This document shows positions 1 to 54,247 of a stretch of 54,247 nucleotides of DNA, one piece after another. Origin of the DNA: a virus. Both the position numbers and the translations under genes were made by a program. The notes beneath the pieces are model-generated. The model saw only the letters and a list, made by a program, of their open reading frames with translations. It searched no databases and was not told where the DNA came from. The stretch spans positions 1-54,247 of IMG/VR virus record IMGVR_UViG_3300020196_000050, one strand, 5' to 3'. Within the stretch, counting starts at the first letter, position 1; each line of letters begins with the position of its first letter.

Positions 1-889
1 ATCTTGTTATTTTAGACCCATCAGTTCTAGTAACCTCTCTTGGAACTTCACTAATTCTTCCTTCAAAGTATTCGTCTAAACCACCATAGACAAGATCATA
101 TAATTCATCTTCATACGCACTATTTTCTGCTTGCCCATATAAACTCCTTAAATTAAGCCCTAATTCATCCAAATCATTTTTACATAACTCGTTAAAAGCA
201 TCTTCATCACTAACTAAACCATTTAAGTCTTCGGCTCTTATTCTAAAATAACCTTCAGTTCCTTGTTCTTCGGAAAGTTCAGAAAAAAAGTCAGAGTCAT
301 AATCCTCTAAAGACAATTCTTTATCCCCGATTTCTTTAAAAATAATATCTTTAAGTGCTGTAATGTTTGAGTCATCCAGTTCCTCAACAACTTGATATGG
401 TTTTACATAATCGCTATAATACCAATCATAACCTAAACCATCTTCACTTAAAATTATTTTTGCCACACCTCTTGCACCTTCATTTCGTCTTCCACCACAA
501 AAAAGAATTTCTAATTCTTCTCTATCTCTTAAATGAAGATAAAAACCGTCTGGTCTAATATCTACATCAGTAATAAGATTATTTGTTATAAACACCATTG
601 TGTCTTCATAGTTGTTTTCTAAACCATAAAGTAAAAAATGATTTTTGAATTGACCTGGTATATTATCATAGTCCATGTTTGACACAACACCATTTTCAGC
701 TAAAAAAGAAAAAAGTTCGTCATCAAAATCTCTTGATGGTATTTGTGTTAAATCAAGTTCATCTAATAAACCATATTTTTTAATGAACTTTAAGAAATTC
801 ATTAAAGTATTAAAATACGGTTCAATCTCATCATGGTATTCATCATTGTTAAATAACTGAACTAAATTTCTTGCTCTTTCTAAACTCAT
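1..889 (-). CDS. Large unknown acidic protein, 3' end cut by window edge
   Basis: The minus strand is open from an ATG at 889-887 to base 1 with no stop, giving at least 296 residues starting MSLERARNLVQLFNNDEYHD. The product is rich in Asp, Glu, Tyr and Asn, with no signal peptide or clear membrane segment. I do not recognise the family. A TATTTATA box ends exactly 4 nt before the ATG, and the same box plus the same ACAT spacer precedes the gene at 1224. Composition resembles the 404-residue protein at 1224, so the two may be distant relatives. The stop lies outside the window. Confidence 0.85.
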   Translation of the reverse strand, partial: MSLERARNLVQLFNNDEYHDEIEPYFNTLMNFLKFIKKYGLLDELDLTQIPSRDFDDELFSFLAENGVVSNMDYDNIPGQFKNHFLLYGLENNYEDTMVFITNNLITDVDIRPDGFYLHLRDREELEILFCGGRRNEGARGVAKIILSEDGLGYDWYYSDYVKPYQVVEELDDSNITALKDIIFKEIGDKELSLEDYDSDFFSELSEEQGTEGYFRIRAEDLNGLVSDEDAFNELCKNDLDELGLNLRSLYGQAENSAYEDELYDLVYGGLDEYFEGRISEVPREVTRTDGSKITR

Positions 890-893
890 ATGT

Positions 894-901
894 TATAAAT
901 A
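894..901 (-). promoter_or_regulatory. TATTTATA box, 4 nt before ATG
   Basis: Minus-strand TATTTATA followed by ACAT and the ATG at 889. Same box and spacer as at 1212-1219. Candidate phage promoter of the TATTTATW class. Confidence 0.6.
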
Positions 902-906
902 TCAAA

Positions 907-936
907 CAAAAAAAAAGGTGTCCCGAAAGAACACCT
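907..936 (-). terminator. Rho-independent terminator
   Basis: Minus strand: AGGTGT, 9-nt loop, ACACCT, then a long T run. It lies just after the small gene at 961-1119 and just before the box for the gene at 889. Confidence 0.75.
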
Positions 937-960
937 ATAATTTTTTTAACACAACAAAGG

Positions 961-1119
961 TTACCTTCTGTAATATTTAGAAATTATTTTCTTAACATTT
1001 TCTTGGACACTTGTTTTTGGTTGAGCGGCGTTTCCTCCGCCTTGTTGTTGTGCTTGACTCACCTGTTGGATTGGTTGTTGTGCTTGTTGATTCGCTTTGT
1101 TTTTGCATCCGCAGCCCAT
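961..1119 (-). CDS. Small Cys/Gln-rich protein, 52 aa
   Basis: ATG at 1119-1117, TAA at 961. The product starts MGCGCKNK, continues with a Gln/Ala-rich low-complexity stretch and ends with a basic helix (VKKIISKYYRR). The MGCGCK start is familiar from small proteins of large Bacteroidetes phages, but the function is unknown. A terminator follows directly and a TATTTATA box lies 28 nt upstream (1148-1155), which together support a real monocistronic gene. The cysteine pair could bind metal or be lipid-modified; neither can be shown here. Confidence 0.7.
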   Translation of the reverse strand: MGCGCKNKANQQAQQPIQQVSQAQQQGGGNAAQPKTSVQENVKKIISKYYRR

Positions 1120-1147
1120 GATAATTATTTTAAGTGGTTTATTTGAT

Positions 1148-1155
1148 TATAAATA
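1148..1155 (-). promoter_or_regulatory. TATTTATA box upstream of 961-1119
   Basis: Minus-strand TATTTATA 28 nt before the ATG at 1119. Spacing is longer than in the 3-4 nt group, so confidence is lower. Confidence 0.4.
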
Positions 1156-1211
1156 TCTAACAAAATAAACTTTAATCACTAAATAAAAAAAATCAATTAT
1201 ATTTTTTTGGA

Positions 1212-1219
1212 TATTTATA
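1212..1219 (+). promoter_or_regulatory. TATTTATA box, 4 nt before ATG
   Basis: TATTTATA, then ACAT, then the ATG at 1224. Identical arrangement to the divergent gene at 889. Confidence 0.6.
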
Positions 1220-1223
1220 ACAT

Positions 1224-2438
1224 ATGTCGTTAAAAAAATTTTTGAAAAACTATATTTTAGAACAAGATGAGAATTTGGTTTCAATTTCACCTTATGAATA
1301 CTTAGATTTATTGGAAGATGTTGGAGGTATTGCTGAAAGAATATCTAAACTCAAACCATATAGAGGTAAAGGTATTGTAATTACTGGTTCGTTAGATGTT
1401 AGTGGGAATAAAAATGTTGGATCACTTACCGGTGTCGTTAGAGTTATGGGTAGGTTAGACATAAGTTACACCAATGTACCGAGTACAGAAGGAATTACCG
1501 TAGATAGTTACATATCTGACTACGGATCTACTATGTGGAAAATAAGGGAACAAGCAAAATTGGATCAAAAACTTGATGAGTTAGACGAAAAAAGAGAAGA
1601 AGGTGAATGGGATGTTGAAAATGGTGAAGATGATTCTGAAAGAACTGAAGCTCTTTACGATTTTTTGAAACAGAGGGGTGATATTGATATGGTTGAGGAT
1701 GAAGAAGGAAATGAGATTCCTGAAGACAAATATTTCATATACCCAAGTGGAAGAGCAACCTATGGTCATGGAAAACAATACCAATGGTTAGGTGGTGATA
1801 ATAGATTTAATCCAAATACCTATGATGTTTATACAGAAGAAGAAGCCGATTATGCCGCTAAAAACGCAGTTGACAGTTTGTTAGATGACATGGGTATGGA
1901 TGCCTTTTCAGAGTGGGTTTTTGATGGTGCATTAGATACGGAAAGTTGGGCAAGTTGGTTATATGATTTTTACGATGATATAGTAAGAGATGATCCTGAA
2001 AATTACGACATTCCATTAGAACTTTCCCAACAACAAATGAGACAGGTCCAACAACTTCAGGTAACCTTAGACTCTTTAAATAAAAGATTGGAAAATGAAG
2101 ATTTACCTGATGATCAATATGAAGCTCTTGAGTTAAAAATTGAAGGTTTAGAAGAAACAATAGAAGAAATCAAAGAAGATCCCCAAGGTGGTTATGACGA
2201 AAGTGCAATAGAAAACGAAATAAATGATAGAGTTAGTGAATGGGAAGACGACATAAAAGATTTTATAAGTCACTACGGTTATGATAAAACCTTTATTATG
2301 GATTTTATTGACACTGATAGTATTGTAAATACGGTAGTTAGTTCAGATGGATATGGATCATTACTTAACTCTTATGATGGTGATCACGAGACATATGATA
2401 TAAATGGAACGGAGTATTATGTCATGAGAGTATCATAG
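1224..2438 (+). CDS. Unknown acidic 404-aa protein with beta-repeat-like N-terminus
   Basis: Residues about 45-95 show short repeated beta-strand-like units (ITGSLDVSGNKNVGSL, VRVMGRLDISYTNV), as in leucine-rich or right-handed-helix repeats. A Glu/Asp/Lys-rich part follows, with probable coiled coil at about 270-330 (QQQMRQVQQLQVTLDSLNKR and onward). No catalytic motif is visible. The TATTTATA box 4 nt upstream fixes the start. Possibly a virion or internal protein because it shares the promoter class of such genes; function unknown. Confidence 0.85.
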   Translation: MSLKKFLKNYILEQDENLVSISPYEYLDLLEDVGGIAERISKLKPYRGKGIVITGSLDVSGNKNVGSLTGVVRVMGRLDISYTNVPSTEGITVDSYISDYGSTMWKIREQAKLDQKLDELDEKREEGEWDVENGEDDSERTEALYDFLKQRGDIDMVEDEEGNEIPEDKYFIYPSGRATYGHGKQYQWLGGDNRFNPNTYDVYTEEEADYAAKNAVDSLLDDMGMDAFSEWVFDGALDTESWASWLYDFYDDIVRDDPENYDIPLELSQQQMRQVQQLQVTLDSLNKRLENEDLPDDQYEALELKIEGLEETIEEIKEDPQGGYDESAIENEINDRVSEWEDDIKDFISHYGYDKTFIMDFIDTDSIVNTVVSSDGYGSLLNSYDGDHETYDINGTEYYVMRVS

Positions 2439-2453
2439 ACCTTTATTTCTTTA

Positions 2454-2461
2454 TATATTTG
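2454..2461 (+). promoter_or_regulatory. TAnnTTTG (TATATTTG) -7 element
   Basis: Bacteroidetes-type -7 box 17 nt before the ATG at 2479. An out-of-frame ATG at 2466 lies 4 nt after the box and would encode only 9 residues. Confidence 0.55.
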
Positions 2462-2478
2462 TCTTATGTTTCAAATGA

Positions 2479-3237
2479 ATGGCACGAAGAAATAAAATAG
2501 AGTTTTTATTGAACACCGATTGGATGTTTGAAAAACCAATTGATCGAGAATACAAAGAATACAAACTACTTTCTTACTTTCAAAAAATGGGAGACAGACT
2601 TGATAAATTGGAATTGTATCCAGGTTTTATTGAACTTTCATTGCATTTAATGAACGTTCAGGCACTCATGAGAGATCATAAAATAATTTATACCGACAAA
2701 AAACTTACCAATATTGATGATGAGATAATGGTTAAAGATCTCAAGTTCAAAGAAATACCACAAATGTCCAAACAAGAATCCCAAGAGTTTAGAAAAATTT
2801 TAATGTATTCTGCACCAAGAATAATGGAATATTTCAGTATCGCAAAATCTGTATGGACCATAGTCTTTGATTCTTTGGATATGAAAATAAAAAGAAACAA
2901 AAAAAATATTCTACACCCAAAAGGTTTTTTTTATTTTGTTGATCATAAAAAAAATCATTATGTATGGGAATATATCATTAAAAAAGAAACAAAATATAAT
3001 CCTCAACAAATGACCAAAGTTAAATTAATTTATCAAGATCAAATTAACGAATTGACAATACCAAAAATTATAAATAACTTTTCTACGTTTGAGAGTGTTG
3101 ATAAAAAAACTGGACCAATATTTTTAATGACATCAAAAGACATTTTTCCTATTAACGAAACTTTGCTTCCTATGTTTAAAAGAAGAATTTCTGGAATCAT
3201 TTCTCAAACAAAAAAATACGAACAAATAACACAATAA
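2479..3237 (+). CDS. Conserved-looking unknown phage protein, 252 aa
   Basis: Soluble Lys-rich protein beginning MARRNKIEFLLNTDWMF. It contains aromatic-rich patches (GFFYFVDHKKNHYVWEY) but no motif I can assign to an enzyme. No signal peptide or membrane segment. It starts a co-directional group with glutamine synthetase (7 nt downstream), DUF3310 and the methyltransferase, and has its own TATATTTG promoter, so it is probably an early or middle gene. Function unknown. Confidence 0.85.
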   Translation: MARRNKIEFLLNTDWMFEKPIDREYKEYKLLSYFQKMGDRLDKLELYPGFIELSLHLMNVQALMRDHKIIYTDKKLTNIDDEIMVKDLKFKEIPQMSKQESQEFRKILMYSAPRIMEYFSIAKSVWTIVFDSLDMKIKRNKKNILHPKGFFYFVDHKKNHYVWEYIIKKETKYNPQQMTKVKLIYQDQINELTIPKIINNFSTFESVDKKTGPIFLMTSKDIFPINETLLPMFKRRISGIISQTKKYEQITQ

Positions 3238-3244
3238 AAATAAC

Positions 3245-4378
3245 ATGAAAATTAAACTAGAATACATTTGGTTAGACGGGTATAAACCAGAACCAAACCT
3301 CAGAAGCAAAGTTAAAATTGTCAAATACGATGAAGTTAAAAATTCGTTTTTAGATGGCAACTTTCCAATATGGAACTTTGATGGATCATCAACAAATCAA
3401 GCCGATACAGGAAACTCAGATTGTTTATTAAACCCCGTCAGACACTATATTCCACAAACTTTTCCACTAGAAAACAATACCGTTTATGTTTTGTGTGAGG
3501 TATTAAACCCTGATGGTACACCACATGAAACAAATAAAAGATCCGAAATTGGTGAAGGTTTCGAGGATCTTTGGTTTGGTTTTGAACAAGAATATTTTAT
3601 TCGTGAAGAAATAAATGGAAGTATTTTGGGCCATAAAAGAAATATTCTTAAAGGTCAAGGTGAATACTATTGTGGTGTTGGACATAATGTGGTAGGTAGG
3701 TCATTTGTGGACGAACATTTGAATATGTGTTTAAATTATGGAATCAATATTACCGGTATAAACGCAGAAGTTGCATTAGGTCAATGGGAATATCAAGTAT
3801 TTTCGGAAGGAAAACATAAAGGGGGGGACGATCTTTGGATGACAAGGTACTTACTCTATAAAGTTTCAGAGAAATATGGATATCATATTGAACTGCATCC
3901 GAAACCTTTAACTCATGGTGAATGGAACGGATCGGGGATGCACACAAACTTTTCAACAGATAAAATGAGAAATGAACGAGACGAAAAATATTTTATGGCA
4001 CTATTTAATGCATTTGAATCAAGACACCAAGATCATATTAGGGCTTATGGATCACAAAACCATTTGAGACTTACAGGTCAATTCGAGACACAATCAATTG
4101 ATAAGTTTAGTTGGGGTGTGTCTGATCGTGGAGCATCAATCAGGGTACCACAGGGCACGGCAAACGAATGGAAAGGTTATGTTGAAGATAGAAGACCAGG
4201 ATCAAATGCGGACCCATACAAAATTATTTCTGAAATTGTAAAGTCACTTAACACAACGCACCAAATTTACGAAATGAAAAATATGATGAATTCACATGTT
4301 GATCTCAAATCATTAGAAGGAAAATATGGGACAAAATCCAACGATGAGTTATTAAAAGAATACAGAGAGGAGGAATGA
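3245..4378 (+). CDS. Glutamine synthetase, eukaryote-like type II (GSII)
   Basis: Condenses glutamate and ammonia to glutamine using ATP. The 377-residue length and motifs fit the short GSII class, not the longer GSI or GSIII. Beta-grasp motif WNFDGSSTNQA at 43-53, metal-binding GFEQEYF at 112-118, GINAEVALGQWEYQV at 171-185 (family usually has M-P where this has A-L), HTNFST at 233-238, and NHLRLTG through GASIRVPQ at 272-303. All core segments are present, so it should be catalytic. Its stop overlaps the DUF3310 start (ATGA). A glutamine synthetase is an unusual auxiliary metabolic gene for a phage; it may raise glutamine for nucleotide synthesis. Confidence 0.95.
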   Translation: MKIKLEYIWLDGYKPEPNLRSKVKIVKYDEVKNSFLDGNFPIWNFDGSSTNQADTGNSDCLLNPVRHYIPQTFPLENNTVYVLCEVLNPDGTPHETNKRSEIGEGFEDLWFGFEQEYFIREEINGSILGHKRNILKGQGEYYCGVGHNVVGRSFVDEHLNMCLNYGINITGINAEVALGQWEYQVFSEGKHKGGDDLWMTRYLLYKVSEKYGYHIELHPKPLTHGEWNGSGMHTNFSTDKMRNERDEKYFMALFNAFESRHQDHIRAYGSQNHLRLTGQFETQSIDKFSWGVSDRGASIRVPQGTANEWKGYVEDRRPGSNADPYKIISEIVKSLNTTHQIYEMKNMMNSHVDLKSLEGKYGTKSNDELLKEYREEE

Positions 4379-4596
4379 TTGAACAAATAAACCATCCAGA
4401 TCATTACGGAGGAAAAAATAATTATTACGAAGCAATCAAAGTGATAGATGCTTGGGGATTGGGATTTAGTTTGGGAAACACAATAAAATATATTAGTCGT
4501 GCAGGAAAAAAAGGAAAAAACAAGGAACTCGAAGACCTTAGAAAAGCAAAATGGTATCTCGAACACCACATTCAACAACTCGAGAAAAGGATTTGA
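4375..4596 (+). CDS. DUF3310 (SaV-like) phage protein
   Basis: 73 residues matching DUF3310: NHPDHYGGKNNYYEAIKVI, then LGNTIKYISRAGKKG and LEDLRKAKWYLEHHIQQLE. The family is common in phages and has been suspected of a nucleotide-related role, but no firm function is known. The start overlaps the glutamine synthetase stop by 4 nt. The AG-rich stretch before the ATG resembles a Shine-Dalgarno but also encodes the Glu-rich end of the synthetase. Confidence 0.9.
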   Translation: MIEQINHPDHYGGKNNYYEAIKVIDAWGLGFSLGNTIKYISRAGKKGKNKELEDLRKAKWYLEHHIQQLEKRI

Positions 4597-4642
4597 TCGA
4601 GAGATTACAGTTTTAGACGCACTTACAACACCAAACGAATTG

Positions 4643-4888
4643 ATGAGAGAAACTCTTATTAATTTCATGTGGGGGTTCCTTGGAAATTCAATAGTTGTAT
4701 TTGTTGCTAAAGAGTTAGATCTTTTAGTTTTGATCAATTATATTGTTTATTACATCCTAATTTCTTATATTGTGAATAGAAAAAAATATGACACAATTCT
4801 TGGAAAGTTCATTGTGTTGCCGGGTTCTGCAGCGGCAGGGGCTTTCACAGGATATAAAGTTGCTCAACTGTTAGTGAATGTGGTATGA
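4643..4888 (+). CDS. Small membrane protein
   Basis: Starting at the ATG at 4643 the product has 81 residues with three hydrophobic stretches (FMWGFLGNSIVVFVA, LINYIVYYILISYIV and a Gly/Ala-rich VLPGSAAAGAFTGYKVAQLL). The frame is open from 4499, but that part overlaps DUF3310 and is polar, so I take the later start. It overlaps the next small gene by ATGA. Probably an inner-membrane protein of unknown role. Confidence 0.6.
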   Translation: MRETLINFMWGFLGNSIVVFVAKELDLLVLINYIVYYILISYIVNRKKYDTILGKFIVLPGSAAAGAFTGYKVAQLLVNVV

Positions 4889-4983
4889 AACATTTTTACA
4901 GAATAATATTAATGACACTTGTCATTTTTTGGTTAGGTTTTACTTGGAAATTGGTGTGCGAATTAATAAAAATAATATTTTGA
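4885..4983 (+). CDS. Tiny membrane protein, 32 aa
   Basis: ATG at 4885 overlaps the preceding stop (ATGA); TGA at 4981-4983, 3 nt before the methyltransferase start. The product begins MKHFYRIILMTLVIFWLG and is essentially one transmembrane helix. The tight overlaps on both sides argue for a real gene. Confidence 0.55.
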   Translation: MKHFYRIILMTLVIFWLGFTWKLVCELIKIIF

Positions 4984-4986
4984 AAA

Positions 4987-5835
4987 ATGATAGAAACAGG
5001 AAAAATTATAAATGGAGATTGTGTTGAGGTAATGAAAACCTTACCTGAAGGATCAATTGATTTGGTGGTCACAAGTTGTCCATATGGTGTTGGTATTGAT
5101 TATGATGTCTATGAAGATGATGTTGAATTTGAAGACTATAAAATATTCAGTCGTGACTGGTTAACAGAAACATATAGAGTATTAAAAGATGACGGAAGAA
5201 TCGCACTTAACATTCCTTACGAGATTAACCGTCAAAAGAAAGGTGGTCGTATATTTTTTGTTTCAGAGATTTGGCAAATCATGAAAAAGATTGGTTATGG
5301 TTTTTTTGGTATTATTGATTTAGAGGAACAATCACCACATAGAAGTAAAACTACAGCTTGGGGATCGTGGATGAGTCCCAGCGGACCTTACATTTATAAC
5401 CCGAAGGAGTGTATAATATTAGCATACAAAAACAAACACATCAAGAAAGTAAAAGGACAACCTGAGTGGACTGGTGAGTTAACTGAAATTGAAAATCAGG
5501 ATGGGACTAAAAGAAAAAAAATGGTTTATAGTGAGAATGATAAAAAAGAATTTATGGAACTTGTGTTTGGTCAGTGGAATTATTTTGCTGATACCAAGTC
5601 TTTGACTAAAGCAACATTTTCTATGGACATACCAACCAAAGCAATCAAGATCTTGTCATACAAGAACGATGTTATTTTGGATCCTTTTGTTGGTTCGGGA
5701 ACTACTTTAGTCGCGGCAGAAATATTAGATCGAAGATGGTTAGGAATTGAACTCTCACCAAAATATTGTGAAGTTGCAAAAAAAAGAGTTCAAACATTTG
5801 TTGATGAAAAACGAAAAATTAAAATTCAATTTTAA
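4987..5835 (+). CDS. DNA methyltransferase, beta-class (N4-cytosine or N6-adenine)
   Basis: 282 residues. The catalytic motif IV is near the N-terminus (VVTSCPYGVGIDYD, residues 28-41) and the SAM-binding motif I near the C-terminus (DPFVGSGTTLVAAE, from residue 232), followed by WLGIELSPKYCEVAKKRV. This order defines the beta class, usually N4-cytosine or N6-adenine. The catalytic tetrapeptide reads SCPY where SPPY or DPPY is usual. No restriction enzyme is adjacent, so it is probably an orphan enzyme protecting phage DNA. Target site unknown. Confidence 0.9.
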   Translation: MIETGKIINGDCVEVMKTLPEGSIDLVVTSCPYGVGIDYDVYEDDVEFEDYKIFSRDWLTETYRVLKDDGRIALNIPYEINRQKKGGRIFFVSEIWQIMKKIGYGFFGIIDLEEQSPHRSKTTAWGSWMSPSGPYIYNPKECIILAYKNKHIKKVKGQPEWTGELTEIENQDGTKRKKMVYSENDKKEFMELVFGQWNYFADTKSLTKATFSMDIPTKAIKILSYKNDVILDPFVGSGTTLVAAEILDRRWLGIELSPKYCEVAKKRVQTFVDEKRKIKIQF

Positions 5836-5838
5836 TGA

Positions 5839-5846
5839 TATTTATA
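5839..5846 (+). promoter_or_regulatory. TATTTATA box, 4 nt before ATG
   Basis: TATTTATA, ATAT, then the ATG at 5851. Directly after the methyltransferase stop, so the next gene has its own promoter. Confidence 0.6.
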
Positions 5847-5850
5847 ATAT

Positions 5851-6042
5851 ATGAAAAATTATTTATTTACAAACAGACAACTTGAAAAAATTTTAGAAAA
5901 CGTTCAAATTTGCGAAAACGAAAATGACGATCAGGGTGAAATATCAAAGACTGATATTGATAATTTTGATTCGATTGATTTTGATAGTAAACCCACAGAT
6001 TCTGATGATCCAATATTAGATTTATTAAACTCGTTAACTTAG
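5851..6042 (+). CDS. Small acidic protein with capsid-targeting-like N-terminus
   Basis: 63 residues. The N-terminus MKNYLFTNRQLEKILEN fits the shared segment seen in many proteins here (basic start, I/L-T-E/N-x-Q, amphipathic helix). The rest is a strongly acidic Asp/Ser-rich tail, resembling a small internal or scaffold-like peptide. Its TATTTATA box is 4 nt from the ATG. Its 3' end overlaps the convergent DUF192 gene by 9 nt. Confidence 0.75.
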   Translation: MKNYLFTNRQLEKILENVQICENENDDQGEISKTDIDNFDSIDFDSKPTDSDDPILDLLNSLT

Positions 6043-6378
6043 TTGAAGTATATCTCCTTCCTTTATATTATATTCTTTACAAGTATTTCCTGGTAATTCT
6101 AAAACCATATCGCCCTCACCTTCGAAATTATCACATTCATTAGTAAAACAAGGCTTACAATTGTGGTGAATTTTTAAAATTTTTTTGTTTTTAATGTGAA
6201 TAATGTCCAAATGAACAATACAATTTTTCATCCAAAACGAGTGCGATAAATTTTTCATCAAAAATAACATTCCATTGTATGAACCATCAAATTTTTTTTT
6301 CATCATACCATTTTGTATGTCTTTGTCCAAAAAAACAGTTTTTAGATCGAAAAAATTATCATTTATCTTAGCTCTCAT
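6034..6378 (-). CDS. DUF192 family protein
   Basis: Start taken at the ATG at 6378 (MRAKINDNFF), 3 nt after a TATTTATA box. Residues contain the DUF192 signature FWMKNCIVHLDIIHI, then a Cys-containing middle and MVLELPGNTCKEYNIKEGD at the end. The family is a small beta-barrel found in bacteria and archaea, often exported; function unknown. Here there is no signal peptide. The gene diverges from the Nudix gene through a palindromic promoter. Confidence 0.85.
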   Translation of the reverse strand: MRAKINDNFFDLKTVFLDKDIQNGMMKKKFDGSYNGMLFLMKNLSHSFWMKNCIVHLDIIHIKNKKILKIHHNCKPCFTNECDNFEGEGDMVLELPGNTCKEYNIKEGDILQLS

Positions 6379-6389
6379 ATTTATAAATA
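6378..6389. promoter_or_regulatory. Palindromic divergent TATTTATAAATA element
   Basis: TATTTATAAATA reads as TATTTATA on both strands. Minus strand: 3 nt before the DUF192 ATG at 6378. Plus strand: 7 nt before the Nudix ATG at 6393. One site may serve both genes. Confidence 0.55.
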
Positions 6390-6392
6390 TCA

Positions 6393-6809
6393 ATGAAAAA
6401 ATTTAAAAAAAATGCTGGAGTTATTTTAAAATGTAGAGATGAAGTTTTACTTTGTAAAAGATCTCCCGACAAATCTTTACCAAACATATGGTCAATCCCT
6501 TCCGGTGGTATTGAAAATGGTGAATCACCTGGATATGCCGCCATCAGGGAGTTTTATGAAGAAACAAATATTGAATTGAACACCGATTTAGATTTCATTG
6601 GATTTATTGATATTTTTTCAGAAGAAAAAATAAAAAAAGGTATTATGTTTGTTTTTTTACAAGAAACCAAAAATAAAAAAGAACCAAATTTGAATAAAGC
6701 TTCTGATGGACAAGAACATACCAAGTGTAAGTACTTTAAGAAAGAAAACATACCAAATCAAAAAGAAAACAAACAATTACTAGATATTTTGACCAAAATA
6801 TTCGAATAA
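6393..6809 (+). CDS. Nudix hydrolase
   Basis: 138 residues with a complete Nudix box at 38-60 (GGIENGESPGYAAIREFYEE then T), matching G-x5-E-x7-REUxEExxU. Such enzymes hydrolyse nucleoside diphosphates linked to another moiety, for example oxidised dNTPs, NAD or capped RNA; the substrate cannot be read here. N-terminal AGVILKCRDEVLLCKRS is the usual first strand. Phage Nudix proteins often act on the nucleotide pool or RNA 5' ends. Confidence 0.92.
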   Translation: MKKFKKNAGVILKCRDEVLLCKRSPDKSLPNIWSIPSGGIENGESPGYAAIREFYEETNIELNTDLDFIGFIDIFSEEKIKKGIMFVFLQETKNKKEPNLNKASDGQEHTKCKYFKKENIPNQKENKQLLDILTKIFE

Positions 6810-6833
6810 TTTTTTTCTTCAAAAATATTTTAT

Positions 6834-6841
6834 TATATTTG
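6834..6841 (+). promoter_or_regulatory. TAnnTTTG (TATATTTG) -7 element
   Basis: 16 nt before the ATG at 6858; probably drives 6858-7133 and the overlapping lipoprotein gene. Confidence 0.6.
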
Positions 6842-6857
6842 TAGAAATAAAACTCAA

Positions 6858-7133
6858 ATGATAAAAACAACATTCAATCACAAAATAACCATTATAAACG
6901 AAAAGTTTGGAACTTTACTATCTGAAACATTTGTAGATTCTGTTCAGTTTAAAATTTTTCTGAAAATGGTTGACGGGGCTTTAAATTTAGGTGAAAACTT
7001 ATCCTACTTTAATGGTGATACTTTTTTAGTTCACATTCCTCATAAAATTCTAAAAGAATCTGTTGTATTAACAAGTGTAGTTGAGTTAAATTTAGTAGAA
7101 CAAGTAAGAAACAAAATTGAAACATTAGTATGA
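6858..7133 (+). CDS. Unknown small protein, 91 aa
   Basis: Soluble protein starting MIKTTFNHKITIINEKFG, with alternating beta-like and helical stretches. No motif recognised. Its stop overlaps the start of the lipoprotein gene (ATGA), so the two are probably translated together from the TATATTTG promoter upstream. Confidence 0.75.
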   Translation: MIKTTFNHKITIINEKFGTLLSETFVDSVQFKIFLKMVDGALNLGENLSYFNGDTFLVHIPHKILKESVVLTSVVELNLVEQVRNKIETLV

Positions 7134-7567
7134 AAAAATTAATTTTTTTAGTTTTATTTATGGTTGTGGTATTGTTTTCATGTGCAAAACAAGAATTCAA
7201 ACCCCAAAAACCCAACAATCCCATCGATTATATAACCGATTCAACCTACACCGATACGACAATAAGTTTAAAAAATACAGTTTGGGTTATTAAAAAAATA
7301 TTAAATACAAACTACAATGAAGAACTCAGAAATGACACTCTTAAGTTTATTTCGTATAATAAATATAAATTTAATAATGTCGAATCGACATATCATATTT
7401 ATAGAAACTCATTTGGATATACTTTGGTGTTAAATAACACAACTTGGGGACATCTCTCTGGAACAATTTATGATTATAATATTACTCAAGGCATAATTGA
7501 AAATATTGAATTCAAAAATTATTACAACAACAGTTTTTCTATTAGACTTTGGATTTACAAACAGTAG
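7130..7567 (+). CDS. Predicted lipoprotein, 145 aa
   Basis: A type II signal peptide: MKKLIFLVLFMVVVLFSCAK, with lipobox LFSC, so Cys18 would be lipidated. The mature part (NTVWVIKKIL and later beta-rich segments) resembles small lipocalin-like lipoproteins of Bacteroidetes. Phage-encoded lipoproteins on the host envelope can act in superinfection exclusion; that is an inference. A second lipoprotein of similar design lies at 35586-36092. Confidence 0.8.
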   Translation: MKKLIFLVLFMVVVLFSCAKQEFKPQKPNNPIDYITDSTYTDTTISLKNTVWVIKKILNTNYNEELRNDTLKFISYNKYKFNNVESTYHIYRNSFGYTLVLNNTTWGHLSGTIYDYNITQGIIENIEFKNYYNNSFSIRLWIYKQ

Positions 7568-7630
7568 TTTTTCTTGTTTTTTAAAAAAATAAGATGGTGG
7601 ATTAGATGACTAAATTTAGTGTCGACCCAA

Positions 7631-7657
7631 AAAAAGGTGAGAATTCTCACCTTTTTT
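7631..7657. terminator. Perfect-palindrome terminator
   Basis: AAAAAGGTGAGAATTCTCACC followed by T6. Ends the lipoprotein unit and lies just before the TATTTATA box (7669-7676) of the next gene. Confidence 0.8.
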
Positions 7658-7692
7658 CTTTTTTCATATATTTATATAAAAAAAATTAAAAT

Positions 7693-8694
7693 ATGAAAAA
7701 TAAAATTGTTTTAACAGAAGAAGAATCAAATAGGATTTTATCATTACATAAGAAAAGAATACAAAAAGAAAGAAATCTAATTAACGAAGGTGAAACTTAT
7801 AAAGATCCCGGACAATCTACAGGTAGAATCATGGCAGCTTCTGGTTCAGGTGCAGGAACAGGCGCTCTTATAGGGCTTGCAGCAGCAGGACCTGCAGGTG
7901 CGGCTGTGGGTGCTGTTATTGGAGCTGGTGTTGGAGCACTTGCGGGTTGGTTAACTACAGGGGGTGGATATGCCGATAGAGTTAGAAAGGCTTTTGTATT
8001 TTGTAGAAACAATAGACAAAACATGGGAAAACCTGTGAACAGTATTGAAACTCTTCGTGGGATTGCAGATAATTTTCATGCTGCTACTTCAGGTTTTGGT
8101 ACAGATGAAAGATTGATACAGAACAATTTAAGAATGTTAAAAACAATTCCCGATTTATGTAAAATAAGCGAAATTTATCAACAAAGATTTAATGAAACTT
8201 TATTTGAAAACTTTGATGGAGACATTGATTTGGATAATGATTGGAGGGATTATGTTTGGATTCCTATAAGTGAGTTGGCAAAGAAAACTAAAAAAATACC
8301 TGATGAAAAACTCAAAGAAAATGCTAAAGCATGTGGTTGGGGTAATGATGTAGACGGATATAGGAACTCTGGATGGAGATGTCCAAAAGACAAATCAAAA
8401 AATGAAAAAGAAGAAAAGGCTAAAAGATGTGGTCACGCTAATTGGGAAGATTATAAAAATAGTGGGTGGAAATGTAATAATGTGGTACCAGACCCAGATC
8501 CACGACCACGAAGAGGTCAAAGATATTCTTTCAACTACCAAGACGCTTTAAATGCACTTAAAAAGAAAAAATGTTCTTCTGGATCAGGTGGTGAAGAAGG
8601 TGAAGATAATTTCACCGATGATTGGAAAGCCACTACAGAAAAGAAAGTAGACACTACGGTGACTACTGATAACTTCTCAAATTGGAGTAAATAA
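7693..8694 (+). CDS. Annexin-like repeat protein with capsid-targeting-like N-terminus
   Basis: 333 residues. The N-terminus MKNKIVLTEEESNRILSLHK fits the shared segment and reaches LINE|G at 30-33, a gp21-type cleavage site. Residues 50-90 form a Gly/Ala-rich glycine-zipper stretch able to insert in membranes. Residues 121-182 resemble one annexin repeat: SGFGTDERLIQNNLRML, later IYQQRFNETLFENFDGDIDL. Two Cys repeats follow (211-230 and 243-261; pattern CG...Y.NSGW.C), then a charged tail. A TATTTATA box lies 16 nt upstream. Candidate head-packaged protein that contacts the host membrane. Confidence 0.8.
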   Translation: MKNKIVLTEEESNRILSLHKKRIQKERNLINEGETYKDPGQSTGRIMAASGSGAGTGALIGLAAAGPAGAAVGAVIGAGVGALAGWLTTGGGYADRVRKAFVFCRNNRQNMGKPVNSIETLRGIADNFHAATSGFGTDERLIQNNLRMLKTIPDLCKISEIYQQRFNETLFENFDGDIDLDNDWRDYVWIPISELAKKTKKIPDEKLKENAKACGWGNDVDGYRNSGWRCPKDKSKNEKEEKAKRCGHANWEDYKNSGWKCNNVVPDPDPRPRRGQRYSFNYQDALNALKKKKCSSGSGGEEGEDNFTDDWKATTEKKVDTTVTTDNFSNWSK

Positions 8695-8707
8695 AAAAAA
8701 AATAATT

Positions 8708-8941
8708 ATGAGTAAAATTCAAATAACCCAAAGACAATACAACAAATTAAAAGAAAATATTGTTGAATCCGCCTTACTTACTGAAGCAAGCAATACGTAT
8801 AATGAAGTAATTACCATTCAAAGAGCTTTAAATAAATGTTTTTCTGCTGGTATAAGTGAAGACGGTATCTGTGGACCAAGTACCAAAAACGCAATCGAAA
8901 AATACCTTCAAATACCGGTTAGTATTGAGACATACGATTAA
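8708..8941 (+). CDS. Small peptidoglycan-binding protein with capsid-targeting-like N-terminus
   Basis: 77 residues. MSKIQITQRQYNKLKENIVE matches the shared N-terminal segment, and LLTE|A at 23-27 fits the prohead protease rule. The remainder (33-70) is a minimal PG_binding_1 domain: ALNKCFSAGISEDGICGPST then KNAIEKYL. It sits 13 nt after the annexin-like gene, probably in the same transcript. If cleaved, the mature protein would be just the wall-binding domain. Confidence 0.8.
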   Translation: MSKIQITQRQYNKLKENIVESALLTEASNTYNEVITIQRALNKCFSAGISEDGICGPSTKNAIEKYLQIPVSIETYD

Positions 8942-9006
8942 CTCTTTCAAGATTCATGTTTAGATAAAATACCGTATCTTAAAAAATTTCAGTTATTAAT
9001 TCAACT

Positions 9007-9030
9007 AAAGGGACATAGTTCCCTTTTTTT
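9007..9030 (+). terminator. Rho-independent terminator
   Basis: AAAGGGA, short loop, TCCCTTT followed by T. Separates the peptidoglycan-binding gene from the kinase promoter. Confidence 0.75.
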
Positions 9031-9046
9031 ATGCATTTTTTTTTCT

Positions 9047-9054
9047 TAAATTTG
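9047..9054 (+). promoter_or_regulatory. TAnnTTTG (TAAATTTG) -7 element, 4 nt before ATG
   Basis: Box, TGTC, then the ATG at 9059; the transcript would start at or next to the ATG. Confidence 0.6.
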
Positions 9055-9058
9055 TGTC

Positions 9059-9448
9059 ATGGAAAAAGTATTATACATTGTCAGGGGTGTACCAGGATCA
9101 GGAAAAACGACATTAGCACAACAATTAACGGCAAATGTATTTGAAGCTGATCACTATTTTTATGATAATGATGGAAACTATAATTTTGTTCCTTCAGAAA
9201 TAAAAGAGGCCCATAAAGAATGTCAGGAGTTTGTTGGACATGCCATGACATCAGGTATTAAAAAAATTGCGGTATCCAATACCTTCACACAAGAGTGGGA
9301 AATGGAACCGTACTTTAAACTTGCAAAAGAACATGGATATGTGGTCTTTAGTATTGTGGTTGAAAATAGACACGGTGGAGTTAATCAACACGGAGTTCCT
9401 GAAGATAAGTTAGAACAAATGAAAAATCGTTTTGAATTTAAGTTATGA
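9059..9448 (+). CDS. P-loop kinase, polynucleotide-kinase-like (copy 1)
   Basis: 129 residues with Walker A GVPGSGKT at 10-17 and a small AAA_33/PNK-type fold; FEADHYFYDNDGNYNF and SNTFTQEWEMEPYFKLAKEH follow. This type is seen in phages and in eukaryotic N4BP2-like proteins, and may phosphorylate nucleic-acid ends or nucleotides. It is about 90% identical to the protein at 29656-30045. Its stop overlaps the metallophosphoesterase start, suggesting the two act together, perhaps on RNA ends. Confidence 0.85.
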   Translation: MEKVLYIVRGVPGSGKTTLAQQLTANVFEADHYFYDNDGNYNFVPSEIKEAHKECQEFVGHAMTSGIKKIAVSNTFTQEWEMEPYFKLAKEHGYVVFSIVVENRHGGVNQHGVPEDKLEQMKNRFEFKL

Positions 9449-10101
9449 TGAAATTTGATAAAATATTAACAACTGGTAGAGTGTGGATAACATCCGACAC
9501 TCACTACGATCACAAAAACATATGTCGAGGTATTACAAATTTTAGAACCCAAGATGGTCAAATATCTGCAGGATTCACAAGAAACTTCCAAAGCGTGTCT
9601 GAAATGAACGATGAGATTGTAAATAATATAAACTCCAAGGTTGGTCAAAATGATACTCTAATTCACTTGGGTAATGTTTCATTTGGTGGATTTGATAGGA
9701 TTGGAGAGTTTTTAGATCGTTTGATTTGTAAAAACGTACACTTAGTTTTAGGTAATCATGATCAACATATTAAAAACAATAGGTTTGAAATCCAAACTAA
9801 ATTCTTAAGTGTTAATCATTATTTGGAGGTAAAAATACATGATGTAAACTTTGTTTTATGTCACTATCCATTAGCTAGTTGGTACGGACTAAAAAAAGGT
9901 GTTATCCACCTTCACGGTCATGTTCACTTAAATGCAAAAAACAAATGGGGTAACGGTAAAAAGTTGGATGTTGGTATGGATGGAAATTCTATGCATCCCT
10001 ATAGTGTTTCTGAAATTGTACACATGATGGACAAACGAAGTATAGGATCGGACATTTCAAATGATTACAACTTAGATGACCTAGTTGGAGTTGTTGGGTA
10101 A
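9445..10101 (+). CDS. Metallophosphoesterase, variant with altered metal-site residue
   Basis: 218 residues with calcineurin-type motifs: SDTHYDH (17-23), GNHDQH, CHYPLASW and HGHVH. The second motif, normally GD, reads LGNVSFGG (Asn77, codon AAT), so the bridging metal ligand is replaced. The paralogue at 52593-53267 keeps LGDWSFGG at the same place. The protein is otherwise intact, so it may have reduced or changed activity. Overlaps the kinase gene by 4 nt; a second ATG three bases later is an equally good start. Confidence 0.85.
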   Translation: MMKFDKILTTGRVWITSDTHYDHKNICRGITNFRTQDGQISAGFTRNFQSVSEMNDEIVNNINSKVGQNDTLIHLGNVSFGGFDRIGEFLDRLICKNVHLVLGNHDQHIKNNRFEIQTKFLSVNHYLEVKIHDVNFVLCHYPLASWYGLKKGVIHLHGHVHLNAKNKWGNGKKLDVGMDGNSMHPYSVSEIVHMMDKRSIGSDISNDYNLDDLVGVVG

Positions 10102-10117
10102 AACGACAACTCCAATA

Positions 10118-10125
10118 TATTTATT
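10118..10125 (+). promoter_or_regulatory. TATTTATT box, 3 nt before ATG
   Basis: TATTTATT, TAT, ATG at 10129. An overlapping TATTTATA runs into the ATG itself. Confidence 0.5.
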
Positions 10126-10128
10126 TAT

Positions 10129-11370
10129 ATGAAAAAAATCATAATCACTAATAATCAACTCAAGTTAATTACTGAGGCCTTAGGGGTCCCTGATAATATA
10201 TTAAACGCCGCTGATATGTTATATGATGTTGTTGAAAGAGATATTAAATCCATCGATACAAAACAAGATGAGTATACTTTTAATGGTAATATTCGATTTG
10301 AATTAGGAGACAAGAAAAAAGTTAAAATTGATTCATATAAACTCACTGTAAATCTTGAAAAAATTGATGGAGAGGAAGGAGTTTTAGATATAGTTCAAAT
10401 GACCATGGGCGGATTTTTTGGGTTCGACAGAGATAAATTTATGAAACAAAATCAACCTTCGAGTACTTTGGAATTAATAATTACATTTGCGGTAGGAGAC
10501 AATTGGAGACCCAAAGAACTTATAAAAAAAATGGAAGAAGAGAGGGATGAACATGTCTCTAGTTTAGCTCACGAAATTAAACACAAGTATGATAAACAAT
10601 CCAAATTATATGGTTTGATTGGTCCTGACGCAGAATATCAAGCTATTCAAAAACGAGGAACTTTCGGAATACCAGTTTTAGATACAGTTTTTTTTAGATA
10701 TATGTATTATATCTCGGGAATCGAAAACCTTGTTAGACCAACAGAGGTTGCTTATTCCATGAAAAGAAAAAATATCACAAAGTCTCAATTTAGAGAGTTT
10801 TTGGAAAATAACAGAGTTTATAAAGAATTATTAGAAATAAAAAACTTTACATATGATGATTTTATTAACCAATTAAAAGGAAGTGAAGATAGACTTAATG
10901 CACTTTTAGAGCACATAGGTGAGGAACCTTCCGAAATGAATATTGATGAAAAAATTAATAAAGTTTTAGAAGTGGCTTACATTGATTTGGTTAACAATAA
11001 AATGGAACTATTCATAAATATGACAGAGCACGAAAGTGACATATTTTTAGAATTTGCGGAATCACTTGGTATTTTAACTTCTGATGTTAAAGAAAGAATA
11101 AAAGAATTACAAAAAACAAATGAGATTAGACAAAAATTTTTAAAATATGTAACCAAGTATCAGGACAATCCTAAAAAATTTTTCGAAGTGGAAATTGAAA
11201 AATTTAACTATGTTTCAACTAAAATGTTAAAAAAGATTGGAAAACTATACGCAATGGCAAAAGATGATGAGAGTCAAGTTAATGAATCAATTTTGAATTG
11301 GGATCTCTATCAAAAAATTATGGAAAAAAAATATGGTAAGAGGAAAATATCCACAACATATAAATATTAA
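10129..11370 (+). CDS. Zincin-like putative protease with capsid-targeting-like N-terminus
   Basis: 413 residues. MKKIIITNNQLKLITE|ALG is a clear shared N-terminal segment ending in a gp21-type site (I-T-E|A, cleavage after residue 16). HEIKH at 148-152 is a zinc-protease HExxH, and Glu206 in RPTEVAYSMKRK is a likely third ligand (gluzincin-type). The C-terminal half is helical. Two other proteins here (23875-24927, 32332-33312) share the arrangement HExxH then P/x-x-E-[VIM]. Candidate virion-packaged metalloprotease; substrate unknown. Confidence 0.8.
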   Translation: MKKIIITNNQLKLITEALGVPDNILNAADMLYDVVERDIKSIDTKQDEYTFNGNIRFELGDKKKVKIDSYKLTVNLEKIDGEEGVLDIVQMTMGGFFGFDRDKFMKQNQPSSTLELIITFAVGDNWRPKELIKKMEEERDEHVSSLAHEIKHKYDKQSKLYGLIGPDAEYQAIQKRGTFGIPVLDTVFFRYMYYISGIENLVRPTEVAYSMKRKNITKSQFREFLENNRVYKELLEIKNFTYDDFINQLKGSEDRLNALLEHIGEEPSEMNIDEKINKVLEVAYIDLVNNKMELFINMTEHESDIFLEFAESLGILTSDVKERIKELQKTNEIRQKFLKYVTKYQDNPKKFFEVEIEKFNYVSTKMLKKIGKLYAMAKDDESQVNESILNWDLYQKIMEKKYGKRKISTTYKY

Positions 11371-11595
11371 AAATAATAGTACAAACATTTGTTTTGCTAA
11401 ATTCATAATTCTCAATATACACTTCAACTAAATTCTCAAAGATTTCAAGGGGGTCTGTGGTTTACTCAAAAGAAATTAAAATAACACAAGGTATCAATTT
11501 GTTTGATGTGTTAGATATACACCTTACATAAAGTATTTATTATGTATAAATAATAACACATAATAATTGAACTGAACCCCTAAAAAACTAATTGG
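11371..11595. other. 225-nt stretch without a clear gene
   Basis: No ATG-initiated frame of useful length. A plus-strand frame around 11457-11532 (GTG start, reading VYSKEIKITQGINLFDVLDI) resembles the beginning of a small phage membrane protein but stops early and could be a relic. The end holds an AT-rich TATTTATTATGTATAAATAA-like palindromic area at about 11535-11553. No terminator or tRNA seen. Confidence 0.4.
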
Positions 11596-11802
11596 ATGAT
11601 ATTACTATTTTTTTTATTAGTATTTTTCATGTTGGGATTTTTTTTTATTGACCTTTATGAAACACTTGATTTTATGTGGGTTGAAAATAGAAATCTTACC
11701 ATTTGTATTTTATTAATTTCATTTGTATTAATCTATTATTTTGTTAAGGATTATGTTTTATTTATGATTTATTTTTTTTCTGACACAAACTTATTTAATT
11801 AA
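11596..11802 (+). CDS. Small membrane protein, 68 aa
   Basis: Two strongly hydrophobic helices (MILLFFLLVFFMLGFFFI and ICILLISFVLIYYFV) joined by a short polar loop DLYETLDFMWVENRN. No family recognised. Position at the start of the small-gene cluster, ahead of a TATCTTTG promoter. AT-rich DNA can produce such frames by chance, so support is moderate. Confidence 0.45.
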   Translation: MILLFFLLVFFMLGFFFIDLYETLDFMWVENRNLTICILLISFVLIYYFVKDYVLFMIYFFSDTNLFN

Positions 11803-11813
11803 AATATTATTCT

Positions 11814-11821
11814 TATCTTTG
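11814..11821 (+). promoter_or_regulatory. TAnnTTTG (TATCTTTG) -7 element, 4 nt before ATG
   Basis: Box, TTCC, then the ATG at 11826. Confidence 0.6.
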
Positions 11822-11825
11822 TTCC

Positions 11826-12059
11826 ATGTGGACAACTAAACAAACCAAAAGAGAATATCGTGGAGTAACAATATGGAAGTTTGAAGGATCAAAAGTTAAA
11901 GACTCTTTTAGACATAGAGATCCACGCACAATTCAAAAAGACGATAGTAGATTTACCAAATGGCATTCTTATTGGGTTGAGCTTGATGGTGTTAAATACG
12001 AATCAGAATTGTTAAGAGATGTAAAAAACTATATTGATTCAATCTTTGATAAAATATGA
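11826..12059 (+). CDS. Small unknown protein, 77 aa
   Basis: Basic soluble protein, MWTTKQTKREYRGVTIWKFE, with SYWVELDGVKYESEL in the second half, which looks like a small beta-sheet domain. It has its own TATCTTTG promoter 4 nt upstream and overlaps the next gene by ATGA. Function unknown. Confidence 0.7.
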   Translation: MWTTKQTKREYRGVTIWKFEGSKVKDSFRHRDPRTIQKDDSRFTKWHSYWVELDGVKYESELLRDVKNYIDSIFDKI

Positions 12060-12301
12060 AAATGAAAATGAATGATTTTGAATTTGCTGAGAGGTTTTTA
12101 TTATCCTTAAATGTGGGTGAAGGATACAACGATGTGGTCGTGGTTAAAAAAACCAAAAAAAGGATTCATTTATCTAATGGTAAAATTGTCTCAATTAAAA
12201 ATGGTGGTGGGTTTTTATATTTGGACTCTGCTAAAAATGGTATAAGTCAAATTTTAAGAGACATTGAGGGTTATTTAATTTATAAAATACATTGTCAATA
12301 A
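12056..12301 (+). CDS. Small unknown protein, 81 aa
   Basis: MKMKMNDFEFAERFLLSLNV followed by a predicted beta domain (DVVVVKKTKKRIHLSNGKIV). No motif recognised. Start overlaps the previous stop by 4 nt, and its stop overlaps the next ATG by one base (TAATG), so translation is likely coupled. Confidence 0.7.
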   Translation: MKMKMNDFEFAERFLLSLNVGEGYNDVVVVKKTKKRIHLSNGKIVSIKNGGGFLYLDSAKNGISQILRDIEGYLIYKIHCQ

Positions 12302-12477
12302 TGAAAAAACCCTGTAAGGAGTGCCCACACCTTATTCGTAATCGTCATAATGATATGATTGTGGAGTTCGGAAAAAGAACTGGAAAGAAACACAACTGTC
12401 ATATGACAGAAGGAAAAAAAGATTTGTGGAATGTAACGGATAAAAAACTTGAATGTTATGGAAGTAAAAATGATTAA
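12301..12477 (+). CDS. Small Cys/His protein, DUF6283-like zinc-binding (copy 1)
   Basis: 58 residues from the ATG at 12301. Pattern CKECPHL, then HNCHMTEGKKDLW, then LECYG: four Cys plus His suggest a small metal-binding knuckle, as in the DUF6283 group. A nearly identical copy begins at 54109 and runs off the window; the DNA matches closely for about 140 bases. Function unknown; possibly nucleic-acid or protein binding. Confidence 0.75.
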   Translation: MKKPCKECPHLIRNRHNDMIVEFGKRTGKKHNCHMTEGKKDLWNVTDKKLECYGSKND

Positions 12478-12769
12478 AGAAATTAAAAAATGGGTATTGT
12501 TTAATATCTTGAAGGGTAAAGCACATCTTTTAAGGTTAAAACATTTTTTAAGGACAGGAAGAGACATTGAAACGTTACCACCACCGCAAAAAGATTATGT
12601 TAGAGCTTATTTTTTTGAAATAGAACACGGAGATTATGTTTTGAAACATCACGAAATCCCATCATATTTAGGGGAAAAGTTTTATGAGGATTTCAATAAC
12701 AAAAATGGTAAGTTAATGGGTTTAACAAGGGAAGAAGTGGTTAGATGGGTTATTGAAAATCAAAAATAA
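12470..12769 (+). CDS. Unknown protein, 99 aa
   Basis: Start placed at the ATG at 12470 (MIKEIKKWVLFNILKGKAHL), overlapping the previous gene by 8 nt. Amphipathic basic N-terminal helix, then PPPQKDYVRAYFFEIEHGDY, and LTREEVVRWVIENQK at the end. No family recognised. Confidence 0.6.
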   Translation: MIKEIKKWVLFNILKGKAHLLRLKHFLRTGRDIETLPPPQKDYVRAYFFEIEHGDYVLKHHEIPSYLGEKFYEDFNNKNGKLMGLTREEVVRWVIENQK

Positions 12770-12773
12770 TTAT

Positions 12774-12781
12774 TATCTTTG
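12774..12781 (+). promoter_or_regulatory. TAnnTTTG (TATCTTTG) -7 element, 4 nt before ATG
   Basis: Box, TAAA, then the ATG at 12786. It lies inside the longer open frame that begins at 12753, which argues for the shorter start. Confidence 0.6.
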
Positions 12782-12785
12782 TAAA

Positions 12786-13088
12786 ATGAAAGTAAAAACT
12801 AAATTTGGAACATATACAATGGAAACAAGAAACAGCACAAAAATAAGTACAGATAAACTCGGAGTGTTTATTGAACGACTTAAAAAAATAGGAATAGATG
12901 TAAAACTATCAGGGAACTTTCCTTGGGTTTATATTAGTGAAATCAATGGTATAAGAGTTAAAGAAACTTTCCAAGCAAATCACGGATTTACTGTGATGTT
13001 TCTTCCAGGAAGAAATGACTCACCACCATCCGACTTTACAGATATTAAAGAAATTTTCAATTTAATAAAAAAATATACAAAAAAATGA
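12786..13088 (+). CDS. Unknown phage protein, 100 aa
   Basis: Begins MKVKTKFGTYTMETRNST. The segment PWVYISEINGIRVKETFQAN then HGFTVMFLPG is a pattern I associate with a recurrent phage hypothetical protein. Start chosen by the TATCTTTG box 4 nt upstream. Soluble; function unknown. Confidence 0.75.
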   Translation: MKVKTKFGTYTMETRNSTKISTDKLGVFIERLKKIGIDVKLSGNFPWVYISEINGIRVKETFQANHGFTVMFLPGRNDSPPSDFTDIKEIFNLIKKYTKK

Positions 13089-13091
13089 ATT

Positions 13092-13325
13092 ATGAAAAAT
13101 TACAAAGCGGATTATTACAATCCAGAAACATTTGAAAAATCAGAAATTGAGACTAAAATACCTGTTGATTTAGTTAATCAGGTAAAACAAACATTAGATA
13201 ATATTGAGGGCTATATGATAACACCTACTATGATTAACCTAGAAGATAATTCTGTTGTGTTTGGTGTTATGAATATGAGTGATAGAACATTAAAATATAA
13301 ACTATCAATCACACCTAACTCTTAA
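13092..13325 (+). CDS. Small unknown protein, 77 aa
   Basis: MKNYKADYYNPETFEKSEIE and a beta-rich C-terminus (SVVFGVMNMSDRTLKYKLSI). Its last codons and the following bases (ATCACACCTAACTCTTAAAG) form the first copy of a repeat seen again at 13828 and 14309. Function unknown. Confidence 0.65.
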   Translation: MKNYKADYYNPETFEKSEIETKIPVDLVNQVKQTLDNIEGYMITPTMINLEDNSVVFGVMNMSDRTLKYKLSITPNS

Positions 13326-13350
13326 AGGACCTTTATTAAATTAAACAACT
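13309..13350 (+). repeat. Local repeat, copy 1
   Basis: TCAATCACACCTAACTCTTA and AAGGACCTTTATTAAATTAA; related to 13828-13862 and 14309-14341. Confidence 0.6.
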
Positions 13351-13581
13351 ATGAAATCATTTAAAATAGCAATAGGATTAGGATTATTAAATTTTACACA
13401 TGGAATGTTCCATATAATTCAATTTATACAAAGTGTTTTATTAATTAGTGAGACACATGAAACACATTCTATTTGGTTTTCAATTCTATGGGCTTTAGTT
13501 GGTTTATTGTCATTAATTATAGGTATTAAAGATTATCGACACCACAAAAAGTGTGAAGTTGAAAATAATCAATACTTATAA
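13351..13581 (+). CDS. Small membrane protein, 76 aa
   Basis: Two transmembrane helices: FKIAIGLGLLNFTHGMFHII and FSILWALVGLLSLIIGIKDY, with His residues in the loop (ETHETHS) and near the end. Resembles small two-helix membrane proteins of flavobacteria. Role unknown. Confidence 0.6.
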   Translation: MKSFKIAIGLGLLNFTHGMFHIIQFIQSVLLISETHETHSIWFSILWALVGLLSLIIGIKDYRHHKKCEVENNQYL

Positions 13582-13673
13582 AAACATAACCCTAAATTAA
13601 ATTTGAATATAAAAAAAATATTATTTATATTGGAGTATAGACAATATTAAGAATAATTAAAAAAATATAAGTT

Positions 13674-13847
13674 ATGGAAAATTTACAAATTAAAATCACA
13701 ATCACCGATGGTGAAAAAGAAGCAAACGCAACAATTGGTCTTAATGAATATCAATCAATAAAAGAAATGCATGGTATTAGTATGCTGGATGAACAGGTGG
13801 ATATTTTATTAGAAGAGATTAAAAAATCAATCACACCTAACAATTAA
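13674..13847 (+). CDS. Small unknown protein, 57 aa
   Basis: ATG at 13674, TAA at 13845. MENLQIKITITDGEKEANAT, then SIKEMHGISMLDEQVDILLE and KKSITPNN. Its last 17 codons and downstream bases are duplicated at 14269-14341 as a headless fragment. Function unknown. Confidence 0.65.
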   Translation: MENLQIKITITDGEKEANATIGLNEYQSIKEMHGISMLDEQVDILLEEIKKSITPNN

Positions 13848-13862
13848 AGCGCCTTTATCTAA
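13798..13862 (+). repeat. Local repeat, copy 2 (gene end plus intergenic)
   Basis: Covers the end of the 57-aa gene and CAATTAAAGCGCCTTTATCT; matches 14277-14341 with few differences. Confidence 0.65.
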
Positions 13863-13879
13863 TTAAAAAAATATAAATC

Positions 13880-14089
13880 ATGAAAAACAAACTAATTGAA
13901 TTTTGGGGACTTTATTACCCCGTCGTACTTGCCTTTATTTCTTTTCTCTATTCAGTAACACTTTGGTTCAGTGGACAAAAATTAGAAGGAATATTCGTTG
14001 GAATTTGGGTTCCTTCAATATTAGCTTTTGCTATAGCCATTAGACAACGTAGAAATGATTTTTTTAAAAACAAAAAGAAAAATAAATAA
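13880..14089 (+). CDS. Small membrane protein, 69 aa
   Basis: Two hydrophobic segments (YPVVLAFISFLYSVTLWFSG and IFVGIWVPSILAFAIAI) and a very basic C-terminal tail (RQRRNDFFKNKKKNK), giving a positive-inside orientation. The next gene starts immediately after its stop. Function unknown. Confidence 0.6.
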   Translation: MKNKLIEFWGLYYPVVLAFISFLYSVTLWFSGQKLEGIFVGIWVPSILAFAIAIRQRRNDFFKNKKKNK

Positions 14090-14266
14090 ATGGAAAACTT
14101 AGGAATGTTTATCGTAGGTATAATCATTTTTGTACTCTACATTGTAGGATATCTAATTATGATAACCAAGATGAATAATCTTCAAGACAAGCCAACTCGT
14201 GAAACGATTTCTGATACAAAGAGGATAAAAATAGAATCTCTCGAGAGATTGGTTGATGAAGATTAG
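14090..14266 (+). CDS. Small single-helix membrane protein, 58 aa
   Basis: ATG at 14090 directly follows the TAA of the preceding gene; TAG at 14264-14266. N-terminal helix MFIVGIIIFVLYIVGYLIMI, then a charged cytoplasmic tail ending LERLVDED. The pairing with the preceding membrane protein suggests a joint role. Confidence 0.6.
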   Translation: MENLGMFIVGIIIFVLYIVGYLIMITKMNNLQDKPTRETISDTKRIKIESLERLVDED

Positions 14267-14276
14267 GACATAACAT

Positions 14277-14341
14277 GTTGATATTTTAATAGAAAAGATT
14301 AAAAAACCAATCACACCCAACAATTAAAGCACCTTTATCAA
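14277..14341 (+). repeat. Local repeat, copy 3 (headless gene fragment)
   Basis: GTTGATATTTTAATAGAAAA and onward copies the end of the 57-aa gene at 13674 (VDILLEEIKK) with no start codon, then CAATTAAAGCACCTTTATC. A duplication scar. Confidence 0.65.
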
Positions 14342-14358
14342 GTGGATAAAAGTTTAAA

Positions 14359-14688
14359 ATGGAAGACATAAAAATAGTACATTTAAAAAGCAATGCACAA
14401 GAATTAGAAACTTGGATTGCAATGTTAAACGGTGAAATTATAGGTCACATTTATATGGAAAGAGAGAAAAATAAAAAAATAAAATTTTTAGATGCTTGGG
14501 TACATGAAGGACATCGTAGAAAAGGAATCTTCAGAATGTTATGGGACGAAAGATGGAATTATGTCAAAAACGAATATTCCGGATGGTTAACATACGCTTG
14601 GTGTAAACCCGCTTAATTACCCTTATTAATAGAAAAAGGTTTCAGTACTGGTGAAACATGTACCTATGTGGAAAAAATAATTAAATAA
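14359..14688 (+). pseudogene. GNAT acetyltransferase interrupted by in-frame TAA
   Basis: The first frame, 14359-14616, encodes 85 residues with a GNAT acetyl-CoA motif VHEGHRRKGIFRMLW and ends YAWCKPA. The TAA at 14614-14616 is followed in the same frame by LPLLIEKGFSTGETCTYVEK and IIK to a second TAA at 14686. PLLIEKGF is the typical C-terminal GNAT strand, so one gene of about 109 codons has been cut by a nonsense change (TCA to TAA would suffice). Either a young pseudogene, a functional truncation or read-through. Confidence 0.75.
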
Positions 14689-14701
14689 AAAAAATTATAA
14701 A

Positions 14702-17080
14702 ATGGAATATATTAAAAATCTTAATGAAATATCCTTAAAAGATATAAATCTTGTAGGTGGTAAAAATGCTTCGTTAGGAGAAATGATACAAAATGTGGAA
14801 TCTTTAAACATAAGAATACCTAATGGTTTTGCTATTACAACTAAGGCTTATTATGAGTTTATAAATTACAATAATTTAAATAAAAAAATATCTGATTTAA
14901 TATCCAATTTGAATGCAGATGACCTAAACAACTTGAAGTTGGTTGGTTCTGAAATTAGACAATTGATTCGAAACGGATTTTTTCCTGAAGATTTAAAAAA
15001 AGAAATTTTCTTATCTTATGAAAATTTATGTAAATTTTATTGTGTAGAAATGATTGATGTCGCAGTCAGGTCATCTGCAACCGCCGAAGATTTACCTGAC
15101 GCAAGTTTTGCCGGTCAACAAGAAACTTTTCTGAATGTTAGGGGATTTCAATCAATTTTAGAAGCGATAAGAAATTGTTTTGCGTCCCTTTTTACTGATA
15201 GAGCAATCTCATACAGAAACACATTCAAATATAATCATTTGGACATTGGTCTTTCAGTTTGTATTCAAAAAATGGTTAGGTCAGATTTGGCATCTTCTGG
15301 TGTTGCTTTTTCATTAGATACAGAAAGTGGTTTTAAAGATGTAGTACTTATAAACTCATCTTATGGGTTGGGAGAAATGATTGTTCAAGGTGCAATATCT
15401 CCAGACGAATTTATCGTATTCAAACCATTATTGAAAAACAATTTTTCATCCATCATAGAAAAAAAATTGGGTAATAAAGACAAAAAAATGATTTACGGTG
15501 AAGAACATGGTAAACTTACAAAAATTGTCAGCGTTTCCGAAAAACAAAAAGAACAGTTTTCAGTTACTGATTCTCAAGTTTTGGAAATTGCAAAATGGGT
15601 AACATCTATCGAAGAATATTATTCGAAAATAAAAAAAAAATGGTGTCCAGTCGATGTTGAATGGGCTATAGACGGATTGACTAATGATTTATACATTGTC
15701 CAAGCTAGACCAGAAACAATACATTCAAGAAAAAATCAAAGTAATTTAGTAGAATATAAAGTCAAATCTGAAGGGCACACACCTATTGTCAAAGGAATTG
15801 CAGTTGGTGATGGAGTATCTACAGGTCGCGTTACTGTCATGAATTCCTTAGATGAAGTAGTATTTCAAGAAGGAAATATTTTGGTTACAGATATGACAGA
15901 CCCAGATTGGGAGCCAATAATGAAGAAAGCTTCCGCTATAATAACAAATAAAGGTGGAAGAACTTGTCATGCGGCAATTGTTGCAAGGGAAATGGGTTTA
16001 ACGGCAATAGTTGGATGTAACAATGTGACTGAAATTCTTGAAGATGATGATTTAGTAACTGTTTCTTGCGCTGAAGGTGAAACAGGCCTCGTGTATAAAG
16101 GTATTATCGATTTTGAAAAAACTGAAACTAATATAGATGATTTACCAAAAATTGATACTCCAATTATGTTTAACATTGCAAGTCCAGAAATTGCATTCAA
16201 ATTTTCACACTTACCAAATGCTGGCGTTGGTTTAGCAAGAGAGGAATTTATTATCAATAATTACATAAAAATTCACCCTTTAGCACTATTGAACCACAAC
16301 AAAATTGCTGACAAAAACTTATCAAATCAAATAAAGAACATTATTTCTGGTTATAAAGATGAAGAAACTTTTTTTGTCAAGAGATTAAGTTATGGAATTG
16401 CAAGAATAGCGTCTGCTTTTTATCCAAATAAGGTGATTGTCAGATTGTCGGATTTTAAATCTAATGAATATTACAACCTGCTTGGTGGAAATTATTTTGA
16501 ACCCAAAGAAGAAAACCCTATGATTGGATGGAGAGGAGCCTCGAGATATTATTCTGAAGAATATGAAGAAGCTTTTGGAATGGAAATAAAGGCGATTAAA
16601 AGAGTTCGTGAGAAAATGGGTTTAGAAAACGTTGTAGTTATGATTCCTTTTTGTAGAACAGTTGATGAATTACTTAAAGTTTATCAGACGATGGAAAAAT
16701 ACGGATTAAAAAGAAGAGAAAAGGGACTTGAAATTTATTTGATGGCTGAATTACCATCTAACATTTTTTTAGCTGATGAATTTTCGAAACATATCGATGG
16801 ATTTTCAATTGGGTCCAATGATTTAACACAATTAACTTTAGGCTTAGATAGAGACTCTTCATTAGTCGCACATATCTATGATGAAAGAAACACCGCAGTC
16901 AAAAGAGCGATTTCACATCTTATAGAAGTTTCTAAACAAAATAATGTCAAAGTTGGAATATGTGGTCAAGGGCCAAGCGATTTTCCTGATTTTGCTAAAT
17001 TTTTAGTAGATTTAGGAATTGATAGTATTTCTGTGACACCTGACTCATTATTGAAAACTTTGAAAGCTCTTCAAAAATAA
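14702..17080 (+). CDS. ppsA: Phosphoenolpyruvate synthase
   Basis: 792 residues, full family length. It converts pyruvate plus ATP to PEP, AMP and phosphate. N-terminal ATP-grasp GGKNASLGEMI, then VRSSATAEDLPDASFAGQQE; swivelling phosphohistidine domain GGRTCHAAIVAREMG with catalytic His423; C-terminal TIM barrel with GICGQGPSDFPD (Cys754) and GSNDLTQLTLGLDRDS. The glycine-rich loop and both catalytic residues are intact. Related pyruvate phosphate dikinase is longer. A PEP synthase in a phage would redirect pyruvate towards PEP for sugar or aromatic precursors during infection. Confidence 0.95.
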   Translation: MEYIKNLNEISLKDINLVGGKNASLGEMIQNVESLNIRIPNGFAITTKAYYEFINYNNLNKKISDLISNLNADDLNNLKLVGSEIRQLIRNGFFPEDLKKEIFLSYENLCKFYCVEMIDVAVRSSATAEDLPDASFAGQQETFLNVRGFQSILEAIRNCFASLFTDRAISYRNTFKYNHLDIGLSVCIQKMVRSDLASSGVAFSLDTESGFKDVVLINSSYGLGEMIVQGAISPDEFIVFKPLLKNNFSSIIEKKLGNKDKKMIYGEEHGKLTKIVSVSEKQKEQFSVTDSQVLEIAKWVTSIEEYYSKIKKKWCPVDVEWAIDGLTNDLYIVQARPETIHSRKNQSNLVEYKVKSEGHTPIVKGIAVGDGVSTGRVTVMNSLDEVVFQEGNILVTDMTDPDWEPIMKKASAIITNKGGRTCHAAIVAREMGLTAIVGCNNVTEILEDDDLVTVSCAEGETGLVYKGIIDFEKTETNIDDLPKIDTPIMFNIASPEIAFKFSHLPNAGVGLAREEFIINNYIKIHPLALLNHNKIADKNLSNQIKNIISGYKDEETFFVKRLSYGIARIASAFYPNKVIVRLSDFKSNEYYNLLGGNYFEPKEENPMIGWRGASRYYSEEYEEAFGMEIKAIKRVREKMGLENVVVMIPFCRTVDELLKVYQTMEKYGLKRREKGLEIYLMAELPSNIFLADEFSKHIDGFSIGSNDLTQLTLGLDRDSSLVAHIYDERNTAVKRAISHLIEVSKQNNVKVGICGQGPSDFPDFAKFLVDLGIDSISVTPDSLLKTLKALQK

Positions 17081-17100
17081 AATAAATTCAACAATAAGAA

Positions 17101-17379
17101 ATGACACACCAAATTAAAACTTCAACCAATAAAATTCTTGTGGAACTGAAAGTTGTTGAACACGGGACCGAATTTTATACTTCAAAGGAATTGTCAGAGT
17201 TTAAACAAAAACTTAACGAGGCAAATAAAGACCATGGGAAACAGTTTAACGAAGATTTGTCAACCTTAGATAAAATATATCAAGAATGTAAAAAAACAGG
17301 TGTTAATCCTGACGTAATTACAAAACATAAATTTAGTAAAGTAAGTAAAAATTGGGGATTAAAATATGAGAATAATTAA
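17101..17379 (+). CDS. Unknown protein, 92 aa
   Basis: MTHQIKTSTNKILVELKVVE, then a Lys/Glu-rich helical part (SEFKQKLNEANKDHGKQFNE). No motif recognised. Between PEP synthase and the AAA+ gene, same strand. Confidence 0.65.
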   Translation: MTHQIKTSTNKILVELKVVEHGTEFYTSKELSEFKQKLNEANKDHGKQFNEDLSTLDKIYQECKKTGVNPDVITKHKFSKVSKNWGLKYENN

Positions 17380-17415
17380 AATTTATTAACAAGAACGAAA
17401 AACAAATAGAAAAGT

Positions 17416-17598
17416 ATGAAAAAAGAAATTTATGTGAGATTTACTAATGACGGAACATATTTCAATAAAATCAAAGTTTCATATGATGAGTTAGAGGACT
17501 GTAAAGTATATTCTAATGAGGTTTTCTGTACCATAAAAGGAATAAGAATGGCGATTAAAAAAAATGATTGGGAGGACTTAAAAAATGAATTTAAATAA
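17416..17598 (+). CDS. Small unknown protein, 60 aa
   Basis: MKKEIYVRFTNDGTYFNKIK, a small predicted alpha/beta domain ending WEDLKNEFK. Its end overlaps the AAA+ gene start by 14 nt, so the two are likely translationally coupled. Confidence 0.65.
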   Translation: MKKEIYVRFTNDGTYFNKIKVSYDELEDCKVYSNEVFCTIKGIRMAIKKNDWEDLKNEFK

Positions 17599-18586
17599 AA
17601 TTAAAAAAATGGTTATAGCAATGGAAGAACAATATAAGTATCCTGTTGAGGATAGTTCAATTGAGTATACGTCAAGGGAAATTCACCCTTCCTTACTTGA
17701 AGAAGAAAAAAAAGATTTAGATATCCCTTCTTGTTGGAGTAACTTAAAAAACAATGAGTACGCTCCCGCATACCCAACGGTTCCAAAAGTACCTGCAGGT
17801 GTTTATGAAATAGGATGGAATAGTAGTCTATCAACATATACCGTTAAAAAACAACCATTCAAAACAGATGAGTTATACCACTTACCATCTTATGAAATTA
17901 CAGACATCTTAAAAGATATTGATAATTTCTGGAATAGAGCAGATAATTATAAAAAATATAACTATATCCACAAAAGAGGTATATTAATGTATGGTGAACC
18001 AGGTTGTGGTAAGTCAGGTATAATTCAGTTAATATCACAACAAATAATTAAAAAAGATGGTATTGTGATGAATGTAAAAGATGAAGAAGATGTTGAAAGA
18101 TTTACATCATTTATTGGAACATTTAGAAAAGTTGAACCTAAAAGACCACTTATTGTGTTATTGGAGGATATTGATTCACTTAGTGGTGAAGGTAAACATC
18201 AAACTGCAAGATTATTAAATATCCTTGATGGTGTAAAACAAATTGAAGGTGTTGTATACATCGCAACAACAAACTACCCAGAAAAATTACAAGAAAGAAT
18301 TACCAATAGACCATCTCGTTTTGATAGAAGATATAAAGTGGAACTTCCTAATGAAGATATTAGAAAAGCGTACATCCAACACAAATTGAGTGAAGACGAT
18401 TTGAAAGGTATTGATATTGAAGAATGGATAAAAAAAACTGAAGGAATGTCTTTGTCACATTTAAAAGAAGTTGTAATTTCGGTTATTGTTATGGGTAGAA
18501 CTTTTGAAGAAACAATTGATAATCTTGAGGGGTTGAAAAAAACACCAACAATAAAAGGTAGTGGAAGAATGGGGTTTGGGTCGTAA
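17585..18586 (+). CDS. AAA+ ATPase
   Basis: 333 residues. Walker A GEPGCGKS at 137-144, Walker B VLLEDIDS at 191-198, sensor-1 ATTN at 227-230, and arginine-rich NRPSRFDRR at 241-249, the classic BCS1/Cdc48-like AAA arrangement. The N-terminal 110 residues form a partner or substrate domain. Probably a remodelling ATPase acting on a protein complex; such proteins occur in large phages near structural or replication genes. Convergent with the lysozyme-like gene, 4 nt apart. Confidence 0.9.
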   Translation: MNLNKIKKMVIAMEEQYKYPVEDSSIEYTSREIHPSLLEEEKKDLDIPSCWSNLKNNEYAPAYPTVPKVPAGVYEIGWNSSLSTYTVKKQPFKTDELYHLPSYEITDILKDIDNFWNRADNYKKYNYIHKRGILMYGEPGCGKSGIIQLISQQIIKKDGIVMNVKDEEDVERFTSFIGTFRKVEPKRPLIVLLEDIDSLSGEGKHQTARLLNILDGVKQIEGVVYIATTNYPEKLQERITNRPSRFDRRYKVELPNEDIRKAYIQHKLSEDDLKGIDIEEWIKKTEGMSLSHLKEVVISVIVMGRTFEETIDNLEGLKKTPTIKGSGRMGFGS

Positions 18587-18590
18587 TTGA

Positions 18591-19439
18591 CTACGCCAAA
18601 CCTGATTCTTTATCGATTAGATTATTAACTTTAACAGTTCCTTTGGCCCAAGCTCCGCCAAGACTACTAGTCCTACTATCTTTAGCAATTTTTAACAATT
18701 CCTTGTCAGATTTACCTTCTTTAACGGCACTTTCTATTTTTTGAGCAAATTTCTTAAAGAAACCAGGACCGTTCCAACATGCGTATGACATATGTAATAA
18801 TAAACCTTTGTTACCCTCGATACGTTTTTTTGTTTCAGAGTCTTTAACAAAATTAGACATATTTCGTTGGTAAGATTTAAACATTATTTTTGATGCCAAA
18901 TTTTTAAGTTTTTCTTGTAAATCACCCCCTGTGTATCCCCATTTCCATTTTTTACAAAATTCGGACATACCTAATTTCTTTTTTTCAGAATCTATAATTC
19001 TAAAAAATTCCTCACCTTCAGGTTTAACGGTTTCAATAGCCCCCGCTTTTCTATCTAATCCAAACATAGTTTCACCTGATTTATCAAACATTGCCGTATA
19101 TGGGTGAGATTTACATTGCCAATGGTTCCAATACCCACCCTCAAAGTTATCAATAACTTTTTTAGTGACATCCATCCAATTAGACTCAACACTACCTGTG
19201 GCATTTTTTATTATCTTATCTTCATCTTTCTTATCTTCATCTTTCTTATCTTCATCTTTCTTATCTTCATCTTTCTTATCTTCAGTACTATCTTTTGAAG
19301 ATGTCGAACTAAACCCTGAAGATAACTGTTTTAAAAAATCATTAACGTCAATACCTAGAATTGAGCCCACCTCATTTAATTGATACATTTGTTTTATTTT
19401 ATTTTTTTCTGATTCAGATATTAAAATTTTCTTATACAT
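18591..19439 (-). CDS. GH108-like lysozyme domain with capsid-targeting-like N-terminus
   Basis: 282 residues. MYKKILISESEKNKIKQMYQ then LNE|V is the shared N-terminal segment. A Ser-rich and (KKDED)n linker at about 40-75 follows. Residues 85-282 resemble GH108/muramidase domains: VIDNFEGGYWNH, where Glu100 fits the catalytic E in the EGGY motif, then SGETMFGLDRKAG and a C-terminal helical region with MSYACWNGPGF. Candidate wall-degrading enzyme carried in the virion, not a lysis endolysin. A TATTTATT box lies 17 nt upstream. Confidence 0.75.
   Translation of the reverse strand: MYKKILISESEKNKIKQMYQLNEVGSILGIDVNDFLKQLSSGFSSTSSKDSTEDKKDEDKKDEDKKDEDKKDEDKIIKNATGSVESNWMDVTKKVIDNFEGGYWNHWQCKSHPYTAMFDKSGETMFGLDRKAGAIETVKPEGEEFFRIIDSEKKKLGMSEFCKKWKWGYTGGDLQEKLKNLASKIMFKSYQRNMSNFVKDSETKKRIEGNKGLLLHMSYACWNGPGFFKKFAQKIESAVKEGKSDKELLKIAKDSRTSSLGGAWAKGTVKVNNLIDKESGLA
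19215..19289 (+). repeat. 15-bp tandem repeat coding for (KKDED)n linker
   Basis: Four full copies of CTTATCTTCATCTTT (19215-19274) plus a partial copy, inside the lysozyme-like gene on the other strand. Likely to vary in copy number by slippage. Confidence 0.9.
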
Positions 19440-19456
19440 GGTAAATTAATTTTTTT

Positions 19457-19470
19457 AATAAATATTTATT
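19457..19470. promoter_or_regulatory. Divergent palindromic TATTTATT element
   Basis: AATAAATATTTATT contains the box on both strands: 7 nt before the plus-strand ATG at 19478 and 17 nt before the minus-strand ATG at 19439. Confidence 0.5.
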
Positions 19471-19477
19471 AAATAAG

Positions 19478-19867
19478 ATGAAAGTGTTAGTTAAATACAA
19501 AAACTCCTCAATTGGTAAAAATAAAATGGAATTTTATAATAAATTTATTAAATTCCTACAGAAAGAATTACCATTAAAAAATGATGTTAGTATTTGTTTT
19601 TTAGGTGAGAGAGAAGGGAAAATGACTACAGGTAGTAGAACTGATAATAGTGAACTTAAAATACTATGTAAAAACAGAATGACTCGTGATATTTTAAGAA
19701 CATTAGGACATGAATGGGTTCATGAGTACCAAATAAATGTTTTGGGTAGAGAACACGGTCCTGACATTGGGGGTCAGAATGAGGATGAGGCTAATGCTTT
19801 TGCAGGTCAAATGATGAAAAAATTTGAAAAAAAATATCCTCGCGAGGAGGATATGATGTACGATTAA
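19478..19867 (+). CDS. Small zincin-like protein (HEWVH)
   Basis: 129 residues. LGHEWVHEYQ places HExxH at 78-82, and EDEANAFAGQMM supplies Glu104 as likely third zinc ligand, a layout like ImmA/IrrE or related minimal proteases. The first 60 residues form a small alpha/beta part. It lacks the shared N-terminal segment but has a TATTTATT box. It could be a peptidase acting on host regulators; substrate unknown. Confidence 0.75.
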   Translation: MKVLVKYKNSSIGKNKMEFYNKFIKFLQKELPLKNDVSICFLGEREGKMTTGSRTDNSELKILCKNRMTRDILRTLGHEWVHEYQINVLGREHGPDIGGQNEDEANAFAGQMMKKFEKKYPREEDMMYD

Positions 19868-19904
19868 ACTAAGTAAACCCAATTTTTAGGTAATTAACAT
19901 CTAA

Positions 19905-20330
19905 TTAAGAGATGCTAACTATCTCCAAATCAAAAATTAGTTTTTTACCTGCTAATGGGTGATTAGCATCCAACTTAACGGTTTCCTCATTAATTTCTAA
20001 AACTTTAACATTGATAGGTCCCATCGGTCCAAATCCCTGTAACATGTCCCCAACATTAACACCTTCAGGTACTTGTGTTTTTGGAATGTCGTTAATCATA
20101 TCTTCTCGGTATTCACCATACGCTTCTGAAGGTTCAATTTCAATTGTTTTACTTTCCCCTTCAGACATTTCTAAAAGACCATCCTCAAAACCTTTAATTA
20201 AAGAACCTTCACCCAAAATTGCAGTTAGGGGTTCTCTCCCTTCATTCAAAGATGAGTCAAATATTGACCCATCCTCTAATTTACCTGTGTAATTTACAGT
20301 TACGGTATTACCGTTTTCAACTTTTTTCAT
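19905..20330 (-). CDS. FKBP-type peptidyl-prolyl isomerase (SlyD/SlpA-like)
   Basis: 141 residues. VTVNYTGKLEDGSIFDSS, PLTAILGEGSLIKGFEDGLL and GESKTIEIEPSEAYGEYRED are the FKBP core; an inserted flap with GDMLQGFGPMG and the return strand LAGKKLIFDLEIV match the SlyD/SlpA type. It speeds prolyl bond isomerisation and acts as a chaperone. There is no His-rich metal tail. With DnaK at 25058 it gives the phage its own folding helpers. Confidence 0.93.
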   Translation of the reverse strand: MKKVENGNTVTVNYTGKLEDGSIFDSSLNEGREPLTAILGEGSLIKGFEDGLLEMSEGESKTIEIEPSEAYGEYREDMINDIPKTQVPEGVNVGDMLQGFGPMGPINVKVLEINEETVKLDANHPLAGKKLIFDLEIVSIS

Positions 20331-20363
20331 AATTTATATTTTTTTAAAACAATTATAGGGGTA

Positions 20364-20639
20364 TTAGGGTACAATATCAACAGATGAAACTAAACTAATC
20401 TTGTGTTTATCTGAACCTGTATATTTCCAAGACTCCTCAATTAAATATTTTAAACCATCTAATTGGGTCTCCTCAAATAACTCAACACTACCTACTTTAA
20501 GAGTACAATCAATTAAAAAATCTTTAGTTGTTGTACAATACTTACATTGATTGACCTCCACAATAGTACCCTCCCCATAAAGTAATTCTAAATCTTTTCT
20601 AAAAACTATATTTAATAGGACGGTCATACAATTCCTCAT
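20364..20639 (-). CDS. Unknown protein with CxxC motif, 91 aa
   Basis: Start at 20639 (MRNCMTVLLNIVFRKDL) chosen because a TATTTATT box ends 3 nt upstream; upstream in-frame starts would lie inside the box. Contains QCKYCTTTKDFLIDC, a possible metal or redox site. Beta-rich by eye. Function unknown. Confidence 0.65.
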   Translation of the reverse strand: MRNCMTVLLNIVFRKDLELLYGEGTIVEVNQCKYCTTTKDFLIDCTLKVGSVELFEETQLDGLKYLIEESWKYTGSDKHKISLVSSVDIVP

Positions 20640-20642
20640 AAT

Positions 20643-20650
20643 AATAAATA
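20643..20650 (-). promoter_or_regulatory. TATTTATT box, 3 nt before ATG
   Basis: Minus-strand box, ATT, then the ATG at 20639. Confidence 0.55.
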
Positions 20651-20714
20651 TAAACACTTGTTTTGGGTTGAAAAGTTCTTTTTAATAATTTATATTTTGT
20701 AAAAAAAAAGAAAT

Positions 20715-20939
20715 ATGGTACTGAATATTTTATTGTTGTTATTATTACTTTGTTTAATTACAATCACTACGTTAATTTGTGTATGGTGGGTTAAATATGG
20801 TAAAAAATTGTTTAACACATTTAAGACTATGGAAAAAACATTCAATCAGACTAAAAATCCGATAAATTCTGCGGGTAAATTAGATATGAATGGTTTATTA
20901 GATGAACTAAACAAAATAAATAAAATATTTAAAAAATAA
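20715..20939 (+). CDS. Small membrane-anchored protein, 74 aa
   Basis: One strong N-terminal helix (MVLNILLLLLLLCLITITTL) then a charged cytoplasmic tail with a helical end (GLLDELNKINKIFKK). Function unknown. Followed by about 150 nt without a gene that ends in a terminator. Confidence 0.55.
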   Translation: MVLNILLLLLLLCLITITTLICVWWVKYGKKLFNTFKTMEKTFNQTKNPINSAGKLDMNGLLDELNKINKIFKK

Positions 20940-21035
20940 AAAATCATGTATAGAACATCAATAAAGACTATTTTTTTATAAACATGGTATATTTATAAAA
21001 CACTATCACTCTCATCACGAGAGCCTCTATATATA

Positions 21036-21070
21036 AAAAAGACCTGTTAAATTTGACAGGTCTTTTTATT
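21036..21070 (+). terminator. Terminator whose loop carries a promoter -33 element
   Basis: GACCTGT (21041-21047), loop TAAATTTG, ACAGGTC (21056-21062), then T-rich. The TTTG in the loop (21052-21055) is 20 nt before the TATATTTG at 21076, the right distance for a Bacteroidetes -33 box. Confidence 0.75.
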
Positions 21071-21075
21071 TTCAC

Positions 21076-21083
21076 TATATTTG
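21076..21083 (+). promoter_or_regulatory. TAnnTTTG (TATATTTG) -7 element, 4 nt before ATG
   Basis: TTTG (-33) at 21052, N20, TATATTTG, TCTT, ATG at 21088. A complete Bacteroidetes promoter. Confidence 0.7.
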
Positions 21084-21087
21084 TCTT

Positions 21088-21687
21088 ATGAAAAAAGAAG
21101 AGGTAAAAAAAATTAATGTTTTTGAAAAAATATCGCTTTGGTGGAAATTTGATGGTCGGTACATGCACAGAAATTTTGCTAAAGGTATAAAAAACCTTTG
21201 GAGGTGGTTTCCTGTTATATGGGAAGATAGAGATTGGGACCATGATTATATCTACACATTAATAAGAACCAAGTTAAATTTCCAATCAGATTATATTCGT
21301 AAGTTCGGAAATCATTTAGATGCTGGAAGGGATGCGGAAAGAATGAGATTAGTTTCAAGACTAATTGAATTAGAACAAGAAGGGTTCTATACAATGGAGT
21401 ATATGGGTTATCATGACACAAAGTATGATTTTATTCCGACTGATGAGACTAAAAAATTATATAGAATAGAAGACACTTTAATTTCTGAAAGCTTTGACGA
21501 ATACTTTAAAAAGTATCCTCGTCAATATAAACGAGTTTTATCAGGTGAAATTAATAGATATAAAAGACCTGTAGAAAAAAAGGATAAACAAGTTATCGCA
21601 ATGGAAATTGCACACGAGAATCAAGAACGTTGTAGAAATTTAATCTTTAAAATAATGAATGACCACATCCAAAGATGGTGGGATTAA
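21088..21687 (+). CDS. Conserved-looking phage protein, 199 aa
   Basis: Trp-rich N-terminal part (ISLWWKFDGRYMHRNFAKGI, LWRWFPVIWEDRDWDHDYIY) followed by long charged helices. The WFPVIWEDRDWDH pattern recurs in hypothetical proteins of many large phages as I recall them, with no assigned role. Soluble. Strong promoter with the transcript start near the ATG, so probably expressed early. Confidence 0.85.
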   Translation: MKKEEVKKINVFEKISLWWKFDGRYMHRNFAKGIKNLWRWFPVIWEDRDWDHDYIYTLIRTKLNFQSDYIRKFGNHLDAGRDAERMRLVSRLIELEQEGFYTMEYMGYHDTKYDFIPTDETKKLYRIEDTLISESFDEYFKKYPRQYKRVLSGEINRYKRPVEKKDKQVIAMEIAHENQERCRNLIFKIMNDHIQRWWD

Positions 21688-21698
21688 AAAAAAAATAG

Positions 21699-21706
21699 TA
21701 TATTTG
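21699..21706 (+). promoter_or_regulatory. TAnnTTTG (TATATTTG) -7 element
   Basis: Only 1 nt before the ATG at 21708, so transcripts probably start within that codon region; the gene at 21788 may be the main product. Confidence 0.5.
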
Positions 21707-21707
21707 T

Positions 21708-21791
21708 ATGAAATTTAAAATCAATTGGAGTTTAATAATCGTAGTTTTATGGTTTGCTCTTATAACAACAATAGCTTATTTTGTAATATGA
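21708..21791 (+). CDS. Tiny membrane peptide, 27 aa
   Basis: Begins MKFKINWSLIIVVLWFALIT and is one transmembrane helix. Its TGA overlaps the next ATG (ATGA). The coupling supports it, but the promoter is almost on top of the start codon. Confidence 0.4.
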   Translation: MKFKINWSLIIVVLWFALITTIAYFVI

Positions 21792-22006
21792 AACACATAC
21801 ACACATTTGAAAACTTCTCAAATGAAGGTCAAACTAACCAAGACATTAAAGTTGGTGATACTGTAGGTAATGCGGTACAGGGATTCAACTTTGAAGTAAA
21901 GAAGATTAGTGGAGACAAAATGACCGTAAAGGATAAAAAGTCTGGAAAAGAATTTGAGACTTTTATTGAAAATATGTACAAAACCACATTGGGTATAAAA
22001 GTATAA
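21788..22006 (+). CDS. Small unknown protein, 72 aa
   Basis: Start at 21788 (MKHIHTFENFSNEGQTNQ), overlapping the tiny peptide gene by 4 nt. The rest is a small beta domain (VGDTVGNAVQGFNFEVKKIS then DKMTVKDKKSGKEFETFI), resembling an SH3-like or KOW-type fold. MKHIxTFExF starts are frequent in Bacteroidetes phage proteins and might also be targeting segments; not shown here. Confidence 0.7.
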   Translation: MKHIHTFENFSNEGQTNQDIKVGDTVGNAVQGFNFEVKKISGDKMTVKDKKSGKEFETFIENMYKTTLGIKV

Positions 22007-22025
22007 AGGCTTTCATCCAAACATT

Positions 22026-22136
22026 ATGGAAGTAACAGATACTCTAAGAATTACCAAGATAGATGGTGACACACTCATTTTTAACAACGGAGAATATCAG
22101 ATAAGCAAAAAATATTTTACCAAAACAAAAATATGA
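22026..22136 (+). CDS. Tiny unknown protein, 36 aa
   Basis: MEVTDTLRITKIDGDTLIFN, a short beta-hairpin-like peptide. Its TGA overlaps the next start by 4 nt, in a run of coupled genes (21708 to 23016). Confidence 0.5.
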   Translation: MEVTDTLRITKIDGDTLIFNNGEYQISKKYFTKTKI

Positions 22137-22327
22137 ACCCAAATAAAGATTTTGAATTTGTGCTTAGAGTATTAAACTCAAGTGAAAACAGTGACCACAT
22201 TAAAACCACAGATAAACTGTTTGAGAACTTCAAAAATAAATGGAAAAAAAGAATGGAATGTTATGAGCTTGTAGATTACATGTTCAAATACAAAGTAGAA
22301 AGAAAAAAAAATAAAAAAAATATATGA
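22133..22327 (+). CDS. Small unknown basic protein, 64 aa
   Basis: MNPNKDFEFVLRVLNSSENS and a Lys-rich end (VERKKNKKNI). Overlaps both neighbours by ATGA. Function unknown; could contact nucleic acid. Confidence 0.6.
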   Translation: MNPNKDFEFVLRVLNSSENSDHIKTTDKLFENFKNKWKKRMECYELVDYMFKYKVERKKNKKNI

Positions 22328-23016
22328 AACTTACAATAATATCAGATACTCACAACCACCACAAAAGAGTTACAGATGATTTACCAGGAGGTGACTTATT
22401 AATTCATGCAGGTGACCTTAGTTCTATGGGGTACGAACATGAAATAACTGAGTTCGCTAAATGGTATAATAAACTTGATGGTTATGACCATAAAGTATTT
22501 ATCGCAGGAAACCACGATTGGGGTTTTCAGAATAATACTGAAAAAATCAAAGGGTTACTTACAGGGTATAAAAATATAGATTACCTTGAAGACGAATTCA
22601 TGGGAATCCAAGAAGGTGACGGTCCTGAAATTAAAATTTGGGGTAGTCCTTGGCAACCTGAATTTTACAATTGGGCATTTAATCTTCCTCGTAATGGTGA
22701 AGAATTAAAAGCAAAATGGGATATGATTCCTGATGATGTGGATATCCTTATAACTCACGGCCCTGCTTGGGGATTTGTTGATGATGTTGAGGGTTGCAGA
22801 GGAGAACACTTAGGTTGTGAGTTACTTGCTGAAAGAATTAAACAAATCAAACCTAAAATACATATCTGTGGTCATATCCATACAGGTCACGGACACTATT
22901 TTGATGGTCATACTCACTACTTTAACGCATCTGTGTTAAATGAAAGATATCTATATTCTCACACACCGTGGGTTATTGATTGGGACCCTATTACAAATGA
23001 AGTAAAATTTGTCTAA
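22324..23016 (+). CDS. Metallophosphoesterase (MPPED/239FB-like)
   Basis: 230 residues with the full metal-site set: ISDTHNHH, HAGDLSSMG, GNHDWGF, THGPAWGF and CGHIHTGHGHYF. The order and the GSPWQPEFYNWAFNLPR segment fit the MPPED/239FB-type cyclic-nucleotide phosphodiesterase group. All ligands are conserved, unlike the copy at 9445. It may hydrolyse cyclic nucleotides or other phosphodiesters, possibly signalling molecules of host defence; that is inference. Confidence 0.92.
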   Translation: MKLTIISDTHNHHKRVTDDLPGGDLLIHAGDLSSMGYEHEITEFAKWYNKLDGYDHKVFIAGNHDWGFQNNTEKIKGLLTGYKNIDYLEDEFMGIQEGDGPEIKIWGSPWQPEFYNWAFNLPRNGEELKAKWDMIPDDVDILITHGPAWGFVDDVEGCRGEHLGCELLAERIKQIKPKIHICGHIHTGHGHYFDGHTHYFNASVLNERYLYSHTPWVIDWDPITNEVKFV

Positions 23017-23017
23017 T

Positions 23018-23206
23018 ATGAAAGTGTATATAACTGAAAACAAAGAAGTGTACGAAAAAATTAGACAGATTTTATCGGGGATTGCATTTTTTAGACACAC
23101 GGATACGGAGTATTTCATTAAAGTAAGAAAAAACCCAGTGATAGAAAATTTTTTAGAACTGGGTTTAATTTCTGAATACAATGAAGTGAGTGAAGTTACT
23201 CCTTAG
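23018..23206 (+). CDS. Small unknown protein, 62 aa
   Basis: Start at the ATG at 23018, directly after the phosphoesterase stop. MKVYITENKEVYEKIRQILS resembles the shared N-terminal segment in part, but no cleavage site is clear. Ends convergent with the ART-like gene, overlapping by 11 nt. Confidence 0.55.
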   Translation: MKVYITENKEVYEKIRQILSGIAFFRHTDTEYFIKVRKNPVIENFLELGLISEYNEVSEVTP

Positions 23207-23624
23207 TTTTACGTATTGAAATTATCTTAACACCTTTACCTTTATTTTTTAAGGTAACTTCATTTTCATGTGGATATAAAACGTTGTTATAGACTGTTTC
23301 ACCAACATCAACTAGTTTTTTAGGTGCTAATACGGTTATTATGTAGGATTGGTCTCCGACACCATCGGCATATGAATGATTATTTAATAAATCCTTTTTA
23401 CTTGTTGAGTAATGGGACCCCAACTCGTTAGTGTTAATATCTTCTTTACTTTCGACATGTATTATCCTGAATAATCTTATTTCTTCAGGTAAATTTTTTA
23501 CACTATGTATAATATCTTCTAAAACTTCTTTAGCCTCATCTTCATCATAATTCATATCCCGTTTTAATAAAGAAAGATATTTTTCTTTATTAATTTTTTC
23601 GGTAAGCAACTGAAGTAGTTTCAT
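23196..23624 (-). CDS. ADP-ribosyltransferase-fold protein with capsid-targeting-like N-terminus
   Basis: 142 residues. MKLLQLLTEKINKEKYLSLL resembles the shared segment. The body matches the R-S-E layout of mono-ADP-ribosyltransferases: Arg53 in RLFRIIHV, STS at 73-75 in SHYSTSKKDL, and ENE at 120-122 in LYPHENEVTLKNKG, giving the E-x-E catalytic pattern. SYIITVLAPKKLVDVG is the usual strand between. T4 carries a virion ART, Alt, with a targeting sequence, so this may be an injected host-modifying enzyme. A TATTTATC box is 3 nt upstream. Confidence 0.65.
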   Translation of the reverse strand: MKLLQLLTEKINKEKYLSLLKRDMNYDEDEAKEVLEDIIHSVKNLPEEIRLFRIIHVESKEDINTNELGSHYSTSKKDLLNNHSYADGVGDQSYIITVLAPKKLVDVGETVYNNVLYPHENEVTLKNKGKGVKIISIRKTKE

Positions 23625-23627
23625 ATA

Positions 23628-23635
23628 GATAAATA
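23628..23635 (-). promoter_or_regulatory. TATTTATC box, 3 nt before ATG
   Basis: Minus-strand box, TAT, then the ATG at 23624. Confidence 0.5.
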
Positions 23636-23642
23636 TGGAAGA

Positions 23643-23816
23643 CTAAACCTTTCGTCTGGTCACTGAAGGTTTTCTCTCCACCTTATATTTTATTTCGACC
23701 TCGCAAGGATTAACCATACTCTTTTTACTATCATATCTCCATATAGTGATTGTTTCATCGTCCTCATAACGACGCTCCCATTTTTTATGTTCGATTTGCT
23801 CCTTTTTCTTACTCAT
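23643..23816 (-). CDS. Small unknown basic protein, 57 aa
   Basis: ATG at 23816, TAG at 23643. MSKKKEQIEHKKWERRYEDD, then TITIWRYDSKKSMVNPCEVE. A compact basic/beta protein; similar short WERRY-containing proteins occur in phages by my recollection. Function unknown. Confidence 0.6.
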   Translation of the reverse strand: MSKKKEQIEHKKWERRYEDDETITIWRYDSKKSMVNPCEVEIKYKVERKPSVTRRKV

Positions 23817-23858
23817 AGAGCTAAGTTACGTAAAAAAATAAATATATCCAAATTGAGA

Positions 23859-23866
23859 TATTTATA
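23859..23866 (+). promoter_or_regulatory. TATTTATA box, 8 nt before ATG
   Basis: Upstream of the ATG at 23875. Confidence 0.45.
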
Positions 23867-23874
23867 ATAGAATA

Positions 23875-24927
23875 ATGAGCAATAGTCAACTTAAAATATT
23901 AATGACCGAAGAACAATTCAATCAACTATTGAATGAGGATAGGGGGGTCAACAGAGCGTCTATATCGTATAGTAATATTATATTAGAAAAAATTGAACCT
24001 TATATTTTAAACTCATTAAAGTCTAAAAAATCTGAAACGATTAAATTTAAAATCCCATTGAATGATTTATCGAGCGTGTGGGAGAATGATTTAGAAGGTT
24101 ATTCCGAATTCCCCATTTTTGAGATTAGAGTAGAGTTGAATATATCAATCCAAACGAAGAATCAAATGGATTACCTTTTTAGTACTGGTGGAGGGGCTGA
24201 ACAAATTAACGATAATAGTACTGAAGATTCTTTTGTATCATTACCACCAAGAGGTTTACCTAAAAATGTGAAAGAAATGATTGATTCTAGTTTAAGTGCA
24301 AAATTTAGTTTTGATGTTTTCTTAAGGAAAGATGTTGGTGAAAATGATAAACAAGATTTAATATACGATTTAAGGGATACAATTTTACACGAAACAAATC
24401 ACATGTTAGAATTTTTCAAAAAACATGAGAATAGTTCTGGTAATATTGACGTAGCATTAAGTTACGCAGGTAAAAGGAATTTTAATGTGCCTAATCACAT
24501 ATATGAAATATGGAGAGAATTTCAAACAATGGTGTATTTCTCGGAACCATATGAAATGAGGGCTATGGTACAGGAAATGTATAGTGTTAGATTAAGAAAA
24601 CCGTTTGAAGCGTTTAAACAACATAGATATTATAAAGCGGCAGAAATAATGGAAAATTTTAACGCTGATAAAATGTTTGATGTTCTTATCCAAAGAATAG
24701 AAGATTACAATCCTGATTACCTAATACCAATATTAACTAACTTATGGAAATGGTTTATTTCTGAATATTTTGCAATGTTAGAAGCTCAAGGATTCACACC
24801 TAACAAAAAGTTAGAAAAATCAGTACATATTTTGGATATTATGAAATTATTACAACCAAGGATTAATAAAGCTGGTTCAAGACTAAAAAGAAAATTTAAT
24901 ACCTTATATTCCATATCACCTGATTGA
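23875..24927 (+). CDS. Zincin-like putative protease with capsid-targeting-like N-terminus
   Basis: 350 residues. MSNSQLKILMTEEQFNQLLN then E|D is the shared segment (L-N-E site). HETNH at 172-176 in TILHETNHMLEFF is HExxH; Glu227 in SEPYEMRAMVQEMY is the likely third ligand. Before this lies a beta-rich part (residues 25-130). It shares the general plan with 10129 and 32332, but pairwise similarity is low. Candidate head-packaged protease. Confidence 0.78.
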   Translation: MSNSQLKILMTEEQFNQLLNEDRGVNRASISYSNIILEKIEPYILNSLKSKKSETIKFKIPLNDLSSVWENDLEGYSEFPIFEIRVELNISIQTKNQMDYLFSTGGGAEQINDNSTEDSFVSLPPRGLPKNVKEMIDSSLSAKFSFDVFLRKDVGENDKQDLIYDLRDTILHETNHMLEFFKKHENSSGNIDVALSYAGKRNFNVPNHIYEIWREFQTMVYFSEPYEMRAMVQEMYSVRLRKPFEAFKQHRYYKAAEIMENFNADKMFDVLIQRIEDYNPDYLIPILTNLWKWFISEYFAMLEAQGFTPNKKLEKSVHILDIMKLLQPRINKAGSRLKRKFNTLYSISPD

Positions 24928-24928
24928 T

Positions 24929-24979
24929 ACATTTTGTCATAACACCTCATTTTAAAAATGACATTTTGTCATGTTTTTT
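24929..24979 (+). terminator. Terminator with repeated ACATTTTGTCAT
   Basis: ATGACATTTTGTCAT forms a short hairpin followed by GTTTTTTT. ACATTTTGTCAT also occurs 30 nt earlier at 24931, so the pair could double as a protein-binding site upstream of dnaK. Confidence 0.5.
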
Positions 24980-25057
24980 TGTTTGGTATAAAATTTAACA
25001 TATGTGTATGGACTTGATTCCATAATTTATTTTTTATATAATTAATCAAAAAAAAGT

Positions 25058-26920
25058 ATGAGTAAAATTATTGGTATTGACTTAGGTACTACAAATTCAT
25101 GTGTTGCAGTCATGGAAGGTAGTGAACCTGTAGTAATTACGAACAGTGAAGGGAAAAGAACCACACCTTCAATTGTAGGATTTATTAATGGTGGTGAAAG
25201 AAAGATTGGGGACCCTGCTAAAAGACAGTCGGTAATTAATCCTGATAAAACTGTACACTCAATCAAAAGATTTATGGGGTCTAGTTTTGACGAAACTAAA
25301 AGTGAAGTCAAAAGAGTACCTTATAAAGTTGTTAGTGAAAAAAACAACCCTAAAGTTTCTATTGATAATAGAAAATACACCCCACAAGAAATTTCGGCAA
25401 TGATTTTACAAAAGATGAAACAAACTGCCGAAGATTACTTGGGGGAAACTGTTACTGAAGCGGTTATCACAGTACCAGCATATTTTAATGATGCCCAAAG
25501 ACAAGCAACTAAAGAAGCAGGTGAGATTGCGGGGTTAAATGTTAGACGAATAATTAATGAACCTACGGCCGCTGCGTTGGCGTATGGTCTTGATAAAAAG
25601 TCTAAGGATATGAAAATTGTGGTATTTGACTGTGGTGGAGGAACTCACGATGTTTCTATTTTAGATTTAGGTGACGGTGTGTTTGAAGTACTATCAACAG
25701 ATGGAGATACCCATCTTGGGGGTGATGATTTTGACCAAGTAATTATTGATTGGTTAGTAAGTGAATTTAAAGATGAAAATGGGTTAGACCTTAAACAAGA
25801 TTCAATGGCCTTACAGAGACTTCGAGAATCTGCGGAAAAGGCTAAAATTGAGTTATCATCCACAAATAGTACTGAAATAAATCTACCGTACATTATGCCT
25901 GTTGACGGTATTCCAAAACACTTGGTTAGAACTTTAACAAAATCTAAATTTGAACAACTTATAGATGGTTTGATTTCTAGAACTATCAATCCTTGTAAAA
26001 CGGCATTAAAAAATGCGGGTCTAAAGGTTAGTGACATAGATGAGATTATTTTAGTTGGTGGGTCAACACGTATTCCTGCAATTCAGGAGGCGGTTAAAAA
26101 ATTCTTCAGTAAAGAACCATCTAAAGGGGTTAACCCTGATGAAGTTGTTGCACTTGGGGCGGCAATTCAGGGAGGAGTTTTAGGCGGAGATGTTAAAGAT
26201 GTTCTATTGTTAGATGTTACACCTCTATCATTAGGTATCGAAACCATGGGAGGTGTGTATACAAAATTAATTGAGTCTAACACGACAATCCCAACTAAAA
26301 AATCACAGGTATTCTCAACTGCAGTTGACAACCAACCATCTGTTGAGATTCACGTATTACAGGGTGAAAGATTAATGGCTAAAGATAACCGAACTATCGG
26401 AAGATTCCATTTAGACGGTATCCCACCATCAATGAGAGGGGTTCCTCAAATCGAAGTAACATTTGATATAGACGCTAACGGTATAATTAATGTATCAGCG
26501 TTGGATAAGGGGACAAACAAACAACAAACAATTCGTATTGAAGCTTCATCAGGTTTATCAAAAGATGAGATTGAGAATATGAAACGTGAAGCGGAGTTAA
26601 ATGCGGAATCGGATAAAAAGGCAAAAGAAGAAGCAGAGATTTTAAACGGGGCTGATAGTACGATATTTAATGTTGAAAAGACACTAAAAGACCTTGATGA
26701 TAAAATCTCAGAAGAACAAAAATCGGAAATAGTGGAATCACTTGAAAAACTAAAAGAGGCTCATAAAAATAAAGATATTGAGTCTATCAAATCAACGACA
26801 GATGAAGTGAACACTAAATTTCAAAAAATTACACAAGACTTATATAGTCAGGTAAATGACCAAATGGGGGACATTAATTTTGATGGGTCAGATGTGGAAT
26901 TTGAGGAAGTTGGTAAATAA
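25058..26920 (+). CDS. dnaK: Chaperone DnaK (Hsp70)
   Basis: 620 residues, near the bacterial length. ATPase motifs: [18 protein letters not shown] at the start, [15 protein letters not shown], and the phosphate-2 loop DCGGGTHD at 191-198, where bacterial DnaK usually has DLGGGTFD. The linker [19 protein letters not shown] and substrate-binding domain ([20 protein letters not shown]) and helical lid are complete, ending EFEEVGK. It folds proteins with DnaJ and GrpE, which would come from the host. Viral DnaK is uncommon and may aid virion assembly. Confidence 0.97.
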
Positions 26921-26939
26921 TCCGAAAAAAAAAATAAAG

Positions 26940-26968
26940 GACCCTGAGTAATAATTCAGGGTTTTTTA
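26940..26968 (+). terminator. Rho-independent terminator after dnaK
   Basis: ACCCTGA (26941-26947), 8-nt loop, TCAGGGT (26956-26962), then T run. Confidence 0.8.
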
Positions 26969-26969
26969 T

Positions 26970-26977
26970 TATCTTTG
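26970..26977 (+). promoter_or_regulatory. TAnnTTTG (TATCTTTG) -7 element, 4 nt before ATG
   Basis: Box, TGAT, then the ATG at 26982. Immediately follows the dnaK terminator. Confidence 0.6.
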
Positions 26978-26981
26978 TGAT

Positions 26982-27482
26982 ATGAAAACAAAGTTACCAT
27001 ACGAAATGACAGGAATAGCGATTAAAGGTTATAGTGATTCTTTAACCGCAAGAACAGAAACAAATGATTGTGTTGTTAGGGCTTTCGCTTCCTCTTTTGA
27101 TGTAACTTATGATTATGCTCATAAATACGTGGCTGAAGAGTTTAAAAGACAACCAAGAAAAGGTACATATTTCACCGCATCTAAGATGGTTAAACTTTCT
27201 GAGAGCATGTTCAAGGTTAACGGTAAAAAAATACTCCCTATTGGGACAGAAATTAAAAGTGTTATATACCCATTTTCACTTTCATATGATGTTAAAGTAA
27301 AAGGTGAAACCAAAAAAAGACAAATGACTGTTGGTACATTTGTAAAGAAAAACCCGAAAGGAACATTCTTCGTATTAGTTAGAAGACATGCGTTTACAAT
27401 TAAAGATGGAGTTGTTATCGGGAACCCTGAAGATGCGATAAAAACAAAACGTCCTATGATGGCGGCGTTCAAAATTAAATAA
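26982..27482 (+). CDS. Papain-like cysteine protease-fold protein
   Basis: 166 residues. TNDCVVRAFASSFDVTYDYA, with an N-D-C segment like the catalytic Cys of small papain-like phage proteins, then a conserved GTF and RRHAFTIKDGVVIGN, where His and a following Asn fit the rest of the catalytic set. Possible deubiquitinase- or peptidase-like enzyme or a transglutaminase relative; the target is unknown. Own promoter 4 nt upstream. The next gene starts 3 nt after its stop. Confidence 0.65.
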   Translation: MKTKLPYEMTGIAIKGYSDSLTARTETNDCVVRAFASSFDVTYDYAHKYVAEEFKRQPRKGTYFTASKMVKLSESMFKVNGKKILPIGTEIKSVIYPFSLSYDVKVKGETKKRQMTVGTFVKKNPKGTFFVLVRRHAFTIKDGVVIGNPEDAIKTKRPMMAAFKIK

Positions 27483-27485
27483 GTT

Positions 27486-28064
27486 ATGAAAGTATTATTT
27501 TTAGACCATGATGGAGTAATTTGTCTCTCCAATAATTGGGGTGGACGAACAAAGAAATGGGCAAAGTATCGTAGTGAAAACCCTGATAGTAGTAAAGATA
27601 AAAAAGATGTTCCTGTAGAATATCGTTTTGATGACTTCGATAAAAAGGCAATTAAGATACTTAATGAAATAATAGAAGAAACAGGTTGTGAAATTGTTGT
27701 AAGTTCTGATTGGAAGTTACACGCAACATTAGAAGAACTTGGTGATTACTACGAAAGTCAAGGGATTATCAAACGACCAATTGCTCTAACACCAAACATA
27801 CAAAATTGTAAAGATTACGATAGTAATTTTTTATGGTCACGACGATGGGAGTCGGAACAAATACGAACTATTGAAATAAAACAATACCTTCACGATAATC
27901 CTGAAGTAACACATTGGGTTTCTGTAGATGATTTGAATATGGGAAAAATTGGTGAGCCTTGGAAAGATGAATGGGCAATTGATAATTTTGTTTTAACACC
28001 AAAATCTAATGAAGGGATTAAACAATCAGGAGTAAAAGAAAAAATATTAAATTATTTTAAATAA
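27486..28064 (+). CDS. HAD-like phosphatase
   Basis: 192 residues. Motif I LFLDHDGVI (DxD nucleophile), motif II VVSSDWK and motif IV WVSVDDLNMG match the HAD superfamily of the compact phage type. Might remove phosphates from nucleotides or nucleic-acid ends; this group is often seen near polynucleotide kinases. Terminated by a strong hairpin. Confidence 0.82.
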   Translation: MKVLFLDHDGVICLSNNWGGRTKKWAKYRSENPDSSKDKKDVPVEYRFDDFDKKAIKILNEIIEETGCEIVVSSDWKLHATLEELGDYYESQGIIKRPIALTPNIQNCKDYDSNFLWSRRWESEQIRTIEIKQYLHDNPEVTHWVSVDDLNMGKIGEPWKDEWAIDNFVLTPKSNEGIKQSGVKEKILNYFK

Positions 28065-28087
28065 AAAACCCCTTTCGGGGTTTTTTT
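28064..28087. terminator. Bidirectional terminator
   Basis: AAAAAACCCC, TTTC, GGGG, T7. Serves the HAD gene and the convergent holin-like gene. Confidence 0.85.
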
Positions 28088-28316
28088 ATTCTTCAGTAGT
28101 TTCGTCTTCCTTAAAAAAGTTAGTTAAAAACTTACCAACTACACCTAAAGCGATTGAAGCACCTATCATGGCTCTTAATTCAGTAACCGTGAATAGTTCT
28201 TTTAAAGTATCCCATTGCCAAATACCACCGATTGCGATAACGGTAGCAACTGCCAATAATGAATCACCTAATTTTCTCCACTTTTTAGGTGTTGGTGACC
28301 AATAATGTTTCATCAT
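28086..28316 (-). CDS. Small membrane protein, holin-like
   Basis: 76 residues. HYWSPTPKKWRKLGDSLLAV leads into one hydrophobic helix (LLAVATVIAIGGIWQ), and a second follows (MIGASIALGVVGKFL), with an acidic end (KEDETTEE). Two short helices and a charged tail fit class II holin-like proteins, and the MKHYWSPTPKKWRKLGD start recurs in Bacteroidetes phages as I recall. Not proven; no lysin is adjacent. Confidence 0.6.
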   Translation of the reverse strand: MMKHYWSPTPKKWRKLGDSLLAVATVIAIGGIWQWDTLKELFTVTELRAMIGASIALGVVGKFLTNFFKEDETTEE

Positions 28317-28339
28317 GATTTTTATTTTAATTTAGTTTA

Positions 28340-28471
28340 TTATCTTCCTTGACCTTTATAAGATTTTGGTTTTTCTTCTTTTGGTCCATACTTTTTTTTA
28401 AGTTTACCAACAGTTTTTTTTCCAAAGCTTACTTTCATTGAAGATGATGAGGTTGATTTTCCTTTTGCCAT
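28340..28471 (-). CDS. Small very basic protein, 43 aa
   Basis: ATG at 28471, TAA at 28340. MAKGKSTSSSMKVSFGKKTV and a tail KSYKGQGR. Lys/Ser-rich, likely binds nucleic acid or is a virion accessory peptide. A TATTTATA box lies 33 nt upstream (28505-28512). Similar MAKGKSSSS proteins are frequent next to the holin-like gene in phages of this host group by recollection. Confidence 0.65.
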   Translation of the reverse strand: MAKGKSTSSSSMKVSFGKKTVGKLKKKYGPKEEKPKSYKGQGR

Positions 28472-28520
28472 TTTATTGATTTTATACGGTTTATTTTAGT
28501 CATTTATAAATATCAATAAA

Positions 28521-28552
28521 AAAGGGGATAGTAGCGAACCTCCCCTTTGTTT
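28521..28552 (-). terminator. Terminator for the gene at 28598
   Basis: Minus strand: AAAGGGGA, 12-nt loop, TCCCCTTTTTT. A second small hairpin (TCCTCT/AGAGGA) sits at 28581-28596. Confidence 0.75.
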
Positions 28553-28597
28553 TATTACCTTAACAGTAACGGTCCTAAAAGTCCTCTGTAAAGAGGA

Positions 28598-29110
28598 TTA
28601 TTTTTCTTTGACTAATACCAAACATCTTTTCAGATACTCTTTAGCTCTTGGAGCGGTATCTGAATGTTTAAGAACCTTCTCGATATCCTTAACTAAATCT
28701 TCTCCGTGTTCGTTTTCCTTATATAACTCAACTACCTTGTCCATAGCTTTGTTACATTTACCAGAGGTCTCATCAAAATAATTTTTATTTCTAAATTTAT
28801 TAATGTGATTCATTAGATTATATGCCAAATGTTGACCACCGTCATCCACATCGTGAAGTCTTAATGTTCTTAACATATCTAAAGTATCGACCATACCATT
28901 TATCCCACCGTCTCTTTTTAACATAGATGTTGTATAATTTCTAAAGTTGTCTGAAGGACCAACTATTTCATCTAACGGTAATGAATTTTCAGGAACACAA
29001 TTTAATTTTTCCTCAGTTGTTTCACTTTTTGGTTCCATACTATTTTCTTCGTTTATGTATTTTTTAATAATACTTCGAAGTTTAGCCTCATGTATCAAGT
29101 ATTTTTTCAT
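28598..29110 (-). CDS. Unknown protein with capsid-targeting-like N-terminus, 170 aa
   Basis: MKKYLIHEAKLRSIIKKYIN then E|E fits the shared segment, with INEE in place of a consensus site. The body is helical and acidic with no recognised enzyme motif (LDMLRTLRLHDVDDGGQHLA, then a C-terminal four-helix-like region). A TATTTATA box lies 13 nt upstream. Probably an internal virion protein; function unknown. Confidence 0.7.
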   Translation of the reverse strand: MKKYLIHEAKLRSIIKKYINEENSMEPKSETTEEKLNCVPENSLPLDEIVGPSDNFRNYTTSMLKRDGGINGMVDTLDMLRTLRLHDVDDGGQHLAYNLMNHINKFRNKNYFDETSGKCNKAMDKVVELYKENEHGEDLVKDIEKVLKHSDTAPRAKEYLKRCLVLVKEK

Positions 29111-29231
29111 AAAATTCTTTTTATATAAATATATTTACAAGATGATTTATTCGTAAATAGTTGTATTTATAATTTAGATAAATTAATCTGCGAGTTTTAT
29201 ACCATAAATTTTAAATCCATTTAAATGGAAG

Positions 29232-29450
29232 ATGACAGTAGCGATAAAGACGTGGAAGAAAATCTTCAAAGAAAATCTTTCGGTAAAATTTTTAATGATG
29301 GGAATGTTCTTCAATCCATTTGGGTTCGATATCATTCAGTATCAACTGTACTCACTGACAGGAAGTTTGTGGTGGGCAAATTTAATTTTATATTGCGTTT
29401 CGGCTCTTTGCTTTGGGTTATATTTTTACTTAAGAGAACCCTCTAAATAA
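29232..29450 (+). CDS. Small membrane protein, 72 aa
   Basis: MTVAIKTWKKIFKENLSVKF leads to two helices (FNPFGFDIIQYQL region and LWWANLILYCVSALCFGLYF). The FNPFGFDI motif recurs in phage membrane proteins by recollection. An overlapping frame starting at 29225 is polar and less convincing. Its end overlaps the convergent membrane gene by 25 nt. Confidence 0.6.
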   Translation: MTVAIKTWKKIFKENLSVKFLMMGMFFNPFGFDIIQYQLYSLTGSLWWANLILYCVSALCFGLYFYLREPSK

Positions 29451-29659
29451 TCGTCATCATCATTCTCCTTTTTCTCATCGGAAATAGGTGGCATCATACC
29501 TGTAATCCAGATATCAAAAATCATGAATCCTGACCAATATATAATCTCGTTGATATTGTATTCTGAAGGGTCTGTGGTGTACATAAAAAGTACGTATACA
29601 ACTTTGAATACAATGTATATTTTAATCGCACCAACTATAAGACTTAAAAATTTTATCAT
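29426..29659 (-). CDS. Small membrane protein, 77 aa
   Basis: Two hydrophobic stretches (FLSLIVGAIKIYIVFKVVYV and IIYWSGFMIFDIWITGM) and an acidic tail (EKKENDDDDYLEGSLK). Its start overlaps the kinase stop by ATGA, so it is co-expressed with that gene. Function unknown. Confidence 0.65.
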   Translation of the reverse strand: MIKFLSLIVGAIKIYIVFKVVYVLFMYTTDPSEYNINEIIYWSGFMIFDIWITGMMPPISDEKKENDDDDYLEGSLK

Positions 29660-30045
29660 AACTTAAATTCAAAACGATTTTTCATTTGTTCTAACTTGTC
29701 TTCAGGAACCCCGTGTTTATTAACACCACCGTGCCTATTTTCAACCACAATACTGAAGACCGTATATCCATGTTCTTTTGCAAGTTTGAAATATGGTTCC
29801 ATTTCCCAATCTTGTGTAAAGGTATTGGACACCGCAATTTCTTTGATACCCGATGTCATAGCATGTCCAACAAACTCTTGACATTCTTTATGAGCCTCTT
29901 TTATTTCTGAAGGGACAAAATTATAATTACCATCGTTATCATAAAAATAGTGGTCGGCCTCAAATACGTTCGATGTCAATTGTTTAGCAAATGTTGATTT
30001 TCCTGAACCAGGTATCCCGCGAACAATATATAAAATTTTATCCAT
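29656..30045 (-). CDS. P-loop kinase, polynucleotide-kinase-like (copy 2)
   Basis: 129 residues, same length as the protein at 9059-9448 and differing at about a dozen positions. Walker A is GIPGSGKS. The DNA and protein closeness implies a recent duplication or an exchange between related phages. Here it is paired with a membrane protein instead of a metallophosphoesterase. Promoter TATATTTG 4 nt upstream. Confidence 0.85.
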   Translation of the reverse strand: MDKILYIVRGIPGSGKSTFAKQLTSNVFEADHYFYDNDGNYNFVPSEIKEAHKECQEFVGHAMTSGIKEIAVSNTFTQDWEMEPYFKLAKEHGYTVFSIVVENRHGGVNKHGVPEDKLEQMKNRFEFKL

Positions 30046-30049
30046 AGTA

Positions 30050-30057
30050 CAAATATA
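30050..30057 (-). promoter_or_regulatory. TAnnTTTG (TATATTTG) -7 element, 4 nt before ATG
   Basis: Minus-strand box, TACT, then the ATG at 30045. Confidence 0.6.
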
Positions 30058-30104
30058 AACACTTTTTGTTTAATAAACAACTATTTATTAAGAAACGTTT
30101 TTGT

Positions 30105-30731
30105 ATGAAAAACATCGACTTAATAATTTCAAAAGTTCTCAATGAATATAAAAATCCTCCTATGAGGTTAACTGAAGATGTAAAAGTTTCAGATAATATG
30201 AGATATCACCTTAACAATAATTTGAGATTAAGTGAAAATGTAAACAGAATTTATTCTGATAAGTTTTTTAATTTAATCAACGAAGCAAGAAAATTATATT
30301 TTAATAATAAACTCTCGTTGAATGAAAATGATATTTGGATTGTTGAGTCTGATTTAGGTAAAAAAGTGATTCTTGAAAGTGGTGAAAAAGTTTGGTTAAA
30401 TGTCCCAATTTATGAAGATATCCACGGTTCTGTGGAGCGCACTTATTTTGAAGAAAGTGGTTTTTTAAATGAAGCCGAATACCAAGGAAGAAAAGTTCAA
30501 TTAGGTAAAATAATGCAAGGAGATATTAAAAAGTTCAAAGTGTACGTTAAAAACGACAAAGGAAAAGTTGTAAAAGTAAACTTTGGTTTTGGTGGAAAAT
30601 CTGCTAAAGGTAAACGAATGACTATTAAGAAAAATAACCCACAAAGAAGAAAATCTTTTAGAGCTAGACACAATTGTGCAAATCCAGGACCAAGATGGAA
30701 ACCAAGATATTGGGCATGTAGAACGTGGTAA
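30105..30731 (+). CDS. Capsid-targeting-like protein with C-terminal DUF5872-type domain
   Basis: 208 residues from the ATG at 30105 (MKNIDLIISKVLNEYKN); the frame is open further upstream, but that part covers the TATTTATT box. Several gp21-type sites: LINE|A at 57-61 and LNE|A at 121-124. The C-terminal 50 residues are basic, with RARHNC, GPRWKPRYWACRTW: Cys, His and Trp spacing like DUF5872-type tails found in many T4-like marine phage proteins. The first 120 residues may be a propeptide removed during head maturation. Confidence 0.75.
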   Translation: MKNIDLIISKVLNEYKNPPMRLTEDVKVSDNMRYHLNNNLRLSENVNRIYSDKFFNLINEARKLYFNNKLSLNENDIWIVESDLGKKVILESGEKVWLNVPIYEDIHGSVERTYFEESGFLNEAEYQGRKVQLGKIMQGDIKKFKVYVKNDKGKVVKVNFGFGGKSAKGKRMTIKKNNPQRRKSFRARHNCANPGPRWKPRYWACRTW

Positions 30732-30735
30732 TGAT

Positions 30736-30831
30736 TTAAATAAATAAATGTGAGATTTCACTAACTTTTATTGCAAAAAGATAGGCTTTACAATACCCAA
30801 ATTTTCCGTATCTAACCAATTTGTGTTTCAT
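30736..30831 (-). CDS. Tiny unknown protein, 31 aa
   Basis: Begins MKHKLVRYGKFGYCKAYLFA on the minus strand, TAA at 30736. Supported mainly by a TATTTATT box exactly 3 nt before its ATG, as for longer genes here. Confidence 0.45.
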   Translation of the reverse strand: MKHKLVRYGKFGYCKAYLFAIKVSEISHLFI

Positions 30832-30834
30832 ACT

Positions 30835-30842
30835 AATAAATA
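30835..30842 (-). promoter_or_regulatory. TATTTATT box, 3 nt before ATG
   Basis: Minus-strand box, AGT, then the ATG at 30831. It sits directly after the GMP reductase stop. Confidence 0.5.
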
Positions 30843-31874
30843 TCACTTATGATATCTATCTAAAGAATTTTTTGTTATAAAAATAACCTCAGATTCCTTA
30901 AATTCTTCTAAATTTTTGGAGTTTGTGTAAGACATAGCGGATTTTAAATAATCTATAAAATTTTCAGTCCATGAACTCAAGGTTGTTTCAACCTTGTTTA
31001 GTTTAACAATACCTTCAGATGTTGTTAATTTTTTCTTACCCCATTTCTTTTGGACTTCTTTAGTACTCATTCCTCTAAATTGTTTATAGAAATGTTTTCT
31101 AAGTTTTGGGAAATTATCCCATAAATATTTGGACTTAATCTCATCTAATGGGATTAATTTAAATAGTAAATTCTCCGAACATGATTCGAGTGTTTTATTT
31201 AACACTCCACCTAACATAACATAATCCGACCCTAAGGCTAATGCCTTAATTATATCATCATAATTTCTAAATCCACCATCGGCAACTATTTTTGTTTTAT
31301 ATTCACCTGAAAATTTGATTCGATAACACTCGTTAATTAATGACGCCATTGGGTAATGTACTCCAGTGTTTGCTGATGTTAAGCAACCACTACCACCACC
31401 AATCCCAACACGAACATAGTCAACACCAATCTCCGCAAATTTTTCATATGTTTTTGGATTGGCAATATTACCAACCATTAGTTTATGATTTGGGGTTTTT
31501 CTATTCTCAATAAATTTTTTACAAAGAGTATGTAATTTTTCCATGTGACCATTTGCAATATCAACAAGAATTTTTATTTTCTCATTATTAAACACAGGCC
31601 AATCCTCCCAACTAACTATAGTTTCAAATTCATCTAAAGAAAGGGAGATAAAAATTTCTTGATTATTAGGGTTTAGTCCTCTTGGTAAACATACTTCAAA
31701 ACCTTCCTTAACAAACTTTTTGTAATTATTTAAATCAACTACTGTGTCCATGGGAGACACAAACAAAGGTAAGGTACCTTCAGAATTATATATGTCTATC
31801 TCCGACCTACTATTAATAGTTGAGATAGTTTCGGGAACTAATGTAATATCTTTAAAATCAAATCTTTTTTCCAT
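30843..31874 (-). CDS. GMP reductase (IMPDH/GMPR family)
   Basis: 343 residues, GMP reductase length with no CBS domains. FDFKDITLVP start, PLFVSPMDTV, VDIANGH, then GIGGGSGCLTSANTGVHYP holding the catalytic Cys of the GxGSxC loop, VADGGFRNYDDIIKALALGS and FRGMSTKE. It would reduce GMP to IMP with NADPH, returning guanine nucleotides to the IMP node; IMP dehydrogenase activity cannot be fully excluded. Follows the thioesterase gene by 3 nt in the same operon. Confidence 0.85.
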   Translation of the reverse strand: MEKRFDFKDITLVPETISTINSRSEIDIYNSEGTLPLFVSPMDTVVDLNNYKKFVKEGFEVCLPRGLNPNNQEIFISLSLDEFETIVSWEDWPVFNNEKIKILVDIANGHMEKLHTLCKKFIENRKTPNHKLMVGNIANPKTYEKFAEIGVDYVRVGIGGGSGCLTSANTGVHYPMASLINECYRIKFSGEYKTKIVADGGFRNYDDIIKALALGSDYVMLGGVLNKTLESCSENLLFKLIPLDEIKSKYLWDNFPKLRKHFYKQFRGMSTKEVQKKWGKKKLTTSEGIVKLNKVETTLSSWTENFIDYLKSAMSYTNSKNLEEFKESEVIFITKNSLDRYHK

Positions 31875-31877
31875 AAT

Positions 31878-32279
31878 TTATTTTGCTTCTATCATTTTAA
31901 TAATTCTATTTCTACCTTTTTCTCCGATTGGTATCGGATGACCTTCTTCATCAATATGTACAAATTTGATGTGTGTTTTTAACACTAAATTTTGTTTTCC
32001 AGTGTAAACATTATGAGCTCTTGCTTCCATATATAATGTAACTGATGTATTTCCCACTTCTGTAGGATACCCATAAATTTTAAGTAATTGACTTTCTTTA
32101 GCGGGTTTCTCAAAATTACATTTATCTATTGATACGGTTACCATTCTTGGGGTGTCGCACAACTGCATTGCATATCCCGCGGCAGACGCGTCAATCCATG
32201 CTAATAATTTACCCCCAAATAAGTTACCGTGAAATCCTAAATCCGATTTTTTGATTGGGTGAGAGTTTAATAATTCCAT
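31878..32279 (-). CDS. Acyl-CoA thioesterase (hot-dog, YciA-like)
   Basis: 133 residues from the ATG at 32279 (MELLNSHPIKKSDLGFHG); an upstream in-frame extension is hydrophobic and unrelated. FHGNLFGGKLLAWIDASAAG is the family core, with the conserved N-x-F-G-G and D-x-x-A catalytic helix, then VTVSIDKCNFEKPA. Hydrolyses acyl-CoA; physiological substrate unknown. Rare in phages. Confidence 0.85.
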   Translation of the reverse strand: MELLNSHPIKKSDLGFHGNLFGGKLLAWIDASAAGYAMQLCDTPRMVTVSIDKCNFEKPAKESQLLKIYGYPTEVGNTSVTLYMEARAHNVYTGKQNLVLKTHIKFVHIDEEGHPIPIGEKGRNRIIKMIEAK

Positions 32280-32320
32280 GTAACAATTATAATAAAAATG
32301 GACTATAAAGACAATACAAG

Positions 32321-32328
32321 TATTTATT
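32321..32328 (+). promoter_or_regulatory. TATTTATT box, 3 nt before ATG
   Basis: Box, AAT, then the ATG at 32332. Confidence 0.55.
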
Positions 32329-32331
32329 AAT

Positions 32332-33312
32332 ATGTTAACGAAAAAAGAAATAGATAGAGTAAACGACATACTAAAAAATAGAATATTCAAGTATTCAAAA
32401 GGATTATTTGATTACGATTTACCAGGTGAAAATGATTTCGATTTTAAATTCCAAATTTTAGGTTATAAACAAATGATTAGTGTTGGGGAATATTATGACT
32501 ATCTTCGTGTATCGGTAACACTTTTAAATTTTAGAGATATATTAAGTCAAAAAGTTTTTCTAAGATTGGGTAAACAAGGTGATTTCTTAAACAAATATTT
32601 TAAAGAAAATATGTATTTTTTTAGAAATAATTTACGTGAGGAGATTAGAGCTATAATGTCTATGTTTGAACCTAATGTACTAATAACAATTGAGGATGTA
32701 AGTATTGATACGGGTAATGAAAAAGAATCATTACAAGAACAAAAAATGACTAGAGAGGCTATAAGAAATGTTGTAAAAGATATTACCTATATTTTAAAAA
32801 GTGGTAGAAAAGGTGAGTTTACTTTACCTGATAATGATGAAGGTGTTGGATATAAGTTTAATAGATTTCCCGTAGAATTTACACTTGAACTATCAGTTGA
32901 AGTGGATAATAACATAGATAGGTTTCAAATAAATGCCGAATATTCAAAGAGTGATGATGTGATTGAAATGATAGTTAGGTATAATCCATCTAAATTAAAA
33001 ACTCAGATGTACGACATTATTGGAGAATTAAATGAAACAATTGCTCATGAGTTAGAACATAGTTTACAGGGATACCGTAACGAATTCCCAACTAAAAAAG
33101 GTAGAAAAGTTACAAATCCTTTAAAGTATTATTTACAACCTCACGAAATTCCTGCGCAAATTGCGGGATTTAAACGACTATCAAGAATTCAAAAAGTGCC
33201 ATTAGAAGATGTAATTAGACAATGGTTTGACACTCACACTGACATTCACAATTTAAATAATAACCAACAAGAAAAAGTAATTCAAACACTATTAGATTAT
33301 AGTAAATCTTAA
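32332..33312 (+). CDS. Zincin-like putative protease, 326 aa
   Basis: HELEH at 239-243 in TIAHELEHSLQGY and Glu272 in LQPHEIPAQIAGFKR as likely third ligand. The N-terminus MLTKKEIDRVNDILKNRIFK is related in style to the shared segment but has no clear cleavage site. Residues 20-120 and 155-225 are beta-rich. Plan matches 10129 and 23875. Ends 4 nt into the convergent membrane gene. Confidence 0.75.
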   Translation: MLTKKEIDRVNDILKNRIFKYSKGLFDYDLPGENDFDFKFQILGYKQMISVGEYYDYLRVSVTLLNFRDILSQKVFLRLGKQGDFLNKYFKENMYFFRNNLREEIRAIMSMFEPNVLITIEDVSIDTGNEKESLQEQKMTREAIRNVVKDITYILKSGRKGEFTLPDNDEGVGYKFNRFPVEFTLELSVEVDNNIDRFQINAEYSKSDDVIEMIVRYNPSKLKTQMYDIIGELNETIAHELEHSLQGYRNEFPTKKGRKVTNPLKYYLQPHEIPAQIAGFKRLSRIQKVPLEDVIRQWFDTHTDIHNLNNNQQEKVIQTLLDYSKS

Positions 33313-33944
33313 TTTTTACTTTTAAATCTTTTTACAATTTTGTTAATTAATTGTTTTATAATAATACCTGAAACAGTTAATAAACCAAACGAAGAAATCC
33401 TCACCACTAATTCGTTGATATCTTGGTCAGTAAATGTCATATTTTTTGAAACGTTATATAATATACCCAATAAAGGAATTATAAACGTGTAACTTAACAT
33501 ATTAGTCATTTTATGAAATTGTATTCCTAAACTACTAACAAAATCTAAAAATACTGCTAAGAATGAATCCGTTTTACGTAAAACTTGTTTTAACACATCA
33601 GATAGACCCTCCTCTTTAATTTTATTAAAAATTTTATATATCATATCTTTATTATCGATATAATAAGATGCGATAACACCCGTCAGAATTAAACTAATTT
33701 GTAAATCGTTTATCTCAGGAAATTTACCACGTACAAAATCTTCAACAGGACCTACAAAACCACCAATACTAGCACCCCAAGTTATTAAGAATTTTAGGTT
33801 CATACCAATCTGTTTTGAAGAATCCTCAATAATCTCTTTCACTCTACTGTAGTTTTTTTTAATAATATCAACAATATTACCCCCACTAGCTTCAAGTAGG
33901 ATTCTTCTTTTTTGGGATTCACTTATTAAAATACTAATACTCAT
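33309..33944 (-). CDS. Membrane protein with capsid-targeting-like N-terminus
   Basis: 211 residues. MSISILISESQKRRILLE|AS is a model shared segment with a gp21-type site after Glu18. The rest has several hydrophobic helices (FLITWGASIGGFVG, LQISLILTGVIASYYI, YTFIIPLLGILYNV, SSFGLLTVSGIIIKQLI) and a basic tail. A membrane protein processed in the head would be released at infection; compare 48918-49601 and 53460-54059. TATTTATA box 4 nt upstream. Confidence 0.75.
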   Translation of the reverse strand: MSISILISESQKRRILLEASGGNIVDIIKKNYSRVKEIIEDSSKQIGMNLKFLITWGASIGGFVGPVEDFVRGKFPEINDLQISLILTGVIASYYIDNKDMIYKIFNKIKEEGLSDVLKQVLRKTDSFLAVFLDFVSSLGIQFHKMTNMLSYTFIIPLLGILYNVSKNMTFTDQDINELVVRISSFGLLTVSGIIIKQLINKIVKRFKSKN

Positions 33945-33948
33945 TGAC

Positions 33949-33956
33949 TATAAATA
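33949..33956 (-). promoter_or_regulatory. TATTTATA box, 4 nt before ATG
   Basis: Minus-strand box, GTCA, then the ATG at 33944. A second box on the plus strand (33966-33973) precedes 33994 by 20 nt. Confidence 0.6.
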
Positions 33957-33993
33957 CTTTTATTATATTTATTGTTAGTAATATTTTAAAAAA

Positions 33994-34593
33994 ATGATTA
34001 ATCCTGAGTTAAATATTGGAGATAAAGTAATCCTTTTACATATGGATGGAGACACTAGTGTTCCACCAGGTACTAAAGGGGTTGTTATAGCACGCTCTGT
34101 TTTTCAAGGGGAGAATCAATACACTGTTAGATGGGAAAGTGGTAATACATTAGCCCTAGTTGAGGGGTATGATTTATGGGACACCGAAGAAAATAGAAAA
34201 AACAGTAAGAAAAAAAATATTAGAGAAGATGAAATCGAAAGGAGTAAAAAGTTTATGAAGAACATCAACGCTTTCAGATTCTTCAATATGAAATTTTTAA
34301 ATGAGTATCTAAAGAAAGTTAGGGAATCAAGTATTGTAAACATGTTTGGGGCGGCACCTTATTTATATATGGGTAAAGATAGAATAGAACATGAATTTAA
34401 GTATAAAGATATTGGTAATGAGGAAGCATTTGAGGAAGTTTTAGAAATGGCCAATCTTGCCCAATCAGAAATGATTCGTGGTGTTATGAACGTACTTGAC
34501 CACGAAGGTAAAGAACACGATTTAAATACAATAAACAGATATATACAAAGATATTCTCATATGGTACTTGAAAACTATATGAATCTATTCTAA
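33994..34593 (+). CDS. Protein with DUF4314-like N-terminal domain, 199 aa
   Basis: Residues 5-55 (NIGDKVILLHMDGDTSVPPG, then QYTVRWESGNTLALVEGYDL) resemble the DUF4314/SH3-like fold seen in phage proteins. The C-terminal part is helical, with GAAPYLYMGKDR. Function unknown. First of a plus-strand group with two acidic genes. Confidence 0.7.
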   Translation: MINPELNIGDKVILLHMDGDTSVPPGTKGVVIARSVFQGENQYTVRWESGNTLALVEGYDLWDTEENRKNSKKKNIREDEIERSKKFMKNINAFRFFNMKFLNEYLKKVRESSIVNMFGAAPYLYMGKDRIEHEFKYKDIGNEEAFEEVLEMANLAQSEMIRGVMNVLDHEGKEHDLNTINRYIQRYSHMVLENYMNLF

Positions 34594-34625
34594 TAGAATA
34601 ATATATTTATTAAAAAACAAAAAAC

Positions 34626-35276
34626 ATGAACGCATATTTTTTCAAAATGTCAAAAGAGGAAAGAGATAATATCCTTGACCAACATAAAGAACCTTATAAT
34701 GGTTACGTTATGCAAAATCAAACATCATCTAATGAACAACCATTATATGTCCAAGATTTTGCAAATGATAAACAAGGTATTAATATTGATATCCACGGTA
34801 ATGCAAAACCATATACCAATTTTAACATTAATGAATCTCACTCAGGTTTAGATATGATTGGTGATGGGGATGTTGATTTGAAAAATGGTACAGTTGACTT
34901 TGAAGATGTTTTATCACATGAAGATGATTACGATTTTGGGTTTGATTATCCTGAGACAGACTCATATGAAAATAATGTAACAGTTGGAGATGATGATGAC
35001 TCCATCTATGTTAGTATTGGGGAAATGAATGATATGATTGGAGGTGGTGACGATGATTTAAAACATGGTACTTTTGGATTTGAGGAAAGGGATGATGATA
35101 AGTTATTTGATGATGACGATTTGTTTGATGAAGAAATTTATGAAACAGAAGGTGACGAATTTTCAGATGTTGATGATTTAGGAATTGACCATGATTTAGA
35201 CCAAGGAGAGATAAATTCAATCACCGAAAGTATCGACAAAACATTAGATATGTTTAGAAGATTTAAAAAATACTAA
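34626..35276 (+). CDS. Highly acidic protein, candidate internal or scaffold-like
   Basis: 216 residues. MNAYFFKMSKEERDNILDQH resembles the shared N-terminal segment, and FNINE|S gives a possible site. The rest is extremely rich in Asp and Glu (for instance DDDKLFDDDDLFDEE), as in DNA-mimic or scaffold-core proteins. A TATTTATT box lies 14 nt upstream. The next gene begins 1 nt after its stop. Confidence 0.7.
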   Translation: MNAYFFKMSKEERDNILDQHKEPYNGYVMQNQTSSNEQPLYVQDFANDKQGINIDIHGNAKPYTNFNINESHSGLDMIGDGDVDLKNGTVDFEDVLSHEDDYDFGFDYPETDSYENNVTVGDDDDSIYVSIGEMNDMIGGGDDDLKHGTFGFEERDDDKLFDDDDLFDEEIYETEGDEFSDVDDLGIDHDLDQGEINSITESIDKTLDMFRRFKKY

Positions 35277-35277
35277 A

Positions 35278-35589
35278 ATGGAAATAAAGGAGATTGTTTC
35301 ATATTATTTAAACGATACTACCAAAACTTTAGATGTTACTTTCAGAACTATATTAGATAGTGATGATGAAATGAGGGAAGATAAAATATATTTTGAAGAA
35401 ATCTCTGACTTTGGTTATGAATTTGCAAATAGTGAAAACATATACAAAGGTATATTAGATGAAGAATACGATGAAGATGATTTTGATTCTTACTATGACG
35501 ATGAAGTCGATGAACAAGAAATCATGTCATTTTTAAACGAATATTATCTAATATACCCAAGCAAATTACCCAACCCCGAAATATTTTAA
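35278..35589 (+). CDS. Small acidic unknown protein, 103 aa
   Basis: MEIKEIVSYYLNDTTKTLDV and a beta-rich first half, then an acidic segment (EEYDEDDFDSYYDDEVDEQE) and a hydrophobic end. Overlaps the end of the convergent lipoprotein gene by 4 nt. Probably co-transcribed with 34626. Confidence 0.65.
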   Translation: MEIKEIVSYYLNDTTKTLDVTFRTILDSDDEMREDKIYFEEISDFGYEFANSENIYKGILDEEYDEDDFDSYYDDEVDEQEIMSFLNEYYLIYPSKLPNPEIF

Positions 35590-36092
35590 GGACCAATCCT
35601 TGTTAAATAAAGAGTTACATTTTGATTGTAACCTGAACTACCGCCAACCCAAAGACCTGTAGTTCTTAAAACCAAACTTTCCGCACCATCACTAATTATT
35701 TTAAAGGTTCTCTCACCATTACCACAATCAAATTGAATATACCCTAAATCATATACGTTATAATGACCAACAACATTATAAAAGTATTGTTGTGACCAAT
35801 GAACTTGACCTGAAGGAAGTGGGATTGGTGAAAATGAAATAACACTATAATCTAAATGCCATTTAGTGAAACCAACATAGATACTATCGACAGGAAATTT
35901 ATCGTGAGGATTTATATATAAATCACCAGGGTAATATGTTGTATCATTTGGTGATGTTGTATTCTCATCTTCGGTATATGTTATCTTATCAATTACATAT
36001 TCACCACTTAAACTTAATGAAGTTGGTTCCGCATATTTAATACAAGAAGTTAGAAATAAAACTAATGTGGATAGGTAAAAAAGTGTTTTCAT
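35586..36092 (-). CDS. Predicted lipoprotein, 168 aa
   Basis: Type II signal peptide MKTLFYLSTLVLFLTSCIKY with lipobox LTSC (Cys17). The mature part is beta-rich and Tyr/Ser-rich (LSLSGEYVIDKITYTEDE), like small Bacteroidetes envelope lipoproteins. Different in sequence from the lipoprotein at 7130. A TATATTTG element lies 22 nt upstream. Possible envelope modification or superinfection exclusion. Confidence 0.75.
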   Translation of the reverse strand: MKTLFYLSTLVLFLTSCIKYAEPTSLSLSGEYVIDKITYTEDENTTSPNDTTYYPGDLYINPHDKFPVDSIYVGFTKWHLDYSVISFSPIPLPSGQVHWSQQYFYNVVGHYNVYDLGYIQFDCGNGERTFKIISDGAESLVLRTTGLWVGGSSGYNQNVTLYLTRIGP

Positions 36093-36114
36093 TGTAATTA
36101 TCTTTATTTGACTA

Positions 36115-36122
36115 CAAATATA
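36115..36122 (-). promoter_or_regulatory. TAnnTTTG (TATATTTG) -7 element
   Basis: Minus strand, 22 nt before the ATG at 36092. Confidence 0.5.
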
Positions 36123-36146
36123 AGTATATTTTTTTAATTACAAAAA

Positions 36147-36154
36147 TATTTATC
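36147..36154 (+). promoter_or_regulatory. TATTTATC box, 3 nt before ATG
   Basis: Box, GAT, then the ATG at 36158. Confidence 0.5.
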
Positions 36155-36157
36155 GAT

Positions 36158-36403
36158 ATGAAAAACGATATTGACTATTTAATCTCATTAATGACGGAAT
36201 ATACATTCGACCCAACCAATAAAAATGAGATTGGGGAACAAGAAGCGGCGGCTTCAGGAGGTGGAGGTGGTTCTAAGCCAGCGTACCCTACAGTCACAAA
36301 ATGGGAGTCAGGTGTTACAAGAGGTCCAGCGAATCAAATTGGTATCACTAAATGGCATGAAATAGTTAAATTAAATAGAGGAAAGGCTAACACTTTATTA
36401 TAA
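36158..36403 (+). CDS. Small candidate virion protein, 81 aa
   Basis: MKNDIDYLISLMTEYTF is a shared-type N-terminus. A Gly/Ala-rich hinge follows (QEAAASGGGGGSKP), then YPTVTKWESGVTRGPANQIG and TKWHEIVKLNRGKANTLL, a compact tail that looks like a conserved virion peptide. Function unknown. Starts the virion-gene block. Confidence 0.65.
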   Translation: MKNDIDYLISLMTEYTFDPTNKNEIGEQEAAASGGGGGSKPAYPTVTKWESGVTRGPANQIGITKWHEIVKLNRGKANTLL

Positions 36404-36410
36404 AGATTAA

Positions 36411-36418
36411 TATTTATT
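36411..36418 (+). promoter_or_regulatory. TATTTATT box, 4 nt before ATG
   Basis: Box, AAAT, then the ATG at 36423. Confidence 0.55.
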
Positions 36419-36422
36419 AAAT

Positions 36423-37988
36423 ATGAAAAATCAAAACCATACCCAAGTTATTGCAATGTCCGCAAATCTCGGATATCTTTTTACAAACAAAGGAGTTTCT
36501 AAAGTATCCTATGAATCAAATGATTTAAACGGTAGAAATTTTGTCCCTTACACCTACGAACATTTAAATGTCGCTAGCAAAATATTACAGGAAAACATAA
36601 ACTTCAAATATAAAATAGGTTCACTCTCGTTAACCGAATACACATCTGAACCAAGAAGGTTTTTAAATCTATTAATGGAAACTTTTGAAGTTAATAATGG
36701 TATCGCCATAATTAAAGAATGGGAAGAAAAATTTGGTAATAAATTATTATTAATTAATGAATCTACGGATAATTTACTAATTGAGCAAAGAGTAAACAAT
36801 TCTTGGGAAGGGATTTATCAAATCATATCAGAAGGTATTTTAGGTAATATTTGGAGCGGTGTTAAAAAGGTGGGAAGTGCCGTAGCCACAGGAGTTTCAA
36901 ATGCCGCTGGATGGGTTAAAGATAAGGCAGTTGCTGCTAAAGATTGGGTAGTCGACCAAGGTAAACAAATTAAGGATAAAGGATTTCTTGGATGGGCGGC
37001 CGATAAAGCAAAGAATGTTTGGAATTATGTTAAAGATAAAATAGCCGCGGCTTGGAATTGTGTAAAGGCTGGTTTAGAATGTATAATGGAAGGTATCCGA
37101 AGTCTTGTTACAAGTGCTGCAGGTACCGCGGTTTTAACAGGATTATCTTTTGTTCCTGTTGTAGGTCAAGTTACAAATGCGGTTATATTCGGAGCATTAT
37201 TATTATATGATTTATATCAGATGTCTCAGGGTAAAGGTGATTGGATTAATATTATTGTAGACTCGGTGGCATTAATATTACCAATGGCAAGTAAATTACT
37301 AAAAAGTGCGTTGGTTGGTGTAAAATCGTTCAGTCAACTCGGTGCGGCGGCAGCTTCTAAAGGGGGTATTTTAGCAAAAGTAGTAAACGCGTTTAGGTCA
37401 GGAATAAGTACATTGGGTGGTTATGTCACAAAGGCGGCAACTTGGTTAGGTGAAAAGTTAGGTATGACAACATTGGCTAATTGGGGGAAAAACGCAACTT
37501 CAAAATTGGCGAGTTTGAGTGATGAATTAGCCGCGGGGGCGAAAGGTGTAAAAGGAACCGCTAAAACTGCTGCAACTACAGGAGCTAAGAAAACGGTGAC
37601 CGCGGGGGCTAAGAAAACCGTAACCGCAAACGCAAAGAACGTAGCGGCATCAAAAATTGGGGCTAAAGCATCTCAAGAATCAATTAAAAAAGCAACACCA
37701 TTACAACAATTAAAAACAATATGGGCAAAGAACCCTAAAACACCAATTCCTCCAACAGGTACAATTGTTAAGGCTTCAGGTAAGGCGTTTTTACTTACCA
37801 CTGGTATTTGTGCAGCGTTAGGGTTAGATGGTTTTACATGTTCTTCTAAAGTGGAGAATGGTCAAGTAACTCCTGAACAATTAAAAGTTGCGGAAGAAAA
37901 AGCACAAATGGAATTAGCTCAACAATTAACTACAAACCCTGAAGGTACAAGTTTAGGTATTAGTGATGCTGATATCGCAGCACTATAA
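36423..37988 (+). CDS. Large Ala-rich candidate internal virion protein with membrane-active region
   Basis: 521 residues. A propeptide-like first 137 residues contains gp21-type sites (LINE|S at 110-114, IISE|G at 134-138). Then amphipathic and hydrophobic stretches: TAVLTGLSFVPVVGQVTNAV and VDSVALILPMASKLL, resembling the pre-toxin or transmembrane parts of polymorphic toxins. Residues about 370-430 form a Lys/Ala-rich histone-H1-like tail (AKKTVTAGAKKTVTANAKN). It may pack with DNA in the head and insert into the host membrane. No catalytic motif seen. Confidence 0.75.
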   Translation: MKNQNHTQVIAMSANLGYLFTNKGVSKVSYESNDLNGRNFVPYTYEHLNVASKILQENINFKYKIGSLSLTEYTSEPRRFLNLLMETFEVNNGIAIIKEWEEKFGNKLLLINESTDNLLIEQRVNNSWEGIYQIISEGILGNIWSGVKKVGSAVATGVSNAAGWVKDKAVAAKDWVVDQGKQIKDKGFLGWAADKAKNVWNYVKDKIAAAWNCVKAGLECIMEGIRSLVTSAAGTAVLTGLSFVPVVGQVTNAVIFGALLLYDLYQMSQGKGDWINIIVDSVALILPMASKLLKSALVGVKSFSQLGAAAASKGGILAKVVNAFRSGISTLGGYVTKAATWLGEKLGMTTLANWGKNATSKLASLSDELAAGAKGVKGTAKTAATTGAKKTVTAGAKKTVTANAKNVAASKIGAKASQESIKKATPLQQLKTIWAKNPKTPIPPTGTIVKASGKAFLLTTGICAALGLDGFTCSSKVENGQVTPEQLKVAEEKAQMELAQQLTTNPEGTSLGISDADIAAL

Positions 37989-38007
37989 TTTTTATTTAAA
38001 GTTAATA

Positions 38008-38015
38008 TATTTATA
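38008..38015 (+). promoter_or_regulatory. TATTTATA box, 3 nt before ATG
   Basis: Box, GAT, then the ATG at 38019. Confidence 0.6.
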
Positions 38016-38018
38016 GAT

Positions 38019-39524
38019 ATGAAAAATAACAATTTAATATTCGAGGAAATAAAAAGAGCCCAATTACTGATGGGGTATTCTTCTAAAAGTACTTTAACAG
38101 AAAACGAAATTAGAATCCAAAATAAACATAAAAAGTCTTTAGTAGAGAACTATAATAGATTAGTTTTGTCTGAAGGGGCTGGAGATAAAATTTTAAAATC
38201 TTTACTGGGTGGTGCTGATGACGCGGCAAGAGTGGCATTAAACAGTGCTGATGACGCGGCTAAAGTGGCGATAAAAACACAATTAGATGATGTTGTTAGA
38301 AGTGCTGGAGGTAAGATTGGTAAATTCTCGAGTGCTGATGACATATTAAAACATTTAAAAAAAGGTGGTGTTCTTGACGATGTTGCAAGACAAGAACTTA
38401 AGATGGGTTTAATGAAAAGTCCGAATACCGCTAAAAATGTTAAAAACGCATTAGCGGCTGACATGTTAAAAAACGCCGATAATATAAAAAACTTTAATAA
38501 AATTATTGCGGCAGGAAAAGGTGAAGCAGGGATTTCTAAATTATTACAGAAAAAAGGTATTCCTGCCGACATTGCGGATGATATTGCAAGAAAACATGTA
38601 TCCAAATCGGCAAATAAAGTTGCTGCAGGTTCAGCCGCAGGTAGTGGAGTTCAAAGTACTGTTAGTAAAGTGGGTAGTAAAACAAGTAAAAACGTTGGAA
38701 AAACAACTAAAACCGCTGGAAAAGGAGGTGTTGGTAGAGGTAAAAATGTAAAAAAACCAACAAAACCAAGAGTAAAAAAACGAAGCTACACACCAAAAGG
38801 AGAAACAAATTGGCAAAAGTTTAAAAAGGCCATGGTAGGTTTTAGTAGAACTAAAATATTTAAATACCTTTTAATTGCGGGTGGTCTTTATTTAGTATAT
38901 AAATGGTGGACGGATGAAGGTTCAGCACCTTTCCCTGATTGTATTGGTAAAAATATTCCTCAAGAAGATTTTGAGCAAATGGTTAATAGTGGGGACGGGT
39001 CAGTTATTATCTCTGACACAGGAGTTGATGCTATTGATAGAGCAGGTGGTGGTAAATTTTATGACGATAAGAAATTTGTGACAGGTAATGGTAGATATTC
39101 AGGAACTTGGTCTGAAGTTCCAGGTGTAGGTGTTGTTATCTCAATTGAAGGTCAAGAATACACTATGTCATGTGAAGGAGTTGTGGATGAAGAAGATGGT
39201 GGAGGAACAGGTGGTGGTGACGGAACAGGTGGCGGAACAGGTGGTGGAGGTGGATATACACCTTGTTCAGGATTCCCTCTTAAACAAGGTTGTAAATCAA
39301 GTGATGTTAGAAAAGTACAAGAATGTTTAGGTATTGGAGCCGATGGTCAATTAGGTCCTAAAACCGCAAGTGCTATTAAAGCGAAAGGTTATAGTATGCC
39401 ATTAAGTCAATCTGATTATGATAAAATTGTTGCTAATTGTGGAGGTAGTTCATCCTCATCAACTACAACAACAACTACTGTATACACAGGAGGAGAGTCG
39501 GGCTCAATTGAGAATTTTGTTTAA
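38019..39524 (+). CDS. Candidate internal virion protein: basic domain, membrane helix and peptidoglycan-binding domain
   Basis: 501 residues. Shared-type start MKNNNLIFEEIKRAQLLMGY, with LSE|G cleavage site at 50-53. Repeats of ADDAA(R/K)VA at about 60-80, a Lys/Ser/Gly-rich histone-like region (about 220-270), one transmembrane helix at about 280-297 (IFKYLLIAGGLYLVYKWW), a globular part, a Gly-rich hinge and a PG_binding_1 domain (about 414-465: CKSSDVRKVQECLG, LGPKTASAIKAKGY), then a Ser/Thr tail. The layout fits a protein spanning host membrane and wall at DNA entry. Confidence 0.78.
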   Translation: MKNNNLIFEEIKRAQLLMGYSSKSTLTENEIRIQNKHKKSLVENYNRLVLSEGAGDKILKSLLGGADDAARVALNSADDAAKVAIKTQLDDVVRSAGGKIGKFSSADDILKHLKKGGVLDDVARQELKMGLMKSPNTAKNVKNALAADMLKNADNIKNFNKIIAAGKGEAGISKLLQKKGIPADIADDIARKHVSKSANKVAAGSAAGSGVQSTVSKVGSKTSKNVGKTTKTAGKGGVGRGKNVKKPTKPRVKKRSYTPKGETNWQKFKKAMVGFSRTKIFKYLLIAGGLYLVYKWWTDEGSAPFPDCIGKNIPQEDFEQMVNSGDGSVIISDTGVDAIDRAGGGKFYDDKKFVTGNGRYSGTWSEVPGVGVVISIEGQEYTMSCEGVVDEEDGGGTGGGDGTGGGTGGGGGYTPCSGFPLKQGCKSSDVRKVQECLGIGADGQLGPKTASAIKAKGYSMPLSQSDYDKIVANCGGSSSSSTTTTTTVYTGGESGSIENFV

Positions 39525-39542
39525 AAAATAAAAAATATATAT

Positions 39543-41423
39543 ATGAAAAATATAAGATTTGAGAATAGATTAAGAAAAATGTTATCTGAATCTTCAGGTA
39601 GGGAACATGTTAAACGAATGTTAAATGAGGCATTAGTTAACAAAGAATCTGAATGTAGAGACGCTTATGGTGAAACTAATTGGACATTGGCATGTTCTTA
39701 TGGTTGTATCCCGTCAACAGGAAAATTATTAACAAACATAATGATTCCTGGACAACAAAAACAAACAGTGGTAATGTTTGACGCTAAACAACCTGTCGGT
39801 TATTATAAAAAAGTACTTGTTACCCAACCTAATGCCGAAACAGGTAAAATGACTGTTTATATGTCAAACGACAATGCTAGTGAATTGTTAAAAAACAACA
39901 AACAAGGTTCAGAAACTTTATGGTACGCGGTAAAATCATGTTCAGATTTATTACCAAGTGTAAATCCCCAATTAAGTAAAGAAGCGACCGCATTAATCCA
40001 ACAATTGATAACTTTAGAAACACCTCCAGGAGGTCAACCAAAACTTAAATTTTGGGCTGATGGTATGAATGACCCTAGCTCAGTTAAAACTGGTTGGATT
40101 CCTATTAAATTAAAAGATTTTATTGATAGTTACGTTAAAGCCGATAAAACAGGTAGATTTAACGCTATTGCTACCATGATTGAAGCTCAGAGAGAAAGTC
40201 CTGTAATGATGTGGTATCAAGCGGGTGGAGTATCTCAAGCTCAAGCAGAAAGGAGTATTGGTGGTTTAGATGCTTGGTTAAAATCATCGAATGGTTTATG
40301 GAAAGAAGGTCCATGTCCTCCAGGTAAAGAAAGAACATGTACTCAAAAAAATCTAAAAACTGACCCTGCAACGTCCGCAAATTTTAAAAATTCACCAACC
40401 GATGTGTTTGTTCATATGATGGAGGAAGATTTGTCAGGTGAAAATATTGTTAAAGCTATATATGACGCATATAGTGGAGTTACCCAATCTCCTGATGAGA
40501 AAACAAAAAAAGAAAAATGTAAACCATTATTACAGGCATATGCAAAGGCATACGAATTAGGTACTCAAATCGACCCTCAAAATATTGAGGCATATAAAGG
40601 AGCGGTTAATCAATGTACTAAATATAATTATTTATTTGGTGTTGATGAAAAACTATTTAGAAACCAATTACAAGTGAATGCGGTTAAAGGTAAAACTGAT
40701 TATAGTTTGGGTAGTGGTGCAACCAGAACAACTTTTAGAGAAAGTCATCGAGATAGGGAACTTAGAAACTTAATCCGAGAAAGTTTGCTTGATATCAAGC
40801 GAACCAAAAAAAAAATCGGCTTGGGTGAGAGTAAGATAATTAACAGTAGAATTAAGTTAATTTCTGAACATAGAACTCTAAAAACAAAATCTCAGAAAGA
40901 AAAGTTTTTCAATGAGTTAATGATGGAAATGGCTTACCTTAACTCACAAGGATACGATTCAAAATTAATAAATGAGAATTTCCTTGATATATTAAAAGGT
41001 TTGTTTGGTACGGCTGCCGACTCAACGTTACAATATTTTAAAGAGTCAATCGCCAAATGGTTAATTGAAAAATTAACACCAATGGACCCTAATGGTTGGA
41101 TGGCTAACATTATTATTGTTGCGGTTGGTAACGTTCCAATTGGTGAAATTACAAGATTAACGGAATGTAACTATTTAAGTGATGTTTTAACTAAGTCAAT
41201 AGTGGAAGGTGCAGTTAACAAATATAAAAACGAACAAGGTCTAACGGGACCGTTCTATGATATTTTAAGAAATGGTATTGTAGAAATGTTGGAAGATACC
41301 AAATTCGGTCAAGTCATTGAAACCGCAATCGGTGATTTAGTTTGTCCGTTACTTGGAGGAATTAAAGATAAGATGGGTTCAGCAGCGGATACAATGAAAA
41401 AAGGAGCTCTGAGTCTAACTTAA
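39543..41423 (+). CDS. Large candidate internal virion protein, 626 aa
   Basis: MKNIRFENRLRKMLSE|SSG and MLNE|A at 27-30 give two gp21-type sites. Middle part (35-400) is mixed with several Cys (GKLLTNIMIPGQQKQTVVMF, GPCPPGKERTCTQ). A second targeting-like segment occurs internally (RELRNLIRESLLDIKRTKKK, about residue 400), then a helical C-terminus with hydrophobic patches (WMANIIIVAVGNVPIGE). Might be a fusion of two cargo proteins. No recognised enzyme motif. Confidence 0.72.
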   Translation: MKNIRFENRLRKMLSESSGREHVKRMLNEALVNKESECRDAYGETNWTLACSYGCIPSTGKLLTNIMIPGQQKQTVVMFDAKQPVGYYKKVLVTQPNAETGKMTVYMSNDNASELLKNNKQGSETLWYAVKSCSDLLPSVNPQLSKEATALIQQLITLETPPGGQPKLKFWADGMNDPSSVKTGWIPIKLKDFIDSYVKADKTGRFNAIATMIEAQRESPVMMWYQAGGVSQAQAERSIGGLDAWLKSSNGLWKEGPCPPGKERTCTQKNLKTDPATSANFKNSPTDVFVHMMEEDLSGENIVKAIYDAYSGVTQSPDEKTKKEKCKPLLQAYAKAYELGTQIDPQNIEAYKGAVNQCTKYNYLFGVDEKLFRNQLQVNAVKGKTDYSLGSGATRTTFRESHRDRELRNLIRESLLDIKRTKKKIGLGESKIINSRIKLISEHRTLKTKSQKEKFFNELMMEMAYLNSQGYDSKLINENFLDILKGLFGTAADSTLQYFKESIAKWLIEKLTPMDPNGWMANIIIVAVGNVPIGEITRLTECNYLSDVLTKSIVEGAVNKYKNEQGLTGPFYDILRNGIVEMLEDTKFGQVIETAIGDLVCPLLGGIKDKMGSAADTMKKGALSLT

Positions 41424-41488
41424 GAAACCTACGAGGTAGTTCTCGTATGGGATAAACCAATAAAAGAAAGGGGGTATTCCAAATCTAA

Positions 41489-41520
41489 CAAAAAGGTGTC
41501 GAAAGACACCTTTTTGTTTT
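41489..41520. terminator. Strong bidirectional terminator
   Basis: AAAAAGGTGTC, GAAA, GACACCTTTTT, then G and T4. Ends the virion block and the minus-strand HNH gene. Confidence 0.9.
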
Positions 41521-42011
41521 TAACTAAATGACTTCTTAAAGTCTTCCCAAATATGTTCTACATTTGAATTTATAATTTCAGAAAATATTGATGGTTCATA
41601 AGGTTTAAACCTTAACTTCATATTGGCTTCTCCAGGAGTTCTATCACCTTTTTGTCGATTACAAGTACCGCAACAAGTGACAAGATTTTGCCAAGTATTT
41701 GAACCACCTTTAGATTTAGGTTGTGTATGGTCAACAGTTAAGTTTTTTTTACTACCACAATAAACACACTCATGATTATCTCGTTTAAATAATCTATGAC
41801 GGTTAATTTTTAATTTGTGAATTCTATGTCTAACATAGTTTAGTAGTCTAATTATTAGAGGTCTAACAAACTTATTTGCACCTGCAATAATTGGGTTTTC
41901 AGAAGATTTTAAAATTTCTGCTTTACCTTTTGTCACTAAATTAAAACCTCTGTATACTGTAGTTATATTTATAGGAGTATAGTCCGAATTTAAAACTAAT
42001 ACTTTTTCCAT
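41520..42011 (-). CDS. HNH endonuclease
   Basis: 163 residues from the ATG at 42011 (MEKVLVLNSDYTPINITTVY). HNH core with two zinc CxxC pairs: HECVYCGSKKNLTVDHTQPK, SKGGSNTWQNLVTCCGTCNR, then QKGDRTPGEA. This N-terminus and core are typical of HNH proteins common in Flavobacteria chromosomes, so it may have come from a host. Could be a phage nuclease or a homing enzyme; it lies alone before the glycan operon. A TATCTTTG box lies 36 nt upstream. Confidence 0.9.
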   Translation of the reverse strand: MEKVLVLNSDYTPINITTVYRGFNLVTKGKAEILKSSENPIIAGANKFVRPLIIRLLNYVRHRIHKLKINRHRLFKRDNHECVYCGSKKNLTVDHTQPKSKGGSNTWQNLVTCCGTCNRQKGDRTPGEANMKLRFKPYEPSIFSEIINSNVEHIWEDFKKSFS

Positions 42012-42047
42012 AATATCTTTCAAAATAATTTTTCTTTTAAATATAAA

Positions 42048-42055
42048 CAAAGATA
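42048..42055 (-). promoter_or_regulatory. TAnnTTTG (TATCTTTG) -7 element
   Basis: Minus strand, 36 nt before the ATG at 42011. Confidence 0.5.
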
Positions 42056-42072
42056 ATTATCTTAACAAGAGA

Positions 42073-42756
42073 TTAAAAAGTGAGTTTTACATTATGTTTG
42101 GTTTTTGGTTCTAAAAATGGGTTTTTGTAAGTGGATTCACCGTATTTTATGGGAAAAACAACCAATGAAGTTTTCCAACTTGCATACATATTAGACAATT
42201 GGTCTCTACCACTACCATTATTAATCTCATTCCACCATATATTATTAAATTCATTAACCTTATCAACATTCCTTCTAACCATAAACCCTGTTTCAAATAA
42301 ACCAAAATTTTTAGGAAAACCCTCTTCTCTATATTTTAACATTTGATTCTCGACTACTAGCTTAGAATCAAGTTTTTGTTCTAACACTTTTTTTGACTCC
42401 TCATATATACATTTTCTCCAACTATGAGGAAATATCATAATATTTTTATCTTTAGTAAACTCCATCTTTTTAAAAAGTTCATTTACGTTAGTAAATTTTG
42501 GTATAAAACAATGGTCAATCCATATGTTTATATCGTGTTTAGGAAGAACAATATGAGGATTGACTTTAATGTATCTAGCCAATTTTCGACTATCTAATGT
42601 CTCATTTATCAAATCAGTATGGCAAATTTCCCACACATCTGATTTAATATATTTATTATCAGTAAATAATATATATCTTACATTTTTATCATAAATCACG
42701 GGGTTATTAAAATTATCGTAATCCCCAATATTTGCACTATAAATTATTGTCTTCAT
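42073..42756 (-). CDS. Glycosyltransferase-like protein (DUF616/TOD1-like)
   Basis: 227 residues. MKTIIYSANIGDYDNFNNPV, VRYILFTDNK, then DSRKLARYIKVNPH and INIWIDHCFIPK match the DUF616 family related to plant TOD1/MUCI70 glycosyltransferases. IWIDHCF replaces the usual D-x-D-like metal site. Last gene of the minus-strand operon that runs from 45914. Probably transfers a sugar to a virion, DNA or envelope glycan. Confidence 0.8.
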   Translation of the reverse strand: MKTIIYSANIGDYDNFNNPVIYDKNVRYILFTDNKYIKSDVWEICHTDLINETLDSRKLARYIKVNPHIVLPKHDINIWIDHCFIPKFTNVNELFKKMEFTKDKNIMIFPHSWRKCIYEESKKVLEQKLDSKLVVENQMLKYREEGFPKNFGLFETGFMVRRNVDKVNEFNNIWWNEINNGSGRDQLSNMYASWKTSLVVFPIKYGESTYKNPFLEPKTKHNVKLTF

Positions 42757-42758
42757 TA

Positions 42759-43553
42759 TTATAAAACAGGTTTTATGTAAGAGGTTTTACCTTTACCAGG
42801 ACCCCTAGTTATCTTCCCGACAAAAAAATCAAAAACACTACCTAAATCTAAAGAAACCCCATTTAATTCTGAAAATACAAACCCTAAATGTTTACCAAAT
42901 GCGCCCGCTCCAAAAATTAAAAGTTGTCCCGACCTATCTACAGAGTTTAATTTTTTTGTTATTTTGTTAATTTCCTCAAATATGTCAAGATTATTGTTTA
43001 ATACTTCTTCGTATACTTGTTCTCCAGGTATTAAATATTGCTCAACATGATTAATATTTGGGAATCTTTTTTTAATTTTATCTTTAACATCTCTACAACT
43101 AACAATTACAATGCTATCTATAGACTCAAAAATTTCAAATAAATCACCATTATCGACTAACTCAAAATGAGAATTAATCGTACAATAATTTTTATCAATC
43201 CAATTAGTAGGGTTATCATCCTTAATTTTTTCATAATAGGTGATTAAATCGGACCATAAACTATTTTTTATAATGTGTTTTTCAGTTGGTAATCCAAGTA
43301 TATTACATTTCAGTACTGAATTAATTAAATTAATTTGTGTGTTATTAATTTCATCATTTGTCAACCTTCTACCAATCTGTTTTTTTGAGAATTTAGTTAT
43401 CCTTTTATCATCATTTTTACTTGTATTATTTTTATCGTAATTGGCTAAAATCATTTCTCCATCACCCATCCTTAACATGAATAATGGTTTTCTATTTAAC
43501 AAGGATTTTAAAACTTCGTCTTTAATTTGTTTTGATGAAAAATTTATTTCCAC
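42759..43553 (-). CDS. GT-D fold glycosyltransferase
   Basis: 264 residues. PLFMLRMGDGEMILANY near the N-terminus and the C-terminal LLIFGAGAFGKHLG, LDLGSVFDFFVGK are the hallmarks of the GT-D fold (DUF1792-type). These enzymes add glucose or related sugars to glycopeptides and polysaccharides. Two bases separate it from the DUF616 gene. Confidence 0.8.
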   Translation of the reverse strand: MEINFSSKQIKDEVLKSLLNRKPLFMLRMGDGEMILANYDKNNTSKNDDKRITKFSKKQIGRRLTNDEINNTQINLINSVLKCNILGLPTEKHIIKNSLWSDLITYYEKIKDDNPTNWIDKNYCTINSHFELVDNGDLFEIFESIDSIVIVSCRDVKDKIKKRFPNINHVEQYLIPGEQVYEEVLNNNLDIFEEINKITKKLNSVDRSGQLLIFGAGAFGKHLGFVFSELNGVSLDLGSVFDFFVGKITRGPGKGKTSYIKPVL

Positions 43554-43558
43554 AATTA

Positions 43559-44260
43559 TTATAAATCTTTTATTATCGACTCTATTTGAGAGGTATTTAT
43601 ATTACTTTGGTAAGTAAATTTAGGATTTTCCATAGTTGATAGGGTTGGTGTAAGATTAATAGACATAAAATGGTCTTTATATTTTGTATCATCACCAATT
43701 ATAATGTCTGAAAACTTGACCCATGCGGATGGTATACCATATGCGTGTGAACAAATTAAACCATGTAAAGAACTTGATATAGTTTGTCTACATTCCGTAA
43801 TTTGTTTAACAACTTCTAAAGGGTTTGGGTTATTTAAGTTAATTACGTTATGATTTGGGTATTTTTCTTTAATTTTATGATACTCTTTCATATGCGGTAT
43901 TATACCTAAATCGTATTTTTTTTTACTTTCATCACAAAAATTAGGAAGTAATAATGCTGCGTCACCATAAATTTCAGGGCATTCCCCCCCATTTTTTAAC
44001 ACTAAATTTCTTGTAATAGGTCCCCTAACAAATTTCCATATTGCTTTTGGGTTTAATTTACCATTTTCCCACGCGGAACCTGAACCAATAACTAAACAAT
44101 TTTCAGTTGCTTTATTCGCAATTGAACCAATAGAAATTAAATTATAATTTTCTTTAGTGTATTCGTATTTTATTGAGTAATGGTCGAATAATTTTGGTGT
44201 TAATACATCACCAAAATTATGAATTTTTTCACCTACCATCCACCAAACTTTATAAGTCAT
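43559..44260 (-). CDS. Polysaccharide pyruvyl transferase family protein
   Basis: 233 residues. NFGDVLTPKLFDHY, VIGSGSAWENGK, RGPITRNLVLKNGGECPEIY, GDAALLLP and SSLHGLICSHAYGIPSAWV match the pyruvyl transferase/PssM group. These transfer pyruvate from PEP to a sugar. It overlaps the methyltransferase gene by 11 nt. Its PEP need recalls the phage PEP synthase at 14702. Confidence 0.85.
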   Translation of the reverse strand: MTYKVWWMVGEKIHNFGDVLTPKLFDHYSIKYEYTKENYNLISIGSIANKATENCLVIGSGSAWENGKLNPKAIWKFVRGPITRNLVLKNGGECPEIYGDAALLLPNFCDESKKKYDLGIIPHMKEYHKIKEKYPNHNVINLNNPNPLEVVKQITECRQTISSSLHGLICSHAYGIPSAWVKFSDIIIGDDTKYKDHFMSINLTPTLSTMENPKFTYQSNINTSQIESIIKDL

Positions 44261-44855
44261 CTTTTTTAAAAATTATTAGATTATTATACACGTATTTTGG
44301 AGCTTTTAAAGTTTTCCACTTTTCAGAAACCTCCTTAGTCACTTGGGAATCCACGCCAAAACCATAGGTATTAAAAAGTTCAATCCAAAATTCTTTGGTT
44401 TGGCAATTTATATGACCTGTCCCATTTTGTTCTGGTTGTGCGGCGGAAAAAATAATTAATGAATTTTCATCTGCAGAATTAATTAAGTTCATGACAAACA
44501 CCTCACTTTTTAATGGATTAATGTGCTCCGCAGTTTCTATTGAAATTATACATTCGTACTTATCAGTATTTATTTTTTCCGTACAATCGGTATAAGTTAT
44601 AAACTTACCTATTAACGGGTTTGTATATTTTTTTAAAATCTCACCATTTATATCAAACCCTTGAAGTCTTTCAACCCCTTTGTTAAAACCTGACTCTAAA
44701 TAAGCCCCAATACCACAACCGTAATCAATTATTGATTTTGGTTTATATGTATCAATAAACCAATCCATAGTGGTTTTAATATAATCTTTAGTGTTTTTTA
44801 CAAACCAATTATAATATTTATCATCATATTTTGATGAGTCAAAATTATTTTCCAT
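44250..44855 (-). CDS. SAM-dependent methyltransferase
   Basis: 201 residues. Class I motif SIIDYGCGIGAYLESGF with glycine-rich loop and a following acidic residue in LQGFDINGE. Likely methylates a sugar or other small molecule in the same pathway. Overlaps both neighbours by 11 nt, showing tight coupling. Confidence 0.85.
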   Translation of the reverse strand: MENNFDSSKYDDKYYNWFVKNTKDYIKTTMDWFIDTYKPKSIIDYGCGIGAYLESGFNKGVERLQGFDINGEILKKYTNPLIGKFITYTDCTEKINTDKYECIISIETAEHINPLKSEVFVMNLINSADENSLIIFSAAQPEQNGTGHINCQTKEFWIELFNTYGFGVDSQVTKEVSEKWKTLKAPKYVYNNLIIFKKDDL

Positions 44856-45348
44856 TTATGTATGTTTTTTTGGAGTCAATATCTGATAAACCTAATGTAA
44901 AATATCCAAAAGGTATTTTATTGACGTTTATTTTATTATAAATCTTCATAAAAGCAGAGTGGGAACCTGATTTAGTTTCATTAATCTCCTTAATCCATTC
45001 TAATAAAAATTGTTTATTTTCTTTCGTATTTTTTATTATATGTACATAATCATGAGGGGAGCCATTTTTTTTAAAATCCACTAACCAATCAGAATCAATT
45101 GGGAAGTCTATATTTTTATTGATTCTACAATCAATATCCAACCATAATAAATCTTGATTAAATTTCTCCATCATCTCAACTATAAAAGTTGGCTTCGCCC
45201 TAACATTATCTATCCATGAAGTACCAAAATTATATTCATCAATGTAGTAATCAATACCAAATTCAATACAATCCTGAATTAAATTTTTTGATGAGTTTTT
45301 ATAAAAATCACCTCCATCTACATCACAGTAAAAACTAATTAATTTCAT
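44845..45348 (-). CDS. Glycosyltransferase-like (nucleotide-sugar transferase)
   Basis: 167 residues. LLWLDIDCRINK has the D-x-D metal-binding motif of nucleotide-sugar transferases, with NFGTSWIDNVRAKPTFIVEM before it, as in GT77-like putative enzymes. Short for a full glycosyltransferase; it may be a minimal version. Overlaps its neighbours by a few bases on each side. Confidence 0.7.
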   Translation of the reverse strand: MKLISFYCDVDGGDFYKNSSKNLIQDCIEFGIDYYIDEYNFGTSWIDNVRAKPTFIVEMMEKFNQDLLWLDIDCRINKNIDFPIDSDWLVDFKKNGSPHDYVHIIKNTKENKQFLLEWIKEINETKSGSHSAFMKIYNKINVNKIPFGYFTLGLSDIDSKKTYINGK

Positions 45349-45914
45349 AATAAATGTTTTTTATCGTTCATATTCCCACCTCTATACCAATGTTGGACAT
45401 AAATACCTCTCATTAAACCGACTTTGAGTCCTGCATTTTTAAATCTTAAGTGTATATCATTATCAACACCCAACATACCTATTTCTTTAAAACCACCTAC
45501 CCGCTCCCACGAAGATTTTTTAATTAGAATTATAACTCCACTTAGTAGAGTTTTATCAGTAATATCTAATACATTGGTTTTATTCGTGTTCCATAATTTT
45601 TCCCCAAATTCTCTATGATATTTTTGGTCATTTGAGGATTTATTGACATTCGGAGCTAACTGATAAAAACAACCTATCCTGTTGGTATAACAAGTAAGGA
45701 GTGAATACTCGGGATTAGATTGGATTACCTCCTCGATATATTTACCAAAAAATGGAGTGGTATGTACTGCGTCCCCATCTAAAAAGCAACACCAATCGTT
45801 GTCATCAATTAGATTCATTATTTCATTGTATGACTTGCCAATCTTTTTTTCTGAATTCCACGGAATAACATGAAAAACTCTTGGTTTTGGTACTGTAAAT
45901 GTTTTTTTTTCCAT
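45345..45914 (-). CDS. Glycosyltransferase family 2-like, short
   Basis: 189 residues. WCCFLDGDAVHTTPFFGKYI contains the DxD site; LLSGVIILIKKSSWERVGGF and GVDNDIHLRFKNAGLKVGLM are usual late GT2 motifs. The usual N-terminal nucleotide-binding strand is reduced. First gene of the operon. Sugar specificity unknown. Confidence 0.8.
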   Translation of the reverse strand: MEKKTFTVPKPRVFHVIPWNSEKKIGKSYNEIMNLIDDNDWCCFLDGDAVHTTPFFGKYIEEVIQSNPEYSLLTCYTNRIGCFYQLAPNVNKSSNDQKYHREFGEKLWNTNKTNVLDITDKTLLSGVIILIKKSSWERVGGFKEIGMLGVDNDIHLRFKNAGLKVGLMRGIYVQHWYRGGNMNDKKHLL

Positions 45915-45982
45915 ATTTTAATATATGATTAAGATAAATAATAGTTATCTTACCCTATTTATAAATATAGAGTTTAAAATTT

Positions 45983-47062
45983 ATGAAAATAGTTACAATA
46001 TCAACTTTTTGGAATTGTGAAAAATATGTGAAAGAGTGCATACAATCATTAAAAAACCAATATTATACCAATTTTGTCTCATATTTTATTGATGATATGT
46101 CAACCGACAATTCTTATGAAGTAGCAAAAAACGCTATCGGGGATGACAAACGATTTATCTTAATCAAAAATGAAAATAAAAAATACAAGACAAAAAATTT
46201 TATAGATGTTATTAAGGATAACCCCAAAATAAATTGGAACGATGTTATAATTGAGATTGATGGGGATGATAGGTTATCTGATAATTATGTTTTAGGGTTA
46301 ATTAATAAGGTATTTTCAAATAATGATATTTGGATTTGTGGTACAAGATGGTCCGATAATAAAGGTAGACTTGGTAATTACGGTAAACCTAATCCAGAAA
46401 AAGCAAGAAAAACTTCTTGGAATTTTTCACATATGAGGTCATATAGAGCATTTTTATTTAGGTCAATAAATGATAAACATTTAAAATTTGATGGTGAATA
46501 TTTTAAAGCCGCTTGTGATTTAGGGATAGGTATACCTATGTTAGAGATGTCAGGGGAAGAACATTTCCACTACATTAATGAACCATTATACATATATAAT
46601 TGGCATGACAAACAATCATATAGTGATAATAATTCCTTTGGTGATAAAACCCTACAAGGACGTACCGCAAAATATATTTATTCATTACCTTCTTATGAAA
46701 AATTAAAAATAATTAATGAAATTCCAGTACCTAAAGAGCGGGTTGAGACTAAAACTAATAAACAAATACTTGATGAAATTTTTGATGAGAATAATCATAA
46801 AAAATTAACACCAACCATTGAAAAAACAATACCGATTAATTATGATAAAATTAATGTTGTGAATAATAAAGGAATCTTCAACCCAAAAGATTCTATTAAA
46901 CAACAAATAATTCCAAAACCAAAAGAACAACCAATAATATTAAAAGAAGATACAATCGCAAAGTTAAAAAGGGAAATGTTTAAAACTAAACCAAAAAGAA
47001 AAGGTAACAGTCCTAATATATTTGGTAATAGTCAAAGAAGAAAGGGTGGTTTTAGTATTTGA
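45983..47062 (+). CDS. Glycosyltransferase family 2 with disordered C-terminal tail
   Basis: 359 residues. IVTISTFWNCEKYVKECIQS, YFIDDMSTDNSYEVA and IEIDGDDRLSDNYV are the classic GT-A motifs, with EHFHYINEPLYIYNWHD later. Residues after about 245 are a Lys/Pro-rich linker absent from usual GT2 enzymes and end in a basic tail, perhaps for attachment to the virion. A TATTTATA box lies 19 nt upstream. Divergent from the minus-strand glycan operon. Confidence 0.88.
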   Translation: MKIVTISTFWNCEKYVKECIQSLKNQYYTNFVSYFIDDMSTDNSYEVAKNAIGDDKRFILIKNENKKYKTKNFIDVIKDNPKINWNDVIIEIDGDDRLSDNYVLGLINKVFSNNDIWICGTRWSDNKGRLGNYGKPNPEKARKTSWNFSHMRSYRAFLFRSINDKHLKFDGEYFKAACDLGIGIPMLEMSGEEHFHYINEPLYIYNWHDKQSYSDNNSFGDKTLQGRTAKYIYSLPSYEKLKIINEIPVPKERVETKTNKQILDEIFDENNHKKLTPTIEKTIPINYDKINVVNNKGIFNPKDSIKQQIIPKPKEQPIILKEDTIAKLKREMFKTKPKRKGNSPNIFGNSQRRKGGFSI

Positions 47063-47099
47063 CCTATAATATTTTTTATCTTATTATTATTAAAAAAAT

Positions 47100-47279
47100 A
47101 TGTACGTTATAATCAAACATGTTAAAATGGGTGACGATAAAAAAAGGATACCCGTTATATTATTAAATACAGATACTGAAATTTGGGAATTCGATTCTAT
47201 AGAAGAAGCGACAAAAATGAAAGATATTTTTGAAACTAATTCTGATTCAGGTCATAAGTACGAGGTCAAAAAAATTTAA
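47100..47279 (+). CDS. Small unknown protein, 59 aa
   Basis: ATG at 47100, TAA at 47277. MYVIIKHVKMGDDKKRIPVI, then FDSIEEATKMKDIFE and HKYEVKKI: a small beta-alpha-beta peptide like those found before tRNA genes in phages. Function unknown. Confidence 0.65.
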   Translation: MYVIIKHVKMGDDKKRIPVILLNTDTEIWEFDSIEEATKMKDIFETNSDSGHKYEVKKI

Positions 47280-47285
47280 TTAAAT

Positions 47286-47359
47286 GGTCCTGTAGCATAA
47301 TTGAATAATGCAACTCACTTCTAATGAGTAGACTCCAGGTTTGAATCCTGGCAGGACTA
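47286..47359 (+). tRNA. tRNA-Arg (anticodon TCT)
   Basis: Acceptor GGTCCTG/CAGGACT, D-arm GCAT/ATGC, anticodon stem ACTCA/TGAGT with loop CTTCTAA, T-arm CCAGG/CCTGG. No encoded CCA. Reads AGA, common in this AT-rich genome. Confidence 0.92.
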
Positions 47360-47371
47360 CAACTTTAAAAT

Positions 47372-47473
47372 ATGGAAGATATACACCAACAAATTCACGA
47401 AGATTTCATTAATTCAGAAGAATACGAATCTTATCTGAAAGAAATGTCTATTTGGGAAGAAAAATATTCCTGA
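47372..47473 (+). CDS. Tiny unknown protein, 33 aa
   Basis: MEDIHQQIHEDFINSEEYES, ending MSIWEEKYS. Acidic helix. Sits between the tRNA and the TATCTTTG promoter of the next gene. Weak support. Confidence 0.4.
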   Translation: MEDIHQQIHEDFINSEEYESYLKEMSIWEEKYS

Positions 47474-47501
47474 ACAATACCACGCAATTAAAAAATTATT
47501 G

Positions 47502-47509
47502 TATCTTTG
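47502..47509 (+). promoter_or_regulatory. TAnnTTTG (TATCTTTG) -7 element, 4 nt before ATG
   Basis: Box, TGAT, then the ATG at 47514. The box overlaps the upstream extension of the open frame, which supports 47514 as the start. Confidence 0.65.
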
Positions 47510-47513
47510 TGAT

Positions 47514-48119
47514 ATGAAAACTTACTCATTCTTAAAAGACGTTGTATATGTGGCATTGGTAATGATTGTTATTGGTGGCCTTTATGAATACTTAGAAAAA
47601 CATAATTGGGATTATTCATCCATAATCACGGGTGACTTGCTTAAACAAAGACCTATTGAGACTACAAGTATGAATACCTATGATGATTTGGGTAACATTG
47701 TTTATATAAAAGGTTTAGGTAATTTTAGTCACTCTGATTTGTTAAGAGCTGAAAGTGTAATCGAAGGATATTACAACACGCACTGTACTATCGAGAGTCC
47801 TGTTATGTTAGACGACAAATATTACAGTTCAAACGTGATTAAAGGCCACGAAGCTCTTGACCATTTAAGAGTTTCAGGTAAAAAAGTTATTTATGTGACT
47901 AATGATGAAATGATGTCGACTGAAACCGATAAAAGTATAAAAGGATGTGCAAGAATTAATGGTAACACTATAATTGTTAGAACTAAAACATTAAAAAGAA
48001 CTTTAGTTCACGAATACGCACATACTTTAGGTTTGGACCACTGTGATAATAATGGTTGTGCGTTAGCGAAGGGCCATGGAGAAGAACTTTGTTTTGAGTG
48101 TAAAAGTAAAATTAAATAA
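47514..48119 (+). CDS. Membrane-anchored archaemetzincin-like metalloprotease
   Basis: 201 residues from the ATG at 47514 (MKTYSFLKDVVYVALVMIVI), with a transmembrane helix at about 8-30. HEYAH at 166-170 extends to HEYAHTLGLDHC, then a Cys four residues on and CFEC near the end. This matches the archaemetzincin pattern HExxHxxGxxxCxxxxC...CxxC, except that the Met after the second Cys is Leu. A likely zinc protease; target unknown. It lacks the capsid-targeting-like start and uses the early-type promoter. Confidence 0.78.
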   Translation: MKTYSFLKDVVYVALVMIVIGGLYEYLEKHNWDYSSIITGDLLKQRPIETTSMNTYDDLGNIVYIKGLGNFSHSDLLRAESVIEGYYNTHCTIESPVMLDDKYYSSNVIKGHEALDHLRVSGKKVIYVTNDEMMSTETDKSIKGCARINGNTIIVRTKTLKRTLVHEYAHTLGLDHCDNNGCALAKGHGEELCFECKSKIK

Positions 48120-48127
48120 TAAAAGTT

Positions 48128-48535
48128 ATGACTCAGGTGGGATTTTTTATTGTGGGAAAACCTGTAGATGGTGAAATGGAAGATACTATCTTCAGTGAAA
48201 TGAGAGATATTCTAACAAGTGAAGACTTTAACAAGATTGCATTTTGTGAAAATGAAGAAAGTCATGACATTTTGTATACTTTTTTAAATGAAATCAAAAA
48301 TAAAAAATTGTTTATTCTGTTTGAAAAATATGAAGTGTTAGTTCATTTTTCGGATATTACACAAAGTGTGCTGAGACAAATTAATATGAACAAGACTTTG
48401 ACCGAAGGGGAATTTAAACCTTTGTTTGATGAATTTGTAAGTGAAAACTTAACTATTGATTTTATTCTTGACAAAATTAATGAAACTGGTATTGAATCTT
48501 TAACTAAAATTGATTATAAAGTGTTAAAATCATAA
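48128..48535 (+). CDS. Unknown protein, 135 aa
   Basis: MTQVGFFIVGKPVDGEMEDT, then helical and acidic segments (SEDFNKIAFCENEESHDILY). No motif recognised. Follows the archaemetzincin gene by 8 nt, so probably co-transcribed. Confidence 0.7.
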   Translation: MTQVGFFIVGKPVDGEMEDTIFSEMRDILTSEDFNKIAFCENEESHDILYTFLNEIKNKKLFILFEKYEVLVHFSDITQSVLRQINMNKTLTEGEFKPLFDEFVSENLTIDFILDKINETGIESLTKIDYKVLKS

Positions 48536-48546
48536 AATATAAAAAA

Positions 48547-48885
48547 ATGAAAGACTACAATAAATTTATGAATGAACTTAATGTATATAAAGGTTATTCA
48601 GTTACAAGAATTAAATTTGCAATCTTTATACATAAGTTTTTTAGAACATTCACCACTAAAGGATTTGAATTCATTGCTACTTTAACTTTAATGTTGGTTT
48701 TAGTTAGACTGATTATGGGTGAGTTAACTATTGGATATATAATGTCAACCGCAGTTGTACATTTTTTATATTGGATTTTGGTTTATCCGATACTATCGAA
48801 AGTTTTTGAAAATGATTTATACAAATTATTCTCACTTCGTATTAGAATTCTTGAGGATATCTTGGAAACAAAAAAGAGGACCTAA
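48547..48885 (+). CDS. Membrane protein, 112 aa
   Basis: Two or three hydrophobic helices (GFEFIATLTLMLVLVRLIMG and IMSTAVVHFLYWILVYPIL) with charged ends. No family recognised. It ends in a terminator shared with the convergent gene at 48918. Confidence 0.65.
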   Translation: MKDYNKFMNELNVYKGYSVTRIKFAIFIHKFFRTFTTKGFEFIATLTLMLVLVRLIMGELTIGYIMSTAVVHFLYWILVYPILSKVFENDLYKLFSLRIRILEDILETKKRT

Positions 48886-48897
48886 ATCCTCTTTTTT
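48872..48897. terminator. Bidirectional terminator
   Basis: AAAAGAGGA, CCTAAA, TCCTCTTTTTT, overlapping the end of the plus-strand gene. Confidence 0.8.
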
Positions 48898-48917
48898 AAT
48901 ATTAATAGTTTTTATAA

Positions 48918-49601
48918 TTATCTACTACTTTTTTTACCTGCGTTCCAGTTGGCTACAACAAATATAATTGAGAATATTGAAATCATAAAAGTGAGAACCG
49001 ATAAAGGACCTCCATAGTTACCAACGGCACCGTCAATTAAAAAGTGCATTCTAGTTAAAAATTCACTACTTGCCCAACCAGTATTATACCCCATTGCCCC
49101 AAAACCAATAATACTAGCCGCAACACCTGAAGGAATTCCGATAAGACCCATAAATCTGGCTAACCATCTTTTACCTGTATCAGCCCAAAAACCTTCAGCC
49201 ATTTCACCACTTGGTTCTTGGTTAGCCATTTGACCTAATTTTTCAGCCTCTCTGTCGGAGATTTCTTCTGTACCTAACTCGATAGTTGACGCAATTTTAC
49301 CAAAATTAGAAACACCTGCTTTATCTTTTAAAATGTCTAAACCTTCTTGAGCTTCTTCATCATCAAACTCATCTCTAAGTTTTGAAGTTACTCTTGCCGC
49401 GATACTTTTAGCTTTATCAATTGCGGACATGATTTTTTCTTTGAAACCAAACATTTCATTTAATTCTGATTCATTTAATCTACTATATTGTCTTCTTGAA
49501 GACCTATTACCATATCTCATTTGTTCTCTTTGATTTTCAGAAATAACTCGTTTAACAATTCTCATTAAATCTGATTCTGTTAATCTTATAACTTTTTTCA
49601 T
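48918..49601 (-). CDS. Membrane protein with capsid-targeting-like N-terminus, 227 aa
   Basis: MKKVIRLTESDLMRIVKRVI then SE|N is a model shared segment; further sites at LNE|S (42-45). A soluble stretch with an acidic helix follows, then hydrophobic segments (LARFMGLIGIPSGVAASIIG, LSVLTFMISIFSIIFVVANW) and a basic end. Like 33309-33944, a processed membrane protein that could be packed in the head. A TATTTATA box lies 31 nt upstream. Confidence 0.75.
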   Translation of the reverse strand: MKKVIRLTESDLMRIVKRVISENQREQMRYGNRSSRRQYSRLNESELNEMFGFKEKIMSAIDKAKSIAARVTSKLRDEFDDEEAQEGLDILKDKAGVSNFGKIASTIELGTEEISDREAEKLGQMANQEPSGEMAEGFWADTGKRWLARFMGLIGIPSGVAASIIGFGAMGYNTGWASSEFLTRMHFLIDGAVGNYGGPLSVLTFMISIFSIIFVVANWNAGKKSSR

Positions 49602-49642
49602 TACGTTTTTGATTTTTCTTTTTTTATTTTATTATAAATATT

Positions 49643-50005
49643 TTAAATTTCGTAAAATATTTTATATTTACCCGATTTAGTCATTTTTTTGGTTATTTTA
49701 CCTGTATAGTCAGTATCAGATGCTTTATCCATAATTCGTTGCCTAATCACATCCCAATTGTTATAGTCAACAAATTCTTCAGGATTTTCTTCCATCTCAT
49801 CTTCTATTTTTAATATATTATCGATAAAATATTCTCGTGGTGGAGTGTCTTTACCTGTGGTAATTTTTTTAATACCCCTACCAGCATCTCTAAGTTTGTC
49901 ACCTAACCATCCTTCCTCTACTTCAGGTTCGGATTGAGATTCATTAACAAGTTTACGGATTAACTCCGTTAACTCACTTTCAGTAAGTCTTACTTTCTTT
50001 TTCAT
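49643..50005 (-). CDS. Small protein with capsid-targeting-like N-terminus
   Basis: 120 residues from the ATG at 50005 (MKKKVRLTESELTELIRKLV then NE|S); the upstream extension overlaps the TATTTATA box. The remainder is polar and charged (GRGIKKITTGKDTPPREYFI) with no enzyme motif. Nearly the same targeting segment as 48918-49601, suggesting duplication of the leader. Confidence 0.75.
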   Translation of the reverse strand: MKKKVRLTESELTELIRKLVNESQSEPEVEEGWLGDKLRDAGRGIKKITTGKDTPPREYFIDNILKIEDEMEENPEEFVDYNNWDVIRQRIMDKASDTDYTGKITKKMTKSGKYKIFYEI

Positions 50006-50010
50006 ATATG

Positions 50011-50018
50011 TATAAATA
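50011..50018 (-). promoter_or_regulatory. TATTTATA box, 5 nt before ATG
   Basis: Minus-strand box before the ATG at 50005. Confidence 0.5.
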
Positions 50019-50095
50019 TTCAAAAATTACATAATGGGTATTGTAATAATAAAATATTTTTCATTGTTAATGTTGTGGGAATGGAAAAAAAGTTG

Positions 50096-50103
50096 TATCT
50101 TTG
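50096..50103 (+). promoter_or_regulatory. TAnnTTTG (TATCTTTG) -7 element
   Basis: 28 nt before the ATG at 50132, with a TTG about 21 nt further upstream. The longer frame from 50075 contains the promoter, so the later start is preferred. Confidence 0.6.
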
Positions 50104-50131
50104 TCAAACAAACAATTTAAAACTATACACC

Positions 50132-50578
50132 ATGACATCTACAATCATCAACGTAACAACAGGAACAATGGCAGGAGACGTATTCTACGGAAACTTCAAT
50201 ACCGTTGTAAAAGGTAAAAAAATTTCTGTAATGGTTTCTAACCATTTGAAGGATTCCAATAAAGAATATGAGTTCCGTATTGCTGGTAAATGTAGAGCTG
50301 GTTTTATTAATATCCATGACACTAAAGGAACTGCGGAAGGTGTTATCCGTGGATACAAAAAAAACACATTAGTTAACATCCAAGTGAAAAACGAATACGG
50401 GAATTGGGTGAACGTTTACACTCTCAAAGGTGGTAAATGGAACTCAATCGACAAAGGGTTTTTGGATGTGTTGACTGTTGGAACTATGAGAGAATCTTTC
50501 CCTGACATGTGTGACATGGAACTTTGGGGTAGAATGGGAGCAAAAACTTGGGCGGACAAGGCGTTTGCACAAAATTAA
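50132..50578 (+). CDS. Unknown protein, 148 aa
   Basis: MTSTIINVTTGTMAGDVFYG, a beta-rich protein with KGKKISVMVSNHLKD and VNVYTLKGGKWNSIDKG. Higher GC and richer codon use than its neighbours, and no family I recognise. Its own promoter suggests independent, possibly strong expression. Confidence 0.75.
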   Translation: MTSTIINVTTGTMAGDVFYGNFNTVVKGKKISVMVSNHLKDSNKEYEFRIAGKCRAGFINIHDTKGTAEGVIRGYKKNTLVNIQVKNEYGNWVNVYTLKGGKWNSIDKGFLDVLTVGTMRESFPDMCDMELWGRMGAKTWADKAFAQN

Positions 50579-50589
50579 AAATATAGGTT

Positions 50590-50714
50590 GATTGGGGAAG
50601 GGTGATGCTAATGACACGAGAGTGTATATCGGTCAGTATCATCGGAGTTGGAAGATATACACCAAAGTAATGCCAATCGTAAAATCAGATGTCCACTCAA
50701 CCATCTTCTGATTT
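50590..50714 (+). ncRNA. Candidate structured RNA 1, upstream of tRNA cluster
   Basis: GATTGG (50590-50595) pairs with CCAATC (50673-50678), and a 9-bp stem GTGTATATC (50622-50630) with GATATACAC (50654-50662) lies inside. The inner loop carries CGGAGTTGGAAG, also found in the element at 51011-51104. A second hairpin, AAATCAGA/TCTGATTT, follows at 50682-50714. Not a tRNA and no long frame. Function unknown; possibly a small RNA or tRNA processing element. Confidence 0.5.
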
Positions 50715-50718
50715 CCTA

Positions 50719-50802
50719 ACTTGGGAGTGTTGAGCAACGGTTGCTTAGCTGACTGTAAATCAGTGGTCTACGACATTGGGGGTTCGAATCCCGCCCCGAG
50801 TA
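50719..50802 (+). tRNA. tRNA-Tyr (anticodon GTA)
   Basis: Acceptor ACTTGGG/CCCGAGT, anticodon loop CTGTAAA, long variable arm, T-loop TTCGAAT with one T-stem mismatch. About 84 nt, as expected for bacterial tRNA-Tyr. Confidence 0.88.
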
Positions 50803-50842
50803 CTATCAATCGTAAATCCAAGTAACCCCTTGGTAGATGTAT

Positions 50843-50915
50843 TGGTACGTAGCTCAATGGTGAGAGCACGACGCTTATATCGTCACGGTTATGGGTTCGA
50901 ATCCCATCGTACCAA
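50843..50915 (+). tRNA. tRNA-Ile (anticodon TAT)
   Basis: Acceptor TGGTACG/CGTACCA, D-arm GCTC/GAGC, anticodon loop CTTATAT, T-arm ATGGG/CCCAT. Reads AUA, a codon used heavily here. Confidence 0.85.
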
Positions 50916-50923
50916 CAATATTT

Positions 50924-51006
50924 GCCCGAGTGGAGGAATTGGTAGTCTCACTTGTCTTAGGAACAAGTGCTCTCAGAGCGTGTGGGTTAGAATCCCACCT
51001 TGGGTA
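50924..51006 (+). tRNA. tRNA-Leu (anticodon TAG)
   Basis: Acceptor GCCCGAG/CTTGGGT, anticodon stem CTTGT/ACAAG with loop CTTAGGA, variable arm CTCTCAGAG, T-arm GTGGG/CCCAC. Confidence 0.9.
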
Positions 51007-51010
51007 CAAT

Positions 51011-51104
51011 AAACACATAAACTTTGGTTCCCATACAGCGGTGAGGTGGGCTAAGTTATATACAATTTCTCGGAGCTGGAAGTAGAAAGCCAAAGAGTGT
51101 GTTT
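51011..51104 (+). ncRNA. Candidate structured RNA 2 between tRNAs
   Basis: AAACACA (51011-51017) pairs with TGTGTTT (51098-51104), CTTTGG (51022-51027) with CCAAAG (51090-51095), and TTTCT (51066-51070) with AGAAA (51084-51088) around the loop CGGAGCTGGAAGT. The loop nearly repeats that of the element at 50590. Two related structures among the tRNAs suggest a real RNA family. Confidence 0.5.
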
Positions 51105-51114
51105 AAAATAATAT

Positions 51115-51190
51115 GGTGTCGGTAGCTCAGTAGGTAGAGCAGAGGTTTGAAACACCTTGTGCCGAGCGGTTCGATTCCCTCCCACACCAC
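51115..51190 (+). tRNA. tRNA-Phe (anticodon GAA), atypical
   Basis: Anticodon stem GAGGT/ACCTT with loop TTGAAAC gives GAA. D-arm GCTC/GAGC is normal, but acceptor and T-stem contain mismatches (for instance C opposite C), so ends are uncertain and the tRNA could be degenerating or be edited. Confidence 0.65.
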
Positions 51191-51195
51191 AAAAC

Positions 51196-51271
51196 GCCTT
51201 CGTAACTCAATAGGTAGAGTACTTGATTTGTAATCAAGATGTTGCAGGTTCGATTCCTGTCAGTGGCTCCA
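51196..51271 (+). tRNA. tRNA-Thr (anticodon TGT)
   Basis: Anticodon stem CTTGA/TCAAG with loop TTTGTAA, T-arm GCAGG/CCTGT, and an encoded 3' CCA. The acceptor stem has two mismatches. Reads ACA. Confidence 0.82.
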
Positions 51272-51289
51272 ACAAACCAATATGTTTGA

Positions 51290-51318
51290 TTCCCCATCTT
51301 TATAGGTGGGGTTTTTTA
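51290..51318 (+). terminator. Terminator of tRNA cluster
   Basis: CCCCATC, short loop, GGTGGGG followed by T6. Confidence 0.85.
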
Positions 51319-51334
51319 TTTGAATAAATTTTAT

Positions 51335-51342
51335 TATATTTG
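51335..51342 (+). promoter_or_regulatory. TAnnTTTG (TATATTTG) -7 element
   Basis: 11 nt before the ATG at 51354. Confidence 0.6.
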
Positions 51343-51353
51343 TATTTGAAATT

Positions 51354-51662
51354 ATGAAATCAATAAATCAAATATTCAGAGGTAACGAACATCTAATGGA
51401 TTTGGGTCCTGTTGAAGAGTTAATTGAATACGCTCAAGAGCTTGAGGATAAAGTTGTTGAAAATACTCAGGTAATTGACCAAACTGTAATATTAAAACAG
51501 TTAATTTCCGAAATTAAACAGAGTTGTTCATCTATGATGGAAGAAGATGAAAAACATAAAAGATGGCCGAATGATTTCGAAGAAATGGATTTTAAAGATG
51601 CAATTAAAAATTTAAAAAATTATATTACCAAATATTGTTTTGATAATAAAATTAGACTATAA
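51354..51662 (+). CDS. Unknown helical protein, 102 aa
   Basis: MKSINQIFRGNEHLMDLGPV, then long helices (EYAQELEDKVVENTQ, ILKQLISEIKQSCSSMMEED). A coiled-coil-like small phage protein. Starts the operon-like run to 53467. Confidence 0.7.
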   Translation: MKSINQIFRGNEHLMDLGPVEELIEYAQELEDKVVENTQVIDQTVILKQLISEIKQSCSSMMEEDEKHKRWPNDFEEMDFKDAIKNLKNYITKYCFDNKIRL

Positions 51663-51669
51663 TCAGAAT

Positions 51670-52083
51670 ATGAAAAAGAAAAGAATATACTTGGATGACG
51701 TAAGAACACCCGTAGACAAAGAAAATTGGGTTGTTGTCCGCTCATATGATGAGTTTGTTCAGAAAATAAATTCAATCGGATTAGAAAACATTGAACTAAT
51801 TTCCTTGGACCATGATTTAGGGGACAGTGCTATGAATGAATGGTTGTACGGAGTAACTAAAAATTACACAATTAATTATGACAACATTACTGAAAAGACA
51901 GGGATGGATTGTACTAAATGGTTGGTTAATCAATGGATGGACGGTAAACCATTAGTTGATGTTGTTGTTCATTCGGCAAATGCTATCGGTAGTGCGAATA
52001 TGATGGGTTATATAAATAACTACCGTCATCTTAATCGTTTACCACAAAATTGTGTTAGAGTGCAAATTGAGCACACGGTTTAA
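51670..52083 (+). CDS. cREC-type receiver-like protein (cyclic-phosphate processing)
   Basis: 137 residues from the ATG at 51670. RIYLDDVRTPVDKENWVVVR, then ISLDHDLGDS, CTKWLVNQWMDGKP and VVVHSANAIGSANMMGYI match the predicted cyclic-phosphate-processing receiver domain of phages and bacteria. The family is thought to act on cyclic phosphate ends in RNA, by comparative genomics only. Near the metallophosphoesterase at 52593 it fits an RNA-end metabolism set. Confidence 0.8.
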   Translation: MKKKRIYLDDVRTPVDKENWVVVRSYDEFVQKINSIGLENIELISLDHDLGDSAMNEWLYGVTKNYTINYDNITEKTGMDCTKWLVNQWMDGKPLVDVVVHSANAIGSANMMGYINNYRHLNRLPQNCVRVQIEHTV

Positions 52084-52093
52084 AAAAAAATTG

Positions 52094-52101
52094 TATATTT
52101 G
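52094..52101 (+). promoter_or_regulatory. TAnnTTTG (TATATTTG) -7 element, 4 nt before ATG
   Basis: Box, TGGT, then the ATG at 52106. Confidence 0.65.
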
Positions 52102-52105
52102 TGGT

Positions 52106-52600
52106 ATGAATATTTTCTTTTTGGATTTTGATGTTAAAAAGTGTGCGGAGTATCATTGTGACAAACATGTTGTCAAGATGATATTGGAAACCGCACAACT
52201 TTTATGTTCGGCTCATCATGTTACAGGTGGGACTGCACCATATAAGTTATCACATAAAAACCACCCATGCTCAATATGGGTGAGGTCGTCATTATCCAAC
52301 TACCTTTATTTATGTGAATTAGGTTTGGCTTTAGGTGAAGAATATACATACCGTTATGGTAAAAAACATAAATCAATTGAGGTGATTGAATGGTGTTTAC
52401 AGAACAGACCGAATATTCACGATATTGATTTTACATCCCCACCATTAGCAATGGGTGATGAATTTAAACTTGGTAATGACGTTATTGGGTCATACCGAAA
52501 TTATTACAAAGGTGCCAAGTCAGAAATTGTTTCTTGGAAAAATAGAGAGGTCCCTGATTGGTTTTTACAAAAAAAAGAGTTAGATTTGCGATATGATTAA
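52106..52600 (+). CDS. Conserved-looking phage protein with HCDKHVVKM motif
   Basis: 164 residues from the ATG at 52106. NIFFLDFDVKKCAEYHCDKH and VVKMILETAQLLCSAHHV, then HKNHPCSIWVRSSLSNYLYL and EEYTYRYGKKH. I recall this family as a common hypothetical protein of large phages. Clustered Cys and His could bind metal. Function unknown. Overlaps the metallophosphoesterase start by 8 nt. Confidence 0.85.
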   Translation: MNIFFLDFDVKKCAEYHCDKHVVKMILETAQLLCSAHHVTGGTAPYKLSHKNHPCSIWVRSSLSNYLYLCELGLALGEEYTYRYGKKHKSIEVIEWCLQNRPNIHDIDFTSPPLAMGDEFKLGNDVIGSYRNYYKGAKSEIVSWKNREVPDWFLQKKELDLRYD

Positions 52601-53267
52601 AATACCTTCAAATAATAAAGGACGTTTTCCTGACGTGTGGATTTTTTCGGACCCACACTACAACCACAAAAATATTTGTCGTGGTGTAACTAATTGGAGG
52701 ACTCAAAATGGGGGAATTCCTATTGAACAAACAAGAGATTTTCTTGATTTGGATAAAATGAACGCAACTATCGTTAATAACATTAACGAGGTTGTAATGC
52801 AAGATGATATATTGATTTGTCTTGGTGATTGGTCTTTTGGTGGATTTGAATCTATTAAAGAATTTTGGGACCGAATTGTTTGTAAAAACATTCACCTTGT
52901 TCTTGGTAACCATGACCATCACATTGAAAAAAACCGTGAAGGAATTCAAGGACTGTTCAAATCAGTAGAACATTATAATACTCTTGTGGTTGGGGGGTAT
53001 ACTTTCCGTTTAATGCACTACCCAATCAGTTCTTGGGATGGTCTTAACAAAGGAATAATGCACCTACACGGTCACTGTCACCTACCTACAAATAAAAGAT
53101 TTGGGGTTGGTCAACGTATGGACGTGGGAATGGATGGTCACCCTGATTTCCGACCATATCACGTAATTCGTGAGTGTGTTCCACTTCTAAAAAGTAGACC
53201 TGTTAAATCAGAAATACGAGAAGACCACCATGTGGATGAGATTGTAAATATAGATGCAGGTCAATGA
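52593..53267 (+). CDS. Metallophosphoesterase with complete metal site
   Basis: 224 residues. IFSDPHYNHKN, CLGDWSFGGF, LVLGNHDHHIEK, MHYPISSW and LHGHCHLPTN supply the full set of ligands. About half identical to the variant at 9445-10101, which has Asn in place of the GD aspartate. Substrate unknown; the neighbouring cREC gene suggests RNA or nucleotide phosphates. Confidence 0.9.
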   Translation: MIKIPSNNKGRFPDVWIFSDPHYNHKNICRGVTNWRTQNGGIPIEQTRDFLDLDKMNATIVNNINEVVMQDDILICLGDWSFGGFESIKEFWDRIVCKNIHLVLGNHDHHIEKNREGIQGLFKSVEHYNTLVVGGYTFRLMHYPISSWDGLNKGIMHLHGHCHLPTNKRFGVGQRMDVGMDGHPDFRPYHVIRECVPLLKSRPVKSEIREDHHVDEIVNIDAGQ

Positions 53268-53467
53268 AAAAGAAGTTTAAGACTATAACAATTAATATTG
53301 AGTTGTCTAGCACTGATAATTTAGAAGAAATAACTTCTAAAATGATACAAAATTTATCAGATTGTGCGGTGAAAACTGTAAAATCAGAAAAAAAATGGTT
53401 TAGTAAAAAAGAACCAATAAAAATTAATTCAATCAGTGTTAGACAGTTCCCTTTAAATATTAATTAG
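53264..53467 (+). CDS. Small unknown protein, 67 aa
   Basis: MKKKFKTITINIELSSTDNL, then NLSDCAVKTVKSEKKWFSKK and ISVRQFPLNIN. Beta-alpha-beta-like. Overlaps the phosphoesterase stop by ATGA. Confidence 0.65.
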   Translation: MKKKFKTITINIELSSTDNLEEITSKMIQNLSDCAVKTVKSEKKWFSKKEPIKINSISVRQFPLNIN

Positions 53468-54059
53468 TTTTTGGTGGTAAAGGAGGGTCAAGTAAAAATT
53501 TCTCATTTAACCAATTCCTAAGTTCATTCTCAACAAAGTAATCAGGAACTACCTCATCATCAGGTGTTTGACTTGCAATTTCTGATATGTATTTAGCAAA
53601 TTTAACTTTGTATTTTTCATTCATTAGAGTCATTAATCCATCAGAAATAAAAAATATTTTAGATAGAGGGTCCTCAACACCAAGTTCTCCTTCAACAACA
53701 TCGAAAGATTTCATTATTGCTTTACCCCACCAAGTCTTGTAGGTTTCGGTATCCTCTAATGCAGGTCTAATTATTTTGTTAATTGCTCTTGTTATAGAAG
53801 CCGCGGCTCCTACAAGTAACAATTGTGGAATGAACCAAGGTAATAATCTTAAAGTTGCTTTATAACCACCTTCACCTAGATGAGTGAAAATTCGTTTTCT
53901 TGTTGCCGAATCAACAATAGCTTTTAATTGACCAAAAGTTATTCTACCTTGAGCTTTACAAAATTTTTCAGAATCACATATGTTCTTAATTGCTTCACCT
54001 GAAGGATTTATATCCTCAAACAAAGTAATAAATTGAGATTCTGTAATTAAAACTTTCAT
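53460..54059 (-). CDS. Protein with capsid-targeting-like N-terminus and hydrophobic segment
   Basis: 199 residues. MKVLITESQFITLFEDINPS, then GE|A, fits the shared segment. A hydrophobic stretch (LLPWFIPQLLLVGAAASITR) follows at about 70-90, then helices ending in a proline-rich tail (DPPLPPKTN). Role unknown; another candidate packaged membrane-active protein. TATTTATT box 3 nt upstream. Confidence 0.72.
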   Translation of the reverse strand: MKVLITESQFITLFEDINPSGEAIKNICDSEKFCKAQGRITFGQLKAIVDSATRKRIFTHLGEGGYKATLRLLPWFIPQLLLVGAAASITRAINKIIRPALEDTETYKTWWGKAIMKSFDVVEGELGVEDPLSKIFFISDGLMTLMNEKYKVKFAKYISEIASQTPDDEVVPDYFVENELRNWLNEKFLLDPPLPPKTN

Positions 54060-54062
54060 GAC

Positions 54063-54070
54063 AATAAATA
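54063..54070 (-). promoter_or_regulatory. TATTTATT box, 3 nt before ATG
   Basis: Minus-strand box, GTC, then the ATG at 54059. Confidence 0.55.
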
Positions 54071-54094
54071 TTTGTCAAAATCATTTTAATTTAG

Positions 54095-54102
54095 TACTTT
54101 TG
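54095..54102 (+). promoter_or_regulatory. TAnnTTTG (TACTTTTG) -7 element
   Basis: 6 nt before the ATG at 54109. Confidence 0.5.
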
Positions 54103-54108
54103 TACTGT

Positions 54109-54247
54109 ATGAAAAAACCTTGTAAAGAATGTCCCCATCTTATTCGTAATCGTCATAATGATATGATTGTGGAGTTCGGAAAAAGAACTGGAAAAAAACA
54201 CAACTGTCATATGACGGAAGGAAAAAAAGATTTGTGGAATGTAACGG
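54109..54247 (+). CDS. DUF6283-like small zinc-binding protein (copy 2), cut by window end
   Basis: Starts MKKPCKECPHLIRNRHND and is identical at the protein level to the gene at 12301 as far as the window goes (46 codons); the DNA differs only at a few, mostly synonymous, positions. Here it has its own promoter, while copy 1 is inside an operon. Confidence 0.8.
   Translation, partial: MKKPCKECPHLIRNRHNDMIVEFGKRTGKKHNCHMTEGKKDLWNVT

Follow-up and report, generated by a model that had tools for sequence, protein, structure and literature searches.

Does a phage gene encode an annexin, and if so, what is the protein for? The question is raised by an open reading frame at positions 7693-8694 on the plus strand of a 54,247-nucleotide fragment of an uncultured virus (IMG/VR record IMGVR_UViG_3300020196_000050; this whole stretch is referred to below as the window). 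Annexins are calcium-and-membrane-binding modules best known from animals and plants. The open reading frame encodes a protein of 333 amino acids with one annexin repeat, termed P0001, which is also found at 100% identity on contigs from other samples, and comparison with the orthologues from lineages L071, L067 and L082 indicates purifying selection on the gene (dN ~0.30, dS ~1.26). A sequence-only reading had described the protein as an annexin-like repeat joined to a glycine zipper in a candidate packaged protein, and the sequence features that it listed are all present, namely the annexin motif (SGFGTDERLIQNNL, residues 133-146, positions 8089-8130), FDGDIDL (residues 174-180, positions 8212-8232), a Gly/Ala stretch and two CG...Y.NSGW.C repeats. 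The features of the locus are given here by window position.

7693..8694, plus strand: P0001, phage annexin-domain protein of 333 amino acids (open reading frame; purifying selection)
7693..7788, plus strand: predicted N-terminal propeptide or capsid-targeting peptide, residues 1-32, ending in I-N-E of the gp21 type L/I-x-E ([LI]xE counts; gp21 specificity, PMC9026906)
7822..7959, plus strand: Gly/Ala-rich hydrophobic, glycine-zipper-like segment, residues 44-89 (hydropathy; Pfam glycine-zipper matches below cut-off)
7969..8010, plus strand: extra helix ahead of the annexin repeat, residues 93-106, bearing the conserved Cys104 (AlphaFold2 model; cysteine column)
8044..8286, plus strand: annexin repeat, helices A-E, residues 118-198 (Pfam, phmmer, profile, AlphaFold2, Foldseek)
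8092..8109, plus strand: GFGTDE, predicted type II Ca2+-binding A-B loop, residues 134-139 (alignment; G-x-G-T in 30/33 rows)
8158..8160, plus strand: Cys156, conserved partner of Cys104 in a possible disulphide (both cysteines in 32/33 domains, neither in L106)
8215..8229, plus strand: DGDID, the D/E turn with predicted Ca2+ cap Asp177, 40 residues after Thr137 (in 33/33 rows; D columns invariant)
8332..8382, plus strand: C-terminal repeat 1, CGWGNDVDGYRNSGWRC, residues 214-230 (same motif in the L060/L057 relatives)
8428..8475, plus strand: C-terminal repeat 2, CGHANWEDYKNSGWKC, residues 246-261 (CG...Y.NSGW.C pattern)
8708..8941, plus strand: next gene, a 77-amino-acid protein with a similar N-terminal peptide and a PG_binding_1-like domain (Pfam E=1.4e-4; synteny)

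Searched as a single sequence, P0001 has Annexin (PF00191) as its top Pfam match at E=0.0014 and 19.1 bits, for a curated cut-off of 25, and phmmer against the PDB aligns it to annexin XII at 4.5e-6. When 33 domains from phage relatives are combined into a profile, 79 PDB sequences match with E<=0.01, 7.6e-36 being the strongest, and every one of the best 60 of these 79 is an annexin or an annexin fusion. Relatives also exceed the Pfam annexin cut-off on their own, as seen in 7/24 family records and at 31.5 bits for the relative L039. AlphaFold2 places helices of high pLDDT at residues 118-132, 139-147, 152-166, 170-177 and 181-198, in the A-E order of annexins, and the model of the domain by itself reaches pLDDT 87.7 and pTM 0.81. 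Each of the best 50 Foldseek matches of this domain model in the PDB is an annexin, giardin or a crystal of an annexin fusion, and several superpose on annexin repeats at 1.3 A over 60-62 residues. The E-values of these matches, from 0.04 upwards, are modest, as is probably to be expected of so short a domain. When a library of models of viral proteins was searched, A0A6J5RF64 came out best (probability 1.00, 1.7 A over 73 columns); it belongs to an uncultured phage and is uncharacterised. The profile search therefore bears out the annexin-like repeat, and the structure prediction that had been proposed as a check returned an annexin fold. The sequence positions of a type II Ca2+ site are also in place (GFGT134-137 and Asp177), with G-x-G-T kept in 30 and D[GS]D in all 33 of the aligned rows. 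By computation, P0001 is thus an annexin homologue in sequence and fold with its Ca2+ ligand positions conserved, and its domain would be expected to bind Ca2+ and lipid. There is one annexin repeat per protein, and the four-repeat core of eukaryotic annexins was not found, which does not set P0001 apart from bacterial annexins, as single repeats are known there too (PMC3894181). The full-length model of P0001 is poor outside the annexin part, so we make no claim on its tail.

As to the glycine zipper, a hydrophobic segment does lie ahead of the annexin domain, with a Kyte-Doolittle mean of 1.79 over 20 residues in P0001, and recurs in 27/28 lineages, whereas the Pfam glycine-zipper families score below their cut-offs (13.8 vs 28.9 bits and 13.0 vs 25 bits; PF13441 and PF13488). 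Matches of P0001 to PHROGs families, such as tape measure proteins, were driven solely by Gly/Ala content and were set aside.

P0001 is not the sole annexin of this phage. A paralogue with 29% overall identity, P0002, is encoded on G001, a contig of the same species that has 39,580 bases in common with the window at 99.98%. Both annexin genes of the species are represented on two overlapping contigs, and a further contig (G013) has two on one contig. Relatives were gathered stepwise, from P0001 and P0002 pooled and then from their relatives, giving overlapping sets of 67 and later 72 loci. Uncultured phages yielded 28 annexin lineages (<80% identity in the domain), on contigs of up to 322 kb, and no relative was found in 50,697 deposited phage records with P0001, P0002, L109 and three domain sequences as queries. 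Judged by sequence, an annexin-domain protein family is present in many related environmental phages. Its layout is nearly constant, running from an amphipathic N-terminal peptide with an [L/I]-x-E site, through a Gly/Ala hydrophobic segment and a two-cysteine annexin repeat, to a tail. The [L/I]-x-E site falls at residues 18-48 in 24/28 lineages, and two of the four lineages without it seem to be N-terminally truncated; the cysteine pair is found in 27/28 lineages, G-x-G-T in 24/28 and the acidic DGD turn in 28/28. In L106 the hydrophobic segment is missing together with the two cysteines, a double loss that would fit the two features belonging together in an oxidising, membrane-near place. 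Tails differ between lineages and are either peptidoglycan-binding-like or of the Cys-repeat type, the repeats in P0001 having no known function; EF-hand-like matches in the L035/L034 relatives fall below cut-off. A genome scan turned up cellular relatives of weak similarity and different architecture; most of them are Bacteroidota proteins that combine a membrane segment with two repeats. Short Bacteroidota proteins with a transmembrane segment plus annexin (L136-L138, L141-L144) have a similar layout. Two large proteins encoded in MAGs of Actinomycetes and Chloroflexi (L139, L140) carry four G-x-GT[DN]E motifs each.

Is the protein packaged, as the sequence-only reading supposed? In T4, internal proteins reach the head by way of N-terminal propeptides, and many of these proteins are then ejected into the cell; gp21 cleaves after L/I-x-E (PMC9026906). 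The corresponding site in P0001 is INE at residues 30-32. Across the family, [LI]xE occurs within residues 18-45 in 29/31 members, compared with 10.5 expected from shuffles, for a motif that is short and in members that are related, so that the counts are not independent events. Different N-terminal types all retain the site, and by analogy with T4 the peptide of P0001 would serve in targeting. The same phage encodes a T4-type terminase and head genes matching Peptidase_S77 (gp21-type, 9.7e-23, located on G001), Portal_T4 (gp20, 1.2e-76) and Gp23 (2.9e-35). Around residue 60 its own gp23 reads HLINE/ATSDG, a position similar to the length of the 65-residue T4 gp23 propeptide (PMC9026906). The P0002 gene lies just downstream of gp23, and its orthologues directly follow gp23 in several lineages; this adjacency is limited to the paralogue, the P0001 gene itself not being next to a capsid gene. 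The recurrent peptide, the gp21-type protease and the paralogue after gp23 together lend strong circumstantial support to the candidate packaged protein. Packaging and gp21 processing of P0001 are strongly indicated, and the annexin-domain protein is probably carried inside the phage head, ready for injection.

The amphipathic N-terminal motif starts 18/157 open reading frames of this phage, compared with 1.9 expected from internal windows, a count that is descriptive because the motif was defined after the sequences had been read. The same pattern starts only 3/212 in the related isolate Flavobacterium phage immuto, in which no annexin was found. Similar amphipathic starts (for example KKVIRLTESDLMRIVKRVISEN), most then followed by [L/I]-x-E, are seen in open reading frames at window positions 5851, 8708, 10129 and 23875, with further ones on the minus strand at 18591, 28598, 33309, 48918, 49643 and 53460. 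These otherwise unrelated proteins likely form a set of packaged proteins, and the common peptide points to some dozen further proteins of this phage that are likely to be packaged. A zinc-protease-like HExxH motif occurs in five open reading frames (10129-11370, 23875-24927, 32332-33312, 19478-19867 and 47499-48119), two of which carry a packaging-like N-terminus.

The gene following P0001 (8708-8941) starts 13 bases past it, and its PG_binding_1 match reaches 22.4 bits for a cut-off of 23. This order of P0001 and the 77-amino-acid neighbour is conserved in L071 and L067. The P0002 gene is followed by two genes for peptidoglycan-binding-like proteins, and L064 and L109 are among the members in which the annexin protein carries a domain of this kind as a fusion. 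A profile of such tails matches endolysin and other peptidoglycan-binding chains (4.4e-7), and also designed TPR proteins. As the matches fall just below the Pfam cut-offs, the link of phage annexins to peptidoglycan binding is probable and not proven.

The closest isolate capsids are those of Flavobacterium phage immuto and a Microcystis phage, at about 40% identity. The P0001 leader is A-rich and has no Shine-Dalgarno sequence, which together with a lipoprotein-like neighbour suggests a Bacteroidota host. Elsewhere in the window there are five tRNA genes at 47286-51271 (Arg, Ile, Leu, Phe and Thr), and open reading frames that by eye resemble host glutamine synthetase (3245-4378), PEP synthase (14702-17080), DnaK (25058-26920) and IMP dehydrogenase (30843-31874). 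An inverted gene duplicate, by eye a P-loop kinase, is found at 9046-9456 and 29648-30058 (87% identity over 411 bases). Near-repeats of 94% identity lie at 12301-12473 and 54109-54247, and G001 and the window diverge left of 14668, reflecting either variation between strains or the duplication of a block of genes. The end of G001 (about 100600-102672, L019-L020) consists of about 2 kb of low-complexity repeats that are self-similar throughout.

The architecture is conserved, the head genes are of T4 type, and there is linkage to gp23, through the paralogue, and to peptidoglycan-binding-like genes. With moderate confidence we favor the view that P0001 belongs to the cargo of the head, an internal protein that is trimmed by gp21, ejected, and docks at the cell wall and inner membrane in support of DNA entry. 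For this large phage of T4-like type, which probably infects Bacteroidota, the amphipathic peptide would send P0001 into the prohead core, where the gp21-type protease would cleave after the [L/I]-x-E site (INE32), and the protein would leave the head together with the DNA. The Gly/Ala-rich segment may then enter or line the host inner membrane, and the Cys-stapled annexin repeat would dock through its Ca2+ loop on phospholipid head groups of the periplasmic face. Peptidoglycan would be held by the C-terminal tail or by the separately encoded neighbour, so that annexin protein and peptidoglycan-holding part might jointly anchor or seal the DNA-entry site. The membrane-contacting injection factor suggested earlier would be a protein of this sort. 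Counting against envelope docking is the single repeat, whereas classical annexins use four.

It is unlikely that P0001 is packaged and ejected to act through its annexin domain on a cytoplasmic host target, in the manner of T4 Alt or IPI, for host take-over or counter-defence: ejection delivers T4 internal proteins that bear targeting peptides to the cytoplasm, where they act (PMC9026906), and variation of tails between lineages is expected of effectors, yet the hydrophobic segment (27/28 lineages), the conserved cysteine pair and the peptidoglycan-binding-like partners indicate the envelope. A late, membrane-anchored protein for lysis timing or superinfection exclusion, never packaged, would suit a membrane segment with a peptidoglycan-binding module and would resemble in layout the short Bacteroidota proteins described above. 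We also regard this as improbable, given that the N-terminal peptide is common to many unrelated phage proteins and ends in a gp21-type site, that the paralogue sits in the head module, and that no lysis gene was recognised adjoining P0001 among the window open reading frames. Quite improbable, too, is a head protein, in the core or near the portal, whose annexin fold serves purely for structure or oligomerisation and binds no lipid; a single repeat is a compact helical unit and the paralogue is linked to gp23, but the kept Ca2+ ligand positions (cap Asp 33/33, G-x-G-T 30/33) would be needless for such a use. Chance resemblance, P0001 having no annexin domain at all, agrees with the sub-threshold Pfam score of P0001 alone and is most improbable, being ruled out by the profile match to the PDB at 7.6e-36 and the Foldseek result of 1.3 A with solely annexins in the best 50, alongside relatives that exceed the Pfam cut-off.

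Returning to the favored internal head protein, we suggest tentatively, and with less confidence than for P0001 itself, that the widespread phage annexins may be a class, so far unrecognised, of ejected proteins that dock on membranes when triggered by Ca2+, are loaded into the head by a genome-wide signal, and build or seal the DNA entry site with peptidoglycan-binding partners. This suggests a testable means by which protein-packaging phages could engage inner membrane and cell wall at DNA entry. Phage annexins with an intact Ca2+ loop also represent a viral branch in the debated evolutionary history of annexins. A survey of 2014 reported no annexins in viruses (Kodavali et al., PMC3894181), and our phrase search of the literature, limited in reach, turned up nothing published on annexins of phages or other viruses; priority is therefore not claimed with certainty.

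Among known systems, crAss001 gp45 is an ejection or cargo protein with a proposed role in a membrane channel for DNA (PMC10172136). P0001 has a glycine-rich stretch like gp45, the predicted transmembrane helix being that of gp45; the weak phmmer match between them (E=0.0041) is confined to the low-complexity Gly/Ala stretch and is not evidence of homology, and gp45 gives no annexin match. Like T4 IPI-III and Alt, P0001 combines an N-terminal peptide, an [L/I]-x-E site, a gp21-type protease and a signal common to several cargo proteins. Unlike the T4 internal proteins, the family has a peptide of about 28-32 residues instead of 10-19, and membrane and annexin domains. With annexins (PF00191), notably the bacterial ones, P0001 has in common the five-helix repeat, the G-x-GTDE loop and the acidic D/E-turn residue. 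Bacterial annexins may have one repeat, transmembrane segments and extra domains, and are reported to be almost cysteine-free (PMC3894181). Unlike them, the proteins described here are phage-encoded, have an extra helix before the single repeat and an almost invariant cysteine pair, and join the annexin domain to a phage targeting peptide and peptidoglycan-binding-like tails.
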